DNA of 64,000 nt, from NCBI RefSeq assembly GCF_023161665.1, contig NZ_JALNTW010000001.1:127454-191453 (forward strand). The letters run 5' to 3'. Made by a program: the position numbers and the translations under genes. Below are positions 1 through 64,000 of the stretch, piece after piece (position 1 is the first letter of the stretch; every line of letters starts with the position of its first letter). This DNA is from Shewanella sp. 1CM18E. Its GTDB lineage: Bacteria; Pseudomonadota; Gammaproteobacteria; Enterobacterales; Shewanellaceae. Under the pieces are notes generated by a model that saw only the letters and a list, made by a program, of their open reading frames with translations, had not been told where the DNA came from and did no database searches.

Positions 1-337
1 AACAAGCTGCCGACCATATTTTAACTGGGCGACCTAAGCGGTTAAAAGTTGGCAAAATTGAGTTACTTAATAACTCGAAAGGATAGCGGTCACGAAACCA
101 CAAGGTTTCGTTAGTGGTCATGGCATCAATCACCTCTGTACGCAATTGACGTTCAGTAGGTTTCATTGAGTGTTTAACCACATCAGATAAAGACGGTAAG
201 TTATACTTACCCATTAATGGTGCTAAGCGGCTACGCACTAAATACTGCTTATTTTCTCCCAGCACAATACCGCTATGCTGCTCCAAGAATAATCGAAACT
301 GATTGTACTCATTCTCAGCGAGAGATTTATTTGACAC
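1..337 (-). CDS. cheR: Chemotaxis methyltransferase CheR (N-terminal part, cut by window edge)
   Basis: This is the first ~112 codons of a CheR protein; the gene continues beyond base 1. CheR methylates glutamates of chemoreceptors using S-adenosylmethionine. The translated start shows the helical N-terminal domain, then the conserved MTTNETLWFRD stretch and IWSAAC, the beginning of the SAM-binding motif I. The start is a GTG at 337, chosen because AGGAT lies about 8 bases upstream and no better ATG precedes the conserved residues. It lies 144 bases downstream of cheV on the same strand, so the two are probably co-transcribed. Identification is secure for the family; only the N-terminus is visible. 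Confidence 0.93.
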   Translation of the reverse strand, partial: MSNKSLAENEYNQFRLFLEQHSGIVLGENKQYLVRSRLAPLMGKYNLPSLSDVVKHSMKPTERQLRTEVIDAMTTNETLWFRDRYPFELLSNSILPTFNRLGRPVKIWSAAC

Positions 338-481
338 GCTTATATCCTAATTAAATAAAATAAACCGCATTGGCACTATCGCCGATGTATCTGCAATAGC
401 CAAAAACGAACGCAGCGTTATACCTCAGCGGGGAGAGAAACACAAGTCAACCACAGTGCCCTCGCCCCCAAGTAACCGAGA

Positions 482-1402
482 TTACAGACTTAAGTGCTTG
501 TTTACGGCCGCTGCTAATTCGTCTGGGTTAAATTTAGCGATAAAGTCATTAGCACCAACCTTCTGCACCATGGCTTGGTTAAAGACACCACTTAATGACG
601 TATGCAGCACCACTTTTATATTCTTAAGCTTAGGATCATCACGGATTTCAGCAGTTAAGGTATAGCCATCCATTTCTGGCATTTCAATATCTGAAATAAT
701 CAGTGGGATCTCTGTTGAAACATCGTCTAGCTCAGCGGAAATTGCCCTTAGCTTATCTAGCGCTTCTTTACCGTCTTTAGCGGTATCGATTTGTAGATCA
801 AGTGACGTTAATGCGCGAATGATTTGCTTACGAGCAACCGATGAATCGTCGATAACCATAATATGATAATGCTTATCTCTATCAATCGTTAACGCTTCAT
901 CAAGCTCTTTACTGGTATTAGTGTTTACAGGAGAGATCTCATCAAGGATTTTCTCAACATCTAAAATCTCAACCAATTCGTTATCAATTTCAGTTACCGC
1001 TGTTAGGTAAGAAAACTTACCAGCCCCTTGAGGCGGAGGCATAATCGCTTCCCAGTTCATATTAATGATGCGCTCAACAGAGCTCACCAAGAAGCCTTGG
1101 ATACTGCGGTTATATTCAGAAATAATAATGAAACTGTTTTCGATGTTCTCTATTGGGCGGCCACCTGTTGCCGCACTTAAATCAATGACTGAAATAGTCA
1201 TGCCGCGAACATGTGCTACGCCACGAACTTTAGAGTTAAGCTTAGGCAAGTTAGTTAAGGGCGGGCACTGTAGCACTTCTTTTACTTTAAACACGTTAAT
1301 GCCGAATCGTTGGCGTCCATTAAGCTTAAATAACAATAACTCTAGGCGGTTTTGCCCAACCAATTGAGTTCGTTTGTTTACTGATTCAAGAATATTCGAC
1401 AT
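482..1402 (-). CDS. cheV: Chemotaxis coupling/response-regulator protein CheV
   Basis: The 306-residue protein has an N-terminal CheW-like coupling domain (about residues 15-155) and a C-terminal receiver domain (about 178-306). The receiver shows the acidic pair D185/D186, the phosphoacceptor D238 in LIISDIEMPEMDG, T268 and K290, all in the expected order. CheV links receptors to CheA and is tuned by phosphorylation. It precedes cheR on the minus strand and is divergent from flgA, the usual Shewanella/Vibrio arrangement. An ACCTAT-TTAT-ATAGGT hairpin lies in its leader at 1421-1436. Full length for the family. Confidence 0.96.
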   Translation of the reverse strand: MSNILESVNKRTQLVGQNRLELLLFKLNGRQRFGINVFKVKEVLQCPPLTNLPKLNSKVRGVAHVRGMTISVIDLSAATGGRPIENIENSFIIISEYNRSIQGFLVSSVERIINMNWEAIMPPPQGAGKFSYLTAVTEIDNELVEILDVEKILDEISPVNTNTSKELDEALTIDRDKHYHIMVIDDSSVARKQIIRALTSLDLQIDTAKDGKEALDKLRAISAELDDVSTEIPLIISDIEMPEMDGYTLTAEIRDDPKLKNIKVVLHTSLSGVFNQAMVQKVGANDFIAKFNPDELAAAVNKHLSL

Positions 1403-1515
1403 ACAATTTTTTGCCTTGTTACCTATTTATATAGGTTTATATCTGTTTCATTTGATAATGTTACGCAAATACACCTTTTGCTATGTAATACAGGTGATAT
1501 TTGCTACTGCAGTAT

Positions 1516-1532
1516 TCGGCACACAACTTGCT
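1516..1532 (+). promoter_or_regulatory. Sigma-54 promoter for flgA
   Basis: GGCAC followed by five bases and TTGCT, with the GG and GC dinucleotides 12 bases apart, matches the -24/-12 sigma-54 consensus. It lies about 60 bases upstream of flgA, as expected for a FlrC/RpoN-class flagellar gene. Confidence 0.75.
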
Positions 1533-1593
1533 TAATGATGGTCAATGAGCTAGCACGACAATCTAATGACGCTCACAATATATAAGGATAACA

Positions 1594-2367
1594 ATGACTG
1601 CTGCCCCAAAAATTACACCATACAGAAGCATTCTAGCGAATCAAGCAATTGCATTCATTAGGAATTTGTACTTTGGGTTAGTTTTAATCGCGATTTTGTT
1701 ATCTGCTCGTACATATGCAGTCGAGCCAGCAAGTATCCCTTCTATATCGACCTTATCTCGATTAGCTATAGCTGCTGTTGAAGAAAAAATTCAAGCGCCT
1801 GAAAAAGCCAAAATTCAGATCACTCCACAAAGCCTCGACACCCGAGTCAATTTGCCAAACTGCTACCCACCAATCACGGCTGAAATTGCCAGTAATCGTG
1901 ATATCAAGCGCACTAATACAGTCAAAATCAGCTGTAATAGCCCGGATTTAAGTTACCCGTGGCAAATATTCCTATCCGTTAGGGCTGATATCCTTTACCC
2001 CGTAGTTGTGGCTAAATCGACAATGGGACCCGGTGATTTACTCTCAGAGAGCGATCTAGCAATAGAATACATAGACCAAACGAGCTTACGTGGTCACCAA
2101 TTTGAAGACTTGTCTGAAGTGGTAGGTGCTAGACTAAAAAGGCGAGTGGTACCTGGGCAGCCAATTTTTGAAAATCAGCTATGTATTATCTGTAAAGGTG
2201 ATAGCGTTTCTATTTATGCCCGCTCAGACAACTTTGTGATTAAAACCGTCGGCGAAGCCCTTCATGATGGCAATGTTGGCGATAAAATTAGAATTAAGAA
2301 CAGCCACTCTCATAAAAGCCTTGATGCACAAGTCACTGCCGTTGGCCAAGTTGAAGTAAGAATGTAA
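1594..2367 (+). CDS. flgA: Flagellar basal-body P-ring assembly chaperone FlgA
   Basis: The 257-residue protein starts with a positively charged stretch and a hydrophobic segment (about residues 24-43) ending near a plausible signal-peptidase site, so it should be exported to the periplasm. The C-terminal half has the SAF/FlgA signature, including the TMGPGDLL segment, VGARLKRRVVPGQPI and the final A-x-V-x-A-x-G-x-V-E-V-R-M ending. FlgA helps FlgI subunits form the P ring. AAGGATAAC stands just before the ATG. It is preceded by a sigma-54 promoter and followed by flgM and flgN. Confidence 0.94.
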   Translation: MTAAPKITPYRSILANQAIAFIRNLYFGLVLIAILLSARTYAVEPASIPSISTLSRLAIAAVEEKIQAPEKAKIQITPQSLDTRVNLPNCYPPITAEIASNRDIKRTNTVKISCNSPDLSYPWQIFLSVRADILYPVVVAKSTMGPGDLLSESDLAIEYIDQTSLRGHQFEDLSEVVGARLKRRVVPGQPIFENQLCIICKGDSVSIYARSDNFVIKTVGEALHDGNVGDKIRIKNSHSHKSLDAQVTAVGQVEVRM

Positions 2368-2375
2368 AATAAGCC

Positions 2376-2402
2376 TAAAGTAATCAATCATGCTGCCGAT
2401 AG
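2376..2402 (+). promoter_or_regulatory. Sigma-28 (FliA) promoter for flgM-flgN
   Basis: TAAAGTAA, 11 bases, then GCCGATAG is very close to the FliA consensus (TAAAGTTT-N11-GCCGATAA). It lies between flgA and flgM. It would give flgM its own late promoter, and it argues against a longer flgM reading frame starting at 2390, which would begin inside the promoter. Confidence 0.8.
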
Positions 2403-2443
2403 CATGTGTAAGAAACTCTTTTTATAAAATGTTGGATCTCAAA

Positions 2444-2761
2444 ATGGCTATTGATATTAAACAAGTAAACCCTCATGCCAATTCTCGAATTGGCACAGGG
2501 ACAAGCGCAAAAGGAACGCCCGCACAAACGGCTCCAGCTAGCGCAGCACCGACGCCTCAAAAAAGCGATTCAGTGTCTATTACAGCTCAAGCTCAACAAA
2601 TTCAAAACGTGCAAACGAAGATGGCCGATATGCCCGATGTTGATCAAAACAAAATAAATGAAATTAAGGCTGCAATTGCTGAAGGGCGTTACAAAATCGA
2701 TCCTGATAAGCTTGCATCTAACATTGCTAACTTTGAAAATGAGCTTAAAGACTTAAGCTAG
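2444..2761 (+). CDS. flgM: Anti-sigma-28 factor FlgM
   Basis: The 105-residue protein begins MAIDIKQVN, has a low-complexity Ala/Thr/Pro stretch (about residues 20-40), and ends with the FlgM C-terminal helices containing VDQNKINEIKAAIAEGRY and a DPDKLA(S)NI motif that binds FliA. FlgM holds sigma-28 inactive until it is exported through the completed hook-basal body. The reading frame is open from 2390, but the ATG at 2444 is preferred: it has GGAT upstream, fits family length, and the upstream ATG lies in the sigma-28 promoter. Confidence 0.93.
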   Translation: MAIDIKQVNPHANSRIGTGTSAKGTPAQTAPASAAPTPQKSDSVSITAQAQQIQNVQTKMADMPDVDQNKINEIKAAIAEGRYKIDPDKLASNIANFENELKDLS

Positions 2762-2797
2762 TTTTAGCGGCAAACATGACTAATTGAGCAAGGCAAT

Positions 2798-3223
2798 ATG
2801 ACAAATCTATCTCAACTTCTTAGCTCGCAACACCAAGTGTTGACTGAGCTAAACGCAGTGATAAGCCAAGAAAAGCAGGCATTGCATGAGCAAAAAGCCG
2901 ATGCTTTGCTAGCGCTTGCCAGCACCAAGGCAAACTTACTCAGTAGCCTAAAGCACAATGATGAGATGATTGCAGCGCAACCTGACCTTGACTTACTTAA
3001 AACCGATGCCGAGCTAATTGCACAAGTGAGCAGTGCTAAAGCTTTGTTAGCGCAATGCCAACAGCTTAATGCTGAAAACGAATCATTAATCGAATTAAGT
3101 TTAGCCAGCTTGAATCGGTTCTCACAAGCTTTGCAAGTCAGTAGAAATGCATCGAGCTTGACCTATGATGGCAAAGGTAAAACCTCGAGTATTTCAACTT
3201 TAGGTAATAACCTGCAAGCGTAA
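2798..3223 (+). CDS. flgN: Flagellar export chaperone FlgN
   Basis: A 141-residue, almost entirely alpha-helical protein rich in Leu, Ala, Gln and Glu, with heptad-like spacing, as in FlgN. Sequence similarity within this family is low, so the call rests on size, helical character and position immediately after flgM (gap 36 bases, AAGG before the start). FlgN carries the hook-filament junction proteins FlgK and FlgL to the export gate. Confidence 0.85.
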   Translation: MTNLSQLLSSQHQVLTELNAVISQEKQALHEQKADALLALASTKANLLSSLKHNDEMIAAQPDLDLLKTDAELIAQVSSAKALLAQCQQLNAENESLIELSLASLNRFSQALQVSRNASSLTYDGKGKTSSISTLGNNLQA

Positions 3224-3229
3224 AACTGA

Positions 3230-3425
3230 GGCTGTTGAGAAGGACGCTTCGCTACTAGGACGTGACTACGTCACTTCGAGGGCGTCGCGTTGCGACTTCT
3301 AAATCCTAAGTAAAAGTTAATACCAATCAGTATAAGAATGTCTGTCTTTGTCTTTGCTTGTGTTTTTCCTAGCACCTAGAAGGACGAAGTCCACCCTAGG
3401 TCCTCGAAGTGAGCTTGCGAACGCC
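3230..3425. repeat. Non-coding repeat patch with an isolated MITE end
   Basis: Between the convergent flgN and flgP ends lie short GC-richer palindromic pieces. TCACTTCGAGG occurs at about 3270 and, inverted, at about 3400, with GACGTGACTACGTC and a GGACGAAGTCC palindrome. In the middle, ATACCAATCAGTATAAG (3319-3335) is identical to one terminal repeat of the MITE at 4744-5073, without a partner. This looks like debris of dispersed chromosomal repeats and may also end transcription from both sides. Confidence 0.6.
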
Positions 3426-3432
3426 CTATCTC

Positions 3433-3882
3433 TTAAAAATACGTAACTTGCTTTACTCGCTGCGAACGGTGTTGCTGTTGATAGAGCGCCCATACTTGTT
3501 CGAAATCTAGCTCTAACTCAGTCACATAATGCTCACCTGCTGGGTAGCTTTTTACGACTTTAGCACCGCGAATAATCCCTGACACTGACGCCTGAACCTC
3601 ATCAGCGGTCAACATCCAATCACTCACTTGGCTATTAGCGCTTAACTGCTGCCCATAAACTTGCTCTGCAAGTTCACGGTAAGCGGCAATTTTTGATGCC
3701 TGCATTGCCATTAACACTCGTTGAGATTGCTCTGTAGCAGGTTGAACATCAAGTGATGCATAACCTATGGCAGTTAACTTAGGAAATGATTTTGGCGCTT
3801 CAGTTTCATACTGAACATAACGGTCTTGAGCTGCACAGCCCGCTAGCATTAACGCAAAGCAAACACATAACATCGCTTTCAT
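3433..3882 (-). CDS. flgP: Flagellar outer-membrane lipoprotein FlgP
   Basis: The 149-residue protein has a lipoprotein signal (LMLAGC, lipidated Cys16) and the LPP20-like body seen in FlgP, with the AYRELAEQVYGQQL segment and a C-terminal YVTELELDF strand. In Vibrio/Shewanella-type polar flagella FlgP forms an outer-membrane-associated ring near the H ring. Its start directly abuts the flgO stop on the same strand, so the two form an operon driven from the sigma-28 site at 4624-4650. Confidence 0.88.
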   Translation of the reverse strand: MKAMLCVCFALMLAGCAAQDRYVQYETEAPKSFPKLTAIGYASLDVQPATEQSQRVLMAMQASKIAAYRELAEQVYGQQLSANSQVSDWMLTADEVQASVSGIIRGAKVVKSYPAGEHYVTELELDFEQVWALYQQQHRSQRVKQVTYF

Positions 3883-4500
3883 TTATTTATCTCCCACAAC
3901 CGTTACTGTTTGCGCTGCCTGAGCATTTCGATATAAAAGTCCATGAGCTGAAACAACGGTTTCTGAAGGCTTTATATAGTCATTCATGGCTGTTGAATTA
4001 ATAAAGCCCTGCGCAGCTGACACTACTCTATTGTTCGTCACATTCACTATACGGCTATTAATCGCCATACCCGCGCTTGATAAACTCATCGTAGTAACAA
4101 CCGCATGTTCAACCGCAAGATCAGCCGGTAATTGCTGCCAATCTCGAGTTAAAATGAAATCTCCGCTTGGTGTCACTCTTAGCGCTTCAGCAACATTAGT
4201 ATCCACTAGATTAAACTGCTTTTGATGCATTGCAGCAATCAAACCTTGTTGCAGTTGCAAACCAAGTGCATTGGTTGTTTGTAAATCATCTAATAGTACT
4301 GGTGTTGTAACAATTATCGGCTGATCTGGACGTAGACTATCGTTTTGTAATGTCAAACTGTTTACTATTTGCTGTGAGATAGTATTAACAGCACTGGTTT
4401 GCGGTAAACTACTGTTCTCTAATTGTTGTGCCTCATCCTGTGACATTGTTTGACAACCTAAGGCAAACAGCACAGGTAAACAAATCATAGTTTTATACAT
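3883..4500 (-). CDS. flgO: Flagellar outer-membrane lipoprotein FlgO
   Basis: The 205-residue protein has a lipobox (FALGC, Cys16) followed by the FlgO domain: IVTTPVLLDDLQTTNALGLQLQQGL and a central strand-rich region ending VVSAHGLLYR. FlgO is required for stable sheathed or polar flagella and acts with FlgP and FlgT at the outer membrane. It is first in the flgO-flgP operon, divergent from flgT, with the MITE lying between the two promoters. Confidence 0.88.
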   Translation of the reverse strand: MYKTMICLPVLFALGCQTMSQDEAQQLENSSLPQTSAVNTISQQIVNSLTLQNDSLRPDQPIIVTTPVLLDDLQTTNALGLQLQQGLIAAMHQKQFNLVDTNVAEALRVTPSGDFILTRDWQQLPADLAVEHAVVTTMSLSSAGMAINSRIVNVTNNRVVSAAQGFINSTAMNDYIKPSETVVSAHGLLYRNAQAAQTVTVVGDK

Positions 4501-4623
4501 ACTTTCTTACGCCTTTTTGTAGCGCCAATAGTCATAGCTATTCACTGCAAATAGAAAACCTAAACAAAAAGCCAACCAAGGTTGCTAGCGTCTGCTCAAG
4601 TCTGAGTTTCACTCTATATGCTG

Positions 4624-4650
4624 TTATCGGCAGCAATCCAAATAACTTTA
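4624..4650 (-). promoter_or_regulatory. Sigma-28 (FliA) promoter for flgO-flgP
   Basis: On the minus strand TAAAGTTA, 11 bases, GCCGATAA is a nearly perfect FliA promoter. It is about 125 bases upstream of the flgO start and points towards it. Confidence 0.82.
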
Positions 4651-4743
4651 TTGGTTTTGTATTTCATCTACGCCCCTTGGCTTTCGCGACTATTTCTAGA
4701 AAATCCTCAGCCTGTAGCTAGCAAAGTGATGTGAGCGTGTATT

Positions 4744-5073
4744 ATACCAATCAGTATAAGAATTTGATCAGCTCAGAACGATTTTTGGCAATCTAATTCA
4801 AGACGAATAACTGAAAGAATGGTTGCTCCCTTGTGAAGTTATTTAACGCAGAAGTAGGCAGCCAAAAACGTTCCAGAATGGCGAGTTTTAGCGATTCTGA
4901 TGCTGTGACTCTTAACAAACAAAGAGGGAACTTGAACCTAGTTCAACTATGCTCTTCATTCGTTGCGAGCTGCATGGATGCCGCGAATGTCATTAAAGCA
5001 GGAGCACTTAATGACCTTGCCTCAAAACCGCTAAACTCTCGCTGAGTGACTAAATGTTTATACTGATTGGTAT
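4744..5073. mobile_element. MITE of about 330 bp with inverted terminal repeats
   Basis: The left end reads ATACCAATCAGTATAA (4744-4759). The right end is its exact reverse complement (5058-5073). Imperfect similarity continues inward, with an ATTT...TCA..CTCAG pattern at both ends. No transposase is encoded; the internal 70-codon open frame at 4833-5045 has no recognisable domain and is probably fortuitous. Such elements are mobilised in trans by a related transposase. The flanking bases do not show a clear target duplication. It separates the flgO and flgT promoters and ends 2-4 bases before the flgT sigma-54 site. Confidence 0.8.
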
Positions 5074-5075
5074 TA

Positions 5076-5092
5076 CAGGCACAAAATTTGCT
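5076..5092 (+). promoter_or_regulatory. Sigma-54 promoter for flgT
   Basis: GGCAC, five bases, TTGCT with a 12-base GG-to-GC spacing, about 80 bases upstream of flgT. It begins immediately after the MITE right end, so any upstream enhancer for the sigma-54 activator would have to lie in or beyond the element. Confidence 0.72.
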
Positions 5093-5171
5093 TAACCATT
5101 GGAATGAGGCGCTAGTGTCAGATAAGCGACGTTTGCCCCAAAAGAATTGGCTTTAACTATTGGAAGCAGAG

Positions 5172-6341
5172 ATGAGATCAACGCTATATTCACTTACCAT
5201 TTTTTTATGCTTAACAGCATCAAGCATAATACCCACAGCAGAAGCCAAGTGGATCTCTGTGACAGGTCAAGCTGAGATAATTAATAACGATGTAGCGCAA
5301 GCACGTGAAGATGCCATTCATCAGGCGGTAAGTTATGCCACTTTAAAATCTGGAGCTCAATTTACAAGCCAGCAAACAGTCAATAATGGCCAACTTATCG
5401 ATGACTCATTTACCCTTGCCCATGAGGCCCAAAGCCAAAACGTCGAACTGATTTCTGAGCAAATTGATAGTAATGTACTGACAGTCAATATCAGACTCGA
5501 TTTAATCGAACCTATCGAGTCAACCTGTCGCCTTGGAGACTTAAAGGCCGCAATCTTAATTCCGCAATCACTGATCAAAGATCGCACCCAGTTAAGATAC
5601 GGCAATTTGGGCTTGTTCGAACAAAACTTATCTGAGCGCTTAGCCGAGACGTTAACTCAACAATCTAATACAGGCTTTCCGTTAGTGCATGCCAATGAGC
5701 GTCTAGATATTGCGCAGGAGTTAGTGGATGTTCGCGGCTATAGACTGCCAACTTGGCTAGGTGAAATAACCGATAGCCAATATATTCTATTGCCTGAAAT
5801 CATTGATATTTCAACCGAGCCATTTACTAGCACGCTAGGCCTGTGGGATAACGACCCACTACGTACGTTCCAAATCCGCGTTTCACTATTTCATGCTATT
5901 AGCGGCGAAAAAATCTGGAGCCAACAATACAGAGAAACTGCCGAGTGGGAATTTAAACGTCAGCAAACCGTGAACTCAAATAGCGAACTATTTTGGCAAT
6001 CCGAATATGGTGAAGCTATTGACCAAGTGCTCACGCAAGTTAGCCATGACATTGATGAAAATCTAAATTGCCGACCGCTACTCGGGCAAGTGGTATCTAG
6101 GCAGGGCGATAGAATTATCATTAACCTCGGGCGCCAGCATGGCGTTAGAGTTGGTGATAAATTACAGATTGTTTTACAGCAAAACATGCCTGACAGATTA
6201 GATAATATGCGTGCAGTGGCCAGTAAGAGCAGAGCAAGCATCACTATTGACCAAGTGAGTCAGCAAAGCGCAACCGCTGAACTTGAAGGCATAGCGGCAT
6301 CACTTAATGTACAACTTAGTGATTTAGCCATAAAAATGTAA
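5172..6341 (+). CDS. flgT: Flagellar H-ring protein FlgT
   Basis: A 389-residue secreted protein: the signal peptide (MRSTLYSLTIFLCLTASS..., cleavage near AEA) is followed by the FlgT N-terminal domain (WISVTGQAEIINNDVAQAREDAIHQAV), a middle domain with a DP/W-rich segment, and the C-terminal domain (VVSRQGDRIIINLGRQHGVRVGDKLQIV). FlgT builds the H ring outside the P and L rings and helps MotX/MotY assemble. The open frame extends to a TTG at 5160, but the ATG at 5172 has GGAAG at good spacing and starts exactly at the signal peptide. Confidence 0.93.
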   Translation: MRSTLYSLTIFLCLTASSIIPTAEAKWISVTGQAEIINNDVAQAREDAIHQAVSYATLKSGAQFTSQQTVNNGQLIDDSFTLAHEAQSQNVELISEQIDSNVLTVNIRLDLIEPIESTCRLGDLKAAILIPQSLIKDRTQLRYGNLGLFEQNLSERLAETLTQQSNTGFPLVHANERLDIAQELVDVRGYRLPTWLGEITDSQYILLPEIIDISTEPFTSTLGLWDNDPLRTFQIRVSLFHAISGEKIWSQQYRETAEWEFKRQQTVNSNSELFWQSEYGEAIDQVLTQVSHDIDENLNCRPLLGQVVSRQGDRIIINLGRQHGVRVGDKLQIVLQQNMPDRLDNMRAVASKSRASITIDQVSQQSATAELEGIAASLNVQLSDLAIKM

Positions 6342-6428
6342 TCTAAAAATACAATGATTAAGCGCATAGTTATCGAATAACCTCATAAATATGCGCTCAA
6401 GAGTCCATAAACTCACAAAAGAGGCAAT

Positions 6429-6458
6429 ATGAAGTTGATAAAAATCGCCATAGGATGA
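6429..6458 (+). pseudogene. Possible remnant of a small exported protein (9 codons)
   Basis: ATG with GAGG 5 bases upstream opens MKLIKIAIG and stops at TGA; the same frame continues IILFKKHG before a second stop. It resembles the start of a signal peptide or membrane segment interrupted by a stop codon. It is very short and could be chance. Confidence 0.15.
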
Positions 6459-6567
6459 ATCATTCTTTTTAAAAAACACGGCTAACGAACATTAATTAAG
6501 CAATTAAATTTAAAGAGTTTTCATCTGGCCTTTTCATCTAAGTCAAAACCAGTATAATCGACATCGT

Positions 6568-6643
6568 CTCCCTATAGCTCAACAGGATAGAGCAGTCGCC
6601 TCCTAAGCGATCGATCGGGGTTCGAGTCCCTGTGGGGAGACCA
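6568..6643 (+). tRNA. tRNA-Arg (anticodon CCU)
   Basis: A 76-base cloverleaf with encoded CCA. The acceptor stem is CTCCCTA/TGGGGAG with discriminator A. The D stem is GCTC/GAGC. The anticodon stem is GTCGC/GCGAT around the loop CTCCTAA, with anticodon CCT at 6602-6604. The T stem is CGGGG/CCCTG (one G-T pair) with loop TTCGAGT. It reads the rare arginine codon AGG. It lies between the flagellar genes and the glycan cluster. A perfect 8-bp hairpin (CATATACA/TGTATATG, 6642-6663) overlaps its 3' end and may help termination or processing. Confidence 0.95.
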
Positions 6644-6967
6644 TATACATGCCTTTGTATATGCATTTAGTGATTATCAGCCAGATCTCGCGCTAATGAA
6701 GTAGTGTCGCTTCACTATTGCTAAGCCAGCATCATCTAATTTGATGTCCTGAAAACCCTGTTTAAATTCCAACAATGCTAAATTTATTGGTTTCGCCGCC
6801 GATAGTATTACCTAAAGATTGGTATAAATTATCGCTTTGAATACTCAGCAAAGTTATCAAGTTTGAGTGTGATATGATTACGCGCATTTATCAGCCTATA
6901 CAATTGCTGTAAACCCGTAAGACCAATAAGCGCAAATGGACAAGTTTAGCATTAGGAATCACCAAGT
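6644..6967. other. Intergenic stretch between the tRNA and the NeuB-like gene
   Basis: No ORF worth calling. It contains the hairpin at the tRNA 3' end, a sigma-28-like site (6779-6806), and GATTGGTATAA at 6818, a nine-base partial match to the MITE terminal repeat. No integrase gene and no clear att repeat of the tRNA end were seen. Confidence 0.5.
6779..6806 (+). promoter_or_regulatory. Sigma-28-like promoter upstream of the NeuB-like gene
   Basis: TAAAATTT, 12 bases, GCCGATAG resembles the FliA consensus, with one base more than the usual 11-base spacer. It is about 160 bases upstream of the NeuB-family gene and would tie the glycan cluster to late flagellar expression. Confidence 0.45.
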
Positions 6968-7828
6968 ATGAGTCAGCCGTTATTTATTGCAGAAGTGTCT
7001 AGCAACCACCATAAAAGTTTAGATCGTTGTATTGAATTTATTGAAACTTCTGCCGCAATTGGCTGTGACGCGGTCAAATTCCAGCTCTTTAAAATTGATC
7101 AGCTTTTCTCGAGTGAAATTCTAGAGAAAAGTGAAATGCATCGCGCCAGAAAAGAGTGGGAACTTCCTGTTGAATTTATTCCAGCATTACGTGAAGCCTG
7201 TGAGCATTTTAATATTCAGTTTTCTTGTACGCCTTTTTATTTAAAAGCAGTAAAAGAGCTTGAGCCTTATGTACATTTTTTCAAAATTGCCTCTTATGAG
7301 CTGCTTTGGACAGACTTATTAATTGAGTGCGCCAAGACCCAATTGCCTGTTGTGATCTCCAGCGGCATGGCAACCATTGAAGAGATAGATGGTGCGATTG
7401 CAACGCTTAAACAACATGGTGCCGATGATATTACGCTATTGCATTGTGTTTCAGCTTATCCCACCCCTGAAGACCAATGTAACTTAGCTGTTTTACAAAC
7501 ATTTAGAGAAAGATATGGGGTGAAAGTCGGTTGGTCTGATCACACCGTATCCCCCGCTGTACTTAACCGAGCAATTCATAAGTGGCAAGCTGACACCATT
7601 GAGTTTCATCTCGATTTAGATGAGCAAGGTGCTGAATATGCAGCTGGACATTGCTGGCTTCCACAGCAGATAGCACCGGTTATTCGGGGGGCAAAACTGA
7701 TAGATGCTATTGATGGTAACCCTATTAAACAATTCGTCCCCTGTGAAACTGCAGATAGAGAGTGGCGCGCCGATCCCGAAGATGGTTTACGTCCATTTAA
7801 ACAGATCCGTGCAAGCTTTCAGGGATAG
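6968..7828 (+). CDS. Short NeuB-family (sialic/pseudaminic acid synthase-like) enzyme without SAF domain
   Basis: The 286-residue protein has the NeuB barrel signatures: FIAEVSSNHHKS near the N-terminus, CDAVKFQLF (residues 33-41), FKIASYEL (105-112), ISSGMAT (130-136), LLHCVSAYPTP and GWSDHT (188-193). NeuB, LegI and PseI condense phosphoenolpyruvate with a hexosamine to make nonulosonic acids. Two departures stand out. The usual EKHFTLD motif reads EFHLDLDEQGAEY (212-224). The protein also ends after the barrel, whereas PseI/NeuB are about 340 residues with a C-terminal antifreeze-like SAF domain that completes the active site. Its substrate may therefore differ from the PseG product. It faces the ATP-grasp/SDR/DXS-like run; an IS remnant overlaps its 3' end. 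Confidence 0.78.
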   Translation: MSQPLFIAEVSSNHHKSLDRCIEFIETSAAIGCDAVKFQLFKIDQLFSSEILEKSEMHRARKEWELPVEFIPALREACEHFNIQFSCTPFYLKAVKELEPYVHFFKIASYELLWTDLLIECAKTQLPVVISSGMATIEEIDGAIATLKQHGADDITLLHCVSAYPTPEDQCNLAVLQTFRERYGVKVGWSDHTVSPAVLNRAIHKWQADTIEFHLDLDEQGAEYAAGHCWLPQQIAPVIRGAKLIDAIDGNPIKQFVPCETADREWRADPEDGLRPFKQIRASFQG

Positions 7829-7967
7829 ACTTCAGCAGTTGAGCATCTTCATTTTGCTCGACAAGCTGTTTCAGCTTTTTGTCTTGCCCTGCTATTCGCT
7901 CATTAAGCTGTAAATAGTACTCATGACGCTCAATCAGCTCCTGCATTAACATGGGAGAGATAGGCAC
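7797..7967 (-). pseudogene. Remnant of an IS110-type transposase
   Basis: On the minus strand an open frame of about 56 codons (GTG at 7967, TAA at 7797) encodes LIERHEYYLQLNERIAGQDKKLKQL and then DAQLLKSIPES. This resembles the coiled-coil linker of IS110-family transposases that precedes a LLxxIPGIG motif, which is broken off here just at the similarity edge near 7815-7820. No DEDD catalytic part, no RuvC-like N-terminus and no ends were found, so only a fragment survives. It overlaps the 3' end of the NeuB-like gene, so an old insertion or deletion may have shaped that gene's C-terminus. The family call is from memory and moderate. Confidence 0.5.
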
Positions 7968-8075
7968 TTTCTAGCTAATCAATGTGAACCAACGCATAAC
8001 TCCATAGCGATGATGGTTCGTCTCTTTTATTGCCTAATCCTAAGGTTAGCTTAGAGATTAGACGCACCATCTAAT

Positions 8076-8101
8076 TAAGCCCTTATTGCTACTTAAGGGC
8101 T
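8076..8101 (-). terminator. Terminator of the minus-strand glycan operon
   Basis: A 9-bp inverted repeat AAGCCCTTA / TAAGGGCTT just downstream of the ATP-grasp stop, followed on the minus strand by a weak T-rich run. Confidence 0.55.
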
Positions 8102-8113
8102 TTCAGGTTAACG

Positions 8114-9346
8114 CTACAGGGTTGAGACTTTTAAGGTGTCATACACCCAGTTGACTCTCTGCTCCAATTGTTGACGATCATCGGCGGTGACGATAAAGAC
8201 TCCGAACCGACTCGCGTGACTTGTGGTTTCAGGTACCACATCACCCACTTGATACCAGATCTCAAGCTTCTTAACAAAATCTTCAGCTTGAATAGTTTCA
8301 ATTCCCGAGATAGACGTGACTTTTCCTGGCTTTGGAAAGAAGTAACGATTCGCTACCGCTTGGTCGATAATTGGCGTTAGCTTCTCTAACTCTGGTGGCT
8401 CGCCCAAGGCAATGTTAAGTGCTGCCTCGACATAATTTATCCCGAGGCCTAAAGGAACTAGACTTTCAGAAAAATCACCACCGCTTAGGCGAGTTGCAAC
8501 CTCAATAATTTTAGGGCCTACATCGGTATACACAATATCGCCTTTAATCACACCATCTGTTAGGCCAAGAGCCAAAGCCGCTTGCTCAATTAAGGCTTCC
8601 ACTTTAGCTCTTTTTTCACCTTGAATTAAACTTGGCTGCCAACCACCATTCTCAATAATATTGGGTGCAAACCGACTTAACATTTCGTAGTTACGATCGA
8701 CATAACCAGGTGTATAGGCTTGCCCACGATACATGATGGTCTCGGTGCTAATCTGTGGCCCTGCAAGGTACTCCTCCACCATCACGTCACCAGCAAAAGA
8801 CTCTCTTTTAGCCTTGTCATAAAGCGCTGACAAATCCGAGCCCTGCGTCAGTAAAAACACACCTCTGGCACCAGAACGGTCGAGAGGCTTGATGATTAAC
8901 GGCAAGCCTCTTTTAGCTGCTATCTGCGCTAAATGCTCGGCACTTTCTAATAAGCAAAACCAAGGAATAGCGACACCGTGGCGCTCAAAACATTGCTTCA
9001 TCTTAAGCTTATTAGTGGTAATCATGGCCGCTTCAATAGGAATATGCGGCACCTGAATATGTTCAGCCAGCTGAGCGACATATTGTGATATATCGCTGCC
9101 CATAACGCACACGGCATCAATTTTTCGCTGTCGCTCTTGGTAGTCATCGACAAAAGCTTTTAAGGCTACTAAGTCCATGGTACTGACAACAGCATAATCA
9201 TCGGCAATCGCAAACCCGGGAGAGTCAGGGTTTGCATCGACAACGACCGTGTACAAGCCCATCTTGTTCGCTGTTTTGATCAAAAACAGCTGATCACGAC
9301 TGCCACCAAGTAGCAGTACTGTTTTATGACATTTAGCTAGCGACAT
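8114..9346 (-). CDS. ATP-grasp carboxylate-amine/thiol ligase-like protein
   Basis: The 410-residue protein has an N-terminal Rossmann-like preATP domain (TVLLLGGSRDQLFLIKTANKMG), then an ATP-grasp fold: PLIIKPLDRSGARGV (P-loop-like), the VMVEEYLAGPQIS hinge, and IIEVATRLSGGDF with the metal-binding E-x-R set. A C-terminal domain of about 90 residues follows. Such enzymes activate a carboxylate as an acyl phosphate and join it to an amine, making amide bonds. It is last in the run that begins with the methyltransferase; AGGAG stands before its ATG, three bases after the SDR stop. Exact substrates cannot be told from sequence. I infer that it attaches an acid to an amino-sugar or related amine. 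Confidence 0.8.
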   Translation of the reverse strand: MSLAKCHKTVLLLGGSRDQLFLIKTANKMGLYTVVVDANPDSPGFAIADDYAVVSTMDLVALKAFVDDYQERQRKIDAVCVMGSDISQYVAQLAEHIQVPHIPIEAAMITTNKLKMKQCFERHGVAIPWFCLLESAEHLAQIAAKRGLPLIIKPLDRSGARGVFLLTQGSDLSALYDKAKRESFAGDVMVEEYLAGPQISTETIMYRGQAYTPGYVDRNYEMLSRFAPNIIENGGWQPSLIQGEKRAKVEALIEQAALALGLTDGVIKGDIVYTDVGPKIIEVATRLSGGDFSESLVPLGLGINYVEAALNIALGEPPELEKLTPIIDQAVANRYFFPKPGKVTSISGIETIQAEDFVKKLEIWYQVGDVVPETTSHASRFGVFIVTADDRQQLEQRVNWVYDTLKVSTL

Positions 9347-9349
9347 CTA

Positions 9350-10102
9350 TTAAGCTCCTAAAATAGCACCGCCACTCACAGCTAATACTTGAGCAGTCAT
9401 ATATTGCTGCTCATCAGAGGCTAACATCACACAAGCACTGGTGATATCTTCCATACGAGCCGCCTTCTTTAGCAAGGTCATATCGATCACTTTTTGCCCC
9501 GCAGGACTATCTATCTCATCGGCGGTTTGATCCGTACGAACGATACCAGGCGCAACGGCATTAACAAGAATATTGTGCTCTGCCCCATATCGTGCGATCA
9601 CTTTAGTTAGGCTATTGAGTCCTGCTTTAGATACCGCATAGTGAACCGTTTTAGGGCCATGGTATTGTCCGGCTACTGATGAAATATTGATAATACGACC
9701 GCCTTGCTGCGCTTGCATGTAAGGGAACACTTCTTGGCAACAGATAAAAGGTCCTTTAAGATTCACTCCCATTATCTCGTCCCAAGCTTCATCGGTCACT
9801 TCATCAAACCAACCGCGCTTATTGATCCCCGCATTGTTGACCAAGATATCGATCTTTCCAAAAGCGGCTACAGTCTGTTCGAATAACTGCTTTATCTCGG
9901 CTCGCTCAGTAACATCAGCCTTAACAGCAATGGCACTGTGTCCATCCAAATTAAGCTTATCGGCTAACGCCTTAGCTTGCGCTTCACTATGGACATAATT
10001 GATTACGACCTTGGCTCCTTGAGCCCAATACTCCTGTGCGATCGCGGCGCCAATGCCTCTTGAAGATCCAGTAATAACCGCAACTTTACCAGCTAAACGC
10101 AT
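9350..10102 (-). CDS. Short-chain dehydrogenase/reductase (classical SDR)
   Basis: A 250-residue classical SDR: TGSSRGIG (residues 11-18) binds NAD(P), NNAG at 89-92, and catalytic S142, Y155 and K159 in YAVSK are all present, as is the N-terminal MRLAGKVAVITG start. It resembles FabG-like 3-oxoacyl or sugar ketone reductases. The frame is open further upstream, but the ATG at 10102 is chosen: it overlaps the DXS-like stop (TGATG) and AGGAG lies at good distance. It probably reduces a keto group made by the preceding DXS-like enzyme; that is inference from the coupling. Confidence 0.85.
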   Translation of the reverse strand: MRLAGKVAVITGSSRGIGAAIAQEYWAQGAKVVINYVHSEAQAKALADKLNLDGHSAIAVKADVTERAEIKQLFEQTVAAFGKIDILVNNAGINKRGWFDEVTDEAWDEIMGVNLKGPFICCQEVFPYMQAQQGGRIINISSVAGQYHGPKTVHYAVSKAGLNSLTKVIARYGAEHNILVNAVAPGIVRTDQTADEIDSPAGQKVIDMTLLKKAARMEDITSACVMLASDEQQYMTAQVLAVSGGAILGA

Positions 10103-11880
10103 CACTTGGTCACTCCTAAATAGTTTGGCCATTGCTGTGCAATTTGCTCAATGATCTGCCCTGGCATCATGCCGCACTCGGCGCTGCACTCATCTTTGCT
10201 GCCTGGATGAACAAACTTGTCATCAACGCCGCTTCTTAGTACCTGCATAGATATGTTTGCATCAGCAAGGGTTTCTAGCACTAGAGAGCCAAAACCGCCA
10301 TTAAGCACGCTTTCTTCAAGTGTTATCAGGTGCTTTGTTTGCGCAACTAACTCAATAAAACGCTCTGCAGGGAAAGGTTTAATCGATTGCACACAGATGA
10401 TGCCGTAGTCTTTGCCCTGCGCAGCTAATAGTGCTCTAAGCTCATATGCCGCAACTAACCGGTTGCCCAAACAGACTAAGTAACCATCACGGCCCTGCAC
10501 TGGGACAGATAGACCACAAGGCTCAATCAAACCGGCATCGGGTTCTGGATCTGGAATAGGCTCATAGGGATAGAGGATCACCATAGGACCCTTGGGATTG
10601 GCGAGGCGCTTCTCAATCAACTCTGTTAATGCAGCAGAGCTTGCTGGGTATACCAACTGCATATTCGGGAATGAGCGCAGATAGGGAATATCATAAATTC
10701 CGTGGTGGGTCGCGCCATCATATCCAGCAAAGCCAGCACGCACGCCAAATACCGTCACAGGTAAATCCATATAACAAGCATCATGAATAAGCTGATCGTA
10801 GGCGCGTTGCATGAAGGTCGTTTGCATACAGACGACAGGCTTTTTGCCACCCAGCGCTAGACCACAAGCCATACCTACCGCTTGTTGCTCAGCCATTCCT
10901 ACATCCAGTGCACGCTCAGGAAACAATGCTAAGCACTCATCCAATGATGATGCATAAGGGGTAGCTGGGGTCATGGCAAAAACATCTTCATCCGTTGCCA
11001 TCTTTTGTTTAAGTGCTTCAGCTGCAACAACCGCGTAGGTGCGCCCAACTACCGTCGCTGCAGCACCTTTGCCGGTGGCAGCATCGAACGGCATAGAGAA
11101 GTGCATCTTGTAAGGATGATCTTTCGCACAGGCCAAACCTTTCCCCTTCTCGGTTTTAACATGCACAATCACAGGCCGCGCTAATTGCTTCGCAGCAGCT
11201 AACTGCTCAAGCAGAGTCGGCATATCATGGCCATCTTCTACTAACAAATAGGCAAAGCCCATCCCTTCGAAGAAGGCTCGGCTATTGCTCTGCCAATTTT
11301 CCCCTGCTGTAAGGTTACGCATTCCTCCAACAGACTTTGCAATTGCCATTTCATTATCGTTAAGCACAATGACCAGCTTACTGTCTTTATCTTCAGCACA
11401 ATAATTAAGCCCTTCGAAAGCCATTCCCTCAACCATCGAGCCGTCACCGATCAAAGAAACAACATAATTAGCTGGCGAAGTCAGCTTAAGGGCTTTGGCA
11501 TAGCCTGACGCTATAGAGAGTGAAGTACCTGCATGGGATGCATCGATTGCGTCATGCTCGCTTTCATCTCTGGCTACGAAACGATTCATGCCGCGATATT
11601 GGTTTAATGTGGCAAAGTTATCCACGCGTCCCGTTAAAATCTTATGGGTATAACCTTGATGACCCGTATCAAAAATCACTTTATCGTCTGGAGAGTTAAA
11701 GAGTGCATGAATGGCAACAGTGAGTTCTACCACTGATAAGTTAGCGCCGATATGTCCGCCAGTCGCAGAAATATTGCTAATAAGAAACTGCCTAATATCT
11801 TCGGCTAATTGGGTTAATTGCGCCGCCGACTGCTGTTTCAGTTCATTGAGAGTCGGCACGACTAATTGATGGGTTTTCAT
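10102..11880 (-). CDS. DXS/transketolase-like thiamine-diphosphate enzyme
   Basis: The 592-residue protein covers the whole length of 1-deoxyxylulose-5-phosphate synthase: N-terminal GGHIGANLSVVELTVAIH and DTGHQGYTHKILTGR, the ThDP motif GDGS (145-148) to LNDNE, the catalytic glutamate in MAEQQAV (E331), QRAYDQLIHD with R359, VRAG with R381, and DGATHHG with H392. In true DXS a YPRG motif supplies a second phosphate-binding arginine; here the place reads YPYE (437-440). The enzyme should keep the DXS-type reaction (pyruvate decarboxylation and transfer to an aldehyde) but may use a different acceptor. The start is the ATG at 11880 with AAGGA before it, two bases after the upstream stop. It is unlikely to be the housekeeping DXS, given its genomic company. 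Confidence 0.82.
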   Translation of the reverse strand: MKTHQLVVPTLNELKQQSAAQLTQLAEDIRQFLISNISATGGHIGANLSVVELTVAIHALFNSPDDKVIFDTGHQGYTHKILTGRVDNFATLNQYRGMNRFVARDESEHDAIDASHAGTSLSIASGYAKALKLTSPANYVVSLIGDGSMVEGMAFEGLNYCAEDKDSKLVIVLNDNEMAIAKSVGGMRNLTAGENWQSNSRAFFEGMGFAYLLVEDGHDMPTLLEQLAAAKQLARPVIVHVKTEKGKGLACAKDHPYKMHFSMPFDAATGKGAAATVVGRTYAVVAAEALKQKMATDEDVFAMTPATPYASSLDECLALFPERALDVGMAEQQAVGMACGLALGGKKPVVCMQTTFMQRAYDQLIHDACYMDLPVTVFGVRAGFAGYDGATHHGIYDIPYLRSFPNMQLVYPASSAALTELIEKRLANPKGPMVILYPYEPIPDPEPDAGLIEPCGLSVPVQGRDGYLVCLGNRLVAAYELRALLAAQGKDYGIICVQSIKPFPAERFIELVAQTKHLITLEESVLNGGFGSLVLETLADANISMQVLRSGVDDKFVHPGSKDECSAECGMMPGQIIEQIAQQWPNYLGVTK

Positions 11881-11882
11881 TA

Positions 11883-13094
11883 TCAATCCTTACTATTAGG
11901 CTTTACGCAGATAAGCACAGTATTGGTGCCATAGGGGTCTGTTTCGTCATAAATAATGCCCGCTTTGATACCGATCACTTTGACGACAATAAAATACTGG
12001 TTAACGAGTGCCAGCAGCTCATCGAGAGAATATTCAATAAGGTGGCAAGAGTTAACGGGGATATGGCCTATGCTATTTTGAGGTGTACTTAACACTAAGA
12101 CACCGCCAGGTTTCAGCACGCGCTTTATTTCGCTTAGGCACTCATGCTCAGGAACATGCTCAAGGGTTTCAAAACTGGTAACTGCGTCGTAGGACTCATC
12201 TGCAAAAGACAACTTAGTAATGTCTTCAACAAAATATTCGGTATTAGCAGCACTGTTATTTTTCTTAGCAAACTCGACACTCAACTCGTCTAAATCGGCG
12301 CCGTGAACCTCTTTTAAATGACTCGCCATAATGTTGACCCCGTAACCATCGGCACAGGCGATATCGATAATCTTCATATCAGGCTTGAGATGCTGCAAGG
12401 CGAGCTCGTAATGAAAGCCCAATCTGTCACCAGAGACAATACGATGCTCATTCACCTCTTGGCGCGGAATCGCATAAATTTGCGTTGCTAAGCGGCGGCA
12501 CTCAGTCAAATATTCATCTGAATAGCTTGGTAACTCAGTTAAAAACTTAACTTTGTATCGCTGAGCGTTCATCGAAAAGTAGCACTTAGGGTGCACGAGA
12601 AACTTGGCGTCCTCAGGCTGAGTGAGTTCATCATTGATCGCTTTTAGTGCACCGATACGAAAGACTTCTGAGGTAAAGTGCACAGGAAAATCATCGGGTA
12701 ACTTGATACAATCTAATTGCTCACTGATGGCGATATCCAGCATCGCTAAACTAGCCTGAGGGTCGAAGCAAAAATGAATGCCATCGACTCTGATCACATA
12801 ATCGCTATCGGCTAAATCTGAACAAGCATCAATCATTCGATTAAGCGGGCTCGCATCGTGGCCGTAATACAAAGAAAGACGCTCATCATCGATAAGCTTA
12901 ACGATCTCATCGAGCTCTCCGCCATAATCGAACTCAGGAGCAACCAAGACGACTTCTAAATCGGTAAAATGGCTCAAGACACGGCGAATGGTACGAACAA
13001 CAGCAATCTCGTCCTCGACCATCCCCATACAGATATCGACGCCACCAGCCCATGAGCGTGAACTGGCTTGCACTAATACTCTTGTTTTTATCAT
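11883..13094 (-). CDS. Fusion of SpsF-like nucleotidyltransferase domain and SAM methyltransferase
   Basis: A 403-residue two-domain protein. Residues 1 to about 215 resemble the SpsF/CMP-KDO-type cytidylyltransferase fold: MIKTRVLVQASSRS at the start, then LYYGHDASPLNRMIDA and DYVIRVDGIHF in the order of GRS..VL.R...A and YIVRITGDCPL, but the R-L-P-G-K nucleotide loop is absent, so this half may be inactive. Residues about 235-395 form a class I methyltransferase (IIDIACADGYG, HGADLDE, FETLEHVPE, VLKPGGVLVLSTP). It could modify a nucleotide- or acyl-linked intermediate. The ATG at 13094 is chosen for its AGGA site; the frame is open to 13133, overlapping the previous gene. Confidence 0.68.
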   Translation of the reverse strand: MIKTRVLVQASSRSWAGGVDICMGMVEDEIAVVRTIRRVLSHFTDLEVVLVAPEFDYGGELDEIVKLIDDERLSLYYGHDASPLNRMIDACSDLADSDYVIRVDGIHFCFDPQASLAMLDIAISEQLDCIKLPDDFPVHFTSEVFRIGALKAINDELTQPEDAKFLVHPKCYFSMNAQRYKVKFLTELPSYSDEYLTECRRLATQIYAIPRQEVNEHRIVSGDRLGFHYELALQHLKPDMKIIDIACADGYGVNIMASHLKEVHGADLDELSVEFAKKNNSAANTEYFVEDITKLSFADESYDAVTSFETLEHVPEHECLSEIKRVLKPGGVLVLSTPQNSIGHIPVNSCHLIEYSLDELLALVNQYFIVVKVIGIKAGIIYDETDPYGTNTVLICVKPNSKD

Positions 13095-13126
13095 GTTAAT
13101 TCCTATTGAAGCGGCTTCATTTTGCA

Positions 13127-14050
13127 TTAGCAACTGCGCTTACGGGCGTAGATGCAGATCTCTCTGCCGACACCGATTTCAGCCATAGATTGATACCAAG
13201 CCCTTTTCAGATCATTCTGACCAGACTCGATCAGGCTCATTTCAAATTTCATTCTTTTCTTATGACAAGCCCTGCCTAACTCATCGTTACCGACGTAGTT
13301 ATCCCCCATCAACAAGAACATATCTATTGGGAAACTAGACTCTTTCAAGAAGACATCAAACCCAGAGTTATTCAACAATTGAGTCAGAGAACTGACATCA
13401 AAATAATTCAGGTGGTGAGGAGGTGCTAACCACCAAGGCTCAAGTCCATCGACCTCTCTAACGGTCTTTTGGAATGGATTGTAATCATTGGGAACTGAGA
13501 TACAGACCAACCCACCATCCTTGACGAGTAAATGAATACACTCCAGTAACTCAATAGGGTTAGGAATATGCTCGAGCACATTACAAGCATGAACCACATC
13601 AAAAGGTTCAAATTGCTTTACGCTGGTAGGATTTAAAAAATCGCTTACCACATCGATTCCCAGTTCTCTGGCGTGCTCACTCGCCTGTTTGGAGGGTTCA
13701 ATACCTTGAGTGACCCATCCTCGTTGCTTACCGTGATGTAAGAAAAATCCAGGACCGGCGCCAACATCAAAGACGCGCCGATTGCCCGTTGGTAGATGCG
13801 TTTCAAAAGTATCAAATCGGTCGGCAAAAACACGTTCCCACCAGATCGCGTCCTCTTTGCTTTGACTTAAAAACAATGGCTTATCTTTAGTGTAATACTC
13901 TTCTCGATAAACCTGCTCCAACTCCTGTGCCGTAGGCATTGGCGATACATGCTTAAAACCGCATACTTCACAATCGATAACATTAAAGCCATGACGATTG
14001 TCGATGACGTTACCAGTGTGCTGTTGAGCATCGCTGTTTGTGCCAGCCAT
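13127..14050 (-). CDS. Class I SAM methyltransferase with N-terminal Cys motif
   Basis: A 307-residue protein. The N-terminus has CEVCGFKHVSPMP followed by YREEYYTKDK, a pattern common to methyltransferase family 23/11 proteins of O-antigen and flagellin-glycan clusters. The Rossmann core shows VFDVGAGPGFFLHHGKQRG, GIEPSK and ACNVLEHIPNP, then HLNYFDVSSL. The ATG at 14050 has AAAGGAG at ideal distance, better than the upstream ATG at 14086. It is followed 32 bases later by the nucleotidyltransferase-methyltransferase fusion, so two methyl transfers may occur in one pathway. The acceptor is unknown. Confidence 0.8.
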   Translation of the reverse strand: MAGTNSDAQQHTGNVIDNRHGFNVIDCEVCGFKHVSPMPTAQELEQVYREEYYTKDKPLFLSQSKEDAIWWERVFADRFDTFETHLPTGNRRVFDVGAGPGFFLHHGKQRGWVTQGIEPSKQASEHARELGIDVVSDFLNPTSVKQFEPFDVVHACNVLEHIPNPIELLECIHLLVKDGGLVCISVPNDYNPFQKTVREVDGLEPWWLAPPHHLNYFDVSSLTQLLNNSGFDVFLKESSFPIDMFLLMGDNYVGNDELGRACHKKRMKFEMSLIESGQNDLKRAWYQSMAEIGVGREICIYARKRSC

Positions 14051-14161
14051 GTTTACTTCTCCTTTACGCATTCTTCGCTGTGACAAGCAAAATGCATACC
14101 GATAATTTTTTGACGAATAAAAAACACCAAAAGTAATGTTGAAGCTAGAGCGACCTTTTCA

Positions 14162-15148
14162 TTAACCTTTAAAGGAGGGGTCATTGACTTGCAAAAATCG
14201 CGCAGTGAGTATTTTACTCATAATATTGTCTATGCCATTGGGAATTGAGCACGGTTCGGATTCAAATAAACAAATTTTGTCCAACTCTGTCATATCAATG
14301 GCTCTGGCGAGCTGTTTTTCGGCAAAACTTTGGCTGGCGATATGGTGATCGGGCTGAGTACAAATATGACAAGCAGGAATATTTAGTACGGCAAGCTCAT
14401 ACGCGCTCATGCCAAAAGTGATAACAGCAAAGTCCATCTGCCGCATTAACTCCGCCATATTCGCAAGATTAGAATACAGAGTTACACTCATAGACAACTG
14501 CTGTTCGCGGCTCAATGACATGTAGTCTGGGTGACTCTGCTTTATAACGACATGCAAAGACAATTCGCTGTCCAACTGTCGTAACCGCTCTACAACAGCG
14601 CTGGTTAAACGATGAGGATCGGTCCCCCCCATCATAACCAATACCTTACGCGGTTGATTGCGGGGCTTTAAAAATGGCTCAAAAAATGCTTCTCTGACCA
14701 ATAAATAATCCCACCCCACATATCGCTTGCCATTAAAGCCTTGCCAATCTAACGCTTCCACTAATGGGCTCGGAGGATAAAAGAGTAAATCGCAGCCTAA
14801 ACGATAGTCACTCGGTTCATCGATAGCCACGGTCAAAATATTCGCTTGTTGCATCATAGCTATGGCCTGCAAAGGCAGACCGTCACGAATATCGCCGATA
14901 AAGATATCAGGGCATTGTTGCTTAATCACTTGCTGACACCATTGCATATAATCAATGTGCTCAAACAACTGCACATCAAAGCCATGACCCGCTAATGCCT
15001 GCATAGCAATAGCATCGTTATTAACGACAAAGCTGACTCTATGACCAGCCTCAACAAAGGCATTAGCTAAGCAGATGCAACGAACGATATGGCCCATTCC
15101 GACTTGAATTGATGCATCACAGCGAAACATCACATGCTGAATAGTCAT
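14162..15148 (-). CDS. pseG: UDP-sugar hydrolase PseG (pseudaminic acid biosynthesis)
   Basis: A 328-residue GT-B-like protein with the PseG/SpsG signatures: FRCDASIQVGMGHIVRC at the start (glycine loop and catalytic His), DEPSDYRLGCDLL, KVLVMMGGTDPHRLT for nucleotide binding, and FGMSAYELAVLNIPA. PseG removes UDP from UDP-2,4-diacetamido-2,4,6-trideoxy-L-altrose to give the free sugar that PseI condenses with PEP. It heads the minus-strand run, about 110 bases before the methyltransferase, and is divergent from the GH57-like gene. The ribosome site (GAGCAAT) is weak. Confidence 0.88.
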   Translation of the reverse strand: MTIQHVMFRCDASIQVGMGHIVRCICLANAFVEAGHRVSFVVNNDAIAMQALAGHGFDVQLFEHIDYMQWCQQVIKQQCPDIFIGDIRDGLPLQAIAMMQQANILTVAIDEPSDYRLGCDLLFYPPSPLVEALDWQGFNGKRYVGWDYLLVREAFFEPFLKPRNQPRKVLVMMGGTDPHRLTSAVVERLRQLDSELSLHVVIKQSHPDYMSLSREQQLSMSVTLYSNLANMAELMRQMDFAVITFGMSAYELAVLNIPACHICTQPDHHIASQSFAEKQLARAIDMTELDKICLFESEPCSIPNGIDNIMSKILTARFLQVNDPSFKG

Positions 15149-15494
15149 ATTGCTCTAGTACCTATATTTAGCGGCTATGAAGGAAATACCATCAGCAAGA
15201 TAACACAAAGATCACAGTATCAAGTGAGTTAGTCGCTTACTGCGTAATAAACAGCATTTTTAACACTTTTGTTGCCTAAACGGTAGCTTGTCGGTGCTAA
15301 TTTGTTAGCACACCAAAACACCTGTAGCTAAAAGCTATGGCTCAAGTTAGTTTATTACTGCAATTCACCATCTTAGGTCAAACTATTACCGTGACTAGTG
15401 ATTGAGAATCACCTCATTTATGCTTAAACTAAAATCCCTCTGACAGCGATAAAGCTGTCTACTGTTAAAAAGTTTTATTGCGTTAAGAGTCCCT
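15149..15494. promoter_or_regulatory. Divergent intergenic region with operator-like palindromes
   Basis: This region separates pseG (minus) from the GH57-like gene (plus). Two perfect inverted repeats are visible: GTGCTAA-TTTG-TTAGCAC (15294-15311) and GACAGC-GATAAA-GCTGTC (15442-15459). They are candidates for regulator binding or leader hairpins. No sigma-54 or clear sigma-28 site was recognised. Confidence 0.4.
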
Positions 15495-17441
15495 ATGGCC
15501 AACACCCCGCTCCCCAATGTCTACGCGATTTTCCATTTGAACTTAGCGTTTTCCTCTATCGACACTAGCGAACATCAGCGAGTACTCAATCTGTGTTACT
15601 GGCCGTTACTGCATTTAATTGAGCGCAATAATATCCCTTTGGGAATTGAACTCACAGCTTATACTCTCGAATGCATTCAAGCAGTTGACTCTAGCTGGAT
15701 CGACAAATTTAAAGTGCTACTGACAGAGGGATGTTGTGAGCTTATTGCCAGCGGAGATAGCCAAATTATTGGGCCATTACTGCCTTGGGAAGTGAATATA
15801 CAAAACTTGTCACTTGGGCAAAAAAGTTATCAAGCCCTCCTCAATTATCAACCTAAAGTTGCCTACATTAATGAGCAGGCCGTATCAGCGGGTCTATTAG
15901 ATTGCTATATCGACTGTGGCTTTGATGCCGTTGTTGTTGAGTGGGATAATCCCTTTTCGCACAATACAGATTGGGACAAATCATCTCGCTATCAACCGCA
16001 GCAACTTGTCGCAGCTTCTGGACGGACTATCAAAGTGATCTGGAACCATGCCGTCGCTTTTCAAAAGTTTCAGCGCTATGCCCATGATGAAATGACCCTA
16101 ACCGAATATTTCGAATATCTAGACACAGAGACCCGCGGCGTAACGGCATTTTCTCTGTATGGCAGCGATGCCGAAGTCTTCAACTACCGGCCAGGGCGTT
16201 TTCATACTGAAGCGACACTCTTTGTCGATGAATGGCATCGCATTGAGCAGTTATTCACTCAAATTAAGTCCCAACAAAAATACCGCTGGGTTATGCCAAG
16301 CGAGCTATTATCTGCGACTCAAGAATACAGCACACTAAAGGTCCAGACCCCAGCCCATCCCATTTCGGTAAAAAAACAGGCAAAATATAACGTAACCCGC
16401 TGGGCGCTATCGGGACGAAACGATCTCAGCATTAACAGCCTCTGTTATAGAAAGTATTCACAGCTAAAGGAATTAGAACACGTCAGTGAACAGCAGTGGC
16501 GAGAACTTTGCCGCCTCTGGGCCAGTGATTTACGCACACATCTTACACATAAGCGCTACCAAGACTTACTGGACCGTTACCCCATTGCCATGACGGCAAC
16601 CCAGACTGCACCAAAAGCAGATTTAGAAGCGACCCGTAAAGCGAATAGCGACTATCAAGTGTATCACTGTAGCGAGCGCAACATACTCACTGTCGAGCAC
16701 CCTCAAATTAAGCTGGTGCTTAATGGCAAACGGGGCATGGCGATAAAGTCTTTGGCTTTTGCTCGTCACAACTTTAAGCCTATTATTGGTACGCTTGCCC
16801 ACGGCTATTTTGATCATATCAGCTATGCCGCTGATTTTTATTCTAACCATTTAGTTATAGAGCGCTACTGTGAGAGAGACAGAGTCACAGACTTAAGCCG
16901 AACCCAGTTTAATATTACTCACACTAGTACAGGGCTGATCATCAGTACAGAGATAGCAACACTACAGGGAAAACTAACTAAATGGTATCGACTCGAAAAC
17001 GAGCAAATTGAGTGTGGTTTCGATTTTAAAAATCGACATCGACCGGAAGCAACGATCAGACTCGGTTACCTTACGCTCCTAAACTGCAAACAACGCCATT
17101 GGTTTGCCTGCCACAATGGCGGCAAATTGCTGGAGACATATCACCCGGAGCAAGACTTTAACCATGGCACCCCTGTTTCATCAATTGTTTCTGCAAATAG
17201 TGCCTTAGGGGCAACTGAAGGTGTCTTTTACACTGGTTGTGACGACCTAGGTCTTAAGATCAGCTGGTCACCTCAGTCTTGCGCCGCCCTGCCTATGCTT
17301 TCTAGCCAAAGGGTAAATAATAGTTACTTAAATCGTGCCTGGTTTTCACTTTCTGAGGCCGATGAAACGCTCAAAGCTGATGGCGAGCTGTTGAACTTTA
17401 GCTATCAAATCACTCCATGTTTTAAAACGGATATTAATTAA
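15495..17441 (+). CDS. GH57-like (polysaccharide-active barrel) protein of unknown role
   Basis: A 648-residue cytoplasmic protein with no signal peptide. The N-terminal ~270 residues look like a GH57/GH38-type barrel: IFHLNLAFSSID near residue 12 where GH57 has its first His motif, IPLGIELTAYTLECI, CCELIASGDSQIIGPLLPWEV, the KVAYINEQAVSAG segment (121-133, where GH57 has its nucleophile Glu), GFDAVVVEWDN and FSLYGSDAEVF. The rest is strand-rich, consistent with a C-terminal beta domain. Assignment to GH57 is by pattern and tentative; catalytic residues are not certain. It is followed three bases later by the SpsF-like gene, so the two are co-expressed and should act on the same glycan. Confidence 0.55.
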   Translation: MANTPLPNVYAIFHLNLAFSSIDTSEHQRVLNLCYWPLLHLIERNNIPLGIELTAYTLECIQAVDSSWIDKFKVLLTEGCCELIASGDSQIIGPLLPWEVNIQNLSLGQKSYQALLNYQPKVAYINEQAVSAGLLDCYIDCGFDAVVVEWDNPFSHNTDWDKSSRYQPQQLVAASGRTIKVIWNHAVAFQKFQRYAHDEMTLTEYFEYLDTETRGVTAFSLYGSDAEVFNYRPGRFHTEATLFVDEWHRIEQLFTQIKSQQKYRWVMPSELLSATQEYSTLKVQTPAHPISVKKQAKYNVTRWALSGRNDLSINSLCYRKYSQLKELEHVSEQQWRELCRLWASDLRTHLTHKRYQDLLDRYPIAMTATQTAPKADLEATRKANSDYQVYHCSERNILTVEHPQIKLVLNGKRGMAIKSLAFARHNFKPIIGTLAHGYFDHISYAADFYSNHLVIERYCERDRVTDLSRTQFNITHTSTGLIISTEIATLQGKLTKWYRLENEQIECGFDFKNRHRPEATIRLGYLTLLNCKQRHWFACHNGGKLLETYHPEQDFNHGTPVSSIVSANSALGATEGVFYTGCDDLGLKISWSPQSCAALPMLSSQRVNNSYLNRAWFSLSEADETLKADGELLNFSYQITPCFKTDIN

Positions 17442-17444
17442 ACC

Positions 17445-18650
17445 ATGAACGTTATAGCAATTGTCGGTGCTCGCCTAAACTCAAGCCGCCTCCCAGGAAA
17501 GCACCTTCTATCTCTTGTCGGAAGGCCTATCATTCAGCATATTCAAAACCGCCTAGATCGCTGTCAAACATTGACAGATATCGTACTGGCTACCACTTTA
17601 GATGAATTCAACCAGCCACTCATAGACTGGGCAAATGATAATAGCCATTGCCTCGCTTACTCAGGTGATGTTAATGACTTAATGGGACGGATCAATGCCG
17701 TCGTCGAACAGTATCAAGCGGATATAGTGGTCTATATTTGTGGGGACTGCCCACTAATTGAACCTGAGTTTATCGATCATGCTGTGAACCAACTACGTCA
17801 AAACCCACAAGCCAATAGTATTTCTCTAGCGCCAGATGTGCGCTCTATACATGAGGGTATGGCATTTTACACTCGCCAAGGTTGGGATAATCTGTTTGTG
17901 AATAGCGTAAGTGATATGGAGAAAGAGCATGTCGGCTATGCTAATCAAAGATGCCATTGCCTAACTCCATTATTAATCCAAGACAGTGATGACTTCTCTG
18001 GCGTAGAACATAGGATTTCAGTCGATACTGATGCCGACTACCGTTTTATGCAACAGGTATATCAACGTTGGTATGCGCAAAACAGTGCCGATTCCATCGT
18101 GTCATTGAAGTGGGTCGTACAGACTCTCAAACAAGAAGCCTCTCTAAGGCTGATAAATGGTCATGTAAAACAGAAAAAAGCAGCTCAGAAATACCTGTCG
18201 GTATCACTGTATTGTACTTATCAAGTCGCTAATGATGCACTATATCAATTGAGTGTAAAGCTAGGGGCAGCGCTACAGGAACACTACGGTTTAGGTACTC
18301 AACTTCATGTACTGACAACGGAAACTCTGCAAGCCACACGGTCGCAAAATAGCCAAATATACCATGAAGAGCAGGCTTTTATTGACGCATTAAAACACGA
18401 TGGCAAACACTTAACACTTTATCTGCTGCCCATGTCATTACAGCAGCAAATCGAGCAGTTTAAACATCAGCTTGCAGCGGATAACAGCCTTGCCATTGAG
18501 CTTTTCGAGCCTATAAAGCATAGACAGTCCTCCCGCAGTTTCGCATTTAAATGGTTAAATAACAGGACAGAACAAACCACAACGCAAGACGTTGTAATTG
18601 ATGAATTAACCCTCGAACAATTAGCAAAACTCATCACAAACTTGCCATAA
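17445..18650 (+). CDS. PseF/SpsF-like cytidylyltransferase with an extra C-terminal domain
   Basis: The 401-residue protein begins with a complete nucleotidyltransferase domain (about residues 1-235): MNVIAIVGARLNSSRLPGKHL, IVLATTLDEFN, AYSGDVNDLMGRINAV, VVYICGDCPLIEPEFID and EHRISVDTDADYRFM. This is the SpsF type used to activate nonulosonic acids as CMP-sugars, so it probably serves as PseF. Residues about 245-401 form an additional alpha/beta region that I do not recognise; ordinary PseF proteins are only about 230 residues. A fusion partner tied to the GH57-like neighbour is possible. A strong terminator follows. Confidence 0.75.
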   Translation: MNVIAIVGARLNSSRLPGKHLLSLVGRPIIQHIQNRLDRCQTLTDIVLATTLDEFNQPLIDWANDNSHCLAYSGDVNDLMGRINAVVEQYQADIVVYICGDCPLIEPEFIDHAVNQLRQNPQANSISLAPDVRSIHEGMAFYTRQGWDNLFVNSVSDMEKEHVGYANQRCHCLTPLLIQDSDDFSGVEHRISVDTDADYRFMQQVYQRWYAQNSADSIVSLKWVVQTLKQEASLRLINGHVKQKKAAQKYLSVSLYCTYQVANDALYQLSVKLGAALQEHYGLGTQLHVLTTETLQATRSQNSQIYHEEQAFIDALKHDGKHLTLYLLPMSLQQQIEQFKHQLAADNSLAIELFEPIKHRQSSRSFAFKWLNNRTEQTTTQDVVIDELTLEQLAKLITNLP

Positions 18651-18659
18651 GAATGGCTA

Positions 18660-18688
18660 AAATAGCGGCAATTTTTTTGCCGCTATTT
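18660..18688. terminator. Bidirectional terminator
   Basis: AAATAGCGGCAA / TTGCCGCTATTT with a T-rich loop, placed between the convergent SpsF-like gene and pseC; the flanking A and T runs suit both directions. Confidence 0.85.
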
Positions 18689-18706
18689 CAATTTTATAGA
18701 ATAAAT

Positions 18707-21196
<2,490 letters not shown>

Positions 21197-23626
21197 ATGC
21201 AAAGCACAAACTCAAATACCTTTAATACTTTTGCGATAAGTCAGTTTAACGAATACTACTTACCTAGTGTCAATCGCCAAATCTTTGAAACTATTGATTC
21301 TAAAACTCACTTCGACAAACTATTTAAAGTCGAGTTTGCTAAAAAGAATACGCTGCATGTTGTTATCGGTATCGACTCGGGATTACTTGCCAACTATGTT
21401 CTTGAGTCCGTTCTACCTGCCGACAGCCAATTTATATTTGTTGAACTAGATAGTGTATTGGAGCTACTCAATGTCGAGATCCCCGAGGAATTAAAACAGC
21501 AGGTCTCTATTTGCACAATTAATGAGCTTACGGAGATCCTCAATAGCCGTTGTAATCCCGTTTACATCATTAAAGATAAGCTCGTCGTTCACCAGTCTCT
21601 CGGTGTAAGAGCTCAGCACTTAGCCGAATACGCCCAGCTGAGCAGTGATGTCATGACTACAGTTAATCAAGCAACATGTGAACATAAAACCTCTTTTAAC
21701 CAAGAGATCTTCGTAGAACAACAACTGCTTAATTTAACAGAAAACCATATTCCGGCATCGATCCTAAAAGGGCGGTATCAGGGCAAAACCTGTATTGTGA
21801 CTGCGGGCGGCCCCTCATTAGATGAGCACATACCATGGATTAAGGATAATAAAGACAAGCTCTTCATTATTGCGGTTTCGCGCGTCGCGGCCAAATTAAC
21901 CAAAGAGGGAATCGCACCGCAAATTATTGTCTCTGTCGATCCTCAAGAGCTGAGCTTAGAGGTCAATAGCGAAATGATGGCATTGTATGATAGCTCTTTG
22001 CTCGTTCACTCCTATCACATCTGTTCCAGAATTCTTTCTCAATGGCGTGGACGTCACCTATTCACTGGCAACCGTCTCCTATGGGATGAGACTAATGATA
22101 AAGATAATATTAAATCTGTTGGCCCAACTGTAACTAATGCTGCTATAACAATTGCAGCGGAGCTAGGTTTTACTCAAGTACTACTCACTGGTGCAGATTT
22201 TTGCTACTCGAAAACAGGACATACCCACACCACGGGCACATTAGAGGCTAATCTCGGTCCCAATATGGGGCACATCGGAGATTGGGTTGAGACCTATTGT
22301 GGTGATAAAGCCGAGACTATTTTCCAACTAACTGAAGCCAAAACTGCTTTAGCCTATCAGGTGTCAACTCTACCTCAGTGTAAAGTCATTAACCTTTCAC
22401 CTAATGCCGCGATCATTCCCAATATAGCTCATCTAGCATTAGATAAAATCGTTATTAAAGCTGCAAACTGTAGTCACCAAGCGCTATTTTCATTTGTTGA
22501 TAAGCAAACCATTGATTTAAAAAAGCACTACCAATATTGTCTAAAGCAGATGAGTGAAGCCGTATCATCGCTACAGGCGATATTAACATTGGCAACCACA
22601 GCGCTAAAGCTCAATCAAAAGCAGAGCCAAGCAGAGCAATTAGATAAAATTGAACACAAGATCAATAAGCACCACGGTAAACTCGCTAAAGTCATTAAAT
22701 TCTATGGTTACTTGGAATTTAGCCGTTTCCTCTCTACAACTGAAAGCAGTCAGTGGTCACAAGTACACATAGAGAAAATGACAGCTAACTACTATGAGGC
22801 GTTTATTAGCGTGTCTAAGAAGCTTGAAGTCATTTTCAAGCGAGCACAACAGCGCTGTCTCTCTCGCCTAAACGAAGTAAACCAACCTGACGACATTGAG
22901 CCACTCATCGAGCAATGGCTACAAGATAATCAACCTGGGCGTTCGCTCGTATGGGCACACAATTTAACTCGTGAGCTATCAAGTAAAGAGGTATTAGCAC
23001 TAGAGCCTTTAATTAATGAGTTTCAACTACGGCTAACCGATCATCAGCGTTACCAGTCAAAGCTGGCAGCAGGTTACTCGCTTGAAGAAGCCTTTAATAA
23101 GATAATGACGTTAGTCATCAAGAAAAACCTTCAAGGACTCATGCTTATGGCTAGCACACTAAAGCCTCGCGCTAGAGAAAGTGAGCTAGCAAAACGCTTA
23201 TATCACTTAGCTTATTCCTATTGTTTAGAGCTACAGGGCGAACCTCAACAGGCACTCACGACATTGTTAGAGTTAGGTTCTGAGCTATTTACTGAAGTAG
23301 AGTTTAAGCAGGTAAGTGTCCTGTCGCTAAAACTCGGACATCTAGAACTTGCAGCCCTTGCATTACAGCAATTGGTAAGTTTAAGCGATGAGTACCTGCC
23401 GCAATATGCACATTTACTCAAGCTCCAAGGACAAGCTCAACTCGCGCTGAACACCTATATGGACTACCTAGATAAATACCCTAATGACATCTTAATATGG
23501 TTGAAGTTGGGAGCATTTCTATATGAAGTCGAACAAATACAAACGGCTAGAGATGTCTTCAACCAAGTTCTTGCACTTGACCCAACCAATCAAATTGCAA
23601 TTAATCAATTAGCCAAGATAGCTTAA
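21197..23626 (+). CDS. maf: Maf (motility-associated) flagellin glycosyltransferase with TPR tail
   Basis: An 809-residue protein. The centre (about residues 190-400) is the DUF115/MptE-like domain with TAGGPSLDE near residue 202, IIAVSRVAAKL and VGPTVTNAAITIAAELGF, then LLTGADFCYS. Maf proteins transfer activated nonulosonic acid to Ser/Thr of flagellin in the cytoplasm. The N-terminus (1-190) is an extra alpha/beta domain; residues about 640-809 contain TPR-like helices (YLDKYPNDILIWLKLGAFLYE, ALDPTNQIAINQL). The TPR tail may hold flagellin. The downstream 10-bp hairpin (23635-23657) without a T run may mark the transcript end. Confidence 0.88.
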   Translation: MQSTNSNTFNTFAISQFNEYYLPSVNRQIFETIDSKTHFDKLFKVEFAKKNTLHVVIGIDSGLLANYVLESVLPADSQFIFVELDSVLELLNVEIPEELKQQVSICTINELTEILNSRCNPVYIIKDKLVVHQSLGVRAQHLAEYAQLSSDVMTTVNQATCEHKTSFNQEIFVEQQLLNLTENHIPASILKGRYQGKTCIVTAGGPSLDEHIPWIKDNKDKLFIIAVSRVAAKLTKEGIAPQIIVSVDPQELSLEVNSEMMALYDSSLLVHSYHICSRILSQWRGRHLFTGNRLLWDETNDKDNIKSVGPTVTNAAITIAAELGFTQVLLTGADFCYSKTGHTHTTGTLEANLGPNMGHIGDWVETYCGDKAETIFQLTEAKTALAYQVSTLPQCKVINLSPNAAIIPNIAHLALDKIVIKAANCSHQALFSFVDKQTIDLKKHYQYCLKQMSEAVSSLQAILTLATTALKLNQKQSQAEQLDKIEHKINKHHGKLAKVIKFYGYLEFSRFLSTTESSQWSQVHIEKMTANYYEAFISVSKKLEVIFKRAQQRCLSRLNEVNQPDDIEPLIEQWLQDNQPGRSLVWAHNLTRELSSKEVLALEPLINEFQLRLTDHQRYQSKLAAGYSLEEAFNKIMTLVIKKNLQGLMLMASTLKPRARESELAKRLYHLAYSYCLELQGEPQQALTTLLELGSELFTEVEFKQVSVLSLKLGHLELAALALQQLVSLSDEYLPQYAHLLKLQGQAQLALNTYMDYLDKYPNDILIWLKLGAFLYEVEQIQTARDVFNQVLALDPTNQIAINQLAKIA

Positions 23627-23634
23627 CGCCTCAA

Positions 23635-23657
23635 GCCGCTAACATTATGTTAGCGGC
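23635..23657 (+). terminator. Hairpin after maf
   Basis: GCCGCTAACA-TTA-TGTTAGCGGC, ten perfect pairs, eight bases after the maf stop. No clear T run follows, so it may stabilise the mRNA end rather than terminate strongly. Confidence 0.5.
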
Positions 23658-23731
23658 GGTATCTAAATCCCATACAAAGCCTTATAATCGCCACCATTAA
23701 TTTTCTATGATTTGATTTCGGAGATCGTCGC

Positions 23732-24211
23732 TTGGCACATACCTATATTCCATTTGAACAATACAAACGTAAGTGGATCTTTAATCATAAAGACCTTCCT
23801 GTGACTGATGAAGACAAAGCGCTGATCTTACCGCTTGATCAAAAATCATCGATGGAAGTTTGGAATAAATGGATAAGTAATAAAAGTAGCCGTACCGAAC
23901 AATTCACTAAAGGTGACTGGGCAGCCAAAGACAGTGCTTGGGTGTTAACTGAACATTGGCAAAGTGCATGGGATAGCGAAGATCCAAAGCTACCTGAAGG
24001 TTTTGGCGAGCATTTTGACTGGGCTGACGATACCCCTGTGTATTTTTGCTATGAAAAATACCAAGTGGTTGAAACACGTTGGGACGTATTTGTCCGCAAC
24101 TGGAAGTGCTTCCTGTTCTTTGACGACGGTCCTTTATTGATTTCAGCCAAACAAAAACAAACCGCACTATTTCACCAAAGCGGGCAGTTCCAATTAGGTT
24201 CTCGCGGCTAA
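23732..24211 (+). CDS. DUF2947-family protein
   Basis: A 159-residue soluble acidic protein with many Trp residues (KRKWIFNHKDLP, SMEVWNKWI, DSAWVLTEHW, ETRWDVFVRNWKCFLFFDDGPLL). It matches my recollection of the gammaproteobacterial DUF2947 family; its function is unknown. The start is TTG at 23732 with CGGAG eight bases upstream; no in-frame ATG is available. No signal peptide or membrane segment. It lies just outside the glycan cluster, with no evidence of a role in it. Confidence 0.7.
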   Translation: MAHTYIPFEQYKRKWIFNHKDLPVTDEDKALILPLDQKSSMEVWNKWISNKSSRTEQFTKGDWAAKDSAWVLTEHWQSAWDSEDPKLPEGFGEHFDWADDTPVYFCYEKYQVVETRWDVFVRNWKCFLFFDDGPLLISAKQKQTALFHQSGQFQLGSRG

Positions 24212-24249
24212 ATGTCGCCGCATTTTTAATAAAAGATGAATAAAAGATA

Positions 24250-24813
24250 ATGATGAAATCCCTTTCTACCCTACTACTTGCAACTAGCGTATTGCTGTCA
24301 TCTTCTCTACAAGCTAAAGAAGTCTCAGGCGTACAACTTAATGACTCTATTACTGTTGAGGGCCAAACACTGGTCTTAAATGGCGCTGGCGTGCGTAGCA
24401 AGTTCTTTATCGATTTATATGTTGGTAGCCTATATGTACCCGTAAATCTTAATACTGCTCAAGCAGCGCTTGATGCGCCAAGTGTTGCAGTACGCTTGAA
24501 TATCACCTCAGGCATGATCACTGCCGATAAAATGAAAGACGCCATTAATGAAGGCTTCGACGATGCAACTGATGGTAATACCGCGCCAATTGCTGTAAAA
24601 ATCGAGCAATTTATGGGGCTATTTAGTGCAGAAATCGTTGAAGGTGATCAATTTACACTGTTAGCGGATAAAGTAACGGGTGTTACCGCTTATAAAAATG
24701 GTCAAGCTCAGGCGACTATTGCTGGTGAAGATTTCCGCCAAGCAGTATTAAAGATTTGGTTAGGCAATGAACCAGCCCAAGATAGCTTAAAAGACGCTAT
24801 GTTGGGCCAGTAA
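24250..24813 (+). CDS. Periplasmic chalcone-isomerase-like protein
   Basis: A 187-residue protein with a signal peptide (MMKSLSTLLLATSVLLSSSLQAK) and a chalcone-isomerase-like fold: LVLNGAGVRSKFFIDLYVGSLYVP, a central helix around MITADKMKDAINEGF, and a C-terminal RQAVLKIWLGNEPAQDSLKDAMLG. Bacterial members of this family are usually not flavonoid enzymes and may bind fatty acids. It is 38 bases after the DUF2947 gene and may share its transcript. The exact function is unknown. Confidence 0.78.
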   Translation: MMKSLSTLLLATSVLLSSSLQAKEVSGVQLNDSITVEGQTLVLNGAGVRSKFFIDLYVGSLYVPVNLNTAQAALDAPSVAVRLNITSGMITADKMKDAINEGFDDATDGNTAPIAVKIEQFMGLFSAEIVEGDQFTLLADKVTGVTAYKNGQAQATIAGEDFRQAVLKIWLGNEPAQDSLKDAMLGQ

Positions 24814-24832
24814 TTTAACCTTTAGAGTCTAT

Positions 24833-25726
24833 CTAAAATTTAAATGTGACATCCAGGGCTGCTGCGCCCTGGTTGTCGATATCTTCAGTGGTATCTTGTG
24901 GATTTAGCTCCAACTCACCATTAAAGAAGTAGCCTGCATAAGCATTAACGCTAACCGCTTTAGAAATATCCCAGCCTAAACGAATAAAGCTAACCCACTC
25001 ATCAATTTCGGCAGTTTCTTTGTCATCAGCGATTAAAAACCGATTTGTTCGTTTTGATGTACCGAGGCCAATATTCCAATCAGGATCTAATTGATAACTC
25101 AGCTCTAGACCCGCCGGGCCACTAAAGCCTGCCGAAAACGGGTTACCTAATTTTAAGTTTTCAGTAATTTGCCAGCTCACCGCAACAAAAGGCACTGTCC
25201 TAACTTCGTCAATATCGTTTAGGTATGCCACACCTAAGCCTAATACATTACCGGAATCAAAGCGGTACATACCCGATAACACGGTACCATAACTTTCGGC
25301 ATTGCTGGTTGATGCACTATCAGCGTAAGCATATTGCAACTTAGGCGCTAACATAAACATCCAGTTTTTATTGGGACGATATGACAGTGACAAACTCGCT
25401 CGATAACGCTCAATTTTGTCCCACGCTTGAGTGTTACCTTGTAAATTCGGTGAACGCCAGTCGTAATCCAAGTTGTCGTAACCAACACCGGCGCCAATAA
25501 ACCACTTGTTACCTAATGGCATGCTCGCTTTAAAGTCAAACATCCATTGATCACGCTGCAACTCATTATTACCAACATCTGCAGTACCAGTAGTCATTCT
25601 GCTGGCGCTTAAACTAAATGGGCTTGGTCGATATGAAGAGGATTGAGTTTGCTGCTCTGCTAATACAGCTGGCGACGAAACTAACGTAGATAAGGCTAGC
25701 GTACTTATTGCTAGGGACTTTTTCAT
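24833..25726 (-). CDS. Putative outer-membrane beta-barrel protein
   Basis: A 297-residue protein with a signal peptide cleaved near VLAEQQ and alternating strands with aromatic girdles (WMFDFKASMPLGNKWFIGAGVGYD, NWMFMLAPKLQYAYA, VSFIRLGWDI), ending in the terminal Phe typical of BAM substrates (LDVTFKF). I do not recognise a named family; it resembles DUF6268-like barrels. Convergent with the chalcone-isomerase-like gene, only 19 bases apart. Confidence 0.65.
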   Translation of the reverse strand: MKKSLAISTLALSTLVSSPAVLAEQQTQSSSYRPSPFSLSASRMTTGTADVGNNELQRDQWMFDFKASMPLGNKWFIGAGVGYDNLDYDWRSPNLQGNTQAWDKIERYRASLSLSYRPNKNWMFMLAPKLQYAYADSASTSNAESYGTVLSGMYRFDSGNVLGLGVAYLNDIDEVRTVPFVAVSWQITENLKLGNPFSAGFSGPAGLELSYQLDPDWNIGLGTSKRTNRFLIADDKETAEIDEWVSFIRLGWDISKAVSVNAYAGYFFNGELELNPQDTTEDIDNQGAAALDVTFKF

Positions 25727-25881
25727 ATTGCTAACTCCATTAGCTAATAATTATTCAAGTAAATGTTAATTGTAGATTTGGTATGACTCTACCCTACGCG
25801 CGTTCAAGACCAAAGGATCATTTTGTATCTGATTATTGTAGAACACTTTATTTAGTAGATGGTTATATCTTAATAATACGA

Positions 25882-25906
25882 AAAAAGCAGCGATTAGCTG
25901 CTTTTT
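25882..25906. terminator. Terminator
   Basis: AAAAAGCAGC-GATTA-GCTGCTTTTT, between the TetR-family gene stop (26003) and the barrel protein start. It most likely ends the tetR transcript on the minus strand. Confidence 0.75.
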
Positions 25907-26002
25907 CAATGTGATGGGATTACTGTTTGGCTATTTGTTTGAACTCGTTGTTTGAGCTAACTATATTCGACTCGAGTGTGCTTTTTAGTTAACTAAATCG
26001 TA

Positions 26003-26638
26003 TTAACTGACTTTGTAAGCCTTTAAAAACATCTCTACTGTATCTTGTACATAGGCGTCGCGTTCAGGCTGTAAATCATCAACATTGAGGCCTAAATCTA
26101 AGCGCATTCTCACCTCGCCAAAAACCATTAAACACAGCCTTACCGCGCAGTGATGTGGATGCTTAAACTGATAAACGCCTAGCAGTGTTACCTTAGCTAA
26201 ATAATCTGCCAGTAAACCTAGAATATGCTTTGGTCCTGCATTGTAAAATAGCTCTGAGATCTCAGGATGAGTATCAGACTGAGATACACATGCCTTAAAA
26301 ACAGTTACCGCTTCTGGGCTAATTATCACCTCACCGAAATGTTTAGCAAATAGCCCTAAACTGACTTCAGGACTTGCTGGATCAGACAAAAGATCTTGAT
26401 TAACCCCATGCACTAAACATTTAGATTCTATCGATGCGACAAACAAATCATCTTTACAACCAAAGTGCGAATAAACCGTTTGCTTAGACACACCAGCCAG
26501 TTTTGCCACCTCATCCATACTGGTATTAGGGAATCCATGCTCACAAAAAAGCTCTTTTGCAGCCTGTAAGATCTGCGCTCTTTTTTGTTCACTTCGATTC
26601 AATACAGGTGCATTCATATCCAGCAAAACTCCAACCAT
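26003..26638 (-). CDS. TetR-family transcriptional repressor
   Basis: A 211-residue regulator. Residues about 15-70 carry the TetR helix-turn-helix (AAKELFCEHGFPNTSMDEVAKLAGVSKQTVYSHFG), followed by an all-helical ligand-binding domain of the AefR-like kind. It is divergent from an MFP-RND efflux pair, with three operator-like repeats between them, so it very likely represses that pump and itself. ATG at 26638 has AAGG close by; ATG at 26617 (MNAPVLNRSEQ) is an alternative start. Confidence 0.9.
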   Translation of the reverse strand: MVGVLLDMNAPVLNRSEQKRAQILQAAKELFCEHGFPNTSMDEVAKLAGVSKQTVYSHFGCKDDLFVASIESKCLVHGVNQDLLSDPASPEVSLGLFAKHFGEVIISPEAVTVFKACVSQSDTHPEISELFYNAGPKHILGLLADYLAKVTLLGVYQFKHPHHCAVRLCLMVFGEVRMRLDLGLNVDDLQPERDAYVQDTVEMFLKAYKVS

Positions 26639-26677
26639 TAGCCTTAATCACATTCAGTTTTCTATTTAAGCATAGAC

Positions 26678-26753
26678 TAGACTACCCAGTCCATTTATTA
26701 GCCAAATAGACTAGACAGTCTAGTTCTTAAACACTAGACTAGGCAGTCCAGTT
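26678..26753. promoter_or_regulatory. Three TetR operator-like repeats
   Basis: Three related 19-base sites start at 26678, 26707 and 26735: TAGACTACCCAGTCCATTT, TAGACTAGACAGTCTAGTT and TAGACTAGGCAGTCCAGTT. The middle copy contains the perfect palindrome ACTAGACAGTCTAGT. They are spaced 29 and 28 bases apart, between the divergent tetR and efflux genes. Confidence 0.85.
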
Positions 26754-26807
26754 TAACATTTATTCTACCTTGTGTACCTTAGTGCGCAACAAAATGGGTT
26801 GTATGCA

Positions 26808-27920
26808 ATGATAACGATAAGATTTCTAACTCATCAAAAGTGGTTAATGGGTTTGGTTGCGGTTTCTTTTCTATCAGCTTGCCAAGACCCGGTAGTAGAG
26901 AATAAACCTCAGCCTAGCTACCAGTCCGTAAGTGCTGACTCACTAGAATTGACTGATGAATATCAATTTAGCCAAACATTCTCAGGCACTATTCGCTCAG
27001 GTAATACCACCGCAATCGGCTTTGAACTATCTGGAAAAATAAAAGAGCTTGCTGTAGACAGTGGTGATAATGTTAAACAAGGACAACTACTTGCCAAGCT
27101 CGACACCCGCTTACTACTCGCAGAACAAAATGAATTAAATGCAAGTTTGTCGCAGAACAAAGCCGACTTAGATTTAGCTAAAGCCACATTAGATAGAAGC
27201 TTAGGTTTACAGCAGCAAGGCTATGTCTCAGAGCAACAATTAGATGAACAAAAAGGTCAACTCAACAGCTTATTGGCCGCCAAAACTCGTCTTAATGCCT
27301 CTTTACTCGCTAACCAATTAAAAATCGACAAATCGAGTTTACTCGCCCCTTTTGATGGCGTCATAAGTAAACGTACTCATAACCTCGGTGAGGTCGTCAA
27401 TCTTGGCAGCCCGGTTTACACTATCATTGAGCATAATAATATTCAGGCTTATATTGGCGTACCCGTTACTATCGCTACCACATTAAACACAGGGCAAAGC
27501 GTCGATATCACCGTTAGAGATCAACAATTTCTAGGTGAAATTGCAGGTATTGGTGCAGAGCTTCATCCCGTCACTCGCACAGTTGATCTGCGCGTGACCT
27601 TACCTACCTCAGCTCAAGTTATAAATGGTGAGCTTAGCTATTTAAACTATCAGCAAACGATTGCAAACCAAGGCTATTGGGTGCCACTTAGTGCACTTAC
27701 CGATGGTGTGCGAGGCTTGTGGAATATCTACATCTTAAGCCAAGCTGATGGCAATCTATTTAGCATTGAGCGGCGCGATGTTGAAATTATTTATACCGCG
27801 CAAGATAAGGCCTATATCAATGGTGCAATAAGTCCTAATGAGCAATACGTATCTCAAGGCCTACATAAACTCGTTGCGGGTCAGCTCGTTACCCAGCAAG
27901 CACAGTTGGCGACGAGGTAA
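26808..27920 (+). CDS. RND efflux membrane-fusion (periplasmic adaptor) lipoprotein
   Basis: A 370-residue adaptor with a lipoprotein signal (FLSAC, Cys25), a lipoyl/barrel half GFELSGKIKELAVDSGDNVKQGQLLAKLDTR, a long helical hairpin (AEQNELNASLSQNKADLDLAK...), the second lipoyl half LLAPFDGVISKRTHNLGEVVNLGSPVYTII and a beta-barrel C-terminus. It connects the inner-membrane pump to an outer-membrane channel, which is not encoded here. The open frame runs upstream to a GTG, but the ATG at 26808 starts directly at the signal peptide. The stop is three bases before the RND gene. Confidence 0.9.
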   Translation: MITIRFLTHQKWLMGLVAVSFLSACQDPVVENKPQPSYQSVSADSLELTDEYQFSQTFSGTIRSGNTTAIGFELSGKIKELAVDSGDNVKQGQLLAKLDTRLLLAEQNELNASLSQNKADLDLAKATLDRSLGLQQQGYVSEQQLDEQKGQLNSLLAAKTRLNASLLANQLKIDKSSLLAPFDGVISKRTHNLGEVVNLGSPVYTIIEHNNIQAYIGVPVTIATTLNTGQSVDITVRDQQFLGEIAGIGAELHPVTRTVDLRVTLPTSAQVINGELSYLNYQQTIANQGYWVPLSALTDGVRGLWNIYILSQADGNLFSIERRDVEIIYTAQDKAYINGAISPNEQYVSQGLHKLVAGQLVTQQAQLATR

Positions 27921-27923
27921 AGC

Positions 27924-30900
27924 ATGGTTAAGTCATTGGTTGAAAATGGCCGCTTAATCAGCTTGGTCATTGCGTTATTGATTGTTGCAGGCTTGGGGGC
28001 AATTTCTAGCTTGCCACGAATGGAAGATCCTGAAATAACCAACCGTTTCGCATCTGTAATTACTCACTATCCCGGCGCCTCAGCTAAACGAGTTGAAGCC
28101 TTAGTCACAGAAGAGCTCGAAAGTGAACTAAGACAACTAGAAGAGTTAAAACTAGTGCAATCGACTTCAAGGCCGGGGATCTCAGTGATCCAGCTAGAGC
28201 TAAAAGATGATGTATTAGAAACCGCACCAGTGTGGTCTAGAGCCCGAGATCTGATTGCCGATGCCAAGGGCTTGTTACCCACCTCAACGCAAAACTCTAC
28301 CTTAGATGATCAACTCGGTTACGCCAATACCGCCATTTTAGGCATAGCTTGGCGGGGTGGCGGTGAAGTACGTACCGATATGCTCAATCGTTATGCCAAA
28401 GAGTTACAAAGTCGATTGCGCCTACTAGGTGGCACTGATTTTGTTAATCTTTACGGCCAACCTAATGAAGAGATCTTAGTTCAGCTAGATGGTCACAAAG
28501 TTAATCAACTCGGTTTATCACCAGCAGTTATTGCACAAATTCTGCAAGATGCCGACACTAAAGTGTCTGCAGGCGAAATCAATAACCAACATTTTAAAGC
28601 TCTCGTTGAGATTTCCGGTGAACTAGACTCCATTAGCCGTGTAGCCCAAGTGCCTTTAAAAATTACTGCTGATGGTCAAATTATTCGCTTAGCAGATATT
28701 TCGAGTGTTAGCCGCCAGCCCAAAGAGCCAGCCAGCAGTATTGCGTTAATTGAGCACCAACAAGGTGTCATGGTCGCAGCTAGAATGCTAAGTAATACCC
28801 GTGTCGATTTATGGCTTGAACAAGTCAGAGCGGTAGTTAACGACTTACAAAGCAGTATTCCTGCCAATATTGAAATAGAGTGGCTATTCGACCAAGAAGG
28901 TTACACCACAGAAAGACTCAGCGATTTAATTGGCAGTCTGCTACTCGGTTTTATCATTATCCTTGTGGTGTTGATGCTCACTTTGGGACTGAGAAACGCC
29001 GTAATCGTGTCATTATCTTTGCCTCTTACCGCCCTCTTCACCTTAGCTTGCATGAAGTTTATTGGCCTACCGATTCATCAAATGTCGGTAACAGGCCTTG
29101 TGGTTGCCCTCGGTATTATGGTCGATAACGCCATTGTGATTGTTGATGCGATCTCTCAGCGCCGCCAAAAAGGCATGGATAGACTCAATGCGGTTAAACA
29201 GACTTTACAGCACTTATGGTTGCCACTCGCAGGTTCTACAATTACCACCATGCTGGCATTTGCGCCAATTGTGCTGATGCCCGGTGCCGCAGGTGAGTTT
29301 GTTGGCGGCATTGCCATCTCAGTAATTTTTGCTCTGCTAGGCTCATTTATTATCTCTCACACTATTATTGCCGGTCTTGCTGGTCGCTTTGGTGTAGATG
29401 GCAAAGGCACGCATTGGTATCACCACGGCATAAACCTTCCTTTTATGAGCCAAGCGTTTCGCCAAACGTTAACCTTAGCCCTATCACGGCCTTTACTTGC
29501 CGCGATTGTAATTGGTGTGCTGCCTGTTATGGGCTTTATTGCCGCTGGTAAAATGACTGAGCAATTCTTCCCGCCATCAGATAGGGACATGTTTCAAATA
29601 GAGGTGTATTTAGCGCCGCAAGCAAGCATTAGCCAAACTCGCAGCCAAATAGAAAAAATTGATCTCGACCTAAGACAAACTCAAGGCGTACAGCGCATTG
29701 ATTGGGTTGTGGGCGGTAATGCGCCCTCTTTCTATTACAACTTATTACAACGCCAACAAGGTGCAAGTAATTACGCGCAGGCCATGGTCAAAACCCAAGA
29801 CTTTGCTACAGCTAATCGCTTAATTCCGGCGTTACAAAAGTCATTAGATAAAGCCTACCCACAAGCACAAATTATTGTGCGTAAGCTTGAGCAAGGCCCA
29901 CCTTTTAATGCACCAGTTGAAGTGAGAATTTTTGGGCCGAATCTTGATCAATTGCAAACGCTAGGTGAGCAAGTGCGCAAAGTGTTGTCAGACACTGCAG
30001 ATGTTATCCACACCCGTGCCACATTGAGCGCCGGCGCGCCAAAAGTGTGGCTACAGATCAATGAAGATGCCAGCTTAATGAGCGGCCTATCGTTAACTGA
30101 TATTGCTAAACAAGTTGAAATGGCAACCACTGGTATTAATGGTGGTAGCATTTTGGAGCAAACCGAGTCATTGCCGGTAAGAGTGCGCTTATCAGACAGT
30201 ATGCGTGAGCAGCAAACTAAGTTGTCGTCTATTACCTTAGTCTCTGAAAGTGGTAACGGTATTCCTCTATCAGCAATATCAAGCAGTAATATTGAAGTCA
30301 GTCGCGGCGCGATCCCACGGCGAGATGGTCAGCGAGTGAATACAGTTGAAGCCTATTTAACCTCAGGAGTATTGCCGCAAACCGTGGTGGATAATGCCAG
30401 TAGAGCACTACAGAACATTGCGCTGCCAAGTGGTTACCGTATCGAGCTCGGTGGGGAAAGTGCCAAGCGCAATGAAGCGGTCGGTAACTTAATGTCAAAT
30501 CTAGTGTTAGTCGTGACACTTTTACTCGCTACCGTAGTCTTGTCTTTTAACTCTTTTAGACTCACCGGCATAATTTTATTCAGCGCCATGCAATCAGCAG
30601 GTTTAGGTTTACTCGCGGTTTATACATTCGGTTATCCCTTTGGCTTTACGGTAATTATTGGTTTACTCGGCCTGATGGGTTTAGCAATTAATGCTGCTAT
30701 CGTAATTATTGCCGAACTTGAAGAGCAAGCTGATGCACGAGCGGGAAATACCAAGTTAATTGTTGATTTAGTAACAAGCTGTGGTCGGCATATTGGCTCA
30801 ACAACTATTACCACTATCGGTGGTTTCTTGCCGTTAATTATTGCTGGCGGCGGCTTTTGGCCACCTTTTGCCATTGCTATTGCAGGCGGCACGTTGTTAA

Positions 30901-31007
30901 CTACCTTATTATCGTTAGTTTGGGTGCCGACTATGTATCACTTGATCATGGCACCTAGAACAAAGGCTAACTCAGCTTTAACAAAAGTTGTGCCACAGGC
31001 TCAGTAA
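27924..31007 (+). CDS. RND-family inner-membrane efflux transporter
   Basis: A 1027-residue AcrB-type transporter with twelve expected membrane segments and two large periplasmic loops. TM1 (LISLVIALLIVAGLGAISSLP) is followed by the DPEITNRFASVITHYPGASA motif. TM4 reads LGIMVDNAIVIVDA, keeping the first of the usual two aspartates (D-N instead of D-D). The second half ends with GLAINAAIVIIAELEEQ and the usual GG-rich TM12 region. It is a proton-driven drug or metabolite exporter, partnered with the upstream adaptor and probably controlled by the TetR protein. Substrate unknown. Confidence 0.9.
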   Translation: MVKSLVENGRLISLVIALLIVAGLGAISSLPRMEDPEITNRFASVITHYPGASAKRVEALVTEELESELRQLEELKLVQSTSRPGISVIQLELKDDVLETAPVWSRARDLIADAKGLLPTSTQNSTLDDQLGYANTAILGIAWRGGGEVRTDMLNRYAKELQSRLRLLGGTDFVNLYGQPNEEILVQLDGHKVNQLGLSPAVIAQILQDADTKVSAGEINNQHFKALVEISGELDSISRVAQVPLKITADGQIIRLADISSVSRQPKEPASSIALIEHQQGVMVAARMLSNTRVDLWLEQVRAVVNDLQSSIPANIEIEWLFDQEGYTTERLSDLIGSLLLGFIIILVVLMLTLGLRNAVIVSLSLPLTALFTLACMKFIGLPIHQMSVTGLVVALGIMVDNAIVIVDAISQRRQKGMDRLNAVKQTLQHLWLPLAGSTITTMLAFAPIVLMPGAAGEFVGGIAISVIFALLGSFIISHTIIAGLAGRFGVDGKGTHWYHHGINLPFMSQAFRQTLTLALSRPLLAAIVIGVLPVMGFIAAGKMTEQFFPPSDRDMFQIEVYLAPQASISQTRSQIEKIDLDLRQTQGVQRIDWVVGGNAPSFYYNLLQRQQGASNYAQAMVKTQDFATANRLIPALQKSLDKAYPQAQIIVRKLEQGPPFNAPVEVRIFGPNLDQLQTLGEQVRKVLSDTADVIHTRATLSAGAPKVWLQINEDASLMSGLSLTDIAKQVEMATTGINGGSILEQTESLPVRVRLSDSMREQQTKLSSITLVSESGNGIPLSAISSSNIEVSRGAIPRRDGQRVNTVEAYLTSGVLPQTVVDNASRALQNIALPSGYRIELGGESAKRNEAVGNLMSNLVLVVTLLLATVVLSFNSFRLTGIILFSAMQSAGLGLLAVYTFGYPFGFTVIIGLLGLMGLAINAAIVIIAELEEQADARAGNTKLIVDLVTSCGRHIGSTTITTIGGFLPLIIAGGGFWPPFAIAIAGGTLLTTLLSLVWVPTMYHLIMAPRTKANSALTKVVPQAQ

Positions 31008-31067
31008 TTGTGACTCACACTAAAGCTCACCAACGACCTATTTCTGCCTGATTATTGCTAATGTAAA

Positions 31068-31322
31068 TTAGTTACTCAGTTTCGAGTGGGCAACCAATAA
31101 CCTGTAGATCTGATCTTTAAGATTAACTCGCTCAGCTTTAAGTTGATTAAAGTAAGCATCGCTACTTGGAACTTGATTCTGTTCGAGGCCACGAATTTGA
31201 TGATCGAGTTTATGATAGCGCTTTGCTAGTAAGCAAAATGTATTATTAGTGGATTTAAGCTCGATAATGGCAGACAAATACTCCGGAAACTCATGGGTCA
31301 ATAAGTGGTTTTCGCCCAACAT
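31068..31322 (-). CDS. YdcH/DUF465-family small protein
   Basis: An 84-residue protein matching the DUF465 pattern: MLGENHLLTHEFPEYLSAI, then F-L-L-A-K-R-Y-HKLDHQIRGLE and LKAERVNLKDQIYRLL. Members are small helical cytoplasmic proteins of unknown function. Single gene, convergent with the RND transporter. Confidence 0.85.
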   Translation of the reverse strand: MLGENHLLTHEFPEYLSAIIELKSTNNTFCLLAKRYHKLDHQIRGLEQNQVPSSDAYFNQLKAERVNLKDQIYRLLVAHSKLSN

Positions 31323-31527
31323 ATGCTTTCTCCTTTTTGTTTTAGACCATTATCACTATTCTACCTTATCTCGACTCAAATTATGGCTATCTATCACAGT
31401 TTAAAAACCAAGCAATATTCAGCTGTAAAGATTTCTTTAGAAAGCGAACACTTATAGACCTACATCAATTATTTTGTTCTGTAAATCAATTAGATTTAAC
31501 TTACCGCAAAAAAGAATTGAACTCGAT

Positions 31528-33531
31528 ATGAACTATAAAAATTGGCCGATTGCAAAGCAAATCGGCATGCTTGCCCTCCTCCTTACCGTACTCATTTTTG
31601 GCTTCCTAGGTTGTGTATCTTATTTAACAGCATCTGATGTACTGCGTGATAAAGGCATTAGCGCTATGCAGGCGCAAACTACCGCTACTGCAGATTTAAT
31701 TGAGTTACAGTACGAAAGCTTAGTCTCACTTGCAGAGCGCAACGCTGATGTATTTCGCGCTATGTATCCTGGTAATTTCTACAAGCCAGATAAAACAGTC
31801 AAAGTCATGGGGAAAACAACTCCAGCACTAAGGCATGAACGTGAGCAAATCAACGCCTCTAAAAGTAAAGTAGACAGATACTCAAAGCTTACTGGCGGTA
31901 ACGCAACCGTATTTGTGCGTGATGGCAATGAGTTCATCCGCATCTCAACATCATTAAAAAATGCCGATGGTAAACGCGCATTAGGCTCTTATCTTGATAA
32001 AGACCATCCAGCTTATAGTGCCATGCTTCAAGGCAAAGATTTTGAAGGCTATGCCCAGCTTTTCGGCAAAGATTACATGACAATTTACCGTCCAATCAAA
32101 AACAGTAACGCTGAAGTCATCGGTATTTTATATACAGGTTTTGATATTAGTGGCTCCTTGGTGCAACTTAGAGAGTCGATCAACAAGCTACAGTTAGAAG
32201 AATCAGGTTCTTATTTATTAGTGCGCCAATTGGACTCGTCAATTGTTGCACATCGTCAACACCCTGTTGGCAGTAAACTCAGTACCGACAACCTCAATGG
32301 ACTAACAATTGAGCAAGCTTTGACTCATCAAGGCTCTTGGGAATACACCAATAATCAGGGCGTAAAGGCCTACGCTTACACTATTGAGATCCCAGGTTGG
32401 AACTGGTCTCTAATTGGCCAAGTTGATGCTAAAGAACTAAATGAAGAAAGTATCTCGTTACTGAAAATCAACATGGCAGTGTCAGTAATTGGTATGATTG
32501 TAATTACCATATTGCTTTCTCAAGTGTTAGTTAGAGCATTAAAGCCACTTGGCACACTACAAACACAATTAGAAAAGTTAGGTGCTGGTGATCTTTCTCA
32601 GTATTTTGCAGCCTCAAGCACAAACAGCAAAAATGAAGTAGACCTGATTACTAACAGCACATCAAAAATGGCTACCAACCTGCGCGATCTTATATTAGCA
32701 CTACAGCAGTCGGTTACCGCTCTGCAGGCTCACTCCAATCAAACACAAGAAACAGCACGTTTAAACGGTAAAGAAGCACAATCGTTAATGGCACAAACAG
32801 ATCAAATTGCCACAGCGATTGAAGAGATGTCAGCCTCAGTGCGCGATGTAGCTAACCACGCCAATGAAGGTGCAAGCATGAGCCTGCGCGTAGATAATGC
32901 GGCTAAAGGCGGCCAAGCCAACTTAAGTAACCTAGTTAGCGGCCTACAAGATTTAAGCACTCAGTTGTCTGAAAGCCACAGCAGCGTAGAAGTGGTCAAT
33001 CAAAATAGCCAAGCGATTAGTCAAGTTACTGAAGTGATTAATAGCATTGCCGAGCAAACCAATCTGTTAGCGCTCAATGCTGCTATTGAAGCCGCAAGAG
33101 CAGGTGAACAAGGTCGCGGCTTTGCAGTAGTAGCTGATGAGGTACGCACCCTTGCACAGCGCACTCAAACCTCTATTGCGGAAATATCTGACACCATTAC
33201 CCAGTTGCAATCTCAAGTTAAACTTACCGCCGGACAGATGAATCACAGCAATGAGCTTGGCGACGCCTCTGCAGCCCAAGGCAATGAGGCTATTTCACAG
33301 TTAATGGAGATTAATAACAGCATTGCCGAGCTCGCCACTACTGCAAGTAGCATTGCTAGCGCCACAGAGCAACAGAGCGCTGTGGCTGAAGAGATCACCC
33401 GTAATCTGCATCAGATAACGGAACTTGCCAGAGATGGCGAGCAGCGCGCAGGCGAAAGCGTCGATTCTGCTGAGAGCTTAGCAACTATCGCAAACGAAAT
33501 AAACACTAAGATCAGTGTGTTTAAGGCATAA
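31528..33531 (+). CDS. Methyl-accepting chemotaxis protein with Cache sensor
   Basis: A 667-residue chemoreceptor: TM1 (about 12-34), a periplasmic Cache 3/Cache 2-type sensor ([26 protein letters not shown], then YDYM-like and [10 protein letters not shown]), TM2 (about 312-334), HAMP, and a long cytoplasmic signalling domain with the hairpin tip [32 protein letters not shown] around residue 508. The ligand is not predictable. The ATG at 31528 is preferred over a TTG at 31474, which would add 18 residues before the membrane segment. Confidence 0.93.
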
Positions 33532-33589
33532 TCTTAAATAACAGCATATGCAAAGCTTCAGGCTAAAACAAAACGCTGAATGAAAGAGC

Positions 33590-33616
33590 AAAGCAACAGT
33601 TCGCTGTTGCTTTTTT
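33590..33616 (+). terminator. Terminator of the chemoreceptor gene
   Basis: AAAGCAACAG-TTCG-CTGTTGCTTT with a UUCG tetraloop followed by T residues; a classic intrinsic terminator. Confidence 0.9.
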
Positions 33617-33692
33617 ATTGTTGATTTTGAGCCGGTTTGTCATTACCGTCCGCCCTATTCCTTTGCTTAAATTAAGTTCATAAAGAGAAAGT

Positions 33693-34265
33693 ATGTTTAG
33701 AAAACTATTAATAGCATCGTTTATGCTATTTATGGCTGGTTGTGCCAATCCGCAAAATAACACGGTTGAAGGCAAGAAATTGCTGATTATTGCAGGTGAA
33801 GGACTCAATACCACTTATGAGAATAGCCTTGCGGCTAACCGCTTTCTATTTGAGGTTGGTAACACGTTTGCCACCGATCTTGGCCTACAACTTGAAGAAC
33901 TTGGCTTTGACTCTTACCTGTTTGTTAGTAAAGACTCAGCAACCTATAAACAAGAATATCAACGCGCAGTAAACCGCTTAATGACCGATGAAACCATTGA
34001 TGGCGTTGCCGAAATAAAAGTGCTGCACACTAAAAATGAAAGCACTAATGAAATTGCACTATATGCGACCTATTTTACTACCGACTTAATGGTGAAAGGC
34101 TGCGATCTACGCACCTCTAAAAATTGCTATAGCGTCAAAGAACTCGACAAAATAGGTGATAAAATCTATCAAATTGTTGACCAACAAACAGAGCAATTTA
34201 ATACCACGCCGGTATCGGAAATGGTGATGGATACTGCGCTATTTATCTATCGCGCTGAGCTATAA
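33693..34265 (+). CDS. Lipoprotein of unknown function
   Basis: A 190-residue protein with lipobox FMAGC (Cys17), so it is probably anchored to a membrane. The body (KKLLIIAGEGLNTTYENSLAANRF, LQLEELGFDSYLFVSKDS, DGVAEIKVLHTKN) looks like an alpha/beta domain. I do not recognise the family. GAGAAAGT stands before the ATG. Confidence 0.75.
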   Translation: MFRKLLIASFMLFMAGCANPQNNTVEGKKLLIIAGEGLNTTYENSLAANRFLFEVGNTFATDLGLQLEELGFDSYLFVSKDSATYKQEYQRAVNRLMTDETIDGVAEIKVLHTKNESTNEIALYATYFTTDLMVKGCDLRTSKNCYSVKELDKIGDKIYQIVDQQTEQFNTTPVSEMVMDTALFIYRAEL

Positions 34266-34284
34266 CAGCAAAGAGTTAATTAAC

Positions 34285-34313
34285 CTAACCGTTACCAATG
34301 AAGTAACGGTTAG
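34285..34313. terminator. Hairpin between convergent genes
   Basis: CTAACCGTTAC-CAATGAA-GTAACGGTTAG, 11 perfect pairs, between the lipoprotein stop and the symporter stop. Little T run, so probably a bidirectional transcript end of moderate strength. Confidence 0.6.
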
Positions 34314-34343
34314 TTCCACTGGTGCCTAGCGCTTCTCTTCTAA

Positions 34344-35597
34344 TTAACTACGCTGCCACTTATCGATCACCAAGGCAGCAATTATATCGCCCTCAACATT
34401 GACCGCTGTACGGAAGGTATCGAGCGGTCTTTCGATAATCAATAAGATCGCAATGGCTTCTAATGGAATGCCGGCAGCAAGTAACACCAACTGCATCCCG
34501 GACATTGAGCCAGATGGCATCCCCGGCGCGCCAATAGACGATACCATTGCCATCAAAAAAATCATGATTAGCCCTGTTGTAGTTAAATCTACACCAAATA
34601 ACTGCGCTAAAAAAATAGCTGCCACACCTTCAAACAGCGCTGTACCGTCCATATTCATCACTGAACCAAGTGGCAACACCACACTACTGGTTGCAGGTGT
34701 AACACCTAACTCTTCTGCGCTTTTCATCGATAGCGGCAGCGTTGCAGCACTGGATGATGTCGCAAATGCCATGGCGAGCGGCGCACTAATCCCTTTAAAC
34801 AAGGTGCGGATTTTTATGCCGGTAAGTAACTTTGCCAGGCTAGGTAAAACCACCAAACCATGCAGCATGGTTAAACCAAACACTAATAGTGCAAACATCG
34901 CCAACTGACTAAACAAGGCTTCACTGCCGCCAATCGAAAACTCAAGAATAATCGCGAAAATAGCCAGTGGAGAAAGTCGAATAATGCCGCCAACTAAGGT
35001 GTTAATGCCTTTATTCATGCCGCGAATAACTTCAAATAACACATGTTCTTGTGGCAATGCTATAAGCAGTGAAATACCTATCATGAATGAGAACACCACC
35101 ACTGCGAGCAAGTTACCATTGGCTATTGCGGCCACAGGGTTTACCAGTGCCATCTGTAGCATTTTGGTCGCTATCGCGCCGCCACTTGCGGCTTCTGCTT
35201 CAATCAAGTTGGTGCCAGCTGCCAAAGGAACGGCTTGAGTCAGAGGCTCCCATGCAGGCATTAACAAAGACGCACCTAAACCAAGGCTTACCGCAATCGT
35301 TGTAGTGAACACATAAAAGCCCAATGTGCGTCTACCGAGTGTTTTTAATTTGGTAATAGCGCCAATGTTGCTTATGCCCTCAACCAAAGAGAGCATCACC
35401 ATCGTGCCGACAACCATTTTCAGCAAACCGATATAAACCGTTTTACCTAGCATCAAGAATTGATACCAGCTCTGCTGACTAATGTTATTTACTTCACTCG
35501 GAGCACTAAACTCGGTGATCCCAGTTGCTAACAACCAAGCAGCGAACGCAGCTAATATCAACTGCAAAGGCAAAGAGCCACGAATTTTATTCCACAT
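34344..35597 (-). CDS. Dicarboxylate/amino acid:cation symporter (DAACS family)
   Basis: A 417-residue membrane protein. It starts WNKIRGSLPLQLILA, has repeated hydrophobic segments, and shows the family hairpin and substrate region: ATSSSAATLPLSMKSAEELGV, VLPLGSVMNMDGTALFEG, and GAPGMPSGSMSGMQLVLLAAGIP. It imports a dicarboxylate, glutamate or a similar amino acid with sodium or protons. The ATG at 35597 has GGAAG seven bases upstream and is preferred over the one at 35609. Exact substrate not determinable. Confidence 0.92.
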   Translation of the reverse strand: MWNKIRGSLPLQLILAAFAAWLLATGITEFSAPSEVNNISQQSWYQFLMLGKTVYIGLLKMVVGTMVMLSLVEGISNIGAITKLKTLGRRTLGFYVFTTTIAVSLGLGASLLMPAWEPLTQAVPLAAGTNLIEAEAASGGAIATKMLQMALVNPVAAIANGNLLAVVVFSFMIGISLLIALPQEHVLFEVIRGMNKGINTLVGGIIRLSPLAIFAIILEFSIGGSEALFSQLAMFALLVFGLTMLHGLVVLPSLAKLLTGIKIRTLFKGISAPLAMAFATSSSAATLPLSMKSAEELGVTPATSSVVLPLGSVMNMDGTALFEGVAAIFLAQLFGVDLTTTGLIMIFLMAMVSSIGAPGMPSGSMSGMQLVLLAAGIPLEAIAILLIIERPLDTFRTAVNVEGDIIAALVIDKWQRS

Positions 35598-35800
35598 GAA
35601 GACTTCCAAAAATGATAAACAGATGAGCTAAGCAGCTGCTGAGAATTCAATGATTAACTTGAGATACGGCTAGAGACGAATCCTACACCATTGGCAAAAG
35701 GCTGAATTATAGAAAATAACAATAAAATGATAACTAGTTATTTTGGCAATTCACTATTACCAGTTGGTAATAATATCTATGAAGTAAAACTAAAAACAAA

Positions 35801-35822
35801 AAGCCCCGCGATTGCGGGGCTT
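35801..35822 (-). terminator. Terminator of the cydABX operon
   Basis: AAGCCCCGC-GATT-GCGGGGCTT; read on the minus strand it is followed by TTTTGTTTTTAG, a good intrinsic terminator 29 bases after cydX. Confidence 0.92.
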
Positions 35823-35850
35823 TGCTTAACCATTTAACGATTGCAGAAGA

Positions 35851-35967
35851 TTAATCTTCGCTCTCAGCATCACGGTCCATGTTCTCAGTATTTTCAAGCC
35901 AAAGCGCGTTGATAATACCAAACGAACAGGCTAACAATACACCTAAAATCCAAGCAAAATACCACAT
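35851..35967 (-). CDS. cydX: Cytochrome bd oxidase small subunit CydX
   Basis: A 38-residue membrane protein: MWYFAWILGVLLACSFGI, then INALWLENTEN and an acidic tail. This is the CydX signature, a single membrane helix that stabilises the heme b595/d site of the cytochrome bd complex. It follows cydB by 15 bases with AGGAGCC before the ATG, and precedes the operon terminator. Confidence 0.95.
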   Translation of the reverse strand: MWYFAWILGVLLACSFGIINALWLENTENMDRDAESED

Positions 35968-35982
35968 AATCTAGGCTCCTTA

Positions 35983-37122
35983 TTAGTAAAGTGAGGTCTT
36001 GTTCTTTTCGATGAAGTCACGAGTTAAGCGACCAAACATCTTCAAGTAAGTCCAAACGGTATAGCTAAGTACAATCGGTACAAAGATGATTGCAGCCCAA
36101 GTCATTACAGTCAATGACATTTCACTTGCAGTCGAATCCCACATAGTCAAACTTACGTTTGGCTCTAGTGAAGATGGCATAACGAATGGGAACATAGCTG
36201 CACCACACGTTAAGATCACTGCAGCAATACCTAATGAGCTAAAGAAGAACGCAAAACCAGAACGGTTCATGCGGCTACATAGCAATACTAGGATAGGCAT
36301 AAGTAAACCAATTACAGGGAATGCCATAGTCAGTGGGTACTTATCGTAGTTCACTAACCAAGCACCAGCTTCAACAGAAACGGTTTTCAGCGTTGGGTCA
36401 GAAACACCGTATGTGTCGATAACTGAAGTCACCACGTAACCGTCAATACCGTTAACTAACCATACACCAGCCGCACCGAAGAATACGAACAGGGCTACAG
36501 ATAGCAACTGTGACATCTTAGCAGCACGAACACGTAGCTCGCCTTCTGTCTTCATTTGTAACCAAGTAGAACCTTGAAGCATAAACATGCTCACGCTCAC
36601 TAGGCCGGCTAGAATACCAAAGCCATTAAGTAGACCGAAGAAACCGCCGTGGTAAGTAGCACGTAGGTATTCGTCAAAGTTAAACGGAACACCTTGTAGC
36701 AAGTTACCGAACGCAACACCGATAATTAGCGGTGGAACAAAACCACCTGCAAACAGTGCCCAGTCCCAAGACTTACGCCATCTTGGATCTTCAATCTTAG
36801 AACGGTAGTCAAAACCTACTGGACGCATAAACAATGCAAACAACGTCAGCATCATTGCCACGTAGAAACCAGAGAAAGACACACCATAGACCATAGGCCA
36901 AGCTGCGAATAATGCACCACCTGCGGTGATTAACCAAACTTGGTTACCATCCCAATGCGGGGCAATTGAGTTAATCATAATACGGCGATCAGTGTCGTCT
37001 TTACCGATAATCGGTAATAAGGCACCCACACCCATATCAAAGCCATCTGTGACAGCGAATCCGATGAAAAGCACACCAATCAGTGCCCACCAGATGAATC
37101 TTAACATTTCATAATCAAACAT
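35983..37122 (-). CDS. cydB: Cytochrome bd quinol oxidase subunit II CydB
   Basis: A 379-residue polytopic protein starting MFDYEMLRFIWWALIGVLFIGFAVTDGFDMGVGAL, then RIMINSIAPHWDGNQVWLITAGGALFAAWP. These are conserved CydB regions. Together with CydA and CydX it forms the high-affinity oxygen reductase in the inner membrane that oxidises ubiquinol. Fifteen bases after cydA. Confidence 0.96.
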   Translation of the reverse strand: MFDYEMLRFIWWALIGVLFIGFAVTDGFDMGVGALLPIIGKDDTDRRIMINSIAPHWDGNQVWLITAGGALFAAWPMVYGVSFSGFYVAMMLTLFALFMRPVGFDYRSKIEDPRWRKSWDWALFAGGFVPPLIIGVAFGNLLQGVPFNFDEYLRATYHGGFFGLLNGFGILAGLVSVSMFMLQGSTWLQMKTEGELRVRAAKMSQLLSVALFVFFGAAGVWLVNGIDGYVVTSVIDTYGVSDPTLKTVSVEAGAWLVNYDKYPLTMAFPVIGLLMPILVLLCSRMNRSGFAFFFSSLGIAAVILTCGAAMFPFVMPSSLEPNVSLTMWDSTASEMSLTVMTWAAIIFVPIVLSYTVWTYLKMFGRLTRDFIEKNKTSLY

Positions 37123-37137
37123 AATCAGATCTCCAGT

Positions 37138-38694
37138 TTAGGCATCAAGCTTTTCAAAGTGATAGCGACCCGTCTTTAAACAGCTTGGACCAATACGCGC
37201 GAACTTAATCATTAGATAAAGCTCAATCACTAACAAGATGGTATAGAACAGCGTGATAGAAATAATACTGAACATCAGGTCGCCAACAGACAAGCTAGAG
37301 GCAGACATAAACGTTGGTAATACTTCAGAGATCGTCCATGGTTGACGGCCATATTCAGCCACAAACCAACCACACTCAATGGCAATCCACGGTAGTGGTA
37401 AGCTATAAAGTGCCGCTTTAAGCACCCAAGGTTTCTCGTCGATTTGGTGACGTGTGCTTTGCCAGAATGCCGCTGCAAAAACGAACAACATAATCACACC
37501 AAGGCCAACCATCACACGGAAAGACCAGAACATAGGTGCTACGTTTGGAATAGAGTCATCAGCTGCAGCTTTGATTTGCTCATCTGTCGCGTCAACGACT
37601 TTATCAGTGTAACGCTTCAATAGCAGACCATAACCTAGGTCAACTTTAGCTTCTTCAAATGCTGCGCGGATTTCAGGCGTTTCTTCACCGTTACGTAGCT
37701 GCTCAAGTAAACCATAAGCGACCATACCGTTGCGAATACGCACTTCATGCTCTGCAATCAGATCTTTGATACCGGTAACTTGCTCATCAAGTGAACGAGT
37801 CGCAATGATACCCATTGCATAAGGAATCTTAACCGCAAAATCTGTTTCTTGAGTTTCTTGATTTGGGAAACCTACTGCAGTAAATGCAGCTGGTGCTGGC
37901 TCAGTGTGCCATTCCGCTTCAATAGCCGCTAGCTTAACGCGTTGTACTTCACCTACCTTGTAGCCTGATTCGTCACCTAGAACGATTACAGACAAGATAG
38001 ACGCCATACCGAAACTTGCAGCAATCGCAAATGAACGACGGGCAAACGGTAAGTCACGCTTCTTAAGAATGTAGTAAGCACTGATTGCAAGAACGAACAT
38101 CGCACCAGCAACATAACCTGACGCCACAGTGTGAACAAACTTCACCTGTGCTACTGGGTTAAATAACACTTCACCCCAGCTCGTCATTTCCATACGCATG
38201 GTTTCGTAATTGAATGTGCTACCGACAGGGTTTTGCATCCAACCGTTCGCCACCAGAATCCAAAGCGCAGACATGTTAGAACCTAGGGCTACTAACCAAG
38301 TTACCGCTAAATGCTGACGTTTGCTGAAACGATCCCAACCAAAGAAGAACATACCCACAAGAGTAGATTCTAGGAAGAATGCCATTAGGCCTTCAATAGC
38401 AAGTGGTGCACCAAAGATGTCACCAACGTAATGCGAGTAGTATGACCAGTTAGTTCCGAATTGGAACTCCATCGCCAGACCGGTTGCAACGCCAAGTGCA
38501 AAGTTGATACCGAATAACTTACCCCAGAACTTGGTCATATCTTTATAGATTTGCTTATTGGTCATCACATAAAGTGATTCCATAATGGCTAGCAAGAAAG
38601 CTAACCCCAAGGTCAAGGGAACAAATAGGAAGTGATACATGGCCGTCATCGCAAACTGGAAACGCGACAGGTCAACAACCTCTTCTAAAATCAT
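37138..38694 (-). CDS. cydA: Cytochrome bd quinol oxidase subunit I CydA
   Basis: A 518-residue protein with heme ligands in [12 protein letters not shown] (His21), [17 protein letters not shown] and a [10 protein letters not shown] motif with the methionine ligand of heme b558. It has the long Q-loop (about residues 255-390) that marks the E. coli-like long type. CydA binds the quinol and carries the hemes. A 13-bp hairpin (38720-38756) lies about 25 bases upstream and a perfect FNR box about 320 bases upstream, consistent with low-oxygen control. Confidence 0.97.
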
Positions 38695-38719
38695 TTGTGA
38701 CTCCTTAGGTGGTGCGTCA

Positions 38720-38756
38720 AATCACTTTCGTTAGATCCCCATCAACGAGAGTGATT
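38720..38756 (-). promoter_or_regulatory. Leader hairpin of cydA
   Basis: AATCACTTTCGTT and AACGAGAGTGATT pair over 13 positions with one G-U, around an 11-base loop. The SD (AGGAG) and start codon of cydA lie just downstream on the minus strand. It may protect or regulate the mRNA. Confidence 0.6.
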
Positions 38757-39015
38757 GCCTATATAGGAATATTAATGCAGTAAAACAGTCAGTTTTTATA
38801 ACAAAAACCCAACTTCAACCGCGATTCGTTGTTTAATTCATAAATTTTGTATTTCAAAGCCAAAAACACTAGCAAACCCACGCTTGCGATCACATTTTCA
38901 ATGGCTGTTGTGACTCCCTTCTCGAATACGCAAATAAAGATTAAACAAATTAGTTAATATCAGTCACTTGCAAGACGAAATAAGGTTATCCGCAGTGTTT
39001 TTATAACATTCAAAA

Positions 39016-39029
39016 TTGATTCAAATCAA
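39016..39029. promoter_or_regulatory. FNR-type binding site
   Basis: TTGAT-TCAA-ATCAA matches the FNR consensus (TTGAT-N4-ATCAA) exactly. It lies between cydA and the 25-codon ORF unit and could serve either. In Shewanella such sites may be used by the FNR homologue or by CRP. Confidence 0.7.
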
Positions 39030-39404
39030 TCAAAGCATTCGGTTTCAACGGGTTTTGAGGTGAAGCACACAGTTCCACCCTAGAGCCCGTTGACAACACA
39101 AAATACTCATGCTAGGAGCGCTTGAAAAATAAGCAAAACAATTATTTTCACCCAATAAACATTTTATTTAACGCTAAACAGACAAAACACCAATTATTAA
39201 CAATTCCAGCAACAGTTATCGTATCCCTAAATAAAACCCCACCTAAATTAATTTTCTCCAAAACCCTTTAAATACATACATATAACCAAAACCAACAAAA
39301 ACAACCAATATTAAGCGTCAATTTTCGGATAATAAAAACTAATAGTTAAATGAAGTTTTTCTCGTTTGATCAAAAATTAGACCTCGCCTAAAATGGGCAC
39401 CAAG

Positions 39405-39490
39405 TTAAGGAGACGGTCTAGCCAACCCGGTGAAGTAGCCCGGTAAAGACTAACTCCGCTTAAATCATCTATCTATGTGGAGAAACTGTT
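39405..39490 (+). promoter_or_regulatory. Structured leader with two exclusive pairings (riboswitch-like)
   Basis: The region folds by inspection into nested helices. P1 is TTAAG and GAG (39405-39412) with CTC and CTTAA (39454-39463). P2 is GGTCT (39415-39419) with AGACT (39447-39451). P3 is CCGG (39427-39430) with CCGG (39440-39443), with a 9-base loop. Alternatively CTCCGC (39454-39459) pairs with GTGGAG (39477-39482), which covers the ribosome site of the next ORF. The two states cannot coexist because both use 39454-39459. No known riboswitch class was recognised. Confidence 0.5.
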
Positions 39491-39568
39491 ATGACAAAAT
39501 TATTCGAGCGTCTAGTTGTTAGCTATCAGCGTGTTTTCGTTGAACTTTATAAAGCTAGAGAGCTGTAA
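39491..39568 (+). CDS. 25-residue small protein
   Basis: ATG at 39491 with GTGGAG eight bases upstream; the product MTKLFERLVVSYQRVFVEL...KAREL is a single amphipathic helix with a basic-acidic mixed face and no signal peptide. It is a clean ORF flanked by a structured leader and a strong terminator, with no other gene on its strand, so the transcript seems dedicated to it. No family known to me. It could also be a leader peptide or an RNA whose ORF matters little. Confidence 0.5.
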   Translation: MTKLFERLVVSYQRVFVELYKAREL

Positions 39569-39619
39569 GTAAGACTGTTTAATGCAAGATTATTCTTGAA
39601 GTTTTGTTAGCGCAAAGCG

Positions 39620-39650
39620 GCCCTCCTTAGTAATAAGGGGGGCTTTTTTA
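39620..39650 (+). terminator. Terminator of the small-protein transcript
   Basis: GCCCTCCTTA-GTAA-TAAGGGGGGC with one G-U pair, followed by seven T residues; about 50 bases after the 25-codon ORF. Confidence 0.92.
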
Positions 39651-39852
39651 TACCTGCTCATTACCCAAGCCGAAAAATGTTTTATAAATTCTGAATAATG
39701 AAGATTACGGATAACTTCAGCTTATCCAAAATCTTAGTGATAGCTCGCCAAAAAGCTTTTATTAGCAATCTATTTAGCAAGAAATGCTCTGTAATCTATT
39801 GTTTAGTGGTACTTCTTTGGCTAAACAAGCACCATGTAATTATTTCAGGCAA
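39651..39852. other. Short stretch without supported gene
   Basis: A 62-codon frame at 39698-39886 has no ribosome site, no recognisable motif, and runs through the purL terminator, so it is not called. Confidence 0.5.
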
Positions 39853-39880
39853 AAAAAAGCCCCTATATTTAGGGGCTTTT
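39853..39880. terminator. Terminator of purL
   Basis: AAAAAGCCCCTA-TATT-TAGGGGCTTTTT, symmetrical with A and T runs on both sides; serves purL on the minus strand. Confidence 0.92.
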
Positions 39881-39917
39881 TATTAGCAAGTGACTGTTTA
39901 CATCAGCAAACAGTACA

Positions 39918-42900
39918 TTAGCCGACTGACTTTCTCACATTGCGGAACATTCTCATCCAAGGGCTATCTTCACCCCAAGATTCTGGATGCCATGAGTTAG
40001 CAACCGTTCTAAATACACGCTCAGGATGCGGCATCATGATTGTCACTCGACCGTCAGTTGAACTCAATGCAGTAATCGCATTTGGCGAACCATTCGGGTT
40101 TTGCGGATACTGAGTAGCAATTTGACCATTACCGTCAACATAACGCAGTGCAATGGTACCAGACGCTTCTGCAGCGGTTAACGCTTCAGGCGATGCAAAC
40201 TCAGCACGACCTTCACCGTGTGATACGGCAATCGGCATACGTGAGCCTTCCATGCCTTGGAAGAATAGCGATGGACTCTTTTGTACTTCAACCAAGCTAA
40301 AGCGCGCTTCAAAGCGCTCAGAGCGGTTACGCACAAAGTGTGGCCATAACTCAGTGCCAGGAATAATGTCTTTAAGGTTAGACAACATCTGACAACCATT
40401 ACACACACCAAGCGAGAAACTATCGTTACGTTCGAAGAACTGGCTAAACTGCTCACGAGCACGCTCATTAAACAGAATCGACTTAGCCCAGCCTTCACCC
40501 GCGCCTAGTACGTCACCATAAGAGAAACCACCACAGGCCACGAGGCCTTGGAACTGCTCAAGACTAATACGGCCGCTTAGGATGTCACTCATGTGTACGT
40601 CCATCGCTTCGAAACCCGCGCGGTCAAATGCCGCAGCCATTTCAATATGCGAGTTAACGCCCTGCTCACGCAAGATAGCCATCTTAGGTGCAACGCCTTT
40701 TAAGATAAATGGCGCGGCAACGTCTTCACTCGGATCAAAACTTAAATCAACGGTTAGACCTAAATCGTTAGCGTCTTGCTTAAGCTCAAACTCTTCTTTA
40801 GCGCACTCAGGGTTATCACGTAGCGCTTGCATGCGGTACGTGGTTTCAGCCCAAATAGTACGTAGTGATGTACGAGTTTCAGTTAAGACTTCACGTGCAC
40901 CATCAAAGATGGCAATGCTGTCAGTTTCCGTCAGCTCAGCAACTTTGTGGCAAGGTACACCAGCTGCGGCAAACTTTTCAGTGATAATAGCAGCGTCTTG
41001 ACGACGAACCTGAATGACTGCGCCTAGCTCTTCGTTAAACAGACGTTCAACGTCAGTACCTGCTAGTGCACTCAAATCAACATTTAGACCTGTGTGGCCA
41101 GCAAATGCCATTTCAACTAGTGTGGTATAAAGACCACCGTCACTTCTATCGTGATAGGCAATAATCGACTTATCGGCAATCATTGGCTGAATGGTTTCAA
41201 AGAAGCCTTTCAGCGTTGCCGAGTTATCAAGATCTGGGGCGATGTCACCTAGCTCACTGTAGACCTGAGCTAAGCAAGAACCACCTAAGCGGTTTTGACC
41301 AAGACCAAGATCAAGCAATAACAAGTCAGTGTCACCTTTGTCGCTGCGTAGCTCTGGCGTGACTGTATTGCGTACATCTTGCACCACACCAAATGCGGTG
41401 ATCACCAATGACATTGGTGAAGTTACTGTCTTTTGAACGCCGTTTTCTTCCCAAGCTGTCTTCATCGACATAGAGTCTTTGCCCACTGGAATTGTCAGTG
41501 ACAAGTCAGGACATAGCTCTTCACCAATGGCTTTAACTGCCTCATAAAGACCAGCGTCTTCACCTGGGTGACCTGCTGGCGACATCCAGTTAGCAGAGAG
41601 TTTAATGTGCTTGAACGAGCCGATATCAGTACCCGCAATGTTCATAATGGATTCAGCAACCGCCATACGCGCCGATGCGCCAAAGTCCAGTAGTGCAAGC
41701 GGCGTGCGCTCACCCATAGACATAGATTCACCCGCGTATGAGTCATAGCTTGATGCAGTAACCGCACAATCAGCAACTGGAACCTGCCACGGGCCAACCA
41801 TTTGGTCACGGTTAACCAGACCTGTTACCGTTCTGTCACCAATGGTAATAAGGAAGGTCTTTTCAGCAATCGTTGGCAAACGCAGTAAACGGTGCGCCGC
41901 TTCTTTGACTTCAATACCTGATTGGTCAAGTGCTGCAGAGTTAGCTTTAGCACTCACCACGTCGCGACTCATCTTAGGCGCTTTGCCTAGTAGCACTTCA
42001 AGTGGCAAATCGATTGGGTGGTTTTCAAAGTGTTCGTCACTTAGGACTAACTCTTTCTCTTCCGTAGCAACACCTACAACCGCAAACGGAGCACGCTCAC
42101 GCTGACAAATTTGGGTAAATAGCTCGATATTCTCTGGTGCAATTGACATCACATAACGCTCTTGTGATTCGTTACACCAAATCTCTAGCGGGCTCATGCC
42201 TGGCTCATCAGACGGTACTTTACGTAGCTCAAACTTACCGCCACGCTCGCCATCATTAACCAGCTCAGGGAAGGCATTTGATAAACCGCCCGCGCCCACA
42301 TCGTGGATAAACTGGATTGGGTTAGCATCACCCATCTGCCAGCAGCGGTCGATAACCTCTTGGCAACGACGCTCCATTTCTGGGTTTTCACGCTGTACAG
42401 AAGCAAAGTCCAAATCTTCACTCGACTGACCCGATGTCATTGATGACGCCGCGCCGCCGCCCAAACCGATATTCATCGCTGGGCCGCCAAGTACCACTAG
42501 CTTAGCGCCAACGGTGATCTCGCCTTTTTGTACATGCTCTTCGCGAATATTACCTAAGCCACCCGCAAGCATGATTGGCTTATGATAACCGCGCACTTCA
42601 ACACCGTTGTGGCTGTTAACTTCTTGCTCGTAAGTACGGAAGTACCCCACCAACGCCGGACGACCAAACTCGTTATTAAATGCCGCGCCGCCTAATGGGC
42701 CTTCGGTCATAATATCAAGCGCGGTAACAATGCGGTCTGGCTTGCCGTAATCCGCTTCCCATGGCTGCACAAAGCCTGGGATCTTAAGGTTTGATACGCT
42801 AAAACCTGTAAGGCCCGCTTTTGGCTTAGAGCCACGACCTGTTGCGCCTTCGTCACGAATTTCACCACCGCTACCTGTCGCTGCACCTGGGTACGGGCTG

Positions 42901-43799
42901 ATAGCAGTTGGGTGGTTGTGAGTTTCAACTTTCATTAAGATGTGCATTGGCTCAGTGTGGTAACCATATACGCCATCTTGTTTCGGGAAGAAGCGACCGG
43001 CTGTTGAGCCTGTCATTACCGCAGCGTTATCTTTATAGGCAGATAGCACGTTGTCTGGTGTCTTCTCGAAAGTATTTTTGATCATCTTGAACAATGATTT
43101 TGGCTGAACTTCACCATCGATTGTCCAATCTGCATTAAAGATTTTATGACGACAATGCTCAGAGTTTGCCTGAGCAAACATCATCAATTCAATATCGTTC
43201 GGGTTACGGCCTAAGCGCGTAAAGTTCTCAACGAGATAATCAATTTCATCATCAGCTAATGCCAAACCAAGCTTTGTATTGGCTTGCTCTAGCGCTGCAC
43301 GTCCTTGACTTAATACATCAACGCTAGTGAACTTTGCCGGCTCTGTGCGCGCAAACAATACGCTTGCATCATCAAAGCTTGGCAAAATCACTTCAACCAT
43401 ACGGTCGTGTAGTAATGCAGTTAAGGTTTTTGTTTGCTCAGCACTTAGTTCATCACTAACAACATAATAGGCAATACCACGCTCAAGACGCTTTACCTTA
43501 TTAAGTCCACAGTTGTGGGCGATGTCTGTTGCTTTTGATGACCAAGGAGAAATGGTGCCGGGACGGGGTGTAACGAAGTGGAGATGACCTTCTGGCGTGT
43601 GCGCTTCAATAGCGGGGCCGTAGGTTAGAATTTTTTCAAGCTGTTGATTTTCAGTGTCATTTAACGATTCGTTTAAATCGGCTAAATGGATAAACTCGGC
43701 ATAGATTTGGCGCACTGGCAGTGCTGCCGATTCACAAGCTTGCATCAGCTTCTGTACTCTAAACGCCGAAAGTGCAGGGGCTCCGCGGATGATCTCCAT
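39918..43799 (-). CDS. purL: Phosphoribosylformylglycinamidine synthase PurL
   Basis: The 1293-residue single-chain FGAM synthase of purine synthesis. The N-terminal PurS-like domain ([14 protein letters not shown]) is followed by two AIRS-like halves: the first with [36 protein letters not shown] (in part), the second with [18 protein letters not shown]. The C-terminal glutamine amidotransferase has [11 protein letters not shown] (nucleophile Cys) and PHPERVFR. Length equals the E. coli enzyme. The start is the ATG at 43799; an in-frame GTG lies just before it. The terminator at 39853-39880 ends it. Confidence 0.97.
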
Positions 43800-44101
43800 C
43801 ACGTCTTTTCACCTTATATTTATAATTGCAGGGTCAGATCTGGGCGCTATTATAGGGAAATGTTTGTCACAAATCATCAGTAGTCGCTGTACAAAACAGT
43901 GTTTCCTATTTAGAAAAAAGTACCTTGATTTTTACGGCTCGCAAAAGCCGACGATTGTTGGCAATTATGCGCAAAATTCAATTTTAGGCTCATAATAAAA
44001 GTAATATACATCAAGGCAAAAGCCGCTTTTTTACCAAGACTTATAATGTGATATAATCGCTGGCTGTTTCTTTTTAACTTACGTGCTAATACGACTAAAT
44101 C
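43800..44101. promoter_or_regulatory. Divergent region between purL and mltF
   Basis: About 300 bases with no ORF. A good -10 box TATAAT stands at 44052-44057 with TGA before it, 45 bases upstream of mltF. No PurR-type palindrome was recognised upstream of purL. Confidence 0.5.
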
Positions 44102-45556
44102 ATGAAAAAAATCTTGCTAACTCTATGCTGTATCGCTTTGCTGGCTGCTTGCCAGAAAGTTGTCGTGGAGCAAGCAAAACCCGTTGAGCCACCAAAGCAG
44201 ACGGAATTAGTTGTAGGCACCTTATATGGTCCGCAAATTTACTTTACTTCAGGTCAGGGTGACTCAGGTTACGATTATGAAATGGCTGAGCGTTTTGCCA
44301 ATTACCTCGGTCTCGAATTAAAGATGCAGCCGTTTGCTAATATTAGCGAGCTGTATACGGCCATGAAAAACGGTGAGATTGACATCATAGCCGCAGGCCT
44401 TGGCGACACACCTGCCAGACGCGAGCAATTTCGAGTTGGTCCACCGCTGTATCGCGTTAACCAAGTTTTAGTCTATCGCCAAGGTACGCCTGTACCTAAG
44501 AGCATTGATAAGCTGAAAGGCGAAATAACGGTTATTACCGACTCCTCTTTTGTCGATACTTTGACTGAATTACAAAAATCCAATCCTGATTTAGTCTGGA
44601 ATCAAGAAAAAGATAAAGATGCAGAAGAACTGCTCACTATGATTGCAGCTGGCGATATTCCTTATACTATTGCCGACTCAACCAGCTTAGACATCAACCG
44701 CCGCTTTATGCCGGAGCTGCGTGAAGGCTTAGTACTAAAACAGAAGCAACCTGTGGTATGGCTGTTGCCGCCTAATAACAGCGACAAGCTAATGAGTGAA
44801 TTATTGGCTTTTTGGCATATAGAAAAACGCAGCGGTACATTGGCGCATTTAAATGAGAAGTACTTTGCTCACGTAAAGCGCTTTGATTACGTTGATACTC
44901 GCGCATTCATTCGTGCCATCGACAATAAACTACCTAAGTATCAAGCAACCTTTGAAAAGTACGCTGGAGATATTGACTGGCGTAAACTGGCTGCAACGGC
45001 CTATCAAGAGTCTCATTGGAATCCTAATGCTCGCTCGCCCACCGGTGTGCGCGGCTTAATGATGTTAACTTTACCTACGGCGAAGCAAGTGGGTATTAAG
45101 AATCGTCTTGATCCATATCAGAGCATTCAAGGCGGCGCGAAATACTTAAACAGTATGCTTGAGCGTTTACCTGAGTCGATCCCTGCTAGTCAGCGGATGT
45201 GGTTTGCCCTTGCCTCTTACAATATAGGTTTAGGTCATGTTGAAGATGCGCGTAAGTTAGCACAAGCTCAAGGTTTAAACCCTAGCGCTTGGCGCGATGT
45301 AAAGTCAGTATTACCACTACTGCAAAAACGTAAATACTACAAGAAAACCCGCTATGGTTATGCCCGCGGTAATGAAGCTGTGCACTATGTTGATAGCATT
45401 CGCCGTTATTACGACACTTTAGTGTGGATTGATAACCAGAATATGCTGCTTGAACTTAGGAATAAGCCACTGCAAACCGCTGAGATCCAAGAGAAAGTGG
45501 TTGACTTACAGGCGCCTCAAGAGCCTTTGCTTGATGCATCCCCTGAAATTAACTAG
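44102..45556 (+). CDS. mltF: Membrane-bound lytic murein transglycosylase F
   Basis: A 484-residue lipoprotein (LLAAC, Cys17). Residues about 38-270 form a solute-binding-protein family 3 domain ([35 protein letters not shown]). About 285-440 form the SLT lysozyme-like domain with the catalytic Glu in [24 protein letters not shown]. MltF cleaves glycan strands to 1,6-anhydro products and is regulated by its N-terminal domain. It is divergent from purL, as in many gammaproteobacteria. Confidence 0.95.
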
Positions 45557-45576
45557 CCGACAATTAAACTCCCCCT

Positions 45577-45607
45577 CCGCTTAGCTAAACACCACTTAGC
45601 TTTGCGG
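45577..45607 (+). terminator. Hairpin after mltF
   Basis: CCGC-tt-AGCTAA ... TTAGCT-tt-GCGG forms an interrupted stem with a 7-base loop 20 bases after the mltF stop. There is no T run, so a weak terminator at best. Confidence 0.4.
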
Positions 45608-45780
45608 TGACTTATACCAATAAGCTAACGGGAATGACAACTTCATCACACAAGTCATTTATTCCCAAAATTCATCAAAGATTAATAACTCTCGCGTAGA
45701 CTTTCGCTATTAAAGTTTGCTAAATAGTAATAATACCAGTTAGCAAAGCAGCTAAAGTAACGAATATCGTGGGGCTAATT

Positions 45781-45918
45781 ATGAGAAAAAAAACAATCAA
45801 CAATGTTGCAGCACGCCGTCGTAGCCAGCTAAAAACACGCCATCAAAAAGTGCTCGGGCGTCAGAAGCAATTTTTCGTTTTTATTAAGCCGTCTGAAGAT
45901 AACTTTTTCAACCCTTAG
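45781..45918 (+). CDS. Small highly basic protein (45 residues)
   Basis: An ORF beginning MRKKTINNVAARRRSQ and ending EDNFFNP, with GGGG before the ATG. It is Arg/Lys-rich in the first half and aromatic in the second, like a nucleic-acid-binding small protein. Its end overlaps the tadA stop on the opposite strand by 11 bases. No family recognised. It may be a real species-group gene or chance. Confidence 0.4.
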   Translation: MRKKTINNVAARRRSQLKTRHQKVLGRQKQFFVFIKPSEDNFFNP

Positions 45919-46468
45919 GTCGGGTTGCTGTTTCACCCAATTCTAATGCTTGTTGTTTTGCCAAAGCTTTAGCCGCCTTAATCTCTTTTCTACGGCGTCT
46001 AAAGAACGCACTCAACTGCTCAGCACACTCTTGCTCTAATACACCCGAATCCACTTCGACCAAATGATTAAAAGCACTGTGGCGTACGATATCGATTACG
46101 GTTCCTGCCGCACCTGTTTTTTGATCTTTAGCGCCAAACACTAAGCGGCTTACACGTGAATGCACAATTGCCCCGGCACACATAGCGCATGGCTCTAAAG
46201 TAACGTATAAGGTGGTATCTAATAGACGATAGTTCTGCATAATTTGCCCGGCTTGGCGCAGACACTGCATTTCGGCGTGAGCACTTGGATCATGCAGGCC
46301 AATACTAAAATTAAAGCCAGCGCTTACTACTTCACCGTCTTTAACCAACACAGCTCCAACAGGGACTTCGCCCTTCTCTTCAGCCTTAGTTGCCATCTCC
46401 ATTGCCATTTTCATGAAATGAAGATCTTGTTGTTCTATTGAGTCAAATTGTGGCAAACCAAGCTCCAA
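45908..46468 (-). CDS. tadA: tRNA-specific adenosine deaminase TadA
   Basis: A 186-residue deaminase with the zinc motifs HAEMQCLRQAG (His and catalytic Glu) and LEPCAMCAGAIVHSRV (two Cys). TadA converts A34 of tRNA-Arg(ACG) to inosine. It is essential in most bacteria. The start is uncertain: the first codon of the open frame is TTG at 46468, with further TTG and ATG candidates inside; alignment to relatives favours a start a few residues into this frame. A C-terminal basic extension (FRRRRKEIKAAKALAKQQ) follows the core. Confidence 0.93.
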   Translation of the reverse strand: MELGLPQFDSIEQQDLHFMKMAMEMATKAEEKGEVPVGAVLVKDGEVVSAGFNFSIGLHDPSAHAEMQCLRQAGQIMQNYRLLDTTLYVTLEPCAMCAGAIVHSRVSRLVFGAKDQKTGAAGTVIDIVRHSAFNHLVEVDSGVLEQECAEQLSAFFRRRRKEIKAAKALAKQQALELGETATRPKG

Positions 46469-46493
46469 AGATAATATTCATCACGTCAGTACA

Positions 46494-46520
46494 AATAAAA
46501 AAGGTGCCGAAGCACCTTTA
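46494..46520 (-). terminator. Terminator of guaA
   Basis: AAGGTGC-CGAA-GCACCTT with a run of A on the plus strand, giving T on the minus strand after the stem; 25 bases past the guaA stop. Confidence 0.85.
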
Positions 46521-46545
46521 TTTAAGCGTAATTATAATCCGAAGA

Positions 46546-48123
46546 TTATTCCCACTCAATCGTTGCAGGTGGCTTACCAGAAATATCGTAAACTACGCGC
46601 GAAATACCATCAACTTCGTTGATGATACGGTTAGATACACGACCTAGGAAATCATAAGGTAAGTGTGCCCAATGCGCCGTCATAAAGTCGATAGTTTCTA
46701 CTGCACGTAATGAAACAACCCAGTCGTACTTACGACCGTCGCCCATAACACCCACTGAACGAACTGGTAGGAATACAGTAAATGCTTGGCTTACTTTATT
46801 GTAAAGGTCGGCTTTGCGTAGCTCTTCGATAAAGATCGCATCAGCTAGACGTAGTAAGTCACAGTATTCTTTCTTTACTTCGCCAAGAACGCGCACACCA
46901 AGACCTGGTCCTGGGAACGGGTGACGGTAAAGCATGTCGTATGGAAGACCTAGTTCTAGACCAATCTTACGTACTTCATCTTTAAACAGTTCACGTAATG
47001 GCTCAACTAGACCCATTTCCATATCATCTGGCAAACCGCCAACGTTATGGTGTGACTTAATGCAGTGTGCTTTACCTGTTGCACTACCTGCAGACTCAAT
47101 CACGTCTGGGTAGATAGTGCCTTGAGCAAGCCATTTAGCGTTAACGCATTTCTTAGATTCTTCGTCGAAGATCTCTACGAATACGCGGCCAATGATCTTA
47201 CGCTTAGCTTCTGGTTCAGCTTCGCCAGCCATAGCGTCTAGGAAACGGTTTTCAGCATCAACATGAACAATGTTTAGACCAAAGTGGTCACCAAACATTT
47301 CCATGACTTGCTGCGCTTCGTTTAGACGTAGTAAACCGTTATCAACGAATACACAAGTTAGCTTATCGCCAATCGCGCGGTGTAAAAGCATAGCAACTAC
47401 TGATGAATCAACACCACCAGATAGACCTAAGATAACTTCGTCGTCACCCACTTGCTCTTTAATACGAGCTACCGCATCTTCAATAATTGATGCTGGTTTC
47501 CAGTTTGCTTCACACGCACAAATGTCTAGTGCGAAATGCTCAAGCATACGCTTACCTTGACGAGTGTGAGTCACTTCAGGGTGGAACTGCACGCCGTAGA
47601 ACTGCTTGTCTTCATTTGCCATAGCTGCAAATGGGCAAGTCTCAGTCTTAGCAACGGCTACGAAACCTTCTGGGATTTCAGATACTTTGTCACCGTGGCT
47701 CATCCATACATCAAGTAATGGCTTGCCAGTTTCGCTAACTGCGTCTTCAATTGCTTTAAACAGTGCCGATTCAGCTTGTAGTTCTACTTGCGCATAACCA
47801 AACTCGCCTTCGCCCACACCTTGAATTACTTTACCACCAAGCTGCTCAGACATAGTTTGCATGCCGTAACAAATACCTAGTACAGGTACGCCAGCGTTAA
47901 ACACATATTCTGGTGCGCGTGGTGAGTTCTCAGCGGTAACACTTTCAGGGCCACCGGCTAAGATAATGCCGTTTGGAGCAAATTCGCGAATTTGCTCTTC
48001 AGAAACATCCCAAGCCCAAAGTTCACAATACACGCCGATTTCACGAATACGACGGGCGATCAGTTGAGTGTATTGCGATCCAAAATCTAAAATGAGGATC
48101 TTATGCTCATGAATGTTGCTCAT
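46546..48123 (-). CDS. guaA: GMP synthase (glutamine-hydrolysing) GuaA
   Basis: A 525-residue protein with an N-terminal class I amidotransferase ([27 protein letters not shown] with the nucleophile Cys, FHPEVTHT) and an ATP-pyrophosphatase domain ([24 protein letters not shown]). The C-terminal dimerisation part ends with [20 protein letters not shown]. It converts XMP to GMP. It follows guaB on the same strand with a strong hairpin between them. Confidence 0.97.
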
Positions 48124-48203
48124 GGGGTACCTTATCTCTATTTTTTCTTTATTGTTAACTAACTAAGCAATGAGTACTTTATGAACTTACTACTTAGCTT
48201 AAT

Positions 48204-48232
48204 TTAAGGGCGACATTATATGTCGCCCTTAA
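48204..48232 (-). promoter_or_regulatory. guaB-guaA intercistronic hairpin
   Basis: TTAAGGGCGACA-TTATA-TGTCGCCCTTAA, 12 perfect pairs, sits 15 bases after guaB. There is no T run, so it may adjust the guaB:guaA ratio by RNA stability or partial termination. Confidence 0.6.
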
Positions 48233-48247
48233 GATTTAAGACACTAA

Positions 48248-49720
48248 TTAAGAACGAGTGCTATAGTTAGGTGCTTCTTTACTAATCGTTACGTCGTGAA
48301 CATGCGACTCGCCCATACCCGCAGCGGTGATTTTCACAAACTCAGCTTTCTCGTTTAGCTCTTTAATCGTTGCACAACCTGTTAGACCCATGCATGAACG
48401 AAGACCGCCCATGTGCTGGTGAATGATCTCTTTTAACTTACCTTTGTAAGCTACGCGACCTTCAATACCTTCAGGTACTAGCTTGTCTGCTGCGTTATCA
48501 CTTTGGAAATAACGATCAGATGAGCCTTGAGTTTGGGTCATTGCCCCTAGAGAGCCCATACCACGGTATGACTTGTATGCACGACCGTTATATAGCTCAG
48601 TTTCGCCTGGCGCTTCATCAGTACCTGCAAACATAGAACCAGCCATAATGCACGATGCGCCAGCAGCAAGTGCTTTAGCTAAATCACCAGAGAAGCGAAT
48701 ACCGCCATCAGCAATCACTGGAATGTCTAGGTGCTTAACCGCTGCTGCAGCATCAGATACAGCAGTAATTTGCGGTACACCCACACCAGTAACAATACGA
48801 GTCGTACAGATAGAGCCAGGACCAATACCGACTTTAACTGCGTTAACGCCAGCTTCAACTAGTGCTAACGCACCTTCAGCTGTTGCTACGTTACCACCAA
48901 CGATTTGTAAGTCTGGGTATTTAGCACGAGTATCACGAATGCGTTGCAAAACGCCTTCTGAGTGTCCATGTGAAGAGTCAATTAGCAAAATATCAACGCC
49001 AGCTAAAACTAGGGCATCAACACGCTCTTCGTTACCAGGACCTGCACCCACGGCAGCGCCAACACGTAAACGACCTAATTCGTCTTTACATGCATTAGGC
49101 TTACGCTCTGCTTTTTGGAAATCTTTAACAGTGATAAGACCTTTAAGCTTAAAGTTGTCATCAACAACCAATACTTTCTCAACACGGTGAGAGTGCATCA
49201 GTTTTTGAACTTCATCTAGCTTAGTGCCTTCAGGAACGGTTACTAGACGCTCTTTAGGCGTCATCACTTTATCGACGGTACGTGACCAATCAGTGATAAA
49301 ACGTACGTCACGGCCAGTAATGATACCAACAAGTTCGTTAGCATCGTTTACGACAGGATAACCTGCGAAACCATTTCTTTCGGTCAATGCCTTAAGATCG
49401 GCTAATGTGGTTGATGGTGTCACTGTTACTGGCTGCTGAACGATACCCGCTTCGTAAATTTTTACTTTGCGAACTTCTTCAGCTTGCTGCTCAATCGTCA
49501 TGTTTTTATGGATAAAACCAAGGCCACCTTCTTGCGCGATAGCAATCGCTAAACGAGCTTCGGTAACGGTATCCATAGCGGCAGACACGATTGGAGTATT
49601 CAACTCAATCTTATTCGTCAGGCGTGTTTTTAAAACAGCTGTATTTGGGAGGACGGTAGAGTGCGCTGGAACCAACAACACATCATCAAAAGTTAACGCT
49701 TCTTTTTTCAATCTTAACAT
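48248..49720 (-). CDS. guaB: IMP dehydrogenase GuaB
   Basis: A 490-residue protein: [21 protein letters not shown] at the start, two CBS domains (about residues 95-205), and the active-site loop [17 protein letters not shown] with the catalytic Cys. It ends with the flap region and a C-terminal [10 protein letters not shown] tail. It makes XMP from IMP. The ATG at 49720 has GGGGAG before it and matches relatives; the open frame extends five codons further. Divergent from xseA. Confidence 0.97.
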
Positions 49721-49840
49721 GCAACATCTCCCCAAGAGAGTAGGAATTAGAGGTGAAATATTGCGGCGAGATTATACCTTGCATATCTGGGTTGGTAAAT
49801 GGAAAATAGACATTAAATCGCATTTGTGTATAAAAAAATT

Positions 49841-51178
49841 ATGAAAACCCCAAAAAATGATGTTTATACCGTCTCTCGCCTTAATGGCGAAGTGAGACAA
49901 CTTTTAGAGGGTCAGCTAGGCCGAATTTGGCTCAATGCTGAAATTTCAAACTTTGCGGCGCCGGGCTCTGGCCACTGGTATTTAACGCTTAAAGACAATT
50001 TCTCACAAATACGCTGCGCCATGTTCAAAGGCCGCAATCAGGCAGTAACCTTTCGCCCTGCTAACGGTCAACAAGTATTGGTTAAAGGTAATATCAGCGT
50101 TTATGAGCCTCGCGGCGATTACCAACTCATTATTGAATCTATGCTACCGGCCGGTGATGGATTACTCGCCCAGCAATATGAAGCGTTAAAGATGAAACTA
50201 GCAGCAGAGGGGTTATTTGCCACTGACACTAAACGCCCGCTTCCTGCTAACATTCAAAAAATTGGTGTAGTGACCTCGCCGACTGGCGCTGCGATCCGCG
50301 ATATTTTGCATGTACTTGCTCGCCGAGACTCATCAATTGAAGTCATTATTTACCCCACTCCAGTGCAAGGCACTGATGCCGCCAAAAGCATTTGCGATGC
50401 CATCAATCTAGCTAACTTCAGAGCCGAAGTTGACGTATTGCTGGTGACTCGTGGCGGTGGTTCGCTTGAAGATTTATGGAGCTTTAACGACGAAGGGTTA
50501 GCCCACACTATTTATAACAGTGGTATTCCTGTTGTGTCTGCCGTTGGTCATGAGGTTGATATAACCATCAGTGATTATGTGGCTGATCTTCGTGCGCCAA
50601 CGCCATCAGCAGGCGCAGAGCTGTTATCAAAAGACACCGACAATAAAGCGCAAAAGCTGTTAGCACAGCTTTCCCGCCTAAAGCAGGCTTGGCAACATTA
50701 TCAATTAAAGAAACAAAGCCAAGTACAAACTGTTGAGCATCGCCTACAAAAGCAAGATCCACAGCGTCGCCTACAGATGTATGAGCAAACCTTTGATGAA
50801 ATGCAGCTGCGCTTACAACAAGCGATGCAAACTAAGCTGCATGCACATACTTTAAAACAGCAAAATTTAAGTAACCGTCTAGCTAATCAATCGCCGCAGC
50901 ATCGCCTTACTCTTGAAACGCAGCGGTTGAGCTATTTAAGCGCCAAACTTAATGATGCCATGGATGATAAATTAAAGATGAGTGAGCAGCGCCTTGCTCA
51001 CCGCGCACAACAATTAGAAACCGTTAGTCCGCTCGCTACCCTAAGCCGTGGTTACAGCATTACCTTAACGGGAGATGGTAAAGTGGTGCAGTCTCCAGCA
51101 GATACCTGCGTTGGCGATACCCTTACCACACGCCTACGCGATGGCAATGTGACTTCAACTGTGGTTGAGGTAAGTTAA
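49841..51178 (+). CDS. xseA: Exodeoxyribonuclease VII large subunit XseA
   Basis: A 445-residue protein: N-terminal OB-fold ([40 protein letters not shown]), then the catalytic core with [64 protein letters not shown] (in part). A long coiled-coil follows, and a C-terminal LSRGYSITL motif. It degrades single-stranded DNA with XseB. The ATG at 49841 is preferred over the GTG at 49826. Divergent from guaB. Confidence 0.95.
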
Positions 51179-51251
51179 CTCAGAGTTGTTTTTAGCAAAC
51201 TTCCAACTCGTATGCAGGTAATCAACGCTTGCTAGACAAAATATTCGCATC

Positions 51252-51283
51252 ACTGACGGCAACTCAATATTGCCGTCAGTTTT
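51252..51283 (+). terminator. Terminator of xseA
   Basis: ACTGACGGCAA-CTCAATA-TTGCCGTCAGT, 11 perfect pairs followed by TTT; 70 bases after the xseA stop. Confidence 0.8.
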
Positions 51284-51319
51284 AATCAATTAGAAATAAT
51301 CAACAAGCCTAATAATTAT

Positions 51320-52039
51320 ATGAAAATAAACATCAGCAACACGATAAAATGGTCAGCAGGCCTCATGCTGGCAGCACTAAATCTAAATGCCTATGCAACA
51401 ACAGAGAGCAAAGTCGTCATCTCTGACACATTTACCGCTGCAGCAACAAAGCATGGCTTTAACGGTGAGTTGGTAAATCGGTTATGCGAGCCTCTGCCTG
51501 ATATTGTCAGTATTACTTGTCACCATTCAGGTGAAGACGGCCCTTTTGAAAACTTAATTGTGCAATATCGCTACAATACTCGCACTACCAATAACGATAT
51601 GTATAAGCATGTAGAGTTAAACGATATCCGAATTGATTTAAAACATAAGCAAATTAACTTCTGGAGTGGTCATCAAATCACTACGCCAGACGGTATTAGC
51701 GTCAATCGAATTGAAGGCACCAGTAACTCTTATATTGAAACCGGTGGCATGCGCGGCTTTGTCAGTCGCACAGATAGACGTTTTCAACAACAAAGAGACA
51801 CGGAATACGTGTTATCTCACACCTCTGAGTTCACCTATAAAGACCTTGATCGAAAAACAGCTATTTATGCGATAACACATTACCAAAAGATGGTGAGCGA
51901 CAATGACTATGTTGTGGCTTACAAGGAAGATCAGGTTATTGAGCCCGTAACAATAATGCAAGGTGCCAGCTTTACGTTCCCTATGAGCGAACCATTGAGA
52001 CAACGACTAATAGATGTTATTCAACAAAGTGCAAAATAA
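51320..52039 (+). CDS. Secreted protein of unknown function
   Basis: A 239-residue protein with a signal peptide ending near NAYATTES, two Cys residues (LVNRLCEPLPDIVSITCHH) that may form a disulfide, and a mixed alpha/beta body. No family recognised. Flanked by terminators on both sides, so it is a monocistronic unit. It should be periplasmic or secreted. Confidence 0.7.
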   Translation: MKINISNTIKWSAGLMLAALNLNAYATTESKVVISDTFTAAATKHGFNGELVNRLCEPLPDIVSITCHHSGEDGPFENLIVQYRYNTRTTNNDMYKHVELNDIRIDLKHKQINFWSGHQITTPDGISVNRIEGTSNSYIETGGMRGFVSRTDRRFQQQRDTEYVLSHTSEFTYKDLDRKTAIYAITHYQKMVSDNDYVVAYKEDQVIEPVTIMQGASFTFPMSEPLRQRLIDVIQQSAK

Positions 52040-52057
52040 GCTAAACGACTTCAACAA

Positions 52058-52081
52058 AAAAGGAACCCTGAGGTTCCTTTT
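52058..52081. terminator. Bidirectional terminator
   Basis: AAAAGGAACC-CTGA-GGTTCCTTTT between the secreted protein and der; suited to both directions. Confidence 0.9.
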
Positions 52082-52126
52082 AACTATCATTCGGCGAGTT
52101 CAAGCAAGCTGAAACTAGAACACAAA

Positions 52127-53599
52127 TTAATCTTTGTTCTTGTCGCGAATATGACCAACCATACGCTTACGGCGACGCTCTTGGCTCACAGTCAGTTTCT
52201 TGCTGTTCATCCCCTCAAACGGGTTACCACCCTCTTGGAAGCGCAACTGGATTGGGGTACCAATCACTTTCAGTGAACGACGGAAGTAGTTCATCATATA
52301 GCGCTTGTAAGAGTCTGGAAGCTTCTTAACCTGGTTACCGTGTACAACCACGATTGGTGGGTTGTAACCACCGGCATGAGCGTACTTCAGCTTAACACGG
52401 CGACCGTTAACCAATGGTGGCTGATGATCGTCTTGTGACATTTGCATGATACGCGTCAACATAGAAGTACTAACACGTCGTGTCGCACTGTCATACGCTT
52501 CTTCGATTGACTCAAACAAGTGACCCACACCCGTACCGTGAAGTGCAGAGATAAAGTGAATACGTGCGAAGTCGATAAAACCTAAACGACGATCCAGCTC
52601 GCTCTTAACGCGATCTTTAACGCCTTGGTCAATACCGTCCCACTTGTTCACCGCAATCACTAGTGCACGACCAGCGTTAAGCACGAAGCCTAATAGGCCT
52701 AAGTCTTGCTCTGCAATACCTTCACGAGCGTCGATAACCAATAACACTACGTTACTGTCTTCAACCGCTTTAAGAGTTTTAATTACTGAGAACTTCTCAA
52801 CGGTTTCATGTACCTTGCTACGACGACGCACACCCGCAGTGTCAATCAATACGTATTCACGGCCTTGACGTTCCATTGGGATATAAATACTGTCACGAGT
52901 CGTGCCTGGCTCATCGTAAACAACAACGCGCTCTTCACCTAAAATACGGTTAGTTAGCGTTGATTTACCTACGTTTGGCTTACCGATAATTGCCAACTTA
53001 ATTGGCAAGTCTTGCAGACGCTTTTGCTCAGCTTCTGCTTCTTCTTCAGTAAACTCGCGCTCTTCTTCGTCATCATCACCGTCTTCTTCTTTTTTAATGC
53101 CCATCGCTTCTGCGTATGGCGCTAAAGAATACTCGATCATGTTGGTCACGCCACGGCCTTGAGCCGCTGCCATTTGGTAAACTTCACCTAGGCCTAGTGA
53201 CCAAAACTCAGCACAAGCAGAGTCTGCATCGATACCGTCAACTTTGTTAGCAACAACGAAAGTCGTTTTTTCACGGCTACGTAAATGTTGAGCAATCGCA
53301 AGATCGGCAGCAGTTAGACCCGCGCGAGCGTCGGTCATAAATAACACTACGTCTGCTTCTTCAATCGCAGCTAGAGATTGCTCGGCCATGCGAGTTTCAA
53401 TCCCTTCTTCAGTGCCGTCAATACCGCCGGTATCAACTACGATGAACTCATAACCTGCAAGATGTGCTCGGCCGTATTTACGATCCCGAGTTAGCCCAGG
53501 AAAGTCAGCGACAAGCGCATCTCTGGTACGGGTAAGTCGGTTAAAAAGGGTCGACTTACCAACGTTTGGTCGCCCAACTAGGGCCACAACAGGAATCAT
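52127..53599 (-). CDS. der: Ribosome-assembly GTPase Der (EngA)
   Basis: A 490-residue protein with two tandem G domains: [15 protein letters not shown] and DTGG, NKVD in the first; [15 protein letters not shown] and DTAG, NKWD in the second. An acidic linker ([19 protein letters not shown] in pieces) joins them, and a KH-like C-terminal domain ends with basic residues. Der acts in 50S subunit maturation. Last gene of the hisS-yfgM-bamB-der operon. Length equals the E. coli protein. Confidence 0.97.
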
Positions 53600-53637
53600 T
53601 TAATTGCCTCTATTACTCATTTTCTAATAACTAAAAA

Positions 53638-53661
53638 GCCCCCGGACACACATCCAGGGGC
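53638..53661 (-). terminator. Hairpin between bamB and der
   Basis: GCCCCTGGA / TCCGGGGGC (one G-U) followed by TTTTTAG on the minus strand. It lies between bamB and der and would attenuate read-through into der. Confidence 0.75.
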
Positions 53662-53684
53662 CTTATCATCTCAATCGACTTGGC

Positions 53685-54872
53685 TTACGGAAGTGTTACT
53701 CGAATCACTTTTCCACCACGAGTCTGCACATATAAGTTGTCGTTAACAACTAATGGCTGACTGTATAAACCAGAGCTATCCACTTCTACACGTCCAACGA
53801 TTTTACCGTCTGACTTATTTAAAAAGTGAAGGTAGCCTTCAAAATCACCTACAACTACGTAATCTTTAAAAGAAACGGCTGCAGTTAAACTGCGGTTAGC
53901 TAGCTCTGCGTTATTCCATAACTCTAGACCATTTCGTCTATCAACAGAATAAACACGGCTATGGTCATCAACCACAAACAGGCTTGCACCTGAATAGGCT
54001 AATTCATGGAAACTTGAGTAACTACGTGACCAAACGATTCGGCCAGTACGCATTTCCATTGATACCAAGTTGCCGTTATAGCTAACAGCATATAGGTTTT
54101 CACCTACTAATAGCGGCTTCATATCTACATCAGCCATGCGTGAGAACTCGTTGCCTCCCGCTGGCGTATAGATAGCTTGCTCCCAAGCTGCCTGACCATT
54201 ATTTTTAATCACTACTGCGATTTTACCATCAGCAGTACCAACAAAGAATCCACCGGCTTCATAAGAAGCAGCACCAGTACCACGCAAGGTTAAAGTTGGT
54301 AGTTGGTTTTCGTAAACCCATTGCAAGCTGCCATCATCTACGTCAAACGCTTCTAATGTGCCTGCACCAGTATTCACTACCACTACATCTTCACCCACTG
54401 TTGGTGCTGATAATAGCTCACCGCCAGCAATGACATGCCAAACAGCTTCACCAGTAGCTTCATCAAATGCCGCTAATAGGCCGCTTTCACCGCCCACAAA
54501 AATCTTGTTACGTGCAGCCGTTACGCCACCCGCCAAACGTGCGCCTTTGTTTTTAGCCAGTGCATTATCTCTAAATGCAGAGCTAAAGTCATTTTCCCAA
54601 ACGCGCTCGCCTGTTACTTCGTCAAATGCTTCTACTTTACCGTAGCGATCTGCGACAAATAGCTTGTCGTAACGCGCAGCTGGACGTAAACGTGAATAGT
54701 AATCACCTACGCCACTACCAACATTTGCGCTCCAAGTCACTTCAGGGAACACACTTGCTTCAATTTCGCTAAGCGGAGTAATAGGTTCTTCTTCTACATC
54801 ACTTGAAGAACAAGCAGACAACATGCCTATGCTCATTCCACATGCGAGCAATGTTTTGCACCAAGACTTCAT
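53685..54872 (-). CDS. bamB: Outer-membrane assembly factor BamB
   Basis: A 395-residue lipoprotein (MLSAC, Cys21) with PQQ/WD-like beta-propeller blades: repeated G-x-x-x-A-x-D motifs such as DKLFVADRYGKVEAFDEVTGERVWEN in parts and DYVVVGDFEGYLHFLNKSDGKIVG in parts. BamB is a scaffold of the BAM complex. It follows yfgM by 11 bases. Confidence 0.95.
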   Translation of the reverse strand: MKSWCKTLLACGMSIGMLSACSSSDVEEEPITPLSEIEASVFPEVTWSANVGSGVGDYYSRLRPAARYDKLFVADRYGKVEAFDEVTGERVWENDFSSAFRDNALAKNKGARLAGGVTAARNKIFVGGESGLLAAFDEATGEAVWHVIAGGELLSAPTVGEDVVVVNTGAGTLEAFDVDDGSLQWVYENQLPTLTLRGTGAASYEAGGFFVGTADGKIAVVIKNNGQAAWEQAIYTPAGGNEFSRMADVDMKPLLVGENLYAVSYNGNLVSMEMRTGRIVWSRSYSSFHELAYSGASLFVVDDHSRVYSVDRRNGLELWNNAELANRSLTAAVSFKDYVVVGDFEGYLHFLNKSDGKIVGRVEVDSSGLYSQPLVVNDNLYVQTRGGKVIRVTLP

Positions 54873-54883
54873 GGGCAGATTCC

Positions 54884-55504
54884 TTATGCCTTGTTCAGAT
54901 TATCAAGCTTCATTTGTAATGTTGGACTAGTCATAGTGCCACCATTGTCTACTGCTGTTTGATAGGCAATCTTTGCCTTTTCTGTTTCGCCTTGGCGAAC
55001 TAAGAAATCACCTTTTAACTCATCTCGTTGCGCTGCTGAAGCGGCATCAGTAATTTGCTCAAGCGTAGTAATCGCTATTGCAAATTGACCTTGCTCGGCT
55101 TGTACACGTGCAAGACGCATAGTCGCAATCAAATTAATGCTGGCATCAGCATTCGTTGCAATCACATTCTTTAATGTTGCTTCTGCTTTAGCCAAATCGC
55201 CAGTTTCAACCGCTGATTTAGCCACTAAAAGCTCAAGTAGTGATTGATAACCTTTTTGACCGTGCTCTTTAGCAAAGTTTTCTGCAGCGCTTAACATAGC
55301 TGCATCTGCGCTATTTTGACTGCTTAATGCTTGGAATGACTCAGACGCTGCTTCAGCTTGAGCCACTTGGTGGTCAGAATAATAGTTCCAACCAAATAAT
55401 CCACCTAAACCGACAACAGCACCAATAACTACTGATGTGCCGTAATCTTTCCAGAACTGTTTGATAGCATCTACTTGTTGCTCTTCTGTGCTATAGATTT
55501 CCAC
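54884..55504 (-). CDS. yfgM: YfgM-like ancillary SecYEG translocon subunit
   Basis: A 206-residue protein: cytoplasmic N-terminus (MEIYSTEEQQVDAIKQFWKDYG), one membrane helix (VVIGAVVGLGGLFGWNYY), and a periplasmic TPR-like domain. It matches YfgM, which helps periplasmic chaperones at the translocon. Between hisS and bamB in the conserved order. Confidence 0.93.
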   Translation of the reverse strand: MEIYSTEEQQVDAIKQFWKDYGTSVVIGAVVGLGGLFGWNYYSDHQVAQAEAASESFQALSSQNSADAAMLSAAENFAKEHGQKGYQSLLELLVAKSAVETGDLAKAEATLKNVIATNADASINLIATMRLARVQAEQGQFAIAITTLEQITDAASAAQRDELKGDFLVRQGETEKAKIAYQTAVDNGGTMTSPTLQMKLDNLNKA

Positions 55505-55519
55505 TTCAGTCTTCCCCTT

Positions 55520-56794
55520 TTAAATCAGTTCTGCAATATAAGCCGCCAATGCATCACGGGCAACCAATTCTTGTGCTTTATCTTCGCGAAGGTGTTTCAC
55601 TGCAACTTGGTTATTTGCAACTTCATCTTCACCAATAACAAGTGCTACAGATGCACCACTTTTATCAGCTCGCTTCATTTGCTTCTTAAAGTTGCCACCA
55701 CCACAGTGACTCATCACTTTCGCATTTGGCAAACTTGTTCTTAGCTCTTGAGCAATCTTAAATGCTTCAATGCGGCAGCTATCGCCCATTGCTGTCACGT
55801 ATACATCAACCGCAGGGCCAATGTCTTTATCAAGCTCAAGGGTTTGCAGTAGCAATACGATGCGCTCTAAGCCCATAGCAAAACCAACTGCAGGTGTTGG
55901 CTTACCACCAAGTTGACCCACTAAACCATCATAACGACCGCCAGCAAGTACCGTACCTTGCGAGCCTAGGCTTGATGTGACCCACTCAAAAACCGTGCGA
56001 TTATAATAATCTAAACCGCGCACTAGGCGAGGATTGATTGTGTATTGGATGCCGACAGCCTCTAAGAGTTCACATAAATGTGAAAAATGTGAACGCGTGT
56101 CTTCACCAAAGTAATCCATTAATACAGGAGCATCAGCTAAAAGTGCCTGTACGTCAGCGTTTTTAGAATCTAAAACACGCAGCGGATTAGAATACATACG
56201 GCGTTGGCTGTCTTCATCTAATACGTCTTTATGCTGCTCTAAGAAAGCAATTAGCGCGTCGCGGTAGGCTGCGCGCTCTTCTGTATCACCCAGCGTATTT
56301 AGCTCAAGCGTTACATGCTCAGTAATACCTAACTTTTCCCATAGCTTGGCAGATAGCATTAACACTTCTGCATCGATATCAGCGCTTGGGATGCCGTAAA
56401 CTTCAACACCAAATTGGTGGAATTGACGGTAACGACCTTTTTGTGGGCGTTCGTGGCGGAACATTGGACCCATATACCAAAGGCGTTGCTCTTGGTTATA
56501 TAGCAAACCATGTTCGTTACCAGCACGTACTGTAGACGCAGTGCCTTCAGGACGAAGGGTTAAGCTGTCACCGTTTCTATCTTCAAAGGTATACATCTCT
56601 TTTTCAACGATATCAGTAACTTCACCGATAGAGCGCTTAAAGAGATCTGTACTTTCAACGATAGGAGTACGAATTTCGCTGTAACCATATGACCCAACAG
56701 TGTCACGTAATACGGTTTCAAGTTTTTGCCATAAAGGACTTTGGGTAGGCAGAATGTCGTTCATTCCGCGAATCGCTTGGATCTGTTTTGCCAC
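55520..56794 (-). CDS. hisS: Histidyl-tRNA synthetase HisS
   Basis: A 424-residue class II synthetase: [12 protein letters not shown] start, motif 2 [21 protein letters not shown] in parts, [15 protein letters not shown] (HisA-like) and [27 protein letters not shown] for motif 3. A C-terminal anticodon-binding domain follows. The promoter at 56841-56870 overlaps a terminator hairpin. First gene of the hisS-yfgM-bamB-der operon. Confidence 0.97.
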
Positions 56795-56829
56795 TATTCG
56801 ACTCGTAAATTTGCTATATAAAAATTAAA

Positions 56830-56853
56830 AAACGCCTCGCATTATAGGCGTTT
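56830..56853 (-). terminator. Terminator overlapping the hisS promoter
   Basis: On the minus strand AAACGCCT ... AGGCGTTT with TTTTTTAATTTTT immediately after. The loop contains the TATAAT of the hisS promoter. It should stop read-through from ispG. Confidence 0.7.
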
Positions 56854-56870
56854 CGGGACTAAACGTACAA
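56841..56870 (-). promoter_or_regulatory. Promoter of hisS operon
   Basis: TTGTAC (56865-56870), 18 bases, TATAAT (56841-56846) on the minus strand. The -10 box lies inside the terminator hairpin, about 45 bases upstream of hisS. Confidence 0.75.
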
Positions 56871-56892
56871 CAGCTGGATTCAGCCATAAAAA

Positions 56893-56921
56893 ATCACAAG
56901 CCTGCAGAGCGGGCTTGTGAT
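56893..56921 (-). terminator. Terminator of the rlmN-pilW-rodZ-ispG operon
   Basis: ATCACAAGCC ... GGCTTGTGAT, ten pairs, 11 bases after ispG, followed on the minus strand by TTTTTATGG. Confidence 0.85.
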
Positions 56922-56931
56922 GACATTGTAC

Positions 56932-58047
56932 TTACTTATTCAAATCTTGTGCTGGAATTCGACCGGCAACAATTGCAGCTTTTGCGCGGATCTTAGCTTC
57001 AAGAGAGTCGACAATGTTATTATTGTCGAAGCGCTCTTTTTGACGCACGCCATCATCGTAATAGCCACTCATGCGGTTACCACCAGTTAAACCGATATCC
57101 GATACTAAAGCTTCACCAGGCCCGTTTACTACACAGCCAATAATCGATACATCCATTGGTGTTACTATGTCTTCTAAGCGCTGCTCAAGCTCGTTAACCG
57201 TTGAAATCACATCAAACTCTTGGCGTGAACATGACGGACAGGCAATAAAGTTAATGCCGCGAGAACGAATACGTAACGACTTTAAGATATCAAAGCCGAC
57301 TTTGATTTCTTCTACTGGGTCTGCAGCTAATGAAATACGTAGCGTGTCACCAATACCGTCAGCAAGTAGCATACCTAGACCTACTGCAGACTTAACTGAA
57401 CCAGCTCGTGCGCCGCCCGCTTCAGTAATACCAAGGTGCAATGGCTGCACAATTTGCTTAGCCAATAAACGGTATGATTCAACCGCTAAGAATACATCTG
57501 ACGCTTTAACACTGACTTTAAACTGATCGAAGTTCAAACGGTCAAGAATGTCCACGTGACGCATTGCAGATTCAAGCAAGGCTTCAGGAGTCGGCTCTTT
57601 GTATTTGTCCATTAGATCTTTTTCTAATGAACCGCCGTTAACTCCGATACGGATAGGGATATTTTTGTCACGGGCGCATTCAACTACGTTGCGAATACGC
57701 TCTTCATTACCGATGTTACCTGGGTTGATACGTAAACAGTCAACGCCGTATTCAGCCACTTTAAGGGCGATACGGTAGTCAAAGTGGATATCTGCAACTA
57801 GCGGCACTTTGGTTTGCTGCTTAATCAGCTTAAATGCTTCAGCCGCATCCATTGTAGGTACAGAAACACGTACTATGTCGGCACCAACATTTTCTAACGC
57901 GCGAATTTGAGCAACGGTTGCTTCAACATCTGTAGTGCGTGTATTGGTCATCGACTGAACAGCAATTGGTGCACCATCACCAATAGGTACGTTGCCAACA
58001 TAAATTCGGCTTGATTTGCGTCTAATAATAGGAGATTCGTTATACAT
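56932..58047 (-). CDS. ispG: 4-hydroxy-3-methylbut-2-enyl-diphosphate synthase IspG
   Basis: A 371-residue protein with an N-terminal TIM barrel ([20 protein letters not shown]) and a C-terminal domain holding the 4Fe-4S ligands [10 protein letters not shown] and [10 protein letters not shown]. It performs the last-but-one step of the MEP isoprenoid pathway, downstream of DXS. Fifteen bases after rodZ. Note that a DXS paralogue occurs elsewhere in this window. Confidence 0.96.
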
Positions 58048-58061
58048 GGTGTTGTGCTCTG

Positions 58062-59078
58062 TTATTGCTCTGCTAGTGGCAAGGTTAATCTTGCCACTTT
58101 ACCGCGAGGGTACTTCTGCGCATCTAAACTAATGTCTGCGCCATTAAGTTGAATGTTGACGACTTGCGGGGCACCTAGCGTTACCGCAAATGGCTCTGGC
58201 CCAACAAGATTAATTTGGCTACCTGAACGCTTAAGATCGCTAACTAAGATGTTACCGCTAGCGTCTGCGACTTTAATCCAGCAATCACCCGTTAACGTCA
58301 ATGTGAGATTTGAATCAGTTACAGCGTCAGCTTGTGAAGCGACAGGGTTTAGCACTTGCGATGCGTTTTCGCTTGAAGTTGCTTGCTGGCTTGAGTTCTG
58401 GTTTTGCGTATCGTTAGTTGTGTCTGGCGTTAGAGCTTGACTAACAGCAAGTGCAGCGTCACCTTCGGTTAACTCACTGGCATAATTTAGTTCAGCACCT
58501 GGGGCGGCATTATCTTCAGCCTCAATTGCTTGTGGCTCAGCATTATTACTTTCTAAAAGCGCAGCAACAGGGCTAGGCATACCACTTTCTACTGAGGCCG
58601 CAACTTCTTCCACTGTCGGCTTAGAGTAATCAACTGCGGTTTCCATTGATGACTTTTGGAACCACCACAGCACCATAAGTGCCAACAGCACGAATACAAT
58701 GATATAAGTTAGCGCCATTAAACGGCCATCACGAGCTTGTCGAGTGGTCTTACGTGAAAAGCTCTGCATTGATGGCTTTTCATCATCTTCAAGTTGCTTG
58801 TCTAAGCACTCTTTAACCGCAAACGGATCAGCCTGTACGGCTCTAGCGTAGTTTTTAACATAACCACGCACATATGTGGCCGCACCGACCTCTGCTAAAT
58901 TATCTGCCTCGATTTGCTCAATGATTGCTGGGCGTAAATGTAATTGCGACGCCAGAGCCTCAACCGATAAGCCTTTGCTTTCGCGGGCTGTTTTTAGCAA
59001 AACGCCCAGTGTGAGCGTAGGCTCATCCACTAGGCTTTCATTGTCTACATTGGGCGCTTGATTCTGTTCATTTTTCAT
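58062..59078 (-). CDS. rodZ: Cell-shape protein RodZ
   Basis: A 338-residue membrane protein: N-terminal helix-turn-helix domain ([27 protein letters not shown]), a single membrane helix (about residues 122-140, [16 protein letters not shown]), a Ser/Thr/Gln/Asn-rich periplasmic linker, and the C-terminal DUF4115 domain. RodZ links MreB to the membrane. The start overlaps the pilW stop by one base. Confidence 0.93.
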
Positions 59079-59878
59079 TAATGCATACTAGCCCGATATT
59101 CTTTGGCTTGAATGGACTGTGGAAACTTTGCCAGTAGTAAGATACCAAATCGTCTTACTGCGTCTTCGTCACTCAAACCTTGTTCTATTTTAATCCCTAA
59201 TGCCAGACTGGTCGCTGACTCCAACGCAACTCGATGATAACGAGATAGCTGCTCTTTTGCCTCAGCGTATCTTCCCTCTTCTAAATCGATTTCTGTCAAT
59301 TCTAAGAGCGAGGTGCGTCTTCTAGGATCGTACTTAAGCGCCATTGCAAAATAATGCTGCGCTTGACTAATTTGACCTGCTTTTCGACTACAAATTCCCA
59401 AGTTTTCGTAAGTTGAAGCCGAACGGGTATACAGAGGTTGATCAACCGCTGCTAAAAACATCTTTTCAGACTCGGCATATTTGCCTTGCTGACATAGAAA
59501 AGCACCAAAATTATTATAAGCATCACCGGTGACGTTACTGGTATTGATCGCTTTTCTATATGCTTGCTCTGTTTTTTCTAGCTCACCTACCGATTGATAG
59601 TAATAAGCAAAGGCAATATGAACTTCTTCCAAGTCAGGAGCAAAAGCCTCTGCTCTATCGAGGTTAGCTTTTGCTTGCTCACTATTGCCTTTTTGTAGAT
59701 AGGTTAACCCGAGTTGCACTCGCTGACGCGCTGCAGCCTCTTTGTTAATTTTGCGCTCAGAAACCGGTGTATCAGTACCCGTGTAGGTATCTTGGGTTAC
59801 GCACCCAGTTGTCACCATTGATGACAAGATAAATACCAGCGGTAATACCACCTTTCTCTGATTCATTGTTAAGCCCAT
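59078..59878 (-). CDS. pilW: Type IV pilus assembly lipoprotein PilW/PilF
   Basis: A 266-residue TPR lipoprotein (TTGC, Cys26) with repeated TPR helices (LGLTYLQKGNSEQAKANLDRA, AYYYQSVGELEKTEQAYRKAI, NNFGAFLCQQGKYAESEKMF). PilW/PilF pilots PilQ secretin. The upstream ATG at 59878 and an ATG at 59866 (MNQRKVVLPL) are both possible; neither has a strong ribosome site. Between rlmN and rodZ in conserved order. Confidence 0.92.
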   Translation of the reverse strand: MGLTMNQRKVVLPLVFILSSMVTTGCVTQDTYTGTDTPVSERKINKEAAARQRVQLGLTYLQKGNSEQAKANLDRAEAFAPDLEEVHIAFAYYYQSVGELEKTEQAYRKAINTSNVTGDAYNNFGAFLCQQGKYAESEKMFLAAVDQPLYTRSASTYENLGICSRKAGQISQAQHYFAMALKYDPRRRTSLLELTEIDLEEGRYAEAKEQLSRYHRVALESATSLALGIKIEQGLSDEDAVRRFGILLLAKFPQSIQAKEYRASMH

Positions 59879-59898
59879 CTATCAGTAGATACAAAGAG

Positions 59899-61020
59899 TT
59901 AGTTCATTGTGACCGAAATTTGACTCTGTTGCATTTGTTTTTTCGCTAAACGTTTAGTTCTGTCGCGAATGTCACCGGCTAATTGACCACAAGCAGCGTC
60001 AATATCGTCGCCGCGCGTCTTACGCACAATAACGGTAAGCCCGTATTCCATCAGCACTTTCGAGAATCTGTCGATACGTGAATTTGATGAACGACCATAT
60101 GGTGAACCAGGGTATGGGTTAAACGGAATTAAGTTAACCTTACAAGGTGTATCTTTCATCAGTTTAGCCAGTTCATGGGCTTGGTCTGTGCTGTCATTAA
60201 TGTGGTCTAACATTACATATTCTAGTGTAACGCGGCCACGGTTAGCGTTTGATTTAGCAATATAACGGCGAATACCCGCTAAGAACTCTTCAAGCGGATA
60301 CTTTTTATTGATAGGAACTAGCACATCACGAAGCTCATCATTTGGCGCATGAATACTTACAGCTAACGCCACATCTAGTGCATCGCCAAGTTTGTCTAGC
60401 GCAGGCACAACACCCGAAGTCGATACGGTTACGCGGCGCTTAGATAAACTAAAACCAAAGTCATCTAACATAATATCCATTGCTGGGATCACGTTCTTAA
60501 GGTTAAGTAGCGGCTCACCCATGCCCATCATTACCACGTTAGTGATTGGACGCTCACCAGTGTCTTTAACAAAACCGATAAAATCAGCAACACGCCAAAT
60601 TTGACCAACAATTTCAGCAACTGTGAGGTTACGGTTAAAACCTTGCTGTGCAGTAGAGCAGAAAGTACATTCAAGTGCACAACCTACTTGAGACGATACA
60701 CAAAGCGTTGCACGGTCGTCTTCTGGAATATAAACGGTTTCAACTTCTTGGCCATCACCTACATTAATAGCAAACTTAATCGTGCCATCTGCAGACTTTT
60801 GATAACTCGAAATAGCTGGCGCAACGATCTCGCATTTAGCCGCTAATTTAGCGCGCAATGCTTTGTTAATGTTAGTCATTTCTTCAAAGTCACTAACGCC
60901 AAAATGATAAATCCACTTCATTAATTGATCAGCACGGAATGGCTTTTCACCCATTTCGGTAAATAGCGCTCTTAATGCTTTACGATCAAGATCTAATAAA
61001 TTGATCTTCTTTTCACTCAT
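59899..61020 (-). CDS. rlmN: 23S rRNA/tRNA adenine-2 methyltransferase RlmN
   Basis: A 373-residue radical-SAM enzyme: N-terminal HHH-like helix, radical-SAM cluster motif [16 protein letters not shown] and the C-terminal catalytic Cys in [11 protein letters not shown]. RlmN methylates A2503 of 23S rRNA and A37 of some tRNAs. The ATG at 61020 has GAGG upstream; the open frame extends five codons further. First gene of the operon. Confidence 0.95.
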
Positions 61021-61160
61021 TTTGTCTAACCTCAAAAAAACCTAAAACCAGCTTGTGGGCGGCGAATTATACAGATCTTAACAAATATTAGCCAGCAAGC
61101 TATCACCAAAGATCTAAACCTGTGCTAGAATCCGCGCAGACTAATTTTGGTCTGCCATGT

Positions 61161-61178
61161 GGAGGTGTAATTTCACCT
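61161..61178 (+). promoter_or_regulatory. Hairpin over the ribosome-binding site of the CNNM-type gene
   Basis: GGAGGTG followed by TAATTT and CACCT: AGGTG pairs with CACCT. The SD sequence is inside the stem, three bases before the ATG at 61181, so translation may be controlled. Confidence 0.4.
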
Positions 61179-61180
61179 TT

Positions 61181-62251
61181 ATGATAACTCTTATCATTAT
61201 AATATTTGTCGCGATTTCCGTCTCTTTTCTTTGTAGTGTATTTGAAGCTGTATTGCTGTCGGTTACACCAAGTTACATTGCGTCATTGTCCGCCACTAAT
61301 CCGGCTGCAGCTGACAGACTACGTAAGCAAAAAGAGAACGTTGAATCTCCTCTCGTTTCAATCCTAACGCTAAACACTATTGCCCACACCGTAGGTGCTG
61401 CGGTTGCTGGTGCACAAGCGGCAAAGGTATTCGGCGATGAGATGCTAGGCGTATTTTCTGGTGTTCTTACCTTCTTAATTCTCTTCTTTTCAGAGATCGT
61501 TCCTAAAACTTTAGGTGCAAACTACTGGCGCTCTTTAGCACCTGTTGTTTCTATCGCATTAGTTTGGATGGAACGCAGTACCTTGCCACTTATTTGGATG
61601 TCCAAGCAAGTGACCCAGCTAATGGGTAAAGGCGACGAAGGTCAATATATCCGTCAAGAAATGAGCGCCATGGCTGAAATTGGTCGTGCATCAGGTGAAC
61701 TTGATGAGCAAGAGTCGAAAATTTTGACTCAAATGCTATCGGTTAAAGAGATGCCAGTTACCGCTATCATGACCCCAAGAACGGTTATGTTCAGGCTGCC
61801 AACAGATTTGACTCAGGTTGATTTTACGCGCCAATTTATGGCTAAGCCATTTACTCGAATTCCTGTCTATGACGAAGATCCAGATAACATTATTGGCTAC
61901 GTTAATAGAAATGATATTTTGCTTGCTGAACGTAGCACTCCAAAAGAGTCTATCGCAGTGCTTAAAAAGAACTTATTAGTGATCCCTGAGACTGCTAAAA
62001 TTTTGCCTCTTTTTGAGCTGATGATTAAGCGAAATACTAAGATTGCGATGATTGTAGATGAATACGGTTCTAACGAAGGTATTGTTACCTTGGAAGATAT
62101 CGTTGAATCTTTACTCGGCCTTGAAATTGTCGACTCAAATGACCCAGTAACGGATATGCAGCAATTTGCACGTAAGTTATGGAGCCGTCGTATGAAAGAT
62201 AAAGGTATTGTCTTATCTGATGATGGCGATTTTGAGCAAGAAAAAAATTAA
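61181..62251 (+). CDS. CNNM/CorC-type transporter (DUF21-CBS protein)
   Basis: A 356-residue protein with N-terminal DUF21 membrane domain (FVAISVSFLCSVFEAVLLSV, SILTLNTIAHTVGAA) and two CBS domains (MTPRTVMFRLPTDL, FTRIPVYDEDPDNIIGYVNRNDIL, IVDEYGSNEGIVTLEDIVESLLG). Family members are implicated in magnesium or cobalt efflux. The ATG at 61181 is preferred over one at 61157, because the latter would translate the SD region and has no membrane start. Strong terminator at 62296. Confidence 0.88.
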   Translation: MITLIIIIFVAISVSFLCSVFEAVLLSVTPSYIASLSATNPAAADRLRKQKENVESPLVSILTLNTIAHTVGAAVAGAQAAKVFGDEMLGVFSGVLTFLILFFSEIVPKTLGANYWRSLAPVVSIALVWMERSTLPLIWMSKQVTQLMGKGDEGQYIRQEMSAMAEIGRASGELDEQESKILTQMLSVKEMPVTAIMTPRTVMFRLPTDLTQVDFTRQFMAKPFTRIPVYDEDPDNIIGYVNRNDILLAERSTPKESIAVLKKNLLVIPETAKILPLFELMIKRNTKIAMIVDEYGSNEGIVTLEDIVESLLGLEIVDSNDPVTDMQQFARKLWSRRMKDKGIVLSDDGDFEQEKN

Positions 62252-62295
62252 TTTAGCTAAGTAGCCACATTAACTATCTCGTTAAATTAACACTT

Positions 62296-62322
62296 AAAAA
62301 AGGGAGCATGGCTCCCTTTTTT
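62296..62322 (+). terminator. Terminator of the CNNM-type gene
   Basis: AAAAAAGGGAGC-ATG-GCTCCCTTTTTT, 45 bases after the stop; a textbook intrinsic terminator. Confidence 0.95.
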
Positions 62323-62401
62323 GTGCCTTTAACATACCAGCGTAGTTACGATTACACTATAAAACAGCAACAAATCTGCTTGTGATTGGTCACCTTCTGC
62401 A

Positions 62402-62410
62402 TGCTATAAT
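62402..62410 (+). promoter_or_regulatory. Extended -10 promoter for the phosphoesterase
   Basis: TGCTATAAT is an extended -10 element 25 bases upstream of the next gene. The -35 region is weak, as expected for this class. Confidence 0.55.
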
Positions 62411-62434
62411 CCCTCTTTGGTCCAGAGGAATAAG

Positions 62435-64000
62435 ATGACAACAGCACACCCTACAGTCGCGCAATATAAATTAAAACTTGCCCACATTAACGATACTCAC
62501 TCTCACTTTGATGCAAATCGAATTCAATTTACGCTATTTCAACAGCAAAAAGAGCTAACTTTATATAGCCATACTGGTGGTTATGCTCGTATCGGATACC
62601 AGCTAAATCAGGCAAGGGCAGATGCTGTAAATAATCAGCAAACATTTTTATTTCTGCATGGTGGTGACAGCTTTCAGGGCACGCTTTACTTCAATGAATT
62701 TAAAGGTAAAGCCAATTCAGACCTACTTAATATGCTCAAGCCCGACGCAATGGTGCTGGGCAACCATGAGATTGACGCTGGTAATGAGCCAGTCCTAGAC
62801 TTTCTCAATGATATCAAATTCCCTTTGCTTGCAGGCAATATGGACCTCAGTCAAGAATGCCCAAAAAAACGTGCAAGACTGAATGGCCATCCAAACCTGT
62901 TTGATCTAAACCCACAAACTCAAACCGCAAAAGTATTGCTTAAACCACTTGGTGATAAGCAAGTGGCTATAATAGGGATCACATTAGATCAAATGGCCGA
63001 AATTGCAGGGCCCGATGAAGATATTAACTTTATCAACGCAATTGAAACTACCAAGCGCACAGTCAAGCTTTTAAAAACGAGTGGTATCGACCATATAGTC
63101 GTGTTAAGCCACCTCGGCTTAGATCAAGATAAGGTTCTTGCTCAAGAAGTCGATCATATTAGCGTGATTGTTGGTGGCCACTCACATACTCTACAAGGCG
63201 ATTTTAAAGACTTGGGCTTATCCAATATGCCCTATGGCGAACGTGTTAATGGCACGGCTATTTTACATGCAGGTAAGTACGCAGAAACTCTTGGCTTGGC
63301 TGATATCGAATTTGATGCTCAAGGGCAAGTAACCTCTCTTAGCGGCGGAAACTACTTTATGTTAGATCAGCAGTTTATTCTGCAATCATCTAACGATGTC
63401 AGCCCAGAGGATTATTTAAACGTACGCCACGTATTAGAGTCTCACCCTTTCATTTTATTTGATGAGGAAGATCCCTGCATTCAAGCCAGAATTTCGCAAA
63501 GGTATCGCCCTAGCCTAGATGCAATGAATAACAAGATCTTGGCCTTTGTACCAAGAAACTTAATTCATACTCGTTTACCTAGCAAAGCCCTACCCCATGG
63601 TAGTGAAATTGCTCCCTGGGTGAGCCGTAGTATGTATCAAGAAACCCTTGAGTCAGGTATAGAGATAGACTTTGCCCTGCATAATGCAGGCGGCGTTCGT
63701 CAGTCACTTGATAAAGGTGAAGTCAGTTTAGCTGAAGTGCTTGGGCGTATTTTACCGTTTGATATTCCTTTGGTTGCGTATGAGATCCAAGGAAAATACT
63801 TATTCCAATTGCTTGAGTCTGCAATTAATGGCGCAACCAACAACAGTGTTATCGGTACCGGAGCTGGCAGCTTTCCATACACCTATGGACTTAAGTATTT
63901 TTACGATGGTAAGCAACAGCTAGGACAACGGATCATCAAACTAGAAATATTGCGCACAAATGCTGGTGTGAATACTTGGTTAGATGTTGACCCAAATAGT
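62435..64000 (+). CDS. 5'-nucleotidase/UshA-family metallophosphoesterase (cut by window end)
   Basis: The first 522 codons are visible without stop. The metallophosphatase motifs are LAHINDTHSHFD, LHGGDSFQGT, LGNHEIDAG, VVLSHLGLDQD and VGGHSHT. The C-terminal nucleotidase domain begins at about residue 370 with LPHGSEIAPW and later AGGVRQSL. UshA-type enzymes hydrolyse nucleotides or UDP-sugars. Unlike UshA, there is no signal peptide (MTTAHPTVAQYKLKLAHIN), so it may act in the cytoplasm, or an atypical export route is used. AGAGGAA lies before the ATG. Confidence 0.88.
   Translation, partial: MTTAHPTVAQYKLKLAHINDTHSHFDANRIQFTLFQQQKELTLYSHTGGYARIGYQLNQARADAVNNQQTFLFLHGGDSFQGTLYFNEFKGKANSDLLNMLKPDAMVLGNHEIDAGNEPVLDFLNDIKFPLLAGNMDLSQECPKKRARLNGHPNLFDLNPQTQTAKVLLKPLGDKQVAIIGITLDQMAEIAGPDEDINFINAIETTKRTVKLLKTSGIDHIVVLSHLGLDQDKVLAQEVDHISVIVGGHSHTLQGDFKDLGLSNMPYGERVNGTAILHAGKYAETLGLADIEFDAQGQVTSLSGGNYFMLDQQFILQSSNDVSPEDYLNVRHVLESHPFILFDEEDPCIQARISQRYRPSLDAMNNKILAFVPRNLIHTRLPSKALPHGSEIAPWVSRSMYQETLESGIEIDFALHNAGGVRQSLDKGEVSLAEVLGRILPFDIPLVAYEIQGKYLFQLLESAINGATNNSVIGTGAGSFPYTYGLKYFYDGKQQLGQRIIKLEILRTNAGVNTWLDVDPNS

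Follow-up and report, generated by a model that had tools for sequence, protein, structure and literature searches.

In the Shewanella DNA analysed here (a stretch of 64,000 nucleotides, hereafter the window), the genes for a DXS-like enzyme, an SDR and an ATP-grasp protein probably constitute one exchangeable cassette, whose predicted product is a hydroxylated carboxylic acid; this acid is likely coupled to the free amino group of a sugar of the pseudaminic type that is destined for flagellin. The system as such is not unknown, a point on which the initial annotation has to be corrected: the DXS-type locus is a version of the sfm system, of which sfmABCDE (SO_3261-3265) of Shewanella oneidensis MR-1, a flagellin-modification cluster whose sfmA-E deletions alter flagellin mass (PMC3765264), is the IlvB-type form. 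What is new is a slot that holds one of three classes of TPP enzyme. The proposed pathway offers a logic for that portion of the Shewanella flagellin glycan (236-264 Da) which was left unsolved in the MR-1 study (PMC3765264), and would account for nonulosonate-bearing flagellin in a genome without PseH and full-length PseI. Moreover, with MR-1-type and PS-2-type alleles naturally exchanged in Shewanella that are tractable in the laboratory, the part that a TPP carboligase plays in making sugar side chains is open to direct testing.

A broader proposition, for and against which we see the chances as evenly balanced, is that this is a diversity locus like an O-antigen locus, in which a fixed pseudaminate core (SAF-less NeuB with a GH57-like partner) is combined with exchangeable carboligase-reductase-ligase cassettes of the DXS, acetolactate-synthase or transketolase type. 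Different sugar-derived acids would then be put by ATP-grasp enzymes on the core amine, replacing acetyl, and the DXS type would be a carboligase subfamily of its own, which public databases currently list as DXP synthase.

Gene content of the locus

The initial annotation described PseG, a methyltransferase, a nucleotidyltransferase-methyltransferase fusion, a DXS-like enzyme, an SDR and an ATP-grasp protein on the minus strand, faced by a plus-strand NeuB gene. All of these genes are present (Table 1), and Pfam confirms the NeuB, ATP-grasp, SDR, DXS/transketolase and both methyltransferase assignments; the ATP-grasp protein carries the C-terminal domain of L-amino-acid ligases (LAL_C2). Pfam names no nucleotidyltransferase domain in the two-domain methyltransferase protein, yet an hhalign profile comparison of its residues 1-255 with the cytidylyltransferase family of the locus gives a probability of 97.4%. 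Beyond this block, the neighbouring GH57-like and cytidylyltransferase genes also belong to the system.

Table 1. Genes of the locus, with positions in the window and the profiles on which the assignments rest
Feature	Position	Strand	Basis
Short NeuB (SfmA type, 286 aa, no SAF domain)	6968..7828	+	PF03102, 190.6 bits
ATP-grasp ligase (SfmE type)	8114..9346	-	PF02655, PF18603 LAL_C2
SDR reductase (SfmC type)	9350..10132	-	PF00106/PF13561
DXS-like TPP carboligase, extra copy	10102..11886	-	TIGR00204, 490 bits
Two-domain protein: cytidylyltransferase-like N-terminus and methyltransferase	11883..13133	-	PF08241; hhalign of N-terminus
Second methyltransferase	13127..14086	-	PF13489
Stand-alone PseG-like hydrolase	14162..15148	-	TIGR03590, 143 bits (below cut-off of 153.6)
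GH57-like protein, companion of short NeuB in Shewanella	15495..17441	+	PF03065
Cytidylyltransferase (putative PseF-like role), decayed PseG-like C-terminal half	17445..18650	+	PF02348
PseC aminotransferase	18707..19855	-	TIGR03588, 538 bits (cut-off 423.5)
PseB dehydratase	19852..20853	-	TIGR03589, 551.5 bits (cut-off 407.75)
Candidate Maf-type flagellin glycosyltransferase, TPR tail	21197..23626	+	PF01973 MptE-like

The second methyltransferase lies 75 bases from PseG and overlaps the two-domain gene by 7 bases, which in turn overlaps the DXS-like gene by 4; the SDR overlaps the DXS-like gene by 31 bases (fewer if a later ATG is its start), and 3 bases separate it from the ATP-grasp gene. 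The GC content of the cassette (46.0%, compared with 41.5-44.4% in other parts of the window) does not clearly mark it. We take the PF01973 gene to have a Maf role; its match to PseD is weak (34.5 bits, cut-off 670).

The GH57-like gene is found in all 23 Shewanella genomes with a short NeuB and in none of 106 other Shewanella. Its protein has invariant Glu127 and Asp225, and its AF2 model (pLDDT 91.9) is closest in fold to GH57 (1k1x) and GH38. A stand-alone PseG match occurs in just 5 of the 23 genomes, and the C-terminus of long cytidylyltransferase relatives matches PseG (99.2%). The idea that the GH57-like protein substitutes for PseG was rejected: loci with PseG also carry GH57, and the cytidylyltransferases of Shewanella without a separate PseG bear a PseG-like C-terminus.

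The link to pseudaminic-type flagellin glycosylation made in the initial annotation holds, as each of the 23 Shewanella genomes with a short NeuB has PseC no more than 20 kb from that gene and deletions of the MR-1 counterparts change flagellin mass. With regard to occurrence of the block apart from flagellar glycan genes, which that annotation regarded as contrary evidence, the picture is mixed. A flagellin match is missing from 6 of 73 short-NeuB genomes, three of which have an IlvB-kind cassette, but PseB or PseC adjoins the short NeuB in all six. The DXS form was absent from 368 other sampled gammaproteobacterial genomes (E 1e-95, three best candidates scored per genome) except for two hits (364-372 bits, 39-40% identity) with no SDR, ATP-grasp or NeuB match within 19.5 kb around each, and the 116 Shewanella genomes that have no locus of the DXS kind did not contain it elsewhere either; in other phyla, it was sought at NeuB-anchored loci.

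Exchange of the cassette between strains

The slot between the short NeuB and the GH57-like gene holds a DXS-type enzyme in 13, an IlvB-type enzyme in six and a split transketolase in four of the 23 Shewanella genomes, and the TPP class is mostly paired with a matching type of SDR and ATP-grasp. The replacement itself can be followed in the DNA of MR-1 and PS-2 (approx. 19 kb compared): identity is 94% until close to where NeuB ends and returns at 91% from the two-domain methyltransferase onwards; between these flanks, sfmBCDE is replaced by DXS-SDR-ATP-grasp. The difference thus comprises the TPP enzyme, SDR, a methyltransferase and ATP-grasp, whereas the two-domain and second methyltransferases stay in place. 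The initial annotation had assigned the DXS-like, SDR, ATP-grasp and both methyltransferase genes of the window to a single pathway, which fits the joint swapping of DXS, SDR and ATP-grasp but not the two methyltransferases, which are separable from them. The window itself shows a similar pattern against S. fidelis: positions 5070-7819 are 92% identical and 7820-15515 have no match, followed by 66-70% identity in parts and by 87% again from 23729.

On the NeuB tree, at least nine changes of TPP class were counted by a quick method, and the ATP-grasp and, with one exception, the SDR track the TPP class more closely than do NeuB and GH57. On the other side, a single ATP-grasp type (60-78% identical) serves both IlvB and transketolase cassettes, and at a locus with a divergent DXS (L045) the SDR is 69% identical to that of the window. 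It should be noted that a Pelobacter pair with different TPP classes (L058/L080) has no break at NeuB, the match continuing for approx. 3.2 kb. Outside Shewanella, an SDR is present at 33 of 37 loci with a TPP enzyme as opposed to 4 of 31 without. The TPP enzyme is absent from 31 of 68 such loci (16 of 43 when at least 18 kb is required), so that the TPP step is not general. Taken together, it is likely that the side chain is changed between strains by swapping whole gene cassettes while the core is kept.

Proposed pathway and competing explanations

In the pathway that we propose, UDP-GlcNAc would be converted into a 4-amino sugar by PseB and PseC, whose families are present and whose chemistry is that of the known Pse pathway. 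The amine is likely left unacetylated, because no PseH was found: none scores above cut-off in the 23 short-NeuB Shewanella genomes, that of the window included, and the weaker acetyltransferase hits in such genomes include none near the locus among the matches listed, whereas PseH-like hits lie within 10 kb of NeuB in at least 27 of 36 full-length-NeuB genomes (0 of 23 with the short form). The DXS-like enzyme would take a two-carbon unit, with pyruvate as the likely donor, and join it to an aldehyde- or keto-acid that bears no phosphate; the new ketone would be reduced by the SDR, and the methyltransferases may perform O-methylation. The ATP-grasp ligase, whose solved relatives include the L-amino acid ligases 3vot and 4wd3, is predicted most likely to acylate the free amine of the sugar with the side-chain acid as an amide, and would thereby take the place of PseH. 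Judging from the protein families and from MR-1, PseG would then remove UDP, the short NeuB would add PEP in the role of PseI, and the cytidylyltransferase would yield a CMP-sugar for transfer by Maf to Ser/Thr of flagellin. Cassette replacement would vary the side chain among strains on a constant core.

The assignment of the short NeuB departs from the initial annotation, which had placed it within the side-chain sub-pathway. The window protein stops where other, full-length Shewanella NeuBs run on, the missing C-terminal part being presumably the SAF domain, and its loops differ too. It is 74% identical to MR-1 SfmA, and its AF2 model (pLDDT 92.5) is closest to NeuB (1xuu), a Leptospira NeuB with a 290-aa chain (6ncs) and PseI (8h2c). 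These departures from full-length NeuB would suit an enzyme that builds the side-chain acid from PEP and a small aldehyde while another enzyme makes the nonulosonate, as would the acyl group reported for Treponema denticola, which is said to resemble a reduced, methylated PEP+C3 product, and the second NeuB match (>70 bits) in 21 of 50 non-Shewanella genomes. We nevertheless consider this improbable. The window's genome contains no NeuB-family match besides the short NeuB, and no full-length PseI; this short form is the sole NeuB in 21 of 23 short-NeuB Shewanella genomes (G116 and G049 have a second), including MR-1, whose flagellin bears a measured nonulosonate. It also stays put during cassette swaps and replaces the full-length NeuB, which is found in 35 of 36 other PseC-bearing Shewanella. 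Because it is the sole NeuB in these genomes, the short NeuB most likely makes the pseudaminate-type sugar itself, in the role of PseI and as part of the sugar core; given the second NeuB matches outside the genus, this argument is clean in Shewanella only, G116 and G049 excepted.

Likewise, the DXS-like gene could be taken for a second functional DXP synthase in a cluster assembled by chance. It passes the NCBI dxs cut-off (490 vs. 466 bits), its source-named relatives are mostly labelled DXP synthase, and the enzyme shares with DXP synthase the fold family and several TPP and catalytic positions, six of the active-site positions checked being conserved in 121 of 121 cassette-type relatives. 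Against our own reading, Gln replaces the active-site His that follows AEQ in 20 of the 121, the window's enzyme among them. However, the gene is an extra copy: the housekeeping dxs lies elsewhere in the genome (contig C40, 972 bits). Moreover, the Arg of YPRG is replaced by Tyr, and the Tyr before STFLQR by Gln, in all 121 cassette-type relatives; both residues, which we take to be the substrate-phosphate binders of E. coli DXS, are kept in all six housekeeping copies. A loop of approx. 35 residues is absent from the cassette enzymes among the alignment rows listed, and the gene stands in a sugar-modification cassette, in the slot filled elsewhere by IlvB or transketolase genes. A second functional dxs was therefore rejected as extremely improbable, and the enzymes of this family, despite their present annotation as DXP synthase, very likely have another function.

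More weight is due to the possibility that the product of the block is not an N-acyl side chain but another sugar, for example a branched one, in glycosidic linkage, with the ATP-grasp protein acting otherwise; still, we regard it as unlikely. A TPP enzyme and a reductase make branched sugars in yersiniose synthesis, which provides a precedent, and the 236-264 Da unit of MR-1, being nitrogen-free, could be a second sugar. The mildness of the MR-1 ATP-grasp mutant relative to the others also counts against our pathway: if SfmE were the sole attacher of the SfmB-D product, all mutants should look alike. On the other hand, Pfam names no glycosyltransferase among the window genes from NeuB to PseC, the first domain of the two-domain protein is cytidylyltransferase-like, and the ATP-grasp protein, a member of a ligase family, moves together with the TPP enzyme and SDR. 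Furthermore, the MR-1 core has a single acetyl besides its basic group, and the search for a PseH that could supply a second acetyl found none in MR-1. Attachment of an acid to the core amine by the ATP-grasp ligase thus appears the more plausible function of the cassette.

Relation to known systems

The closest known system is the sfm cluster of MR-1. Its flagellin glycan consists of a nonulosonate of 274 Da, mono-N-acetylated and bearing a basic group, and a second, nitrogen-free unit, C9H16O7, with up to two extra methyls (PMC3765264). The sfmE mutant remains able to swim, and its flagellin mass is shifted less than in the sfmA-D mutants, while the SDR mutant retains its filament (PMC3765264). 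Densities at glycosylated residues are described for the MR-1 filament in PMC11839096; according to that source, no large effect of glycosylation on motility had been reported, a statement at odds with the phenotypes of the sfm deletions in PMC3765264. Among the matches listed in a literature search that covered few subscription papers, a cluster of such make-up appeared in the title or abstract of PMC3765264 only.

MR-1 and the window share a short NeuB, a TPP enzyme, an SDR and an ATP-grasp protein beside flagellar genes, PseB/PseC and Maf, and MR-1 also holds counterparts of the two-domain methyltransferase, the second methyltransferase, the GH57-like protein and the cytidylyltransferase. 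However, the TPP enzyme of MR-1 has an IlvB fold, whereas that of the window is DXS-like and none of the window genes matches the IlvB profile; the MR-1 SDR and ATP-grasp are merely 36-40% identical to those of the window. In addition, MR-1 lacks a PseG match and possesses a further methyltransferase, sfmD; the best window match to the sfmD profile reaches 66.5 bits, in a gene scoring 514 with its own family, compared with 607 for the MR-1 protein. The five sfm genes run in one direction, whereas NeuB faces the cassette in the window. The FliA (sigma-28) pattern before NeuB is exact in MR-1 and has only a two-mismatch match at 6779-6805 in the window, of a kind that may arise by chance.

A different likeness, at the level of the glycan, is to Treponema denticola, the flagellin glycan of which is reportedly a pseudaminate with a 2-methoxy-trihydroxyhexanoyl group at N7 and a mass of 450.2. 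Both this glycan and that of MR-1 have a mono-N-acetyl 274 Da core, which in T. denticola bears an O-methylated polyhydroxy acyl group; the core and such an acyl sum to 450.18, in agreement with that mass. The T. denticola chain needs no TPP-made C2 unit. The 236 Da form of MR-1 can be composed of an acetyl unit and an acid, either C6H10O7 bearing one methyl or unmethylated C7H12O7, or, among other options, of a glycolaldehyde unit and singly methylated C6H10O6; mass arithmetic alone thus cannot fix the acid.

Compared with the canonical CMP-pseudaminate pathway, PseB-C-H-G-I-F, the window has PseB, PseC, a PseG-like protein, a NeuB-family protein and a cytidylyltransferase. It differs in having no PseH over cut-off and a short NeuB, to which an ATP-grasp cassette and a GH57-like protein are added.

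Cassette exchange between NeuB and the GH57-like gene

All genes listed in the initial annotation (PseG, two methyltransferases, a DXS-like enzyme, an SDR, an ATP-grasp protein and NeuB) were recovered by gene calling and Pfam searches, closely packed and in the order given. The window lies on contig C11 of a draft genome (4.94 Mb, 41 contigs, estimated to be 100% complete), whose closest named relatives belong to Shewanella. Five further members of the block, namely a GH57-like protein, a cytidylyltransferase, PseC, PseB and a Maf-type protein, are located to the right of PseG, and FlgA and a tRNA-Arg are located to the left of the block, together with further genes that we take to be flagellar and chemotaxis genes. 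A perfect FliA-type pattern match precedes a 205-aa gene, and an efflux gene pair (HlyD-type and AcrB-type) adjoins a TetR-type regulator.

Coordinates of features in the window and at the S. oneidensis MR-1 locus (L112)
Feature	Window	MR-1 locus	Remark
205-aa gene	3883-4500		
FliA-type pattern match	4624-4650, minus strand		ahead of the 205-aa gene
Stand-alone PseG	14162-15148		
GH57-like protein	15495-17441	L112:17089-19005	companion of short NeuB
Cytidylyltransferase	17445-18650		
Efflux gene pair	26003-31007		HlyD-type and AcrB-type

Short NeuB (at least 67% identity) occurs in 23 of 129 Shewanella genomes, each of which carries a single class of TPP enzyme in the slot that follows (DXS in 13, IlvB in six and transketolase in four), and an SDR is present in the slot of all 23. 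The transketolase class is a split enzyme (PF00456; PF02779 and PF02780). At one such locus (L116, genome G025), the cassette is split up among several short frames, as would result from decay or poor sequencing.

Pairwise DNA comparisons place the loss of similarity at or near the end of NeuB in several pairs. By housekeeping dxs (97.9%; 14 others compared) and by flank, S. fidelis is the closest to the window; five of its proteins to the left of NeuB are 92-99% identical and its NeuB is 96% identical, but the DNA match ends at base 7819, nine bases short of the NeuB end, after which only patches at 66-70% are found until 87% identity is regained from 23729. Conversely, another strain, G108, is less similar in the flank (70-77% DNA identity), but is 88-93% identical over 8077 to 24320. 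MR-1 and strain PS-2, which has the DXS-type cassette, are 94% identical until 40 bases before the NeuB end and 91% identical again from the two-domain methyltransferase, and in the stretch compared their differences are confined to the TPP enzyme, SDR, sfmD and ATP-grasp genes. The match is likewise lost at the NeuB end in the locus pairs L045/L120, where it is regained at GH57 (96%), and L118/L119, where GH57 is then only 71% identical. Two same-class pairs (L041/L119 and L042/L119) match without a break, as expected. However, in a Pelobacter pair with unlike TPP classes (L058/L080), the match continues for approx. 3.2 kb past NeuB, which counts against this pattern.

A NeuB tree, built by a quick method with 23 of 55 inner branches weak, requires at least nine changes of TPP class in 23 Shewanella rows and at least 19 in 58 rows, and the starred branches of the latter by themselves require six to eight changes per class. 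ATP-grasp proteins are 57-98% identical within classes, whereas the median between classes is 39%; one type is common to IlvB and transketolase cassettes (60-78% identical), and three divergent DXS loci carry a different type. The SDR follows class in the same way, except at L045, where it is 69% identical to that of the window; class is tracked neither by NeuB (62-99% identical between classes) nor by GH57 (51-97%). Among 68 loci outside Shewanella, an SDR accompanies the TPP enzyme in 33 of 37 cases and is present in four of the 31 loci that have no TPP enzyme, counts that depend on score cut-offs of our choosing and on loci many of which are cut by contig ends.

The best explanation, which we regard as reasonably probable, is that DXS, SDR and ATP-grasp form one swappable cassette, predicted to make an acid that would be joined to an amine of the sugar by a putative amide. 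Our confidence is slightly lowered by the exceptions, i.e., the L045 SDR and the Pelobacter pair, and the main points against this explanation are that the sfmE mutant of MR-1 is only mildly affected, the putative nature of the amide and the loci that have no TPP enzyme.

Short NeuB and its companions

Short NeuB is the sole NeuB-family gene in 21 of the 23 Shewanella genomes, a 25-bit match in G096 not being counted; the other two (G116 and G049) also carry a full-length NeuB. PseC exceeds the cut-off in 59 genomes: every one of the 23 with short NeuB, and a further 36, among which full-length NeuB occurs in 35. At least 27 of these 36 have a PseH-like match no more than 10 kb from NeuB, many of these matches being below the family cut-off (passed by just 11 of 129 genomes); among the matches listed, there is no such match for any of the 23 short-NeuB genomes. 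Since short NeuB is the sole NeuB of MR-1, whose flagellin bears a nonulosonate, it most likely synthesizes this sugar. It retains the Lys, Glu and His positions common to full-length NeuB and is missing the N-terminal hairpin, one loop and the C-terminal domain, which might allow a bulky acyl group to fit.

The GH57-like gene occurs in 23/23 short-NeuB Shewanella genomes and in 0/106 others, and we know of no nonulosonate step that requires it. Its confident structure model resembles a GH57 glucanotransferase and GH38 mannosidases, and Glu127 and Asp225 are invariant. In genomes that have no separate PseG, the cytidylyltransferase is 566-608 aa long (14 complete copies, excluding four cut or missing in the DNA compared), with a C-terminal half related to PseG (99.2%). 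Where PseG is also encoded separately (five genomes, including that of the window), the cytidylyltransferase is 401-408 aa long with a decayed C-terminus; the PseG half of the fused gene seems to have been lost where a stand-alone PseG was gained.

Among the best 80 of 261 relatives, short-NeuB loci were found across Bacteria and in one archaeal record, a Methanoregula MAG (L105) with PseB, PseC, PseG-like and cytidylyltransferase genes, in whose genome no flagellin match was found. A second NeuB match above 70 bits is present in 21 of 50 non-Shewanella genomes. Flagellin was matched in 67 of 73 short-NeuB genomes tested versus four of 14 control genomes. Six short-NeuB genomes have no flagellin match, among them SAR11 and two Chlorobiaceae with an IlvB cassette, so structures other than flagella probably carry the sugar in such organisms.

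Acceptor of the DXS-like enzyme

The cassette DXS is an extra copy, as housekeeping dxs was present in 15/15 Shewanella genomes tested (958-985 bits). Within the genus, it occurs in exactly the 13 genomes with a DXS slot, and it exceeds the NCBI cut-off in ten of them. In E. coli DXS, the substrate phosphate is bound by the Arg of YPRG and the Tyr before STFLQR. Both are kept in 6/6 housekeeping copies and replaced, by Tyr and Gln respectively, in 121/121 cassette-type proteins (that of the window plus the 120 proteins closest to it); therefore, the acceptor is probably not a phosphate. Six further checked positions are conserved throughout the set of 121; Gln replaces the His after AEQ in 20 of them, including the window copy, and the Tyr of STFLQRGYDQ is present in just 24. 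Proteins with the replacements of the YPRG Arg and the Tyr before STFLQR form a broad subfamily (P0121-P0240; Omnitrophota, Bacteroidetes, Thalassotalea and others), whose members, where named, are mostly labelled DXP synthase, which is likely a misannotation.

Relation to the sfm cluster of S. oneidensis

Beyond what the initial annotation could see in the sequence, the block is a variant of an already described system. According to Bubendorfer et al. 2013 (PMC3765264), sfmABCDE of MR-1 encodes a 290-aa NeuB, a TPP enzyme, an SDR, a methyltransferase and an ATP-grasp protein, and deletion of each gene shifts the flagellin mass, with a smaller shift for sfmE. The same study describes a glycan composed of a nonulosonate of 274 Da with a single N-acetyl group, which is probably pseudaminate, and a second, nitrogen-free unit, C9H16O7, with up to two extra methyls. 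This cluster is locus L112 of genome G065, where gene lengths match those in the paper and the FliA site, beginning 57 bp before sfmA, is consistent with it. By formula arithmetic, which is not proof, the acid of the 236 Da unit, if acyl, would be C9H18O8, whose one degree of unsaturation is the carboxyl; this formula corresponds to a C6H10O7 acid (hexuronate or ketogluconate) extended by a C2 unit, reduced and methylated once or, alternatively, to a C7H12O7 acid extended and reduced in the same way with no methyl. The two systems differ in that the TPP enzyme has an IlvB fold in MR-1 (PF02776, PF00205, PF02775) and is DXS-like in the window, and in that the MR-1 locus has three methyltransferase genes, whereas that of the window has two.
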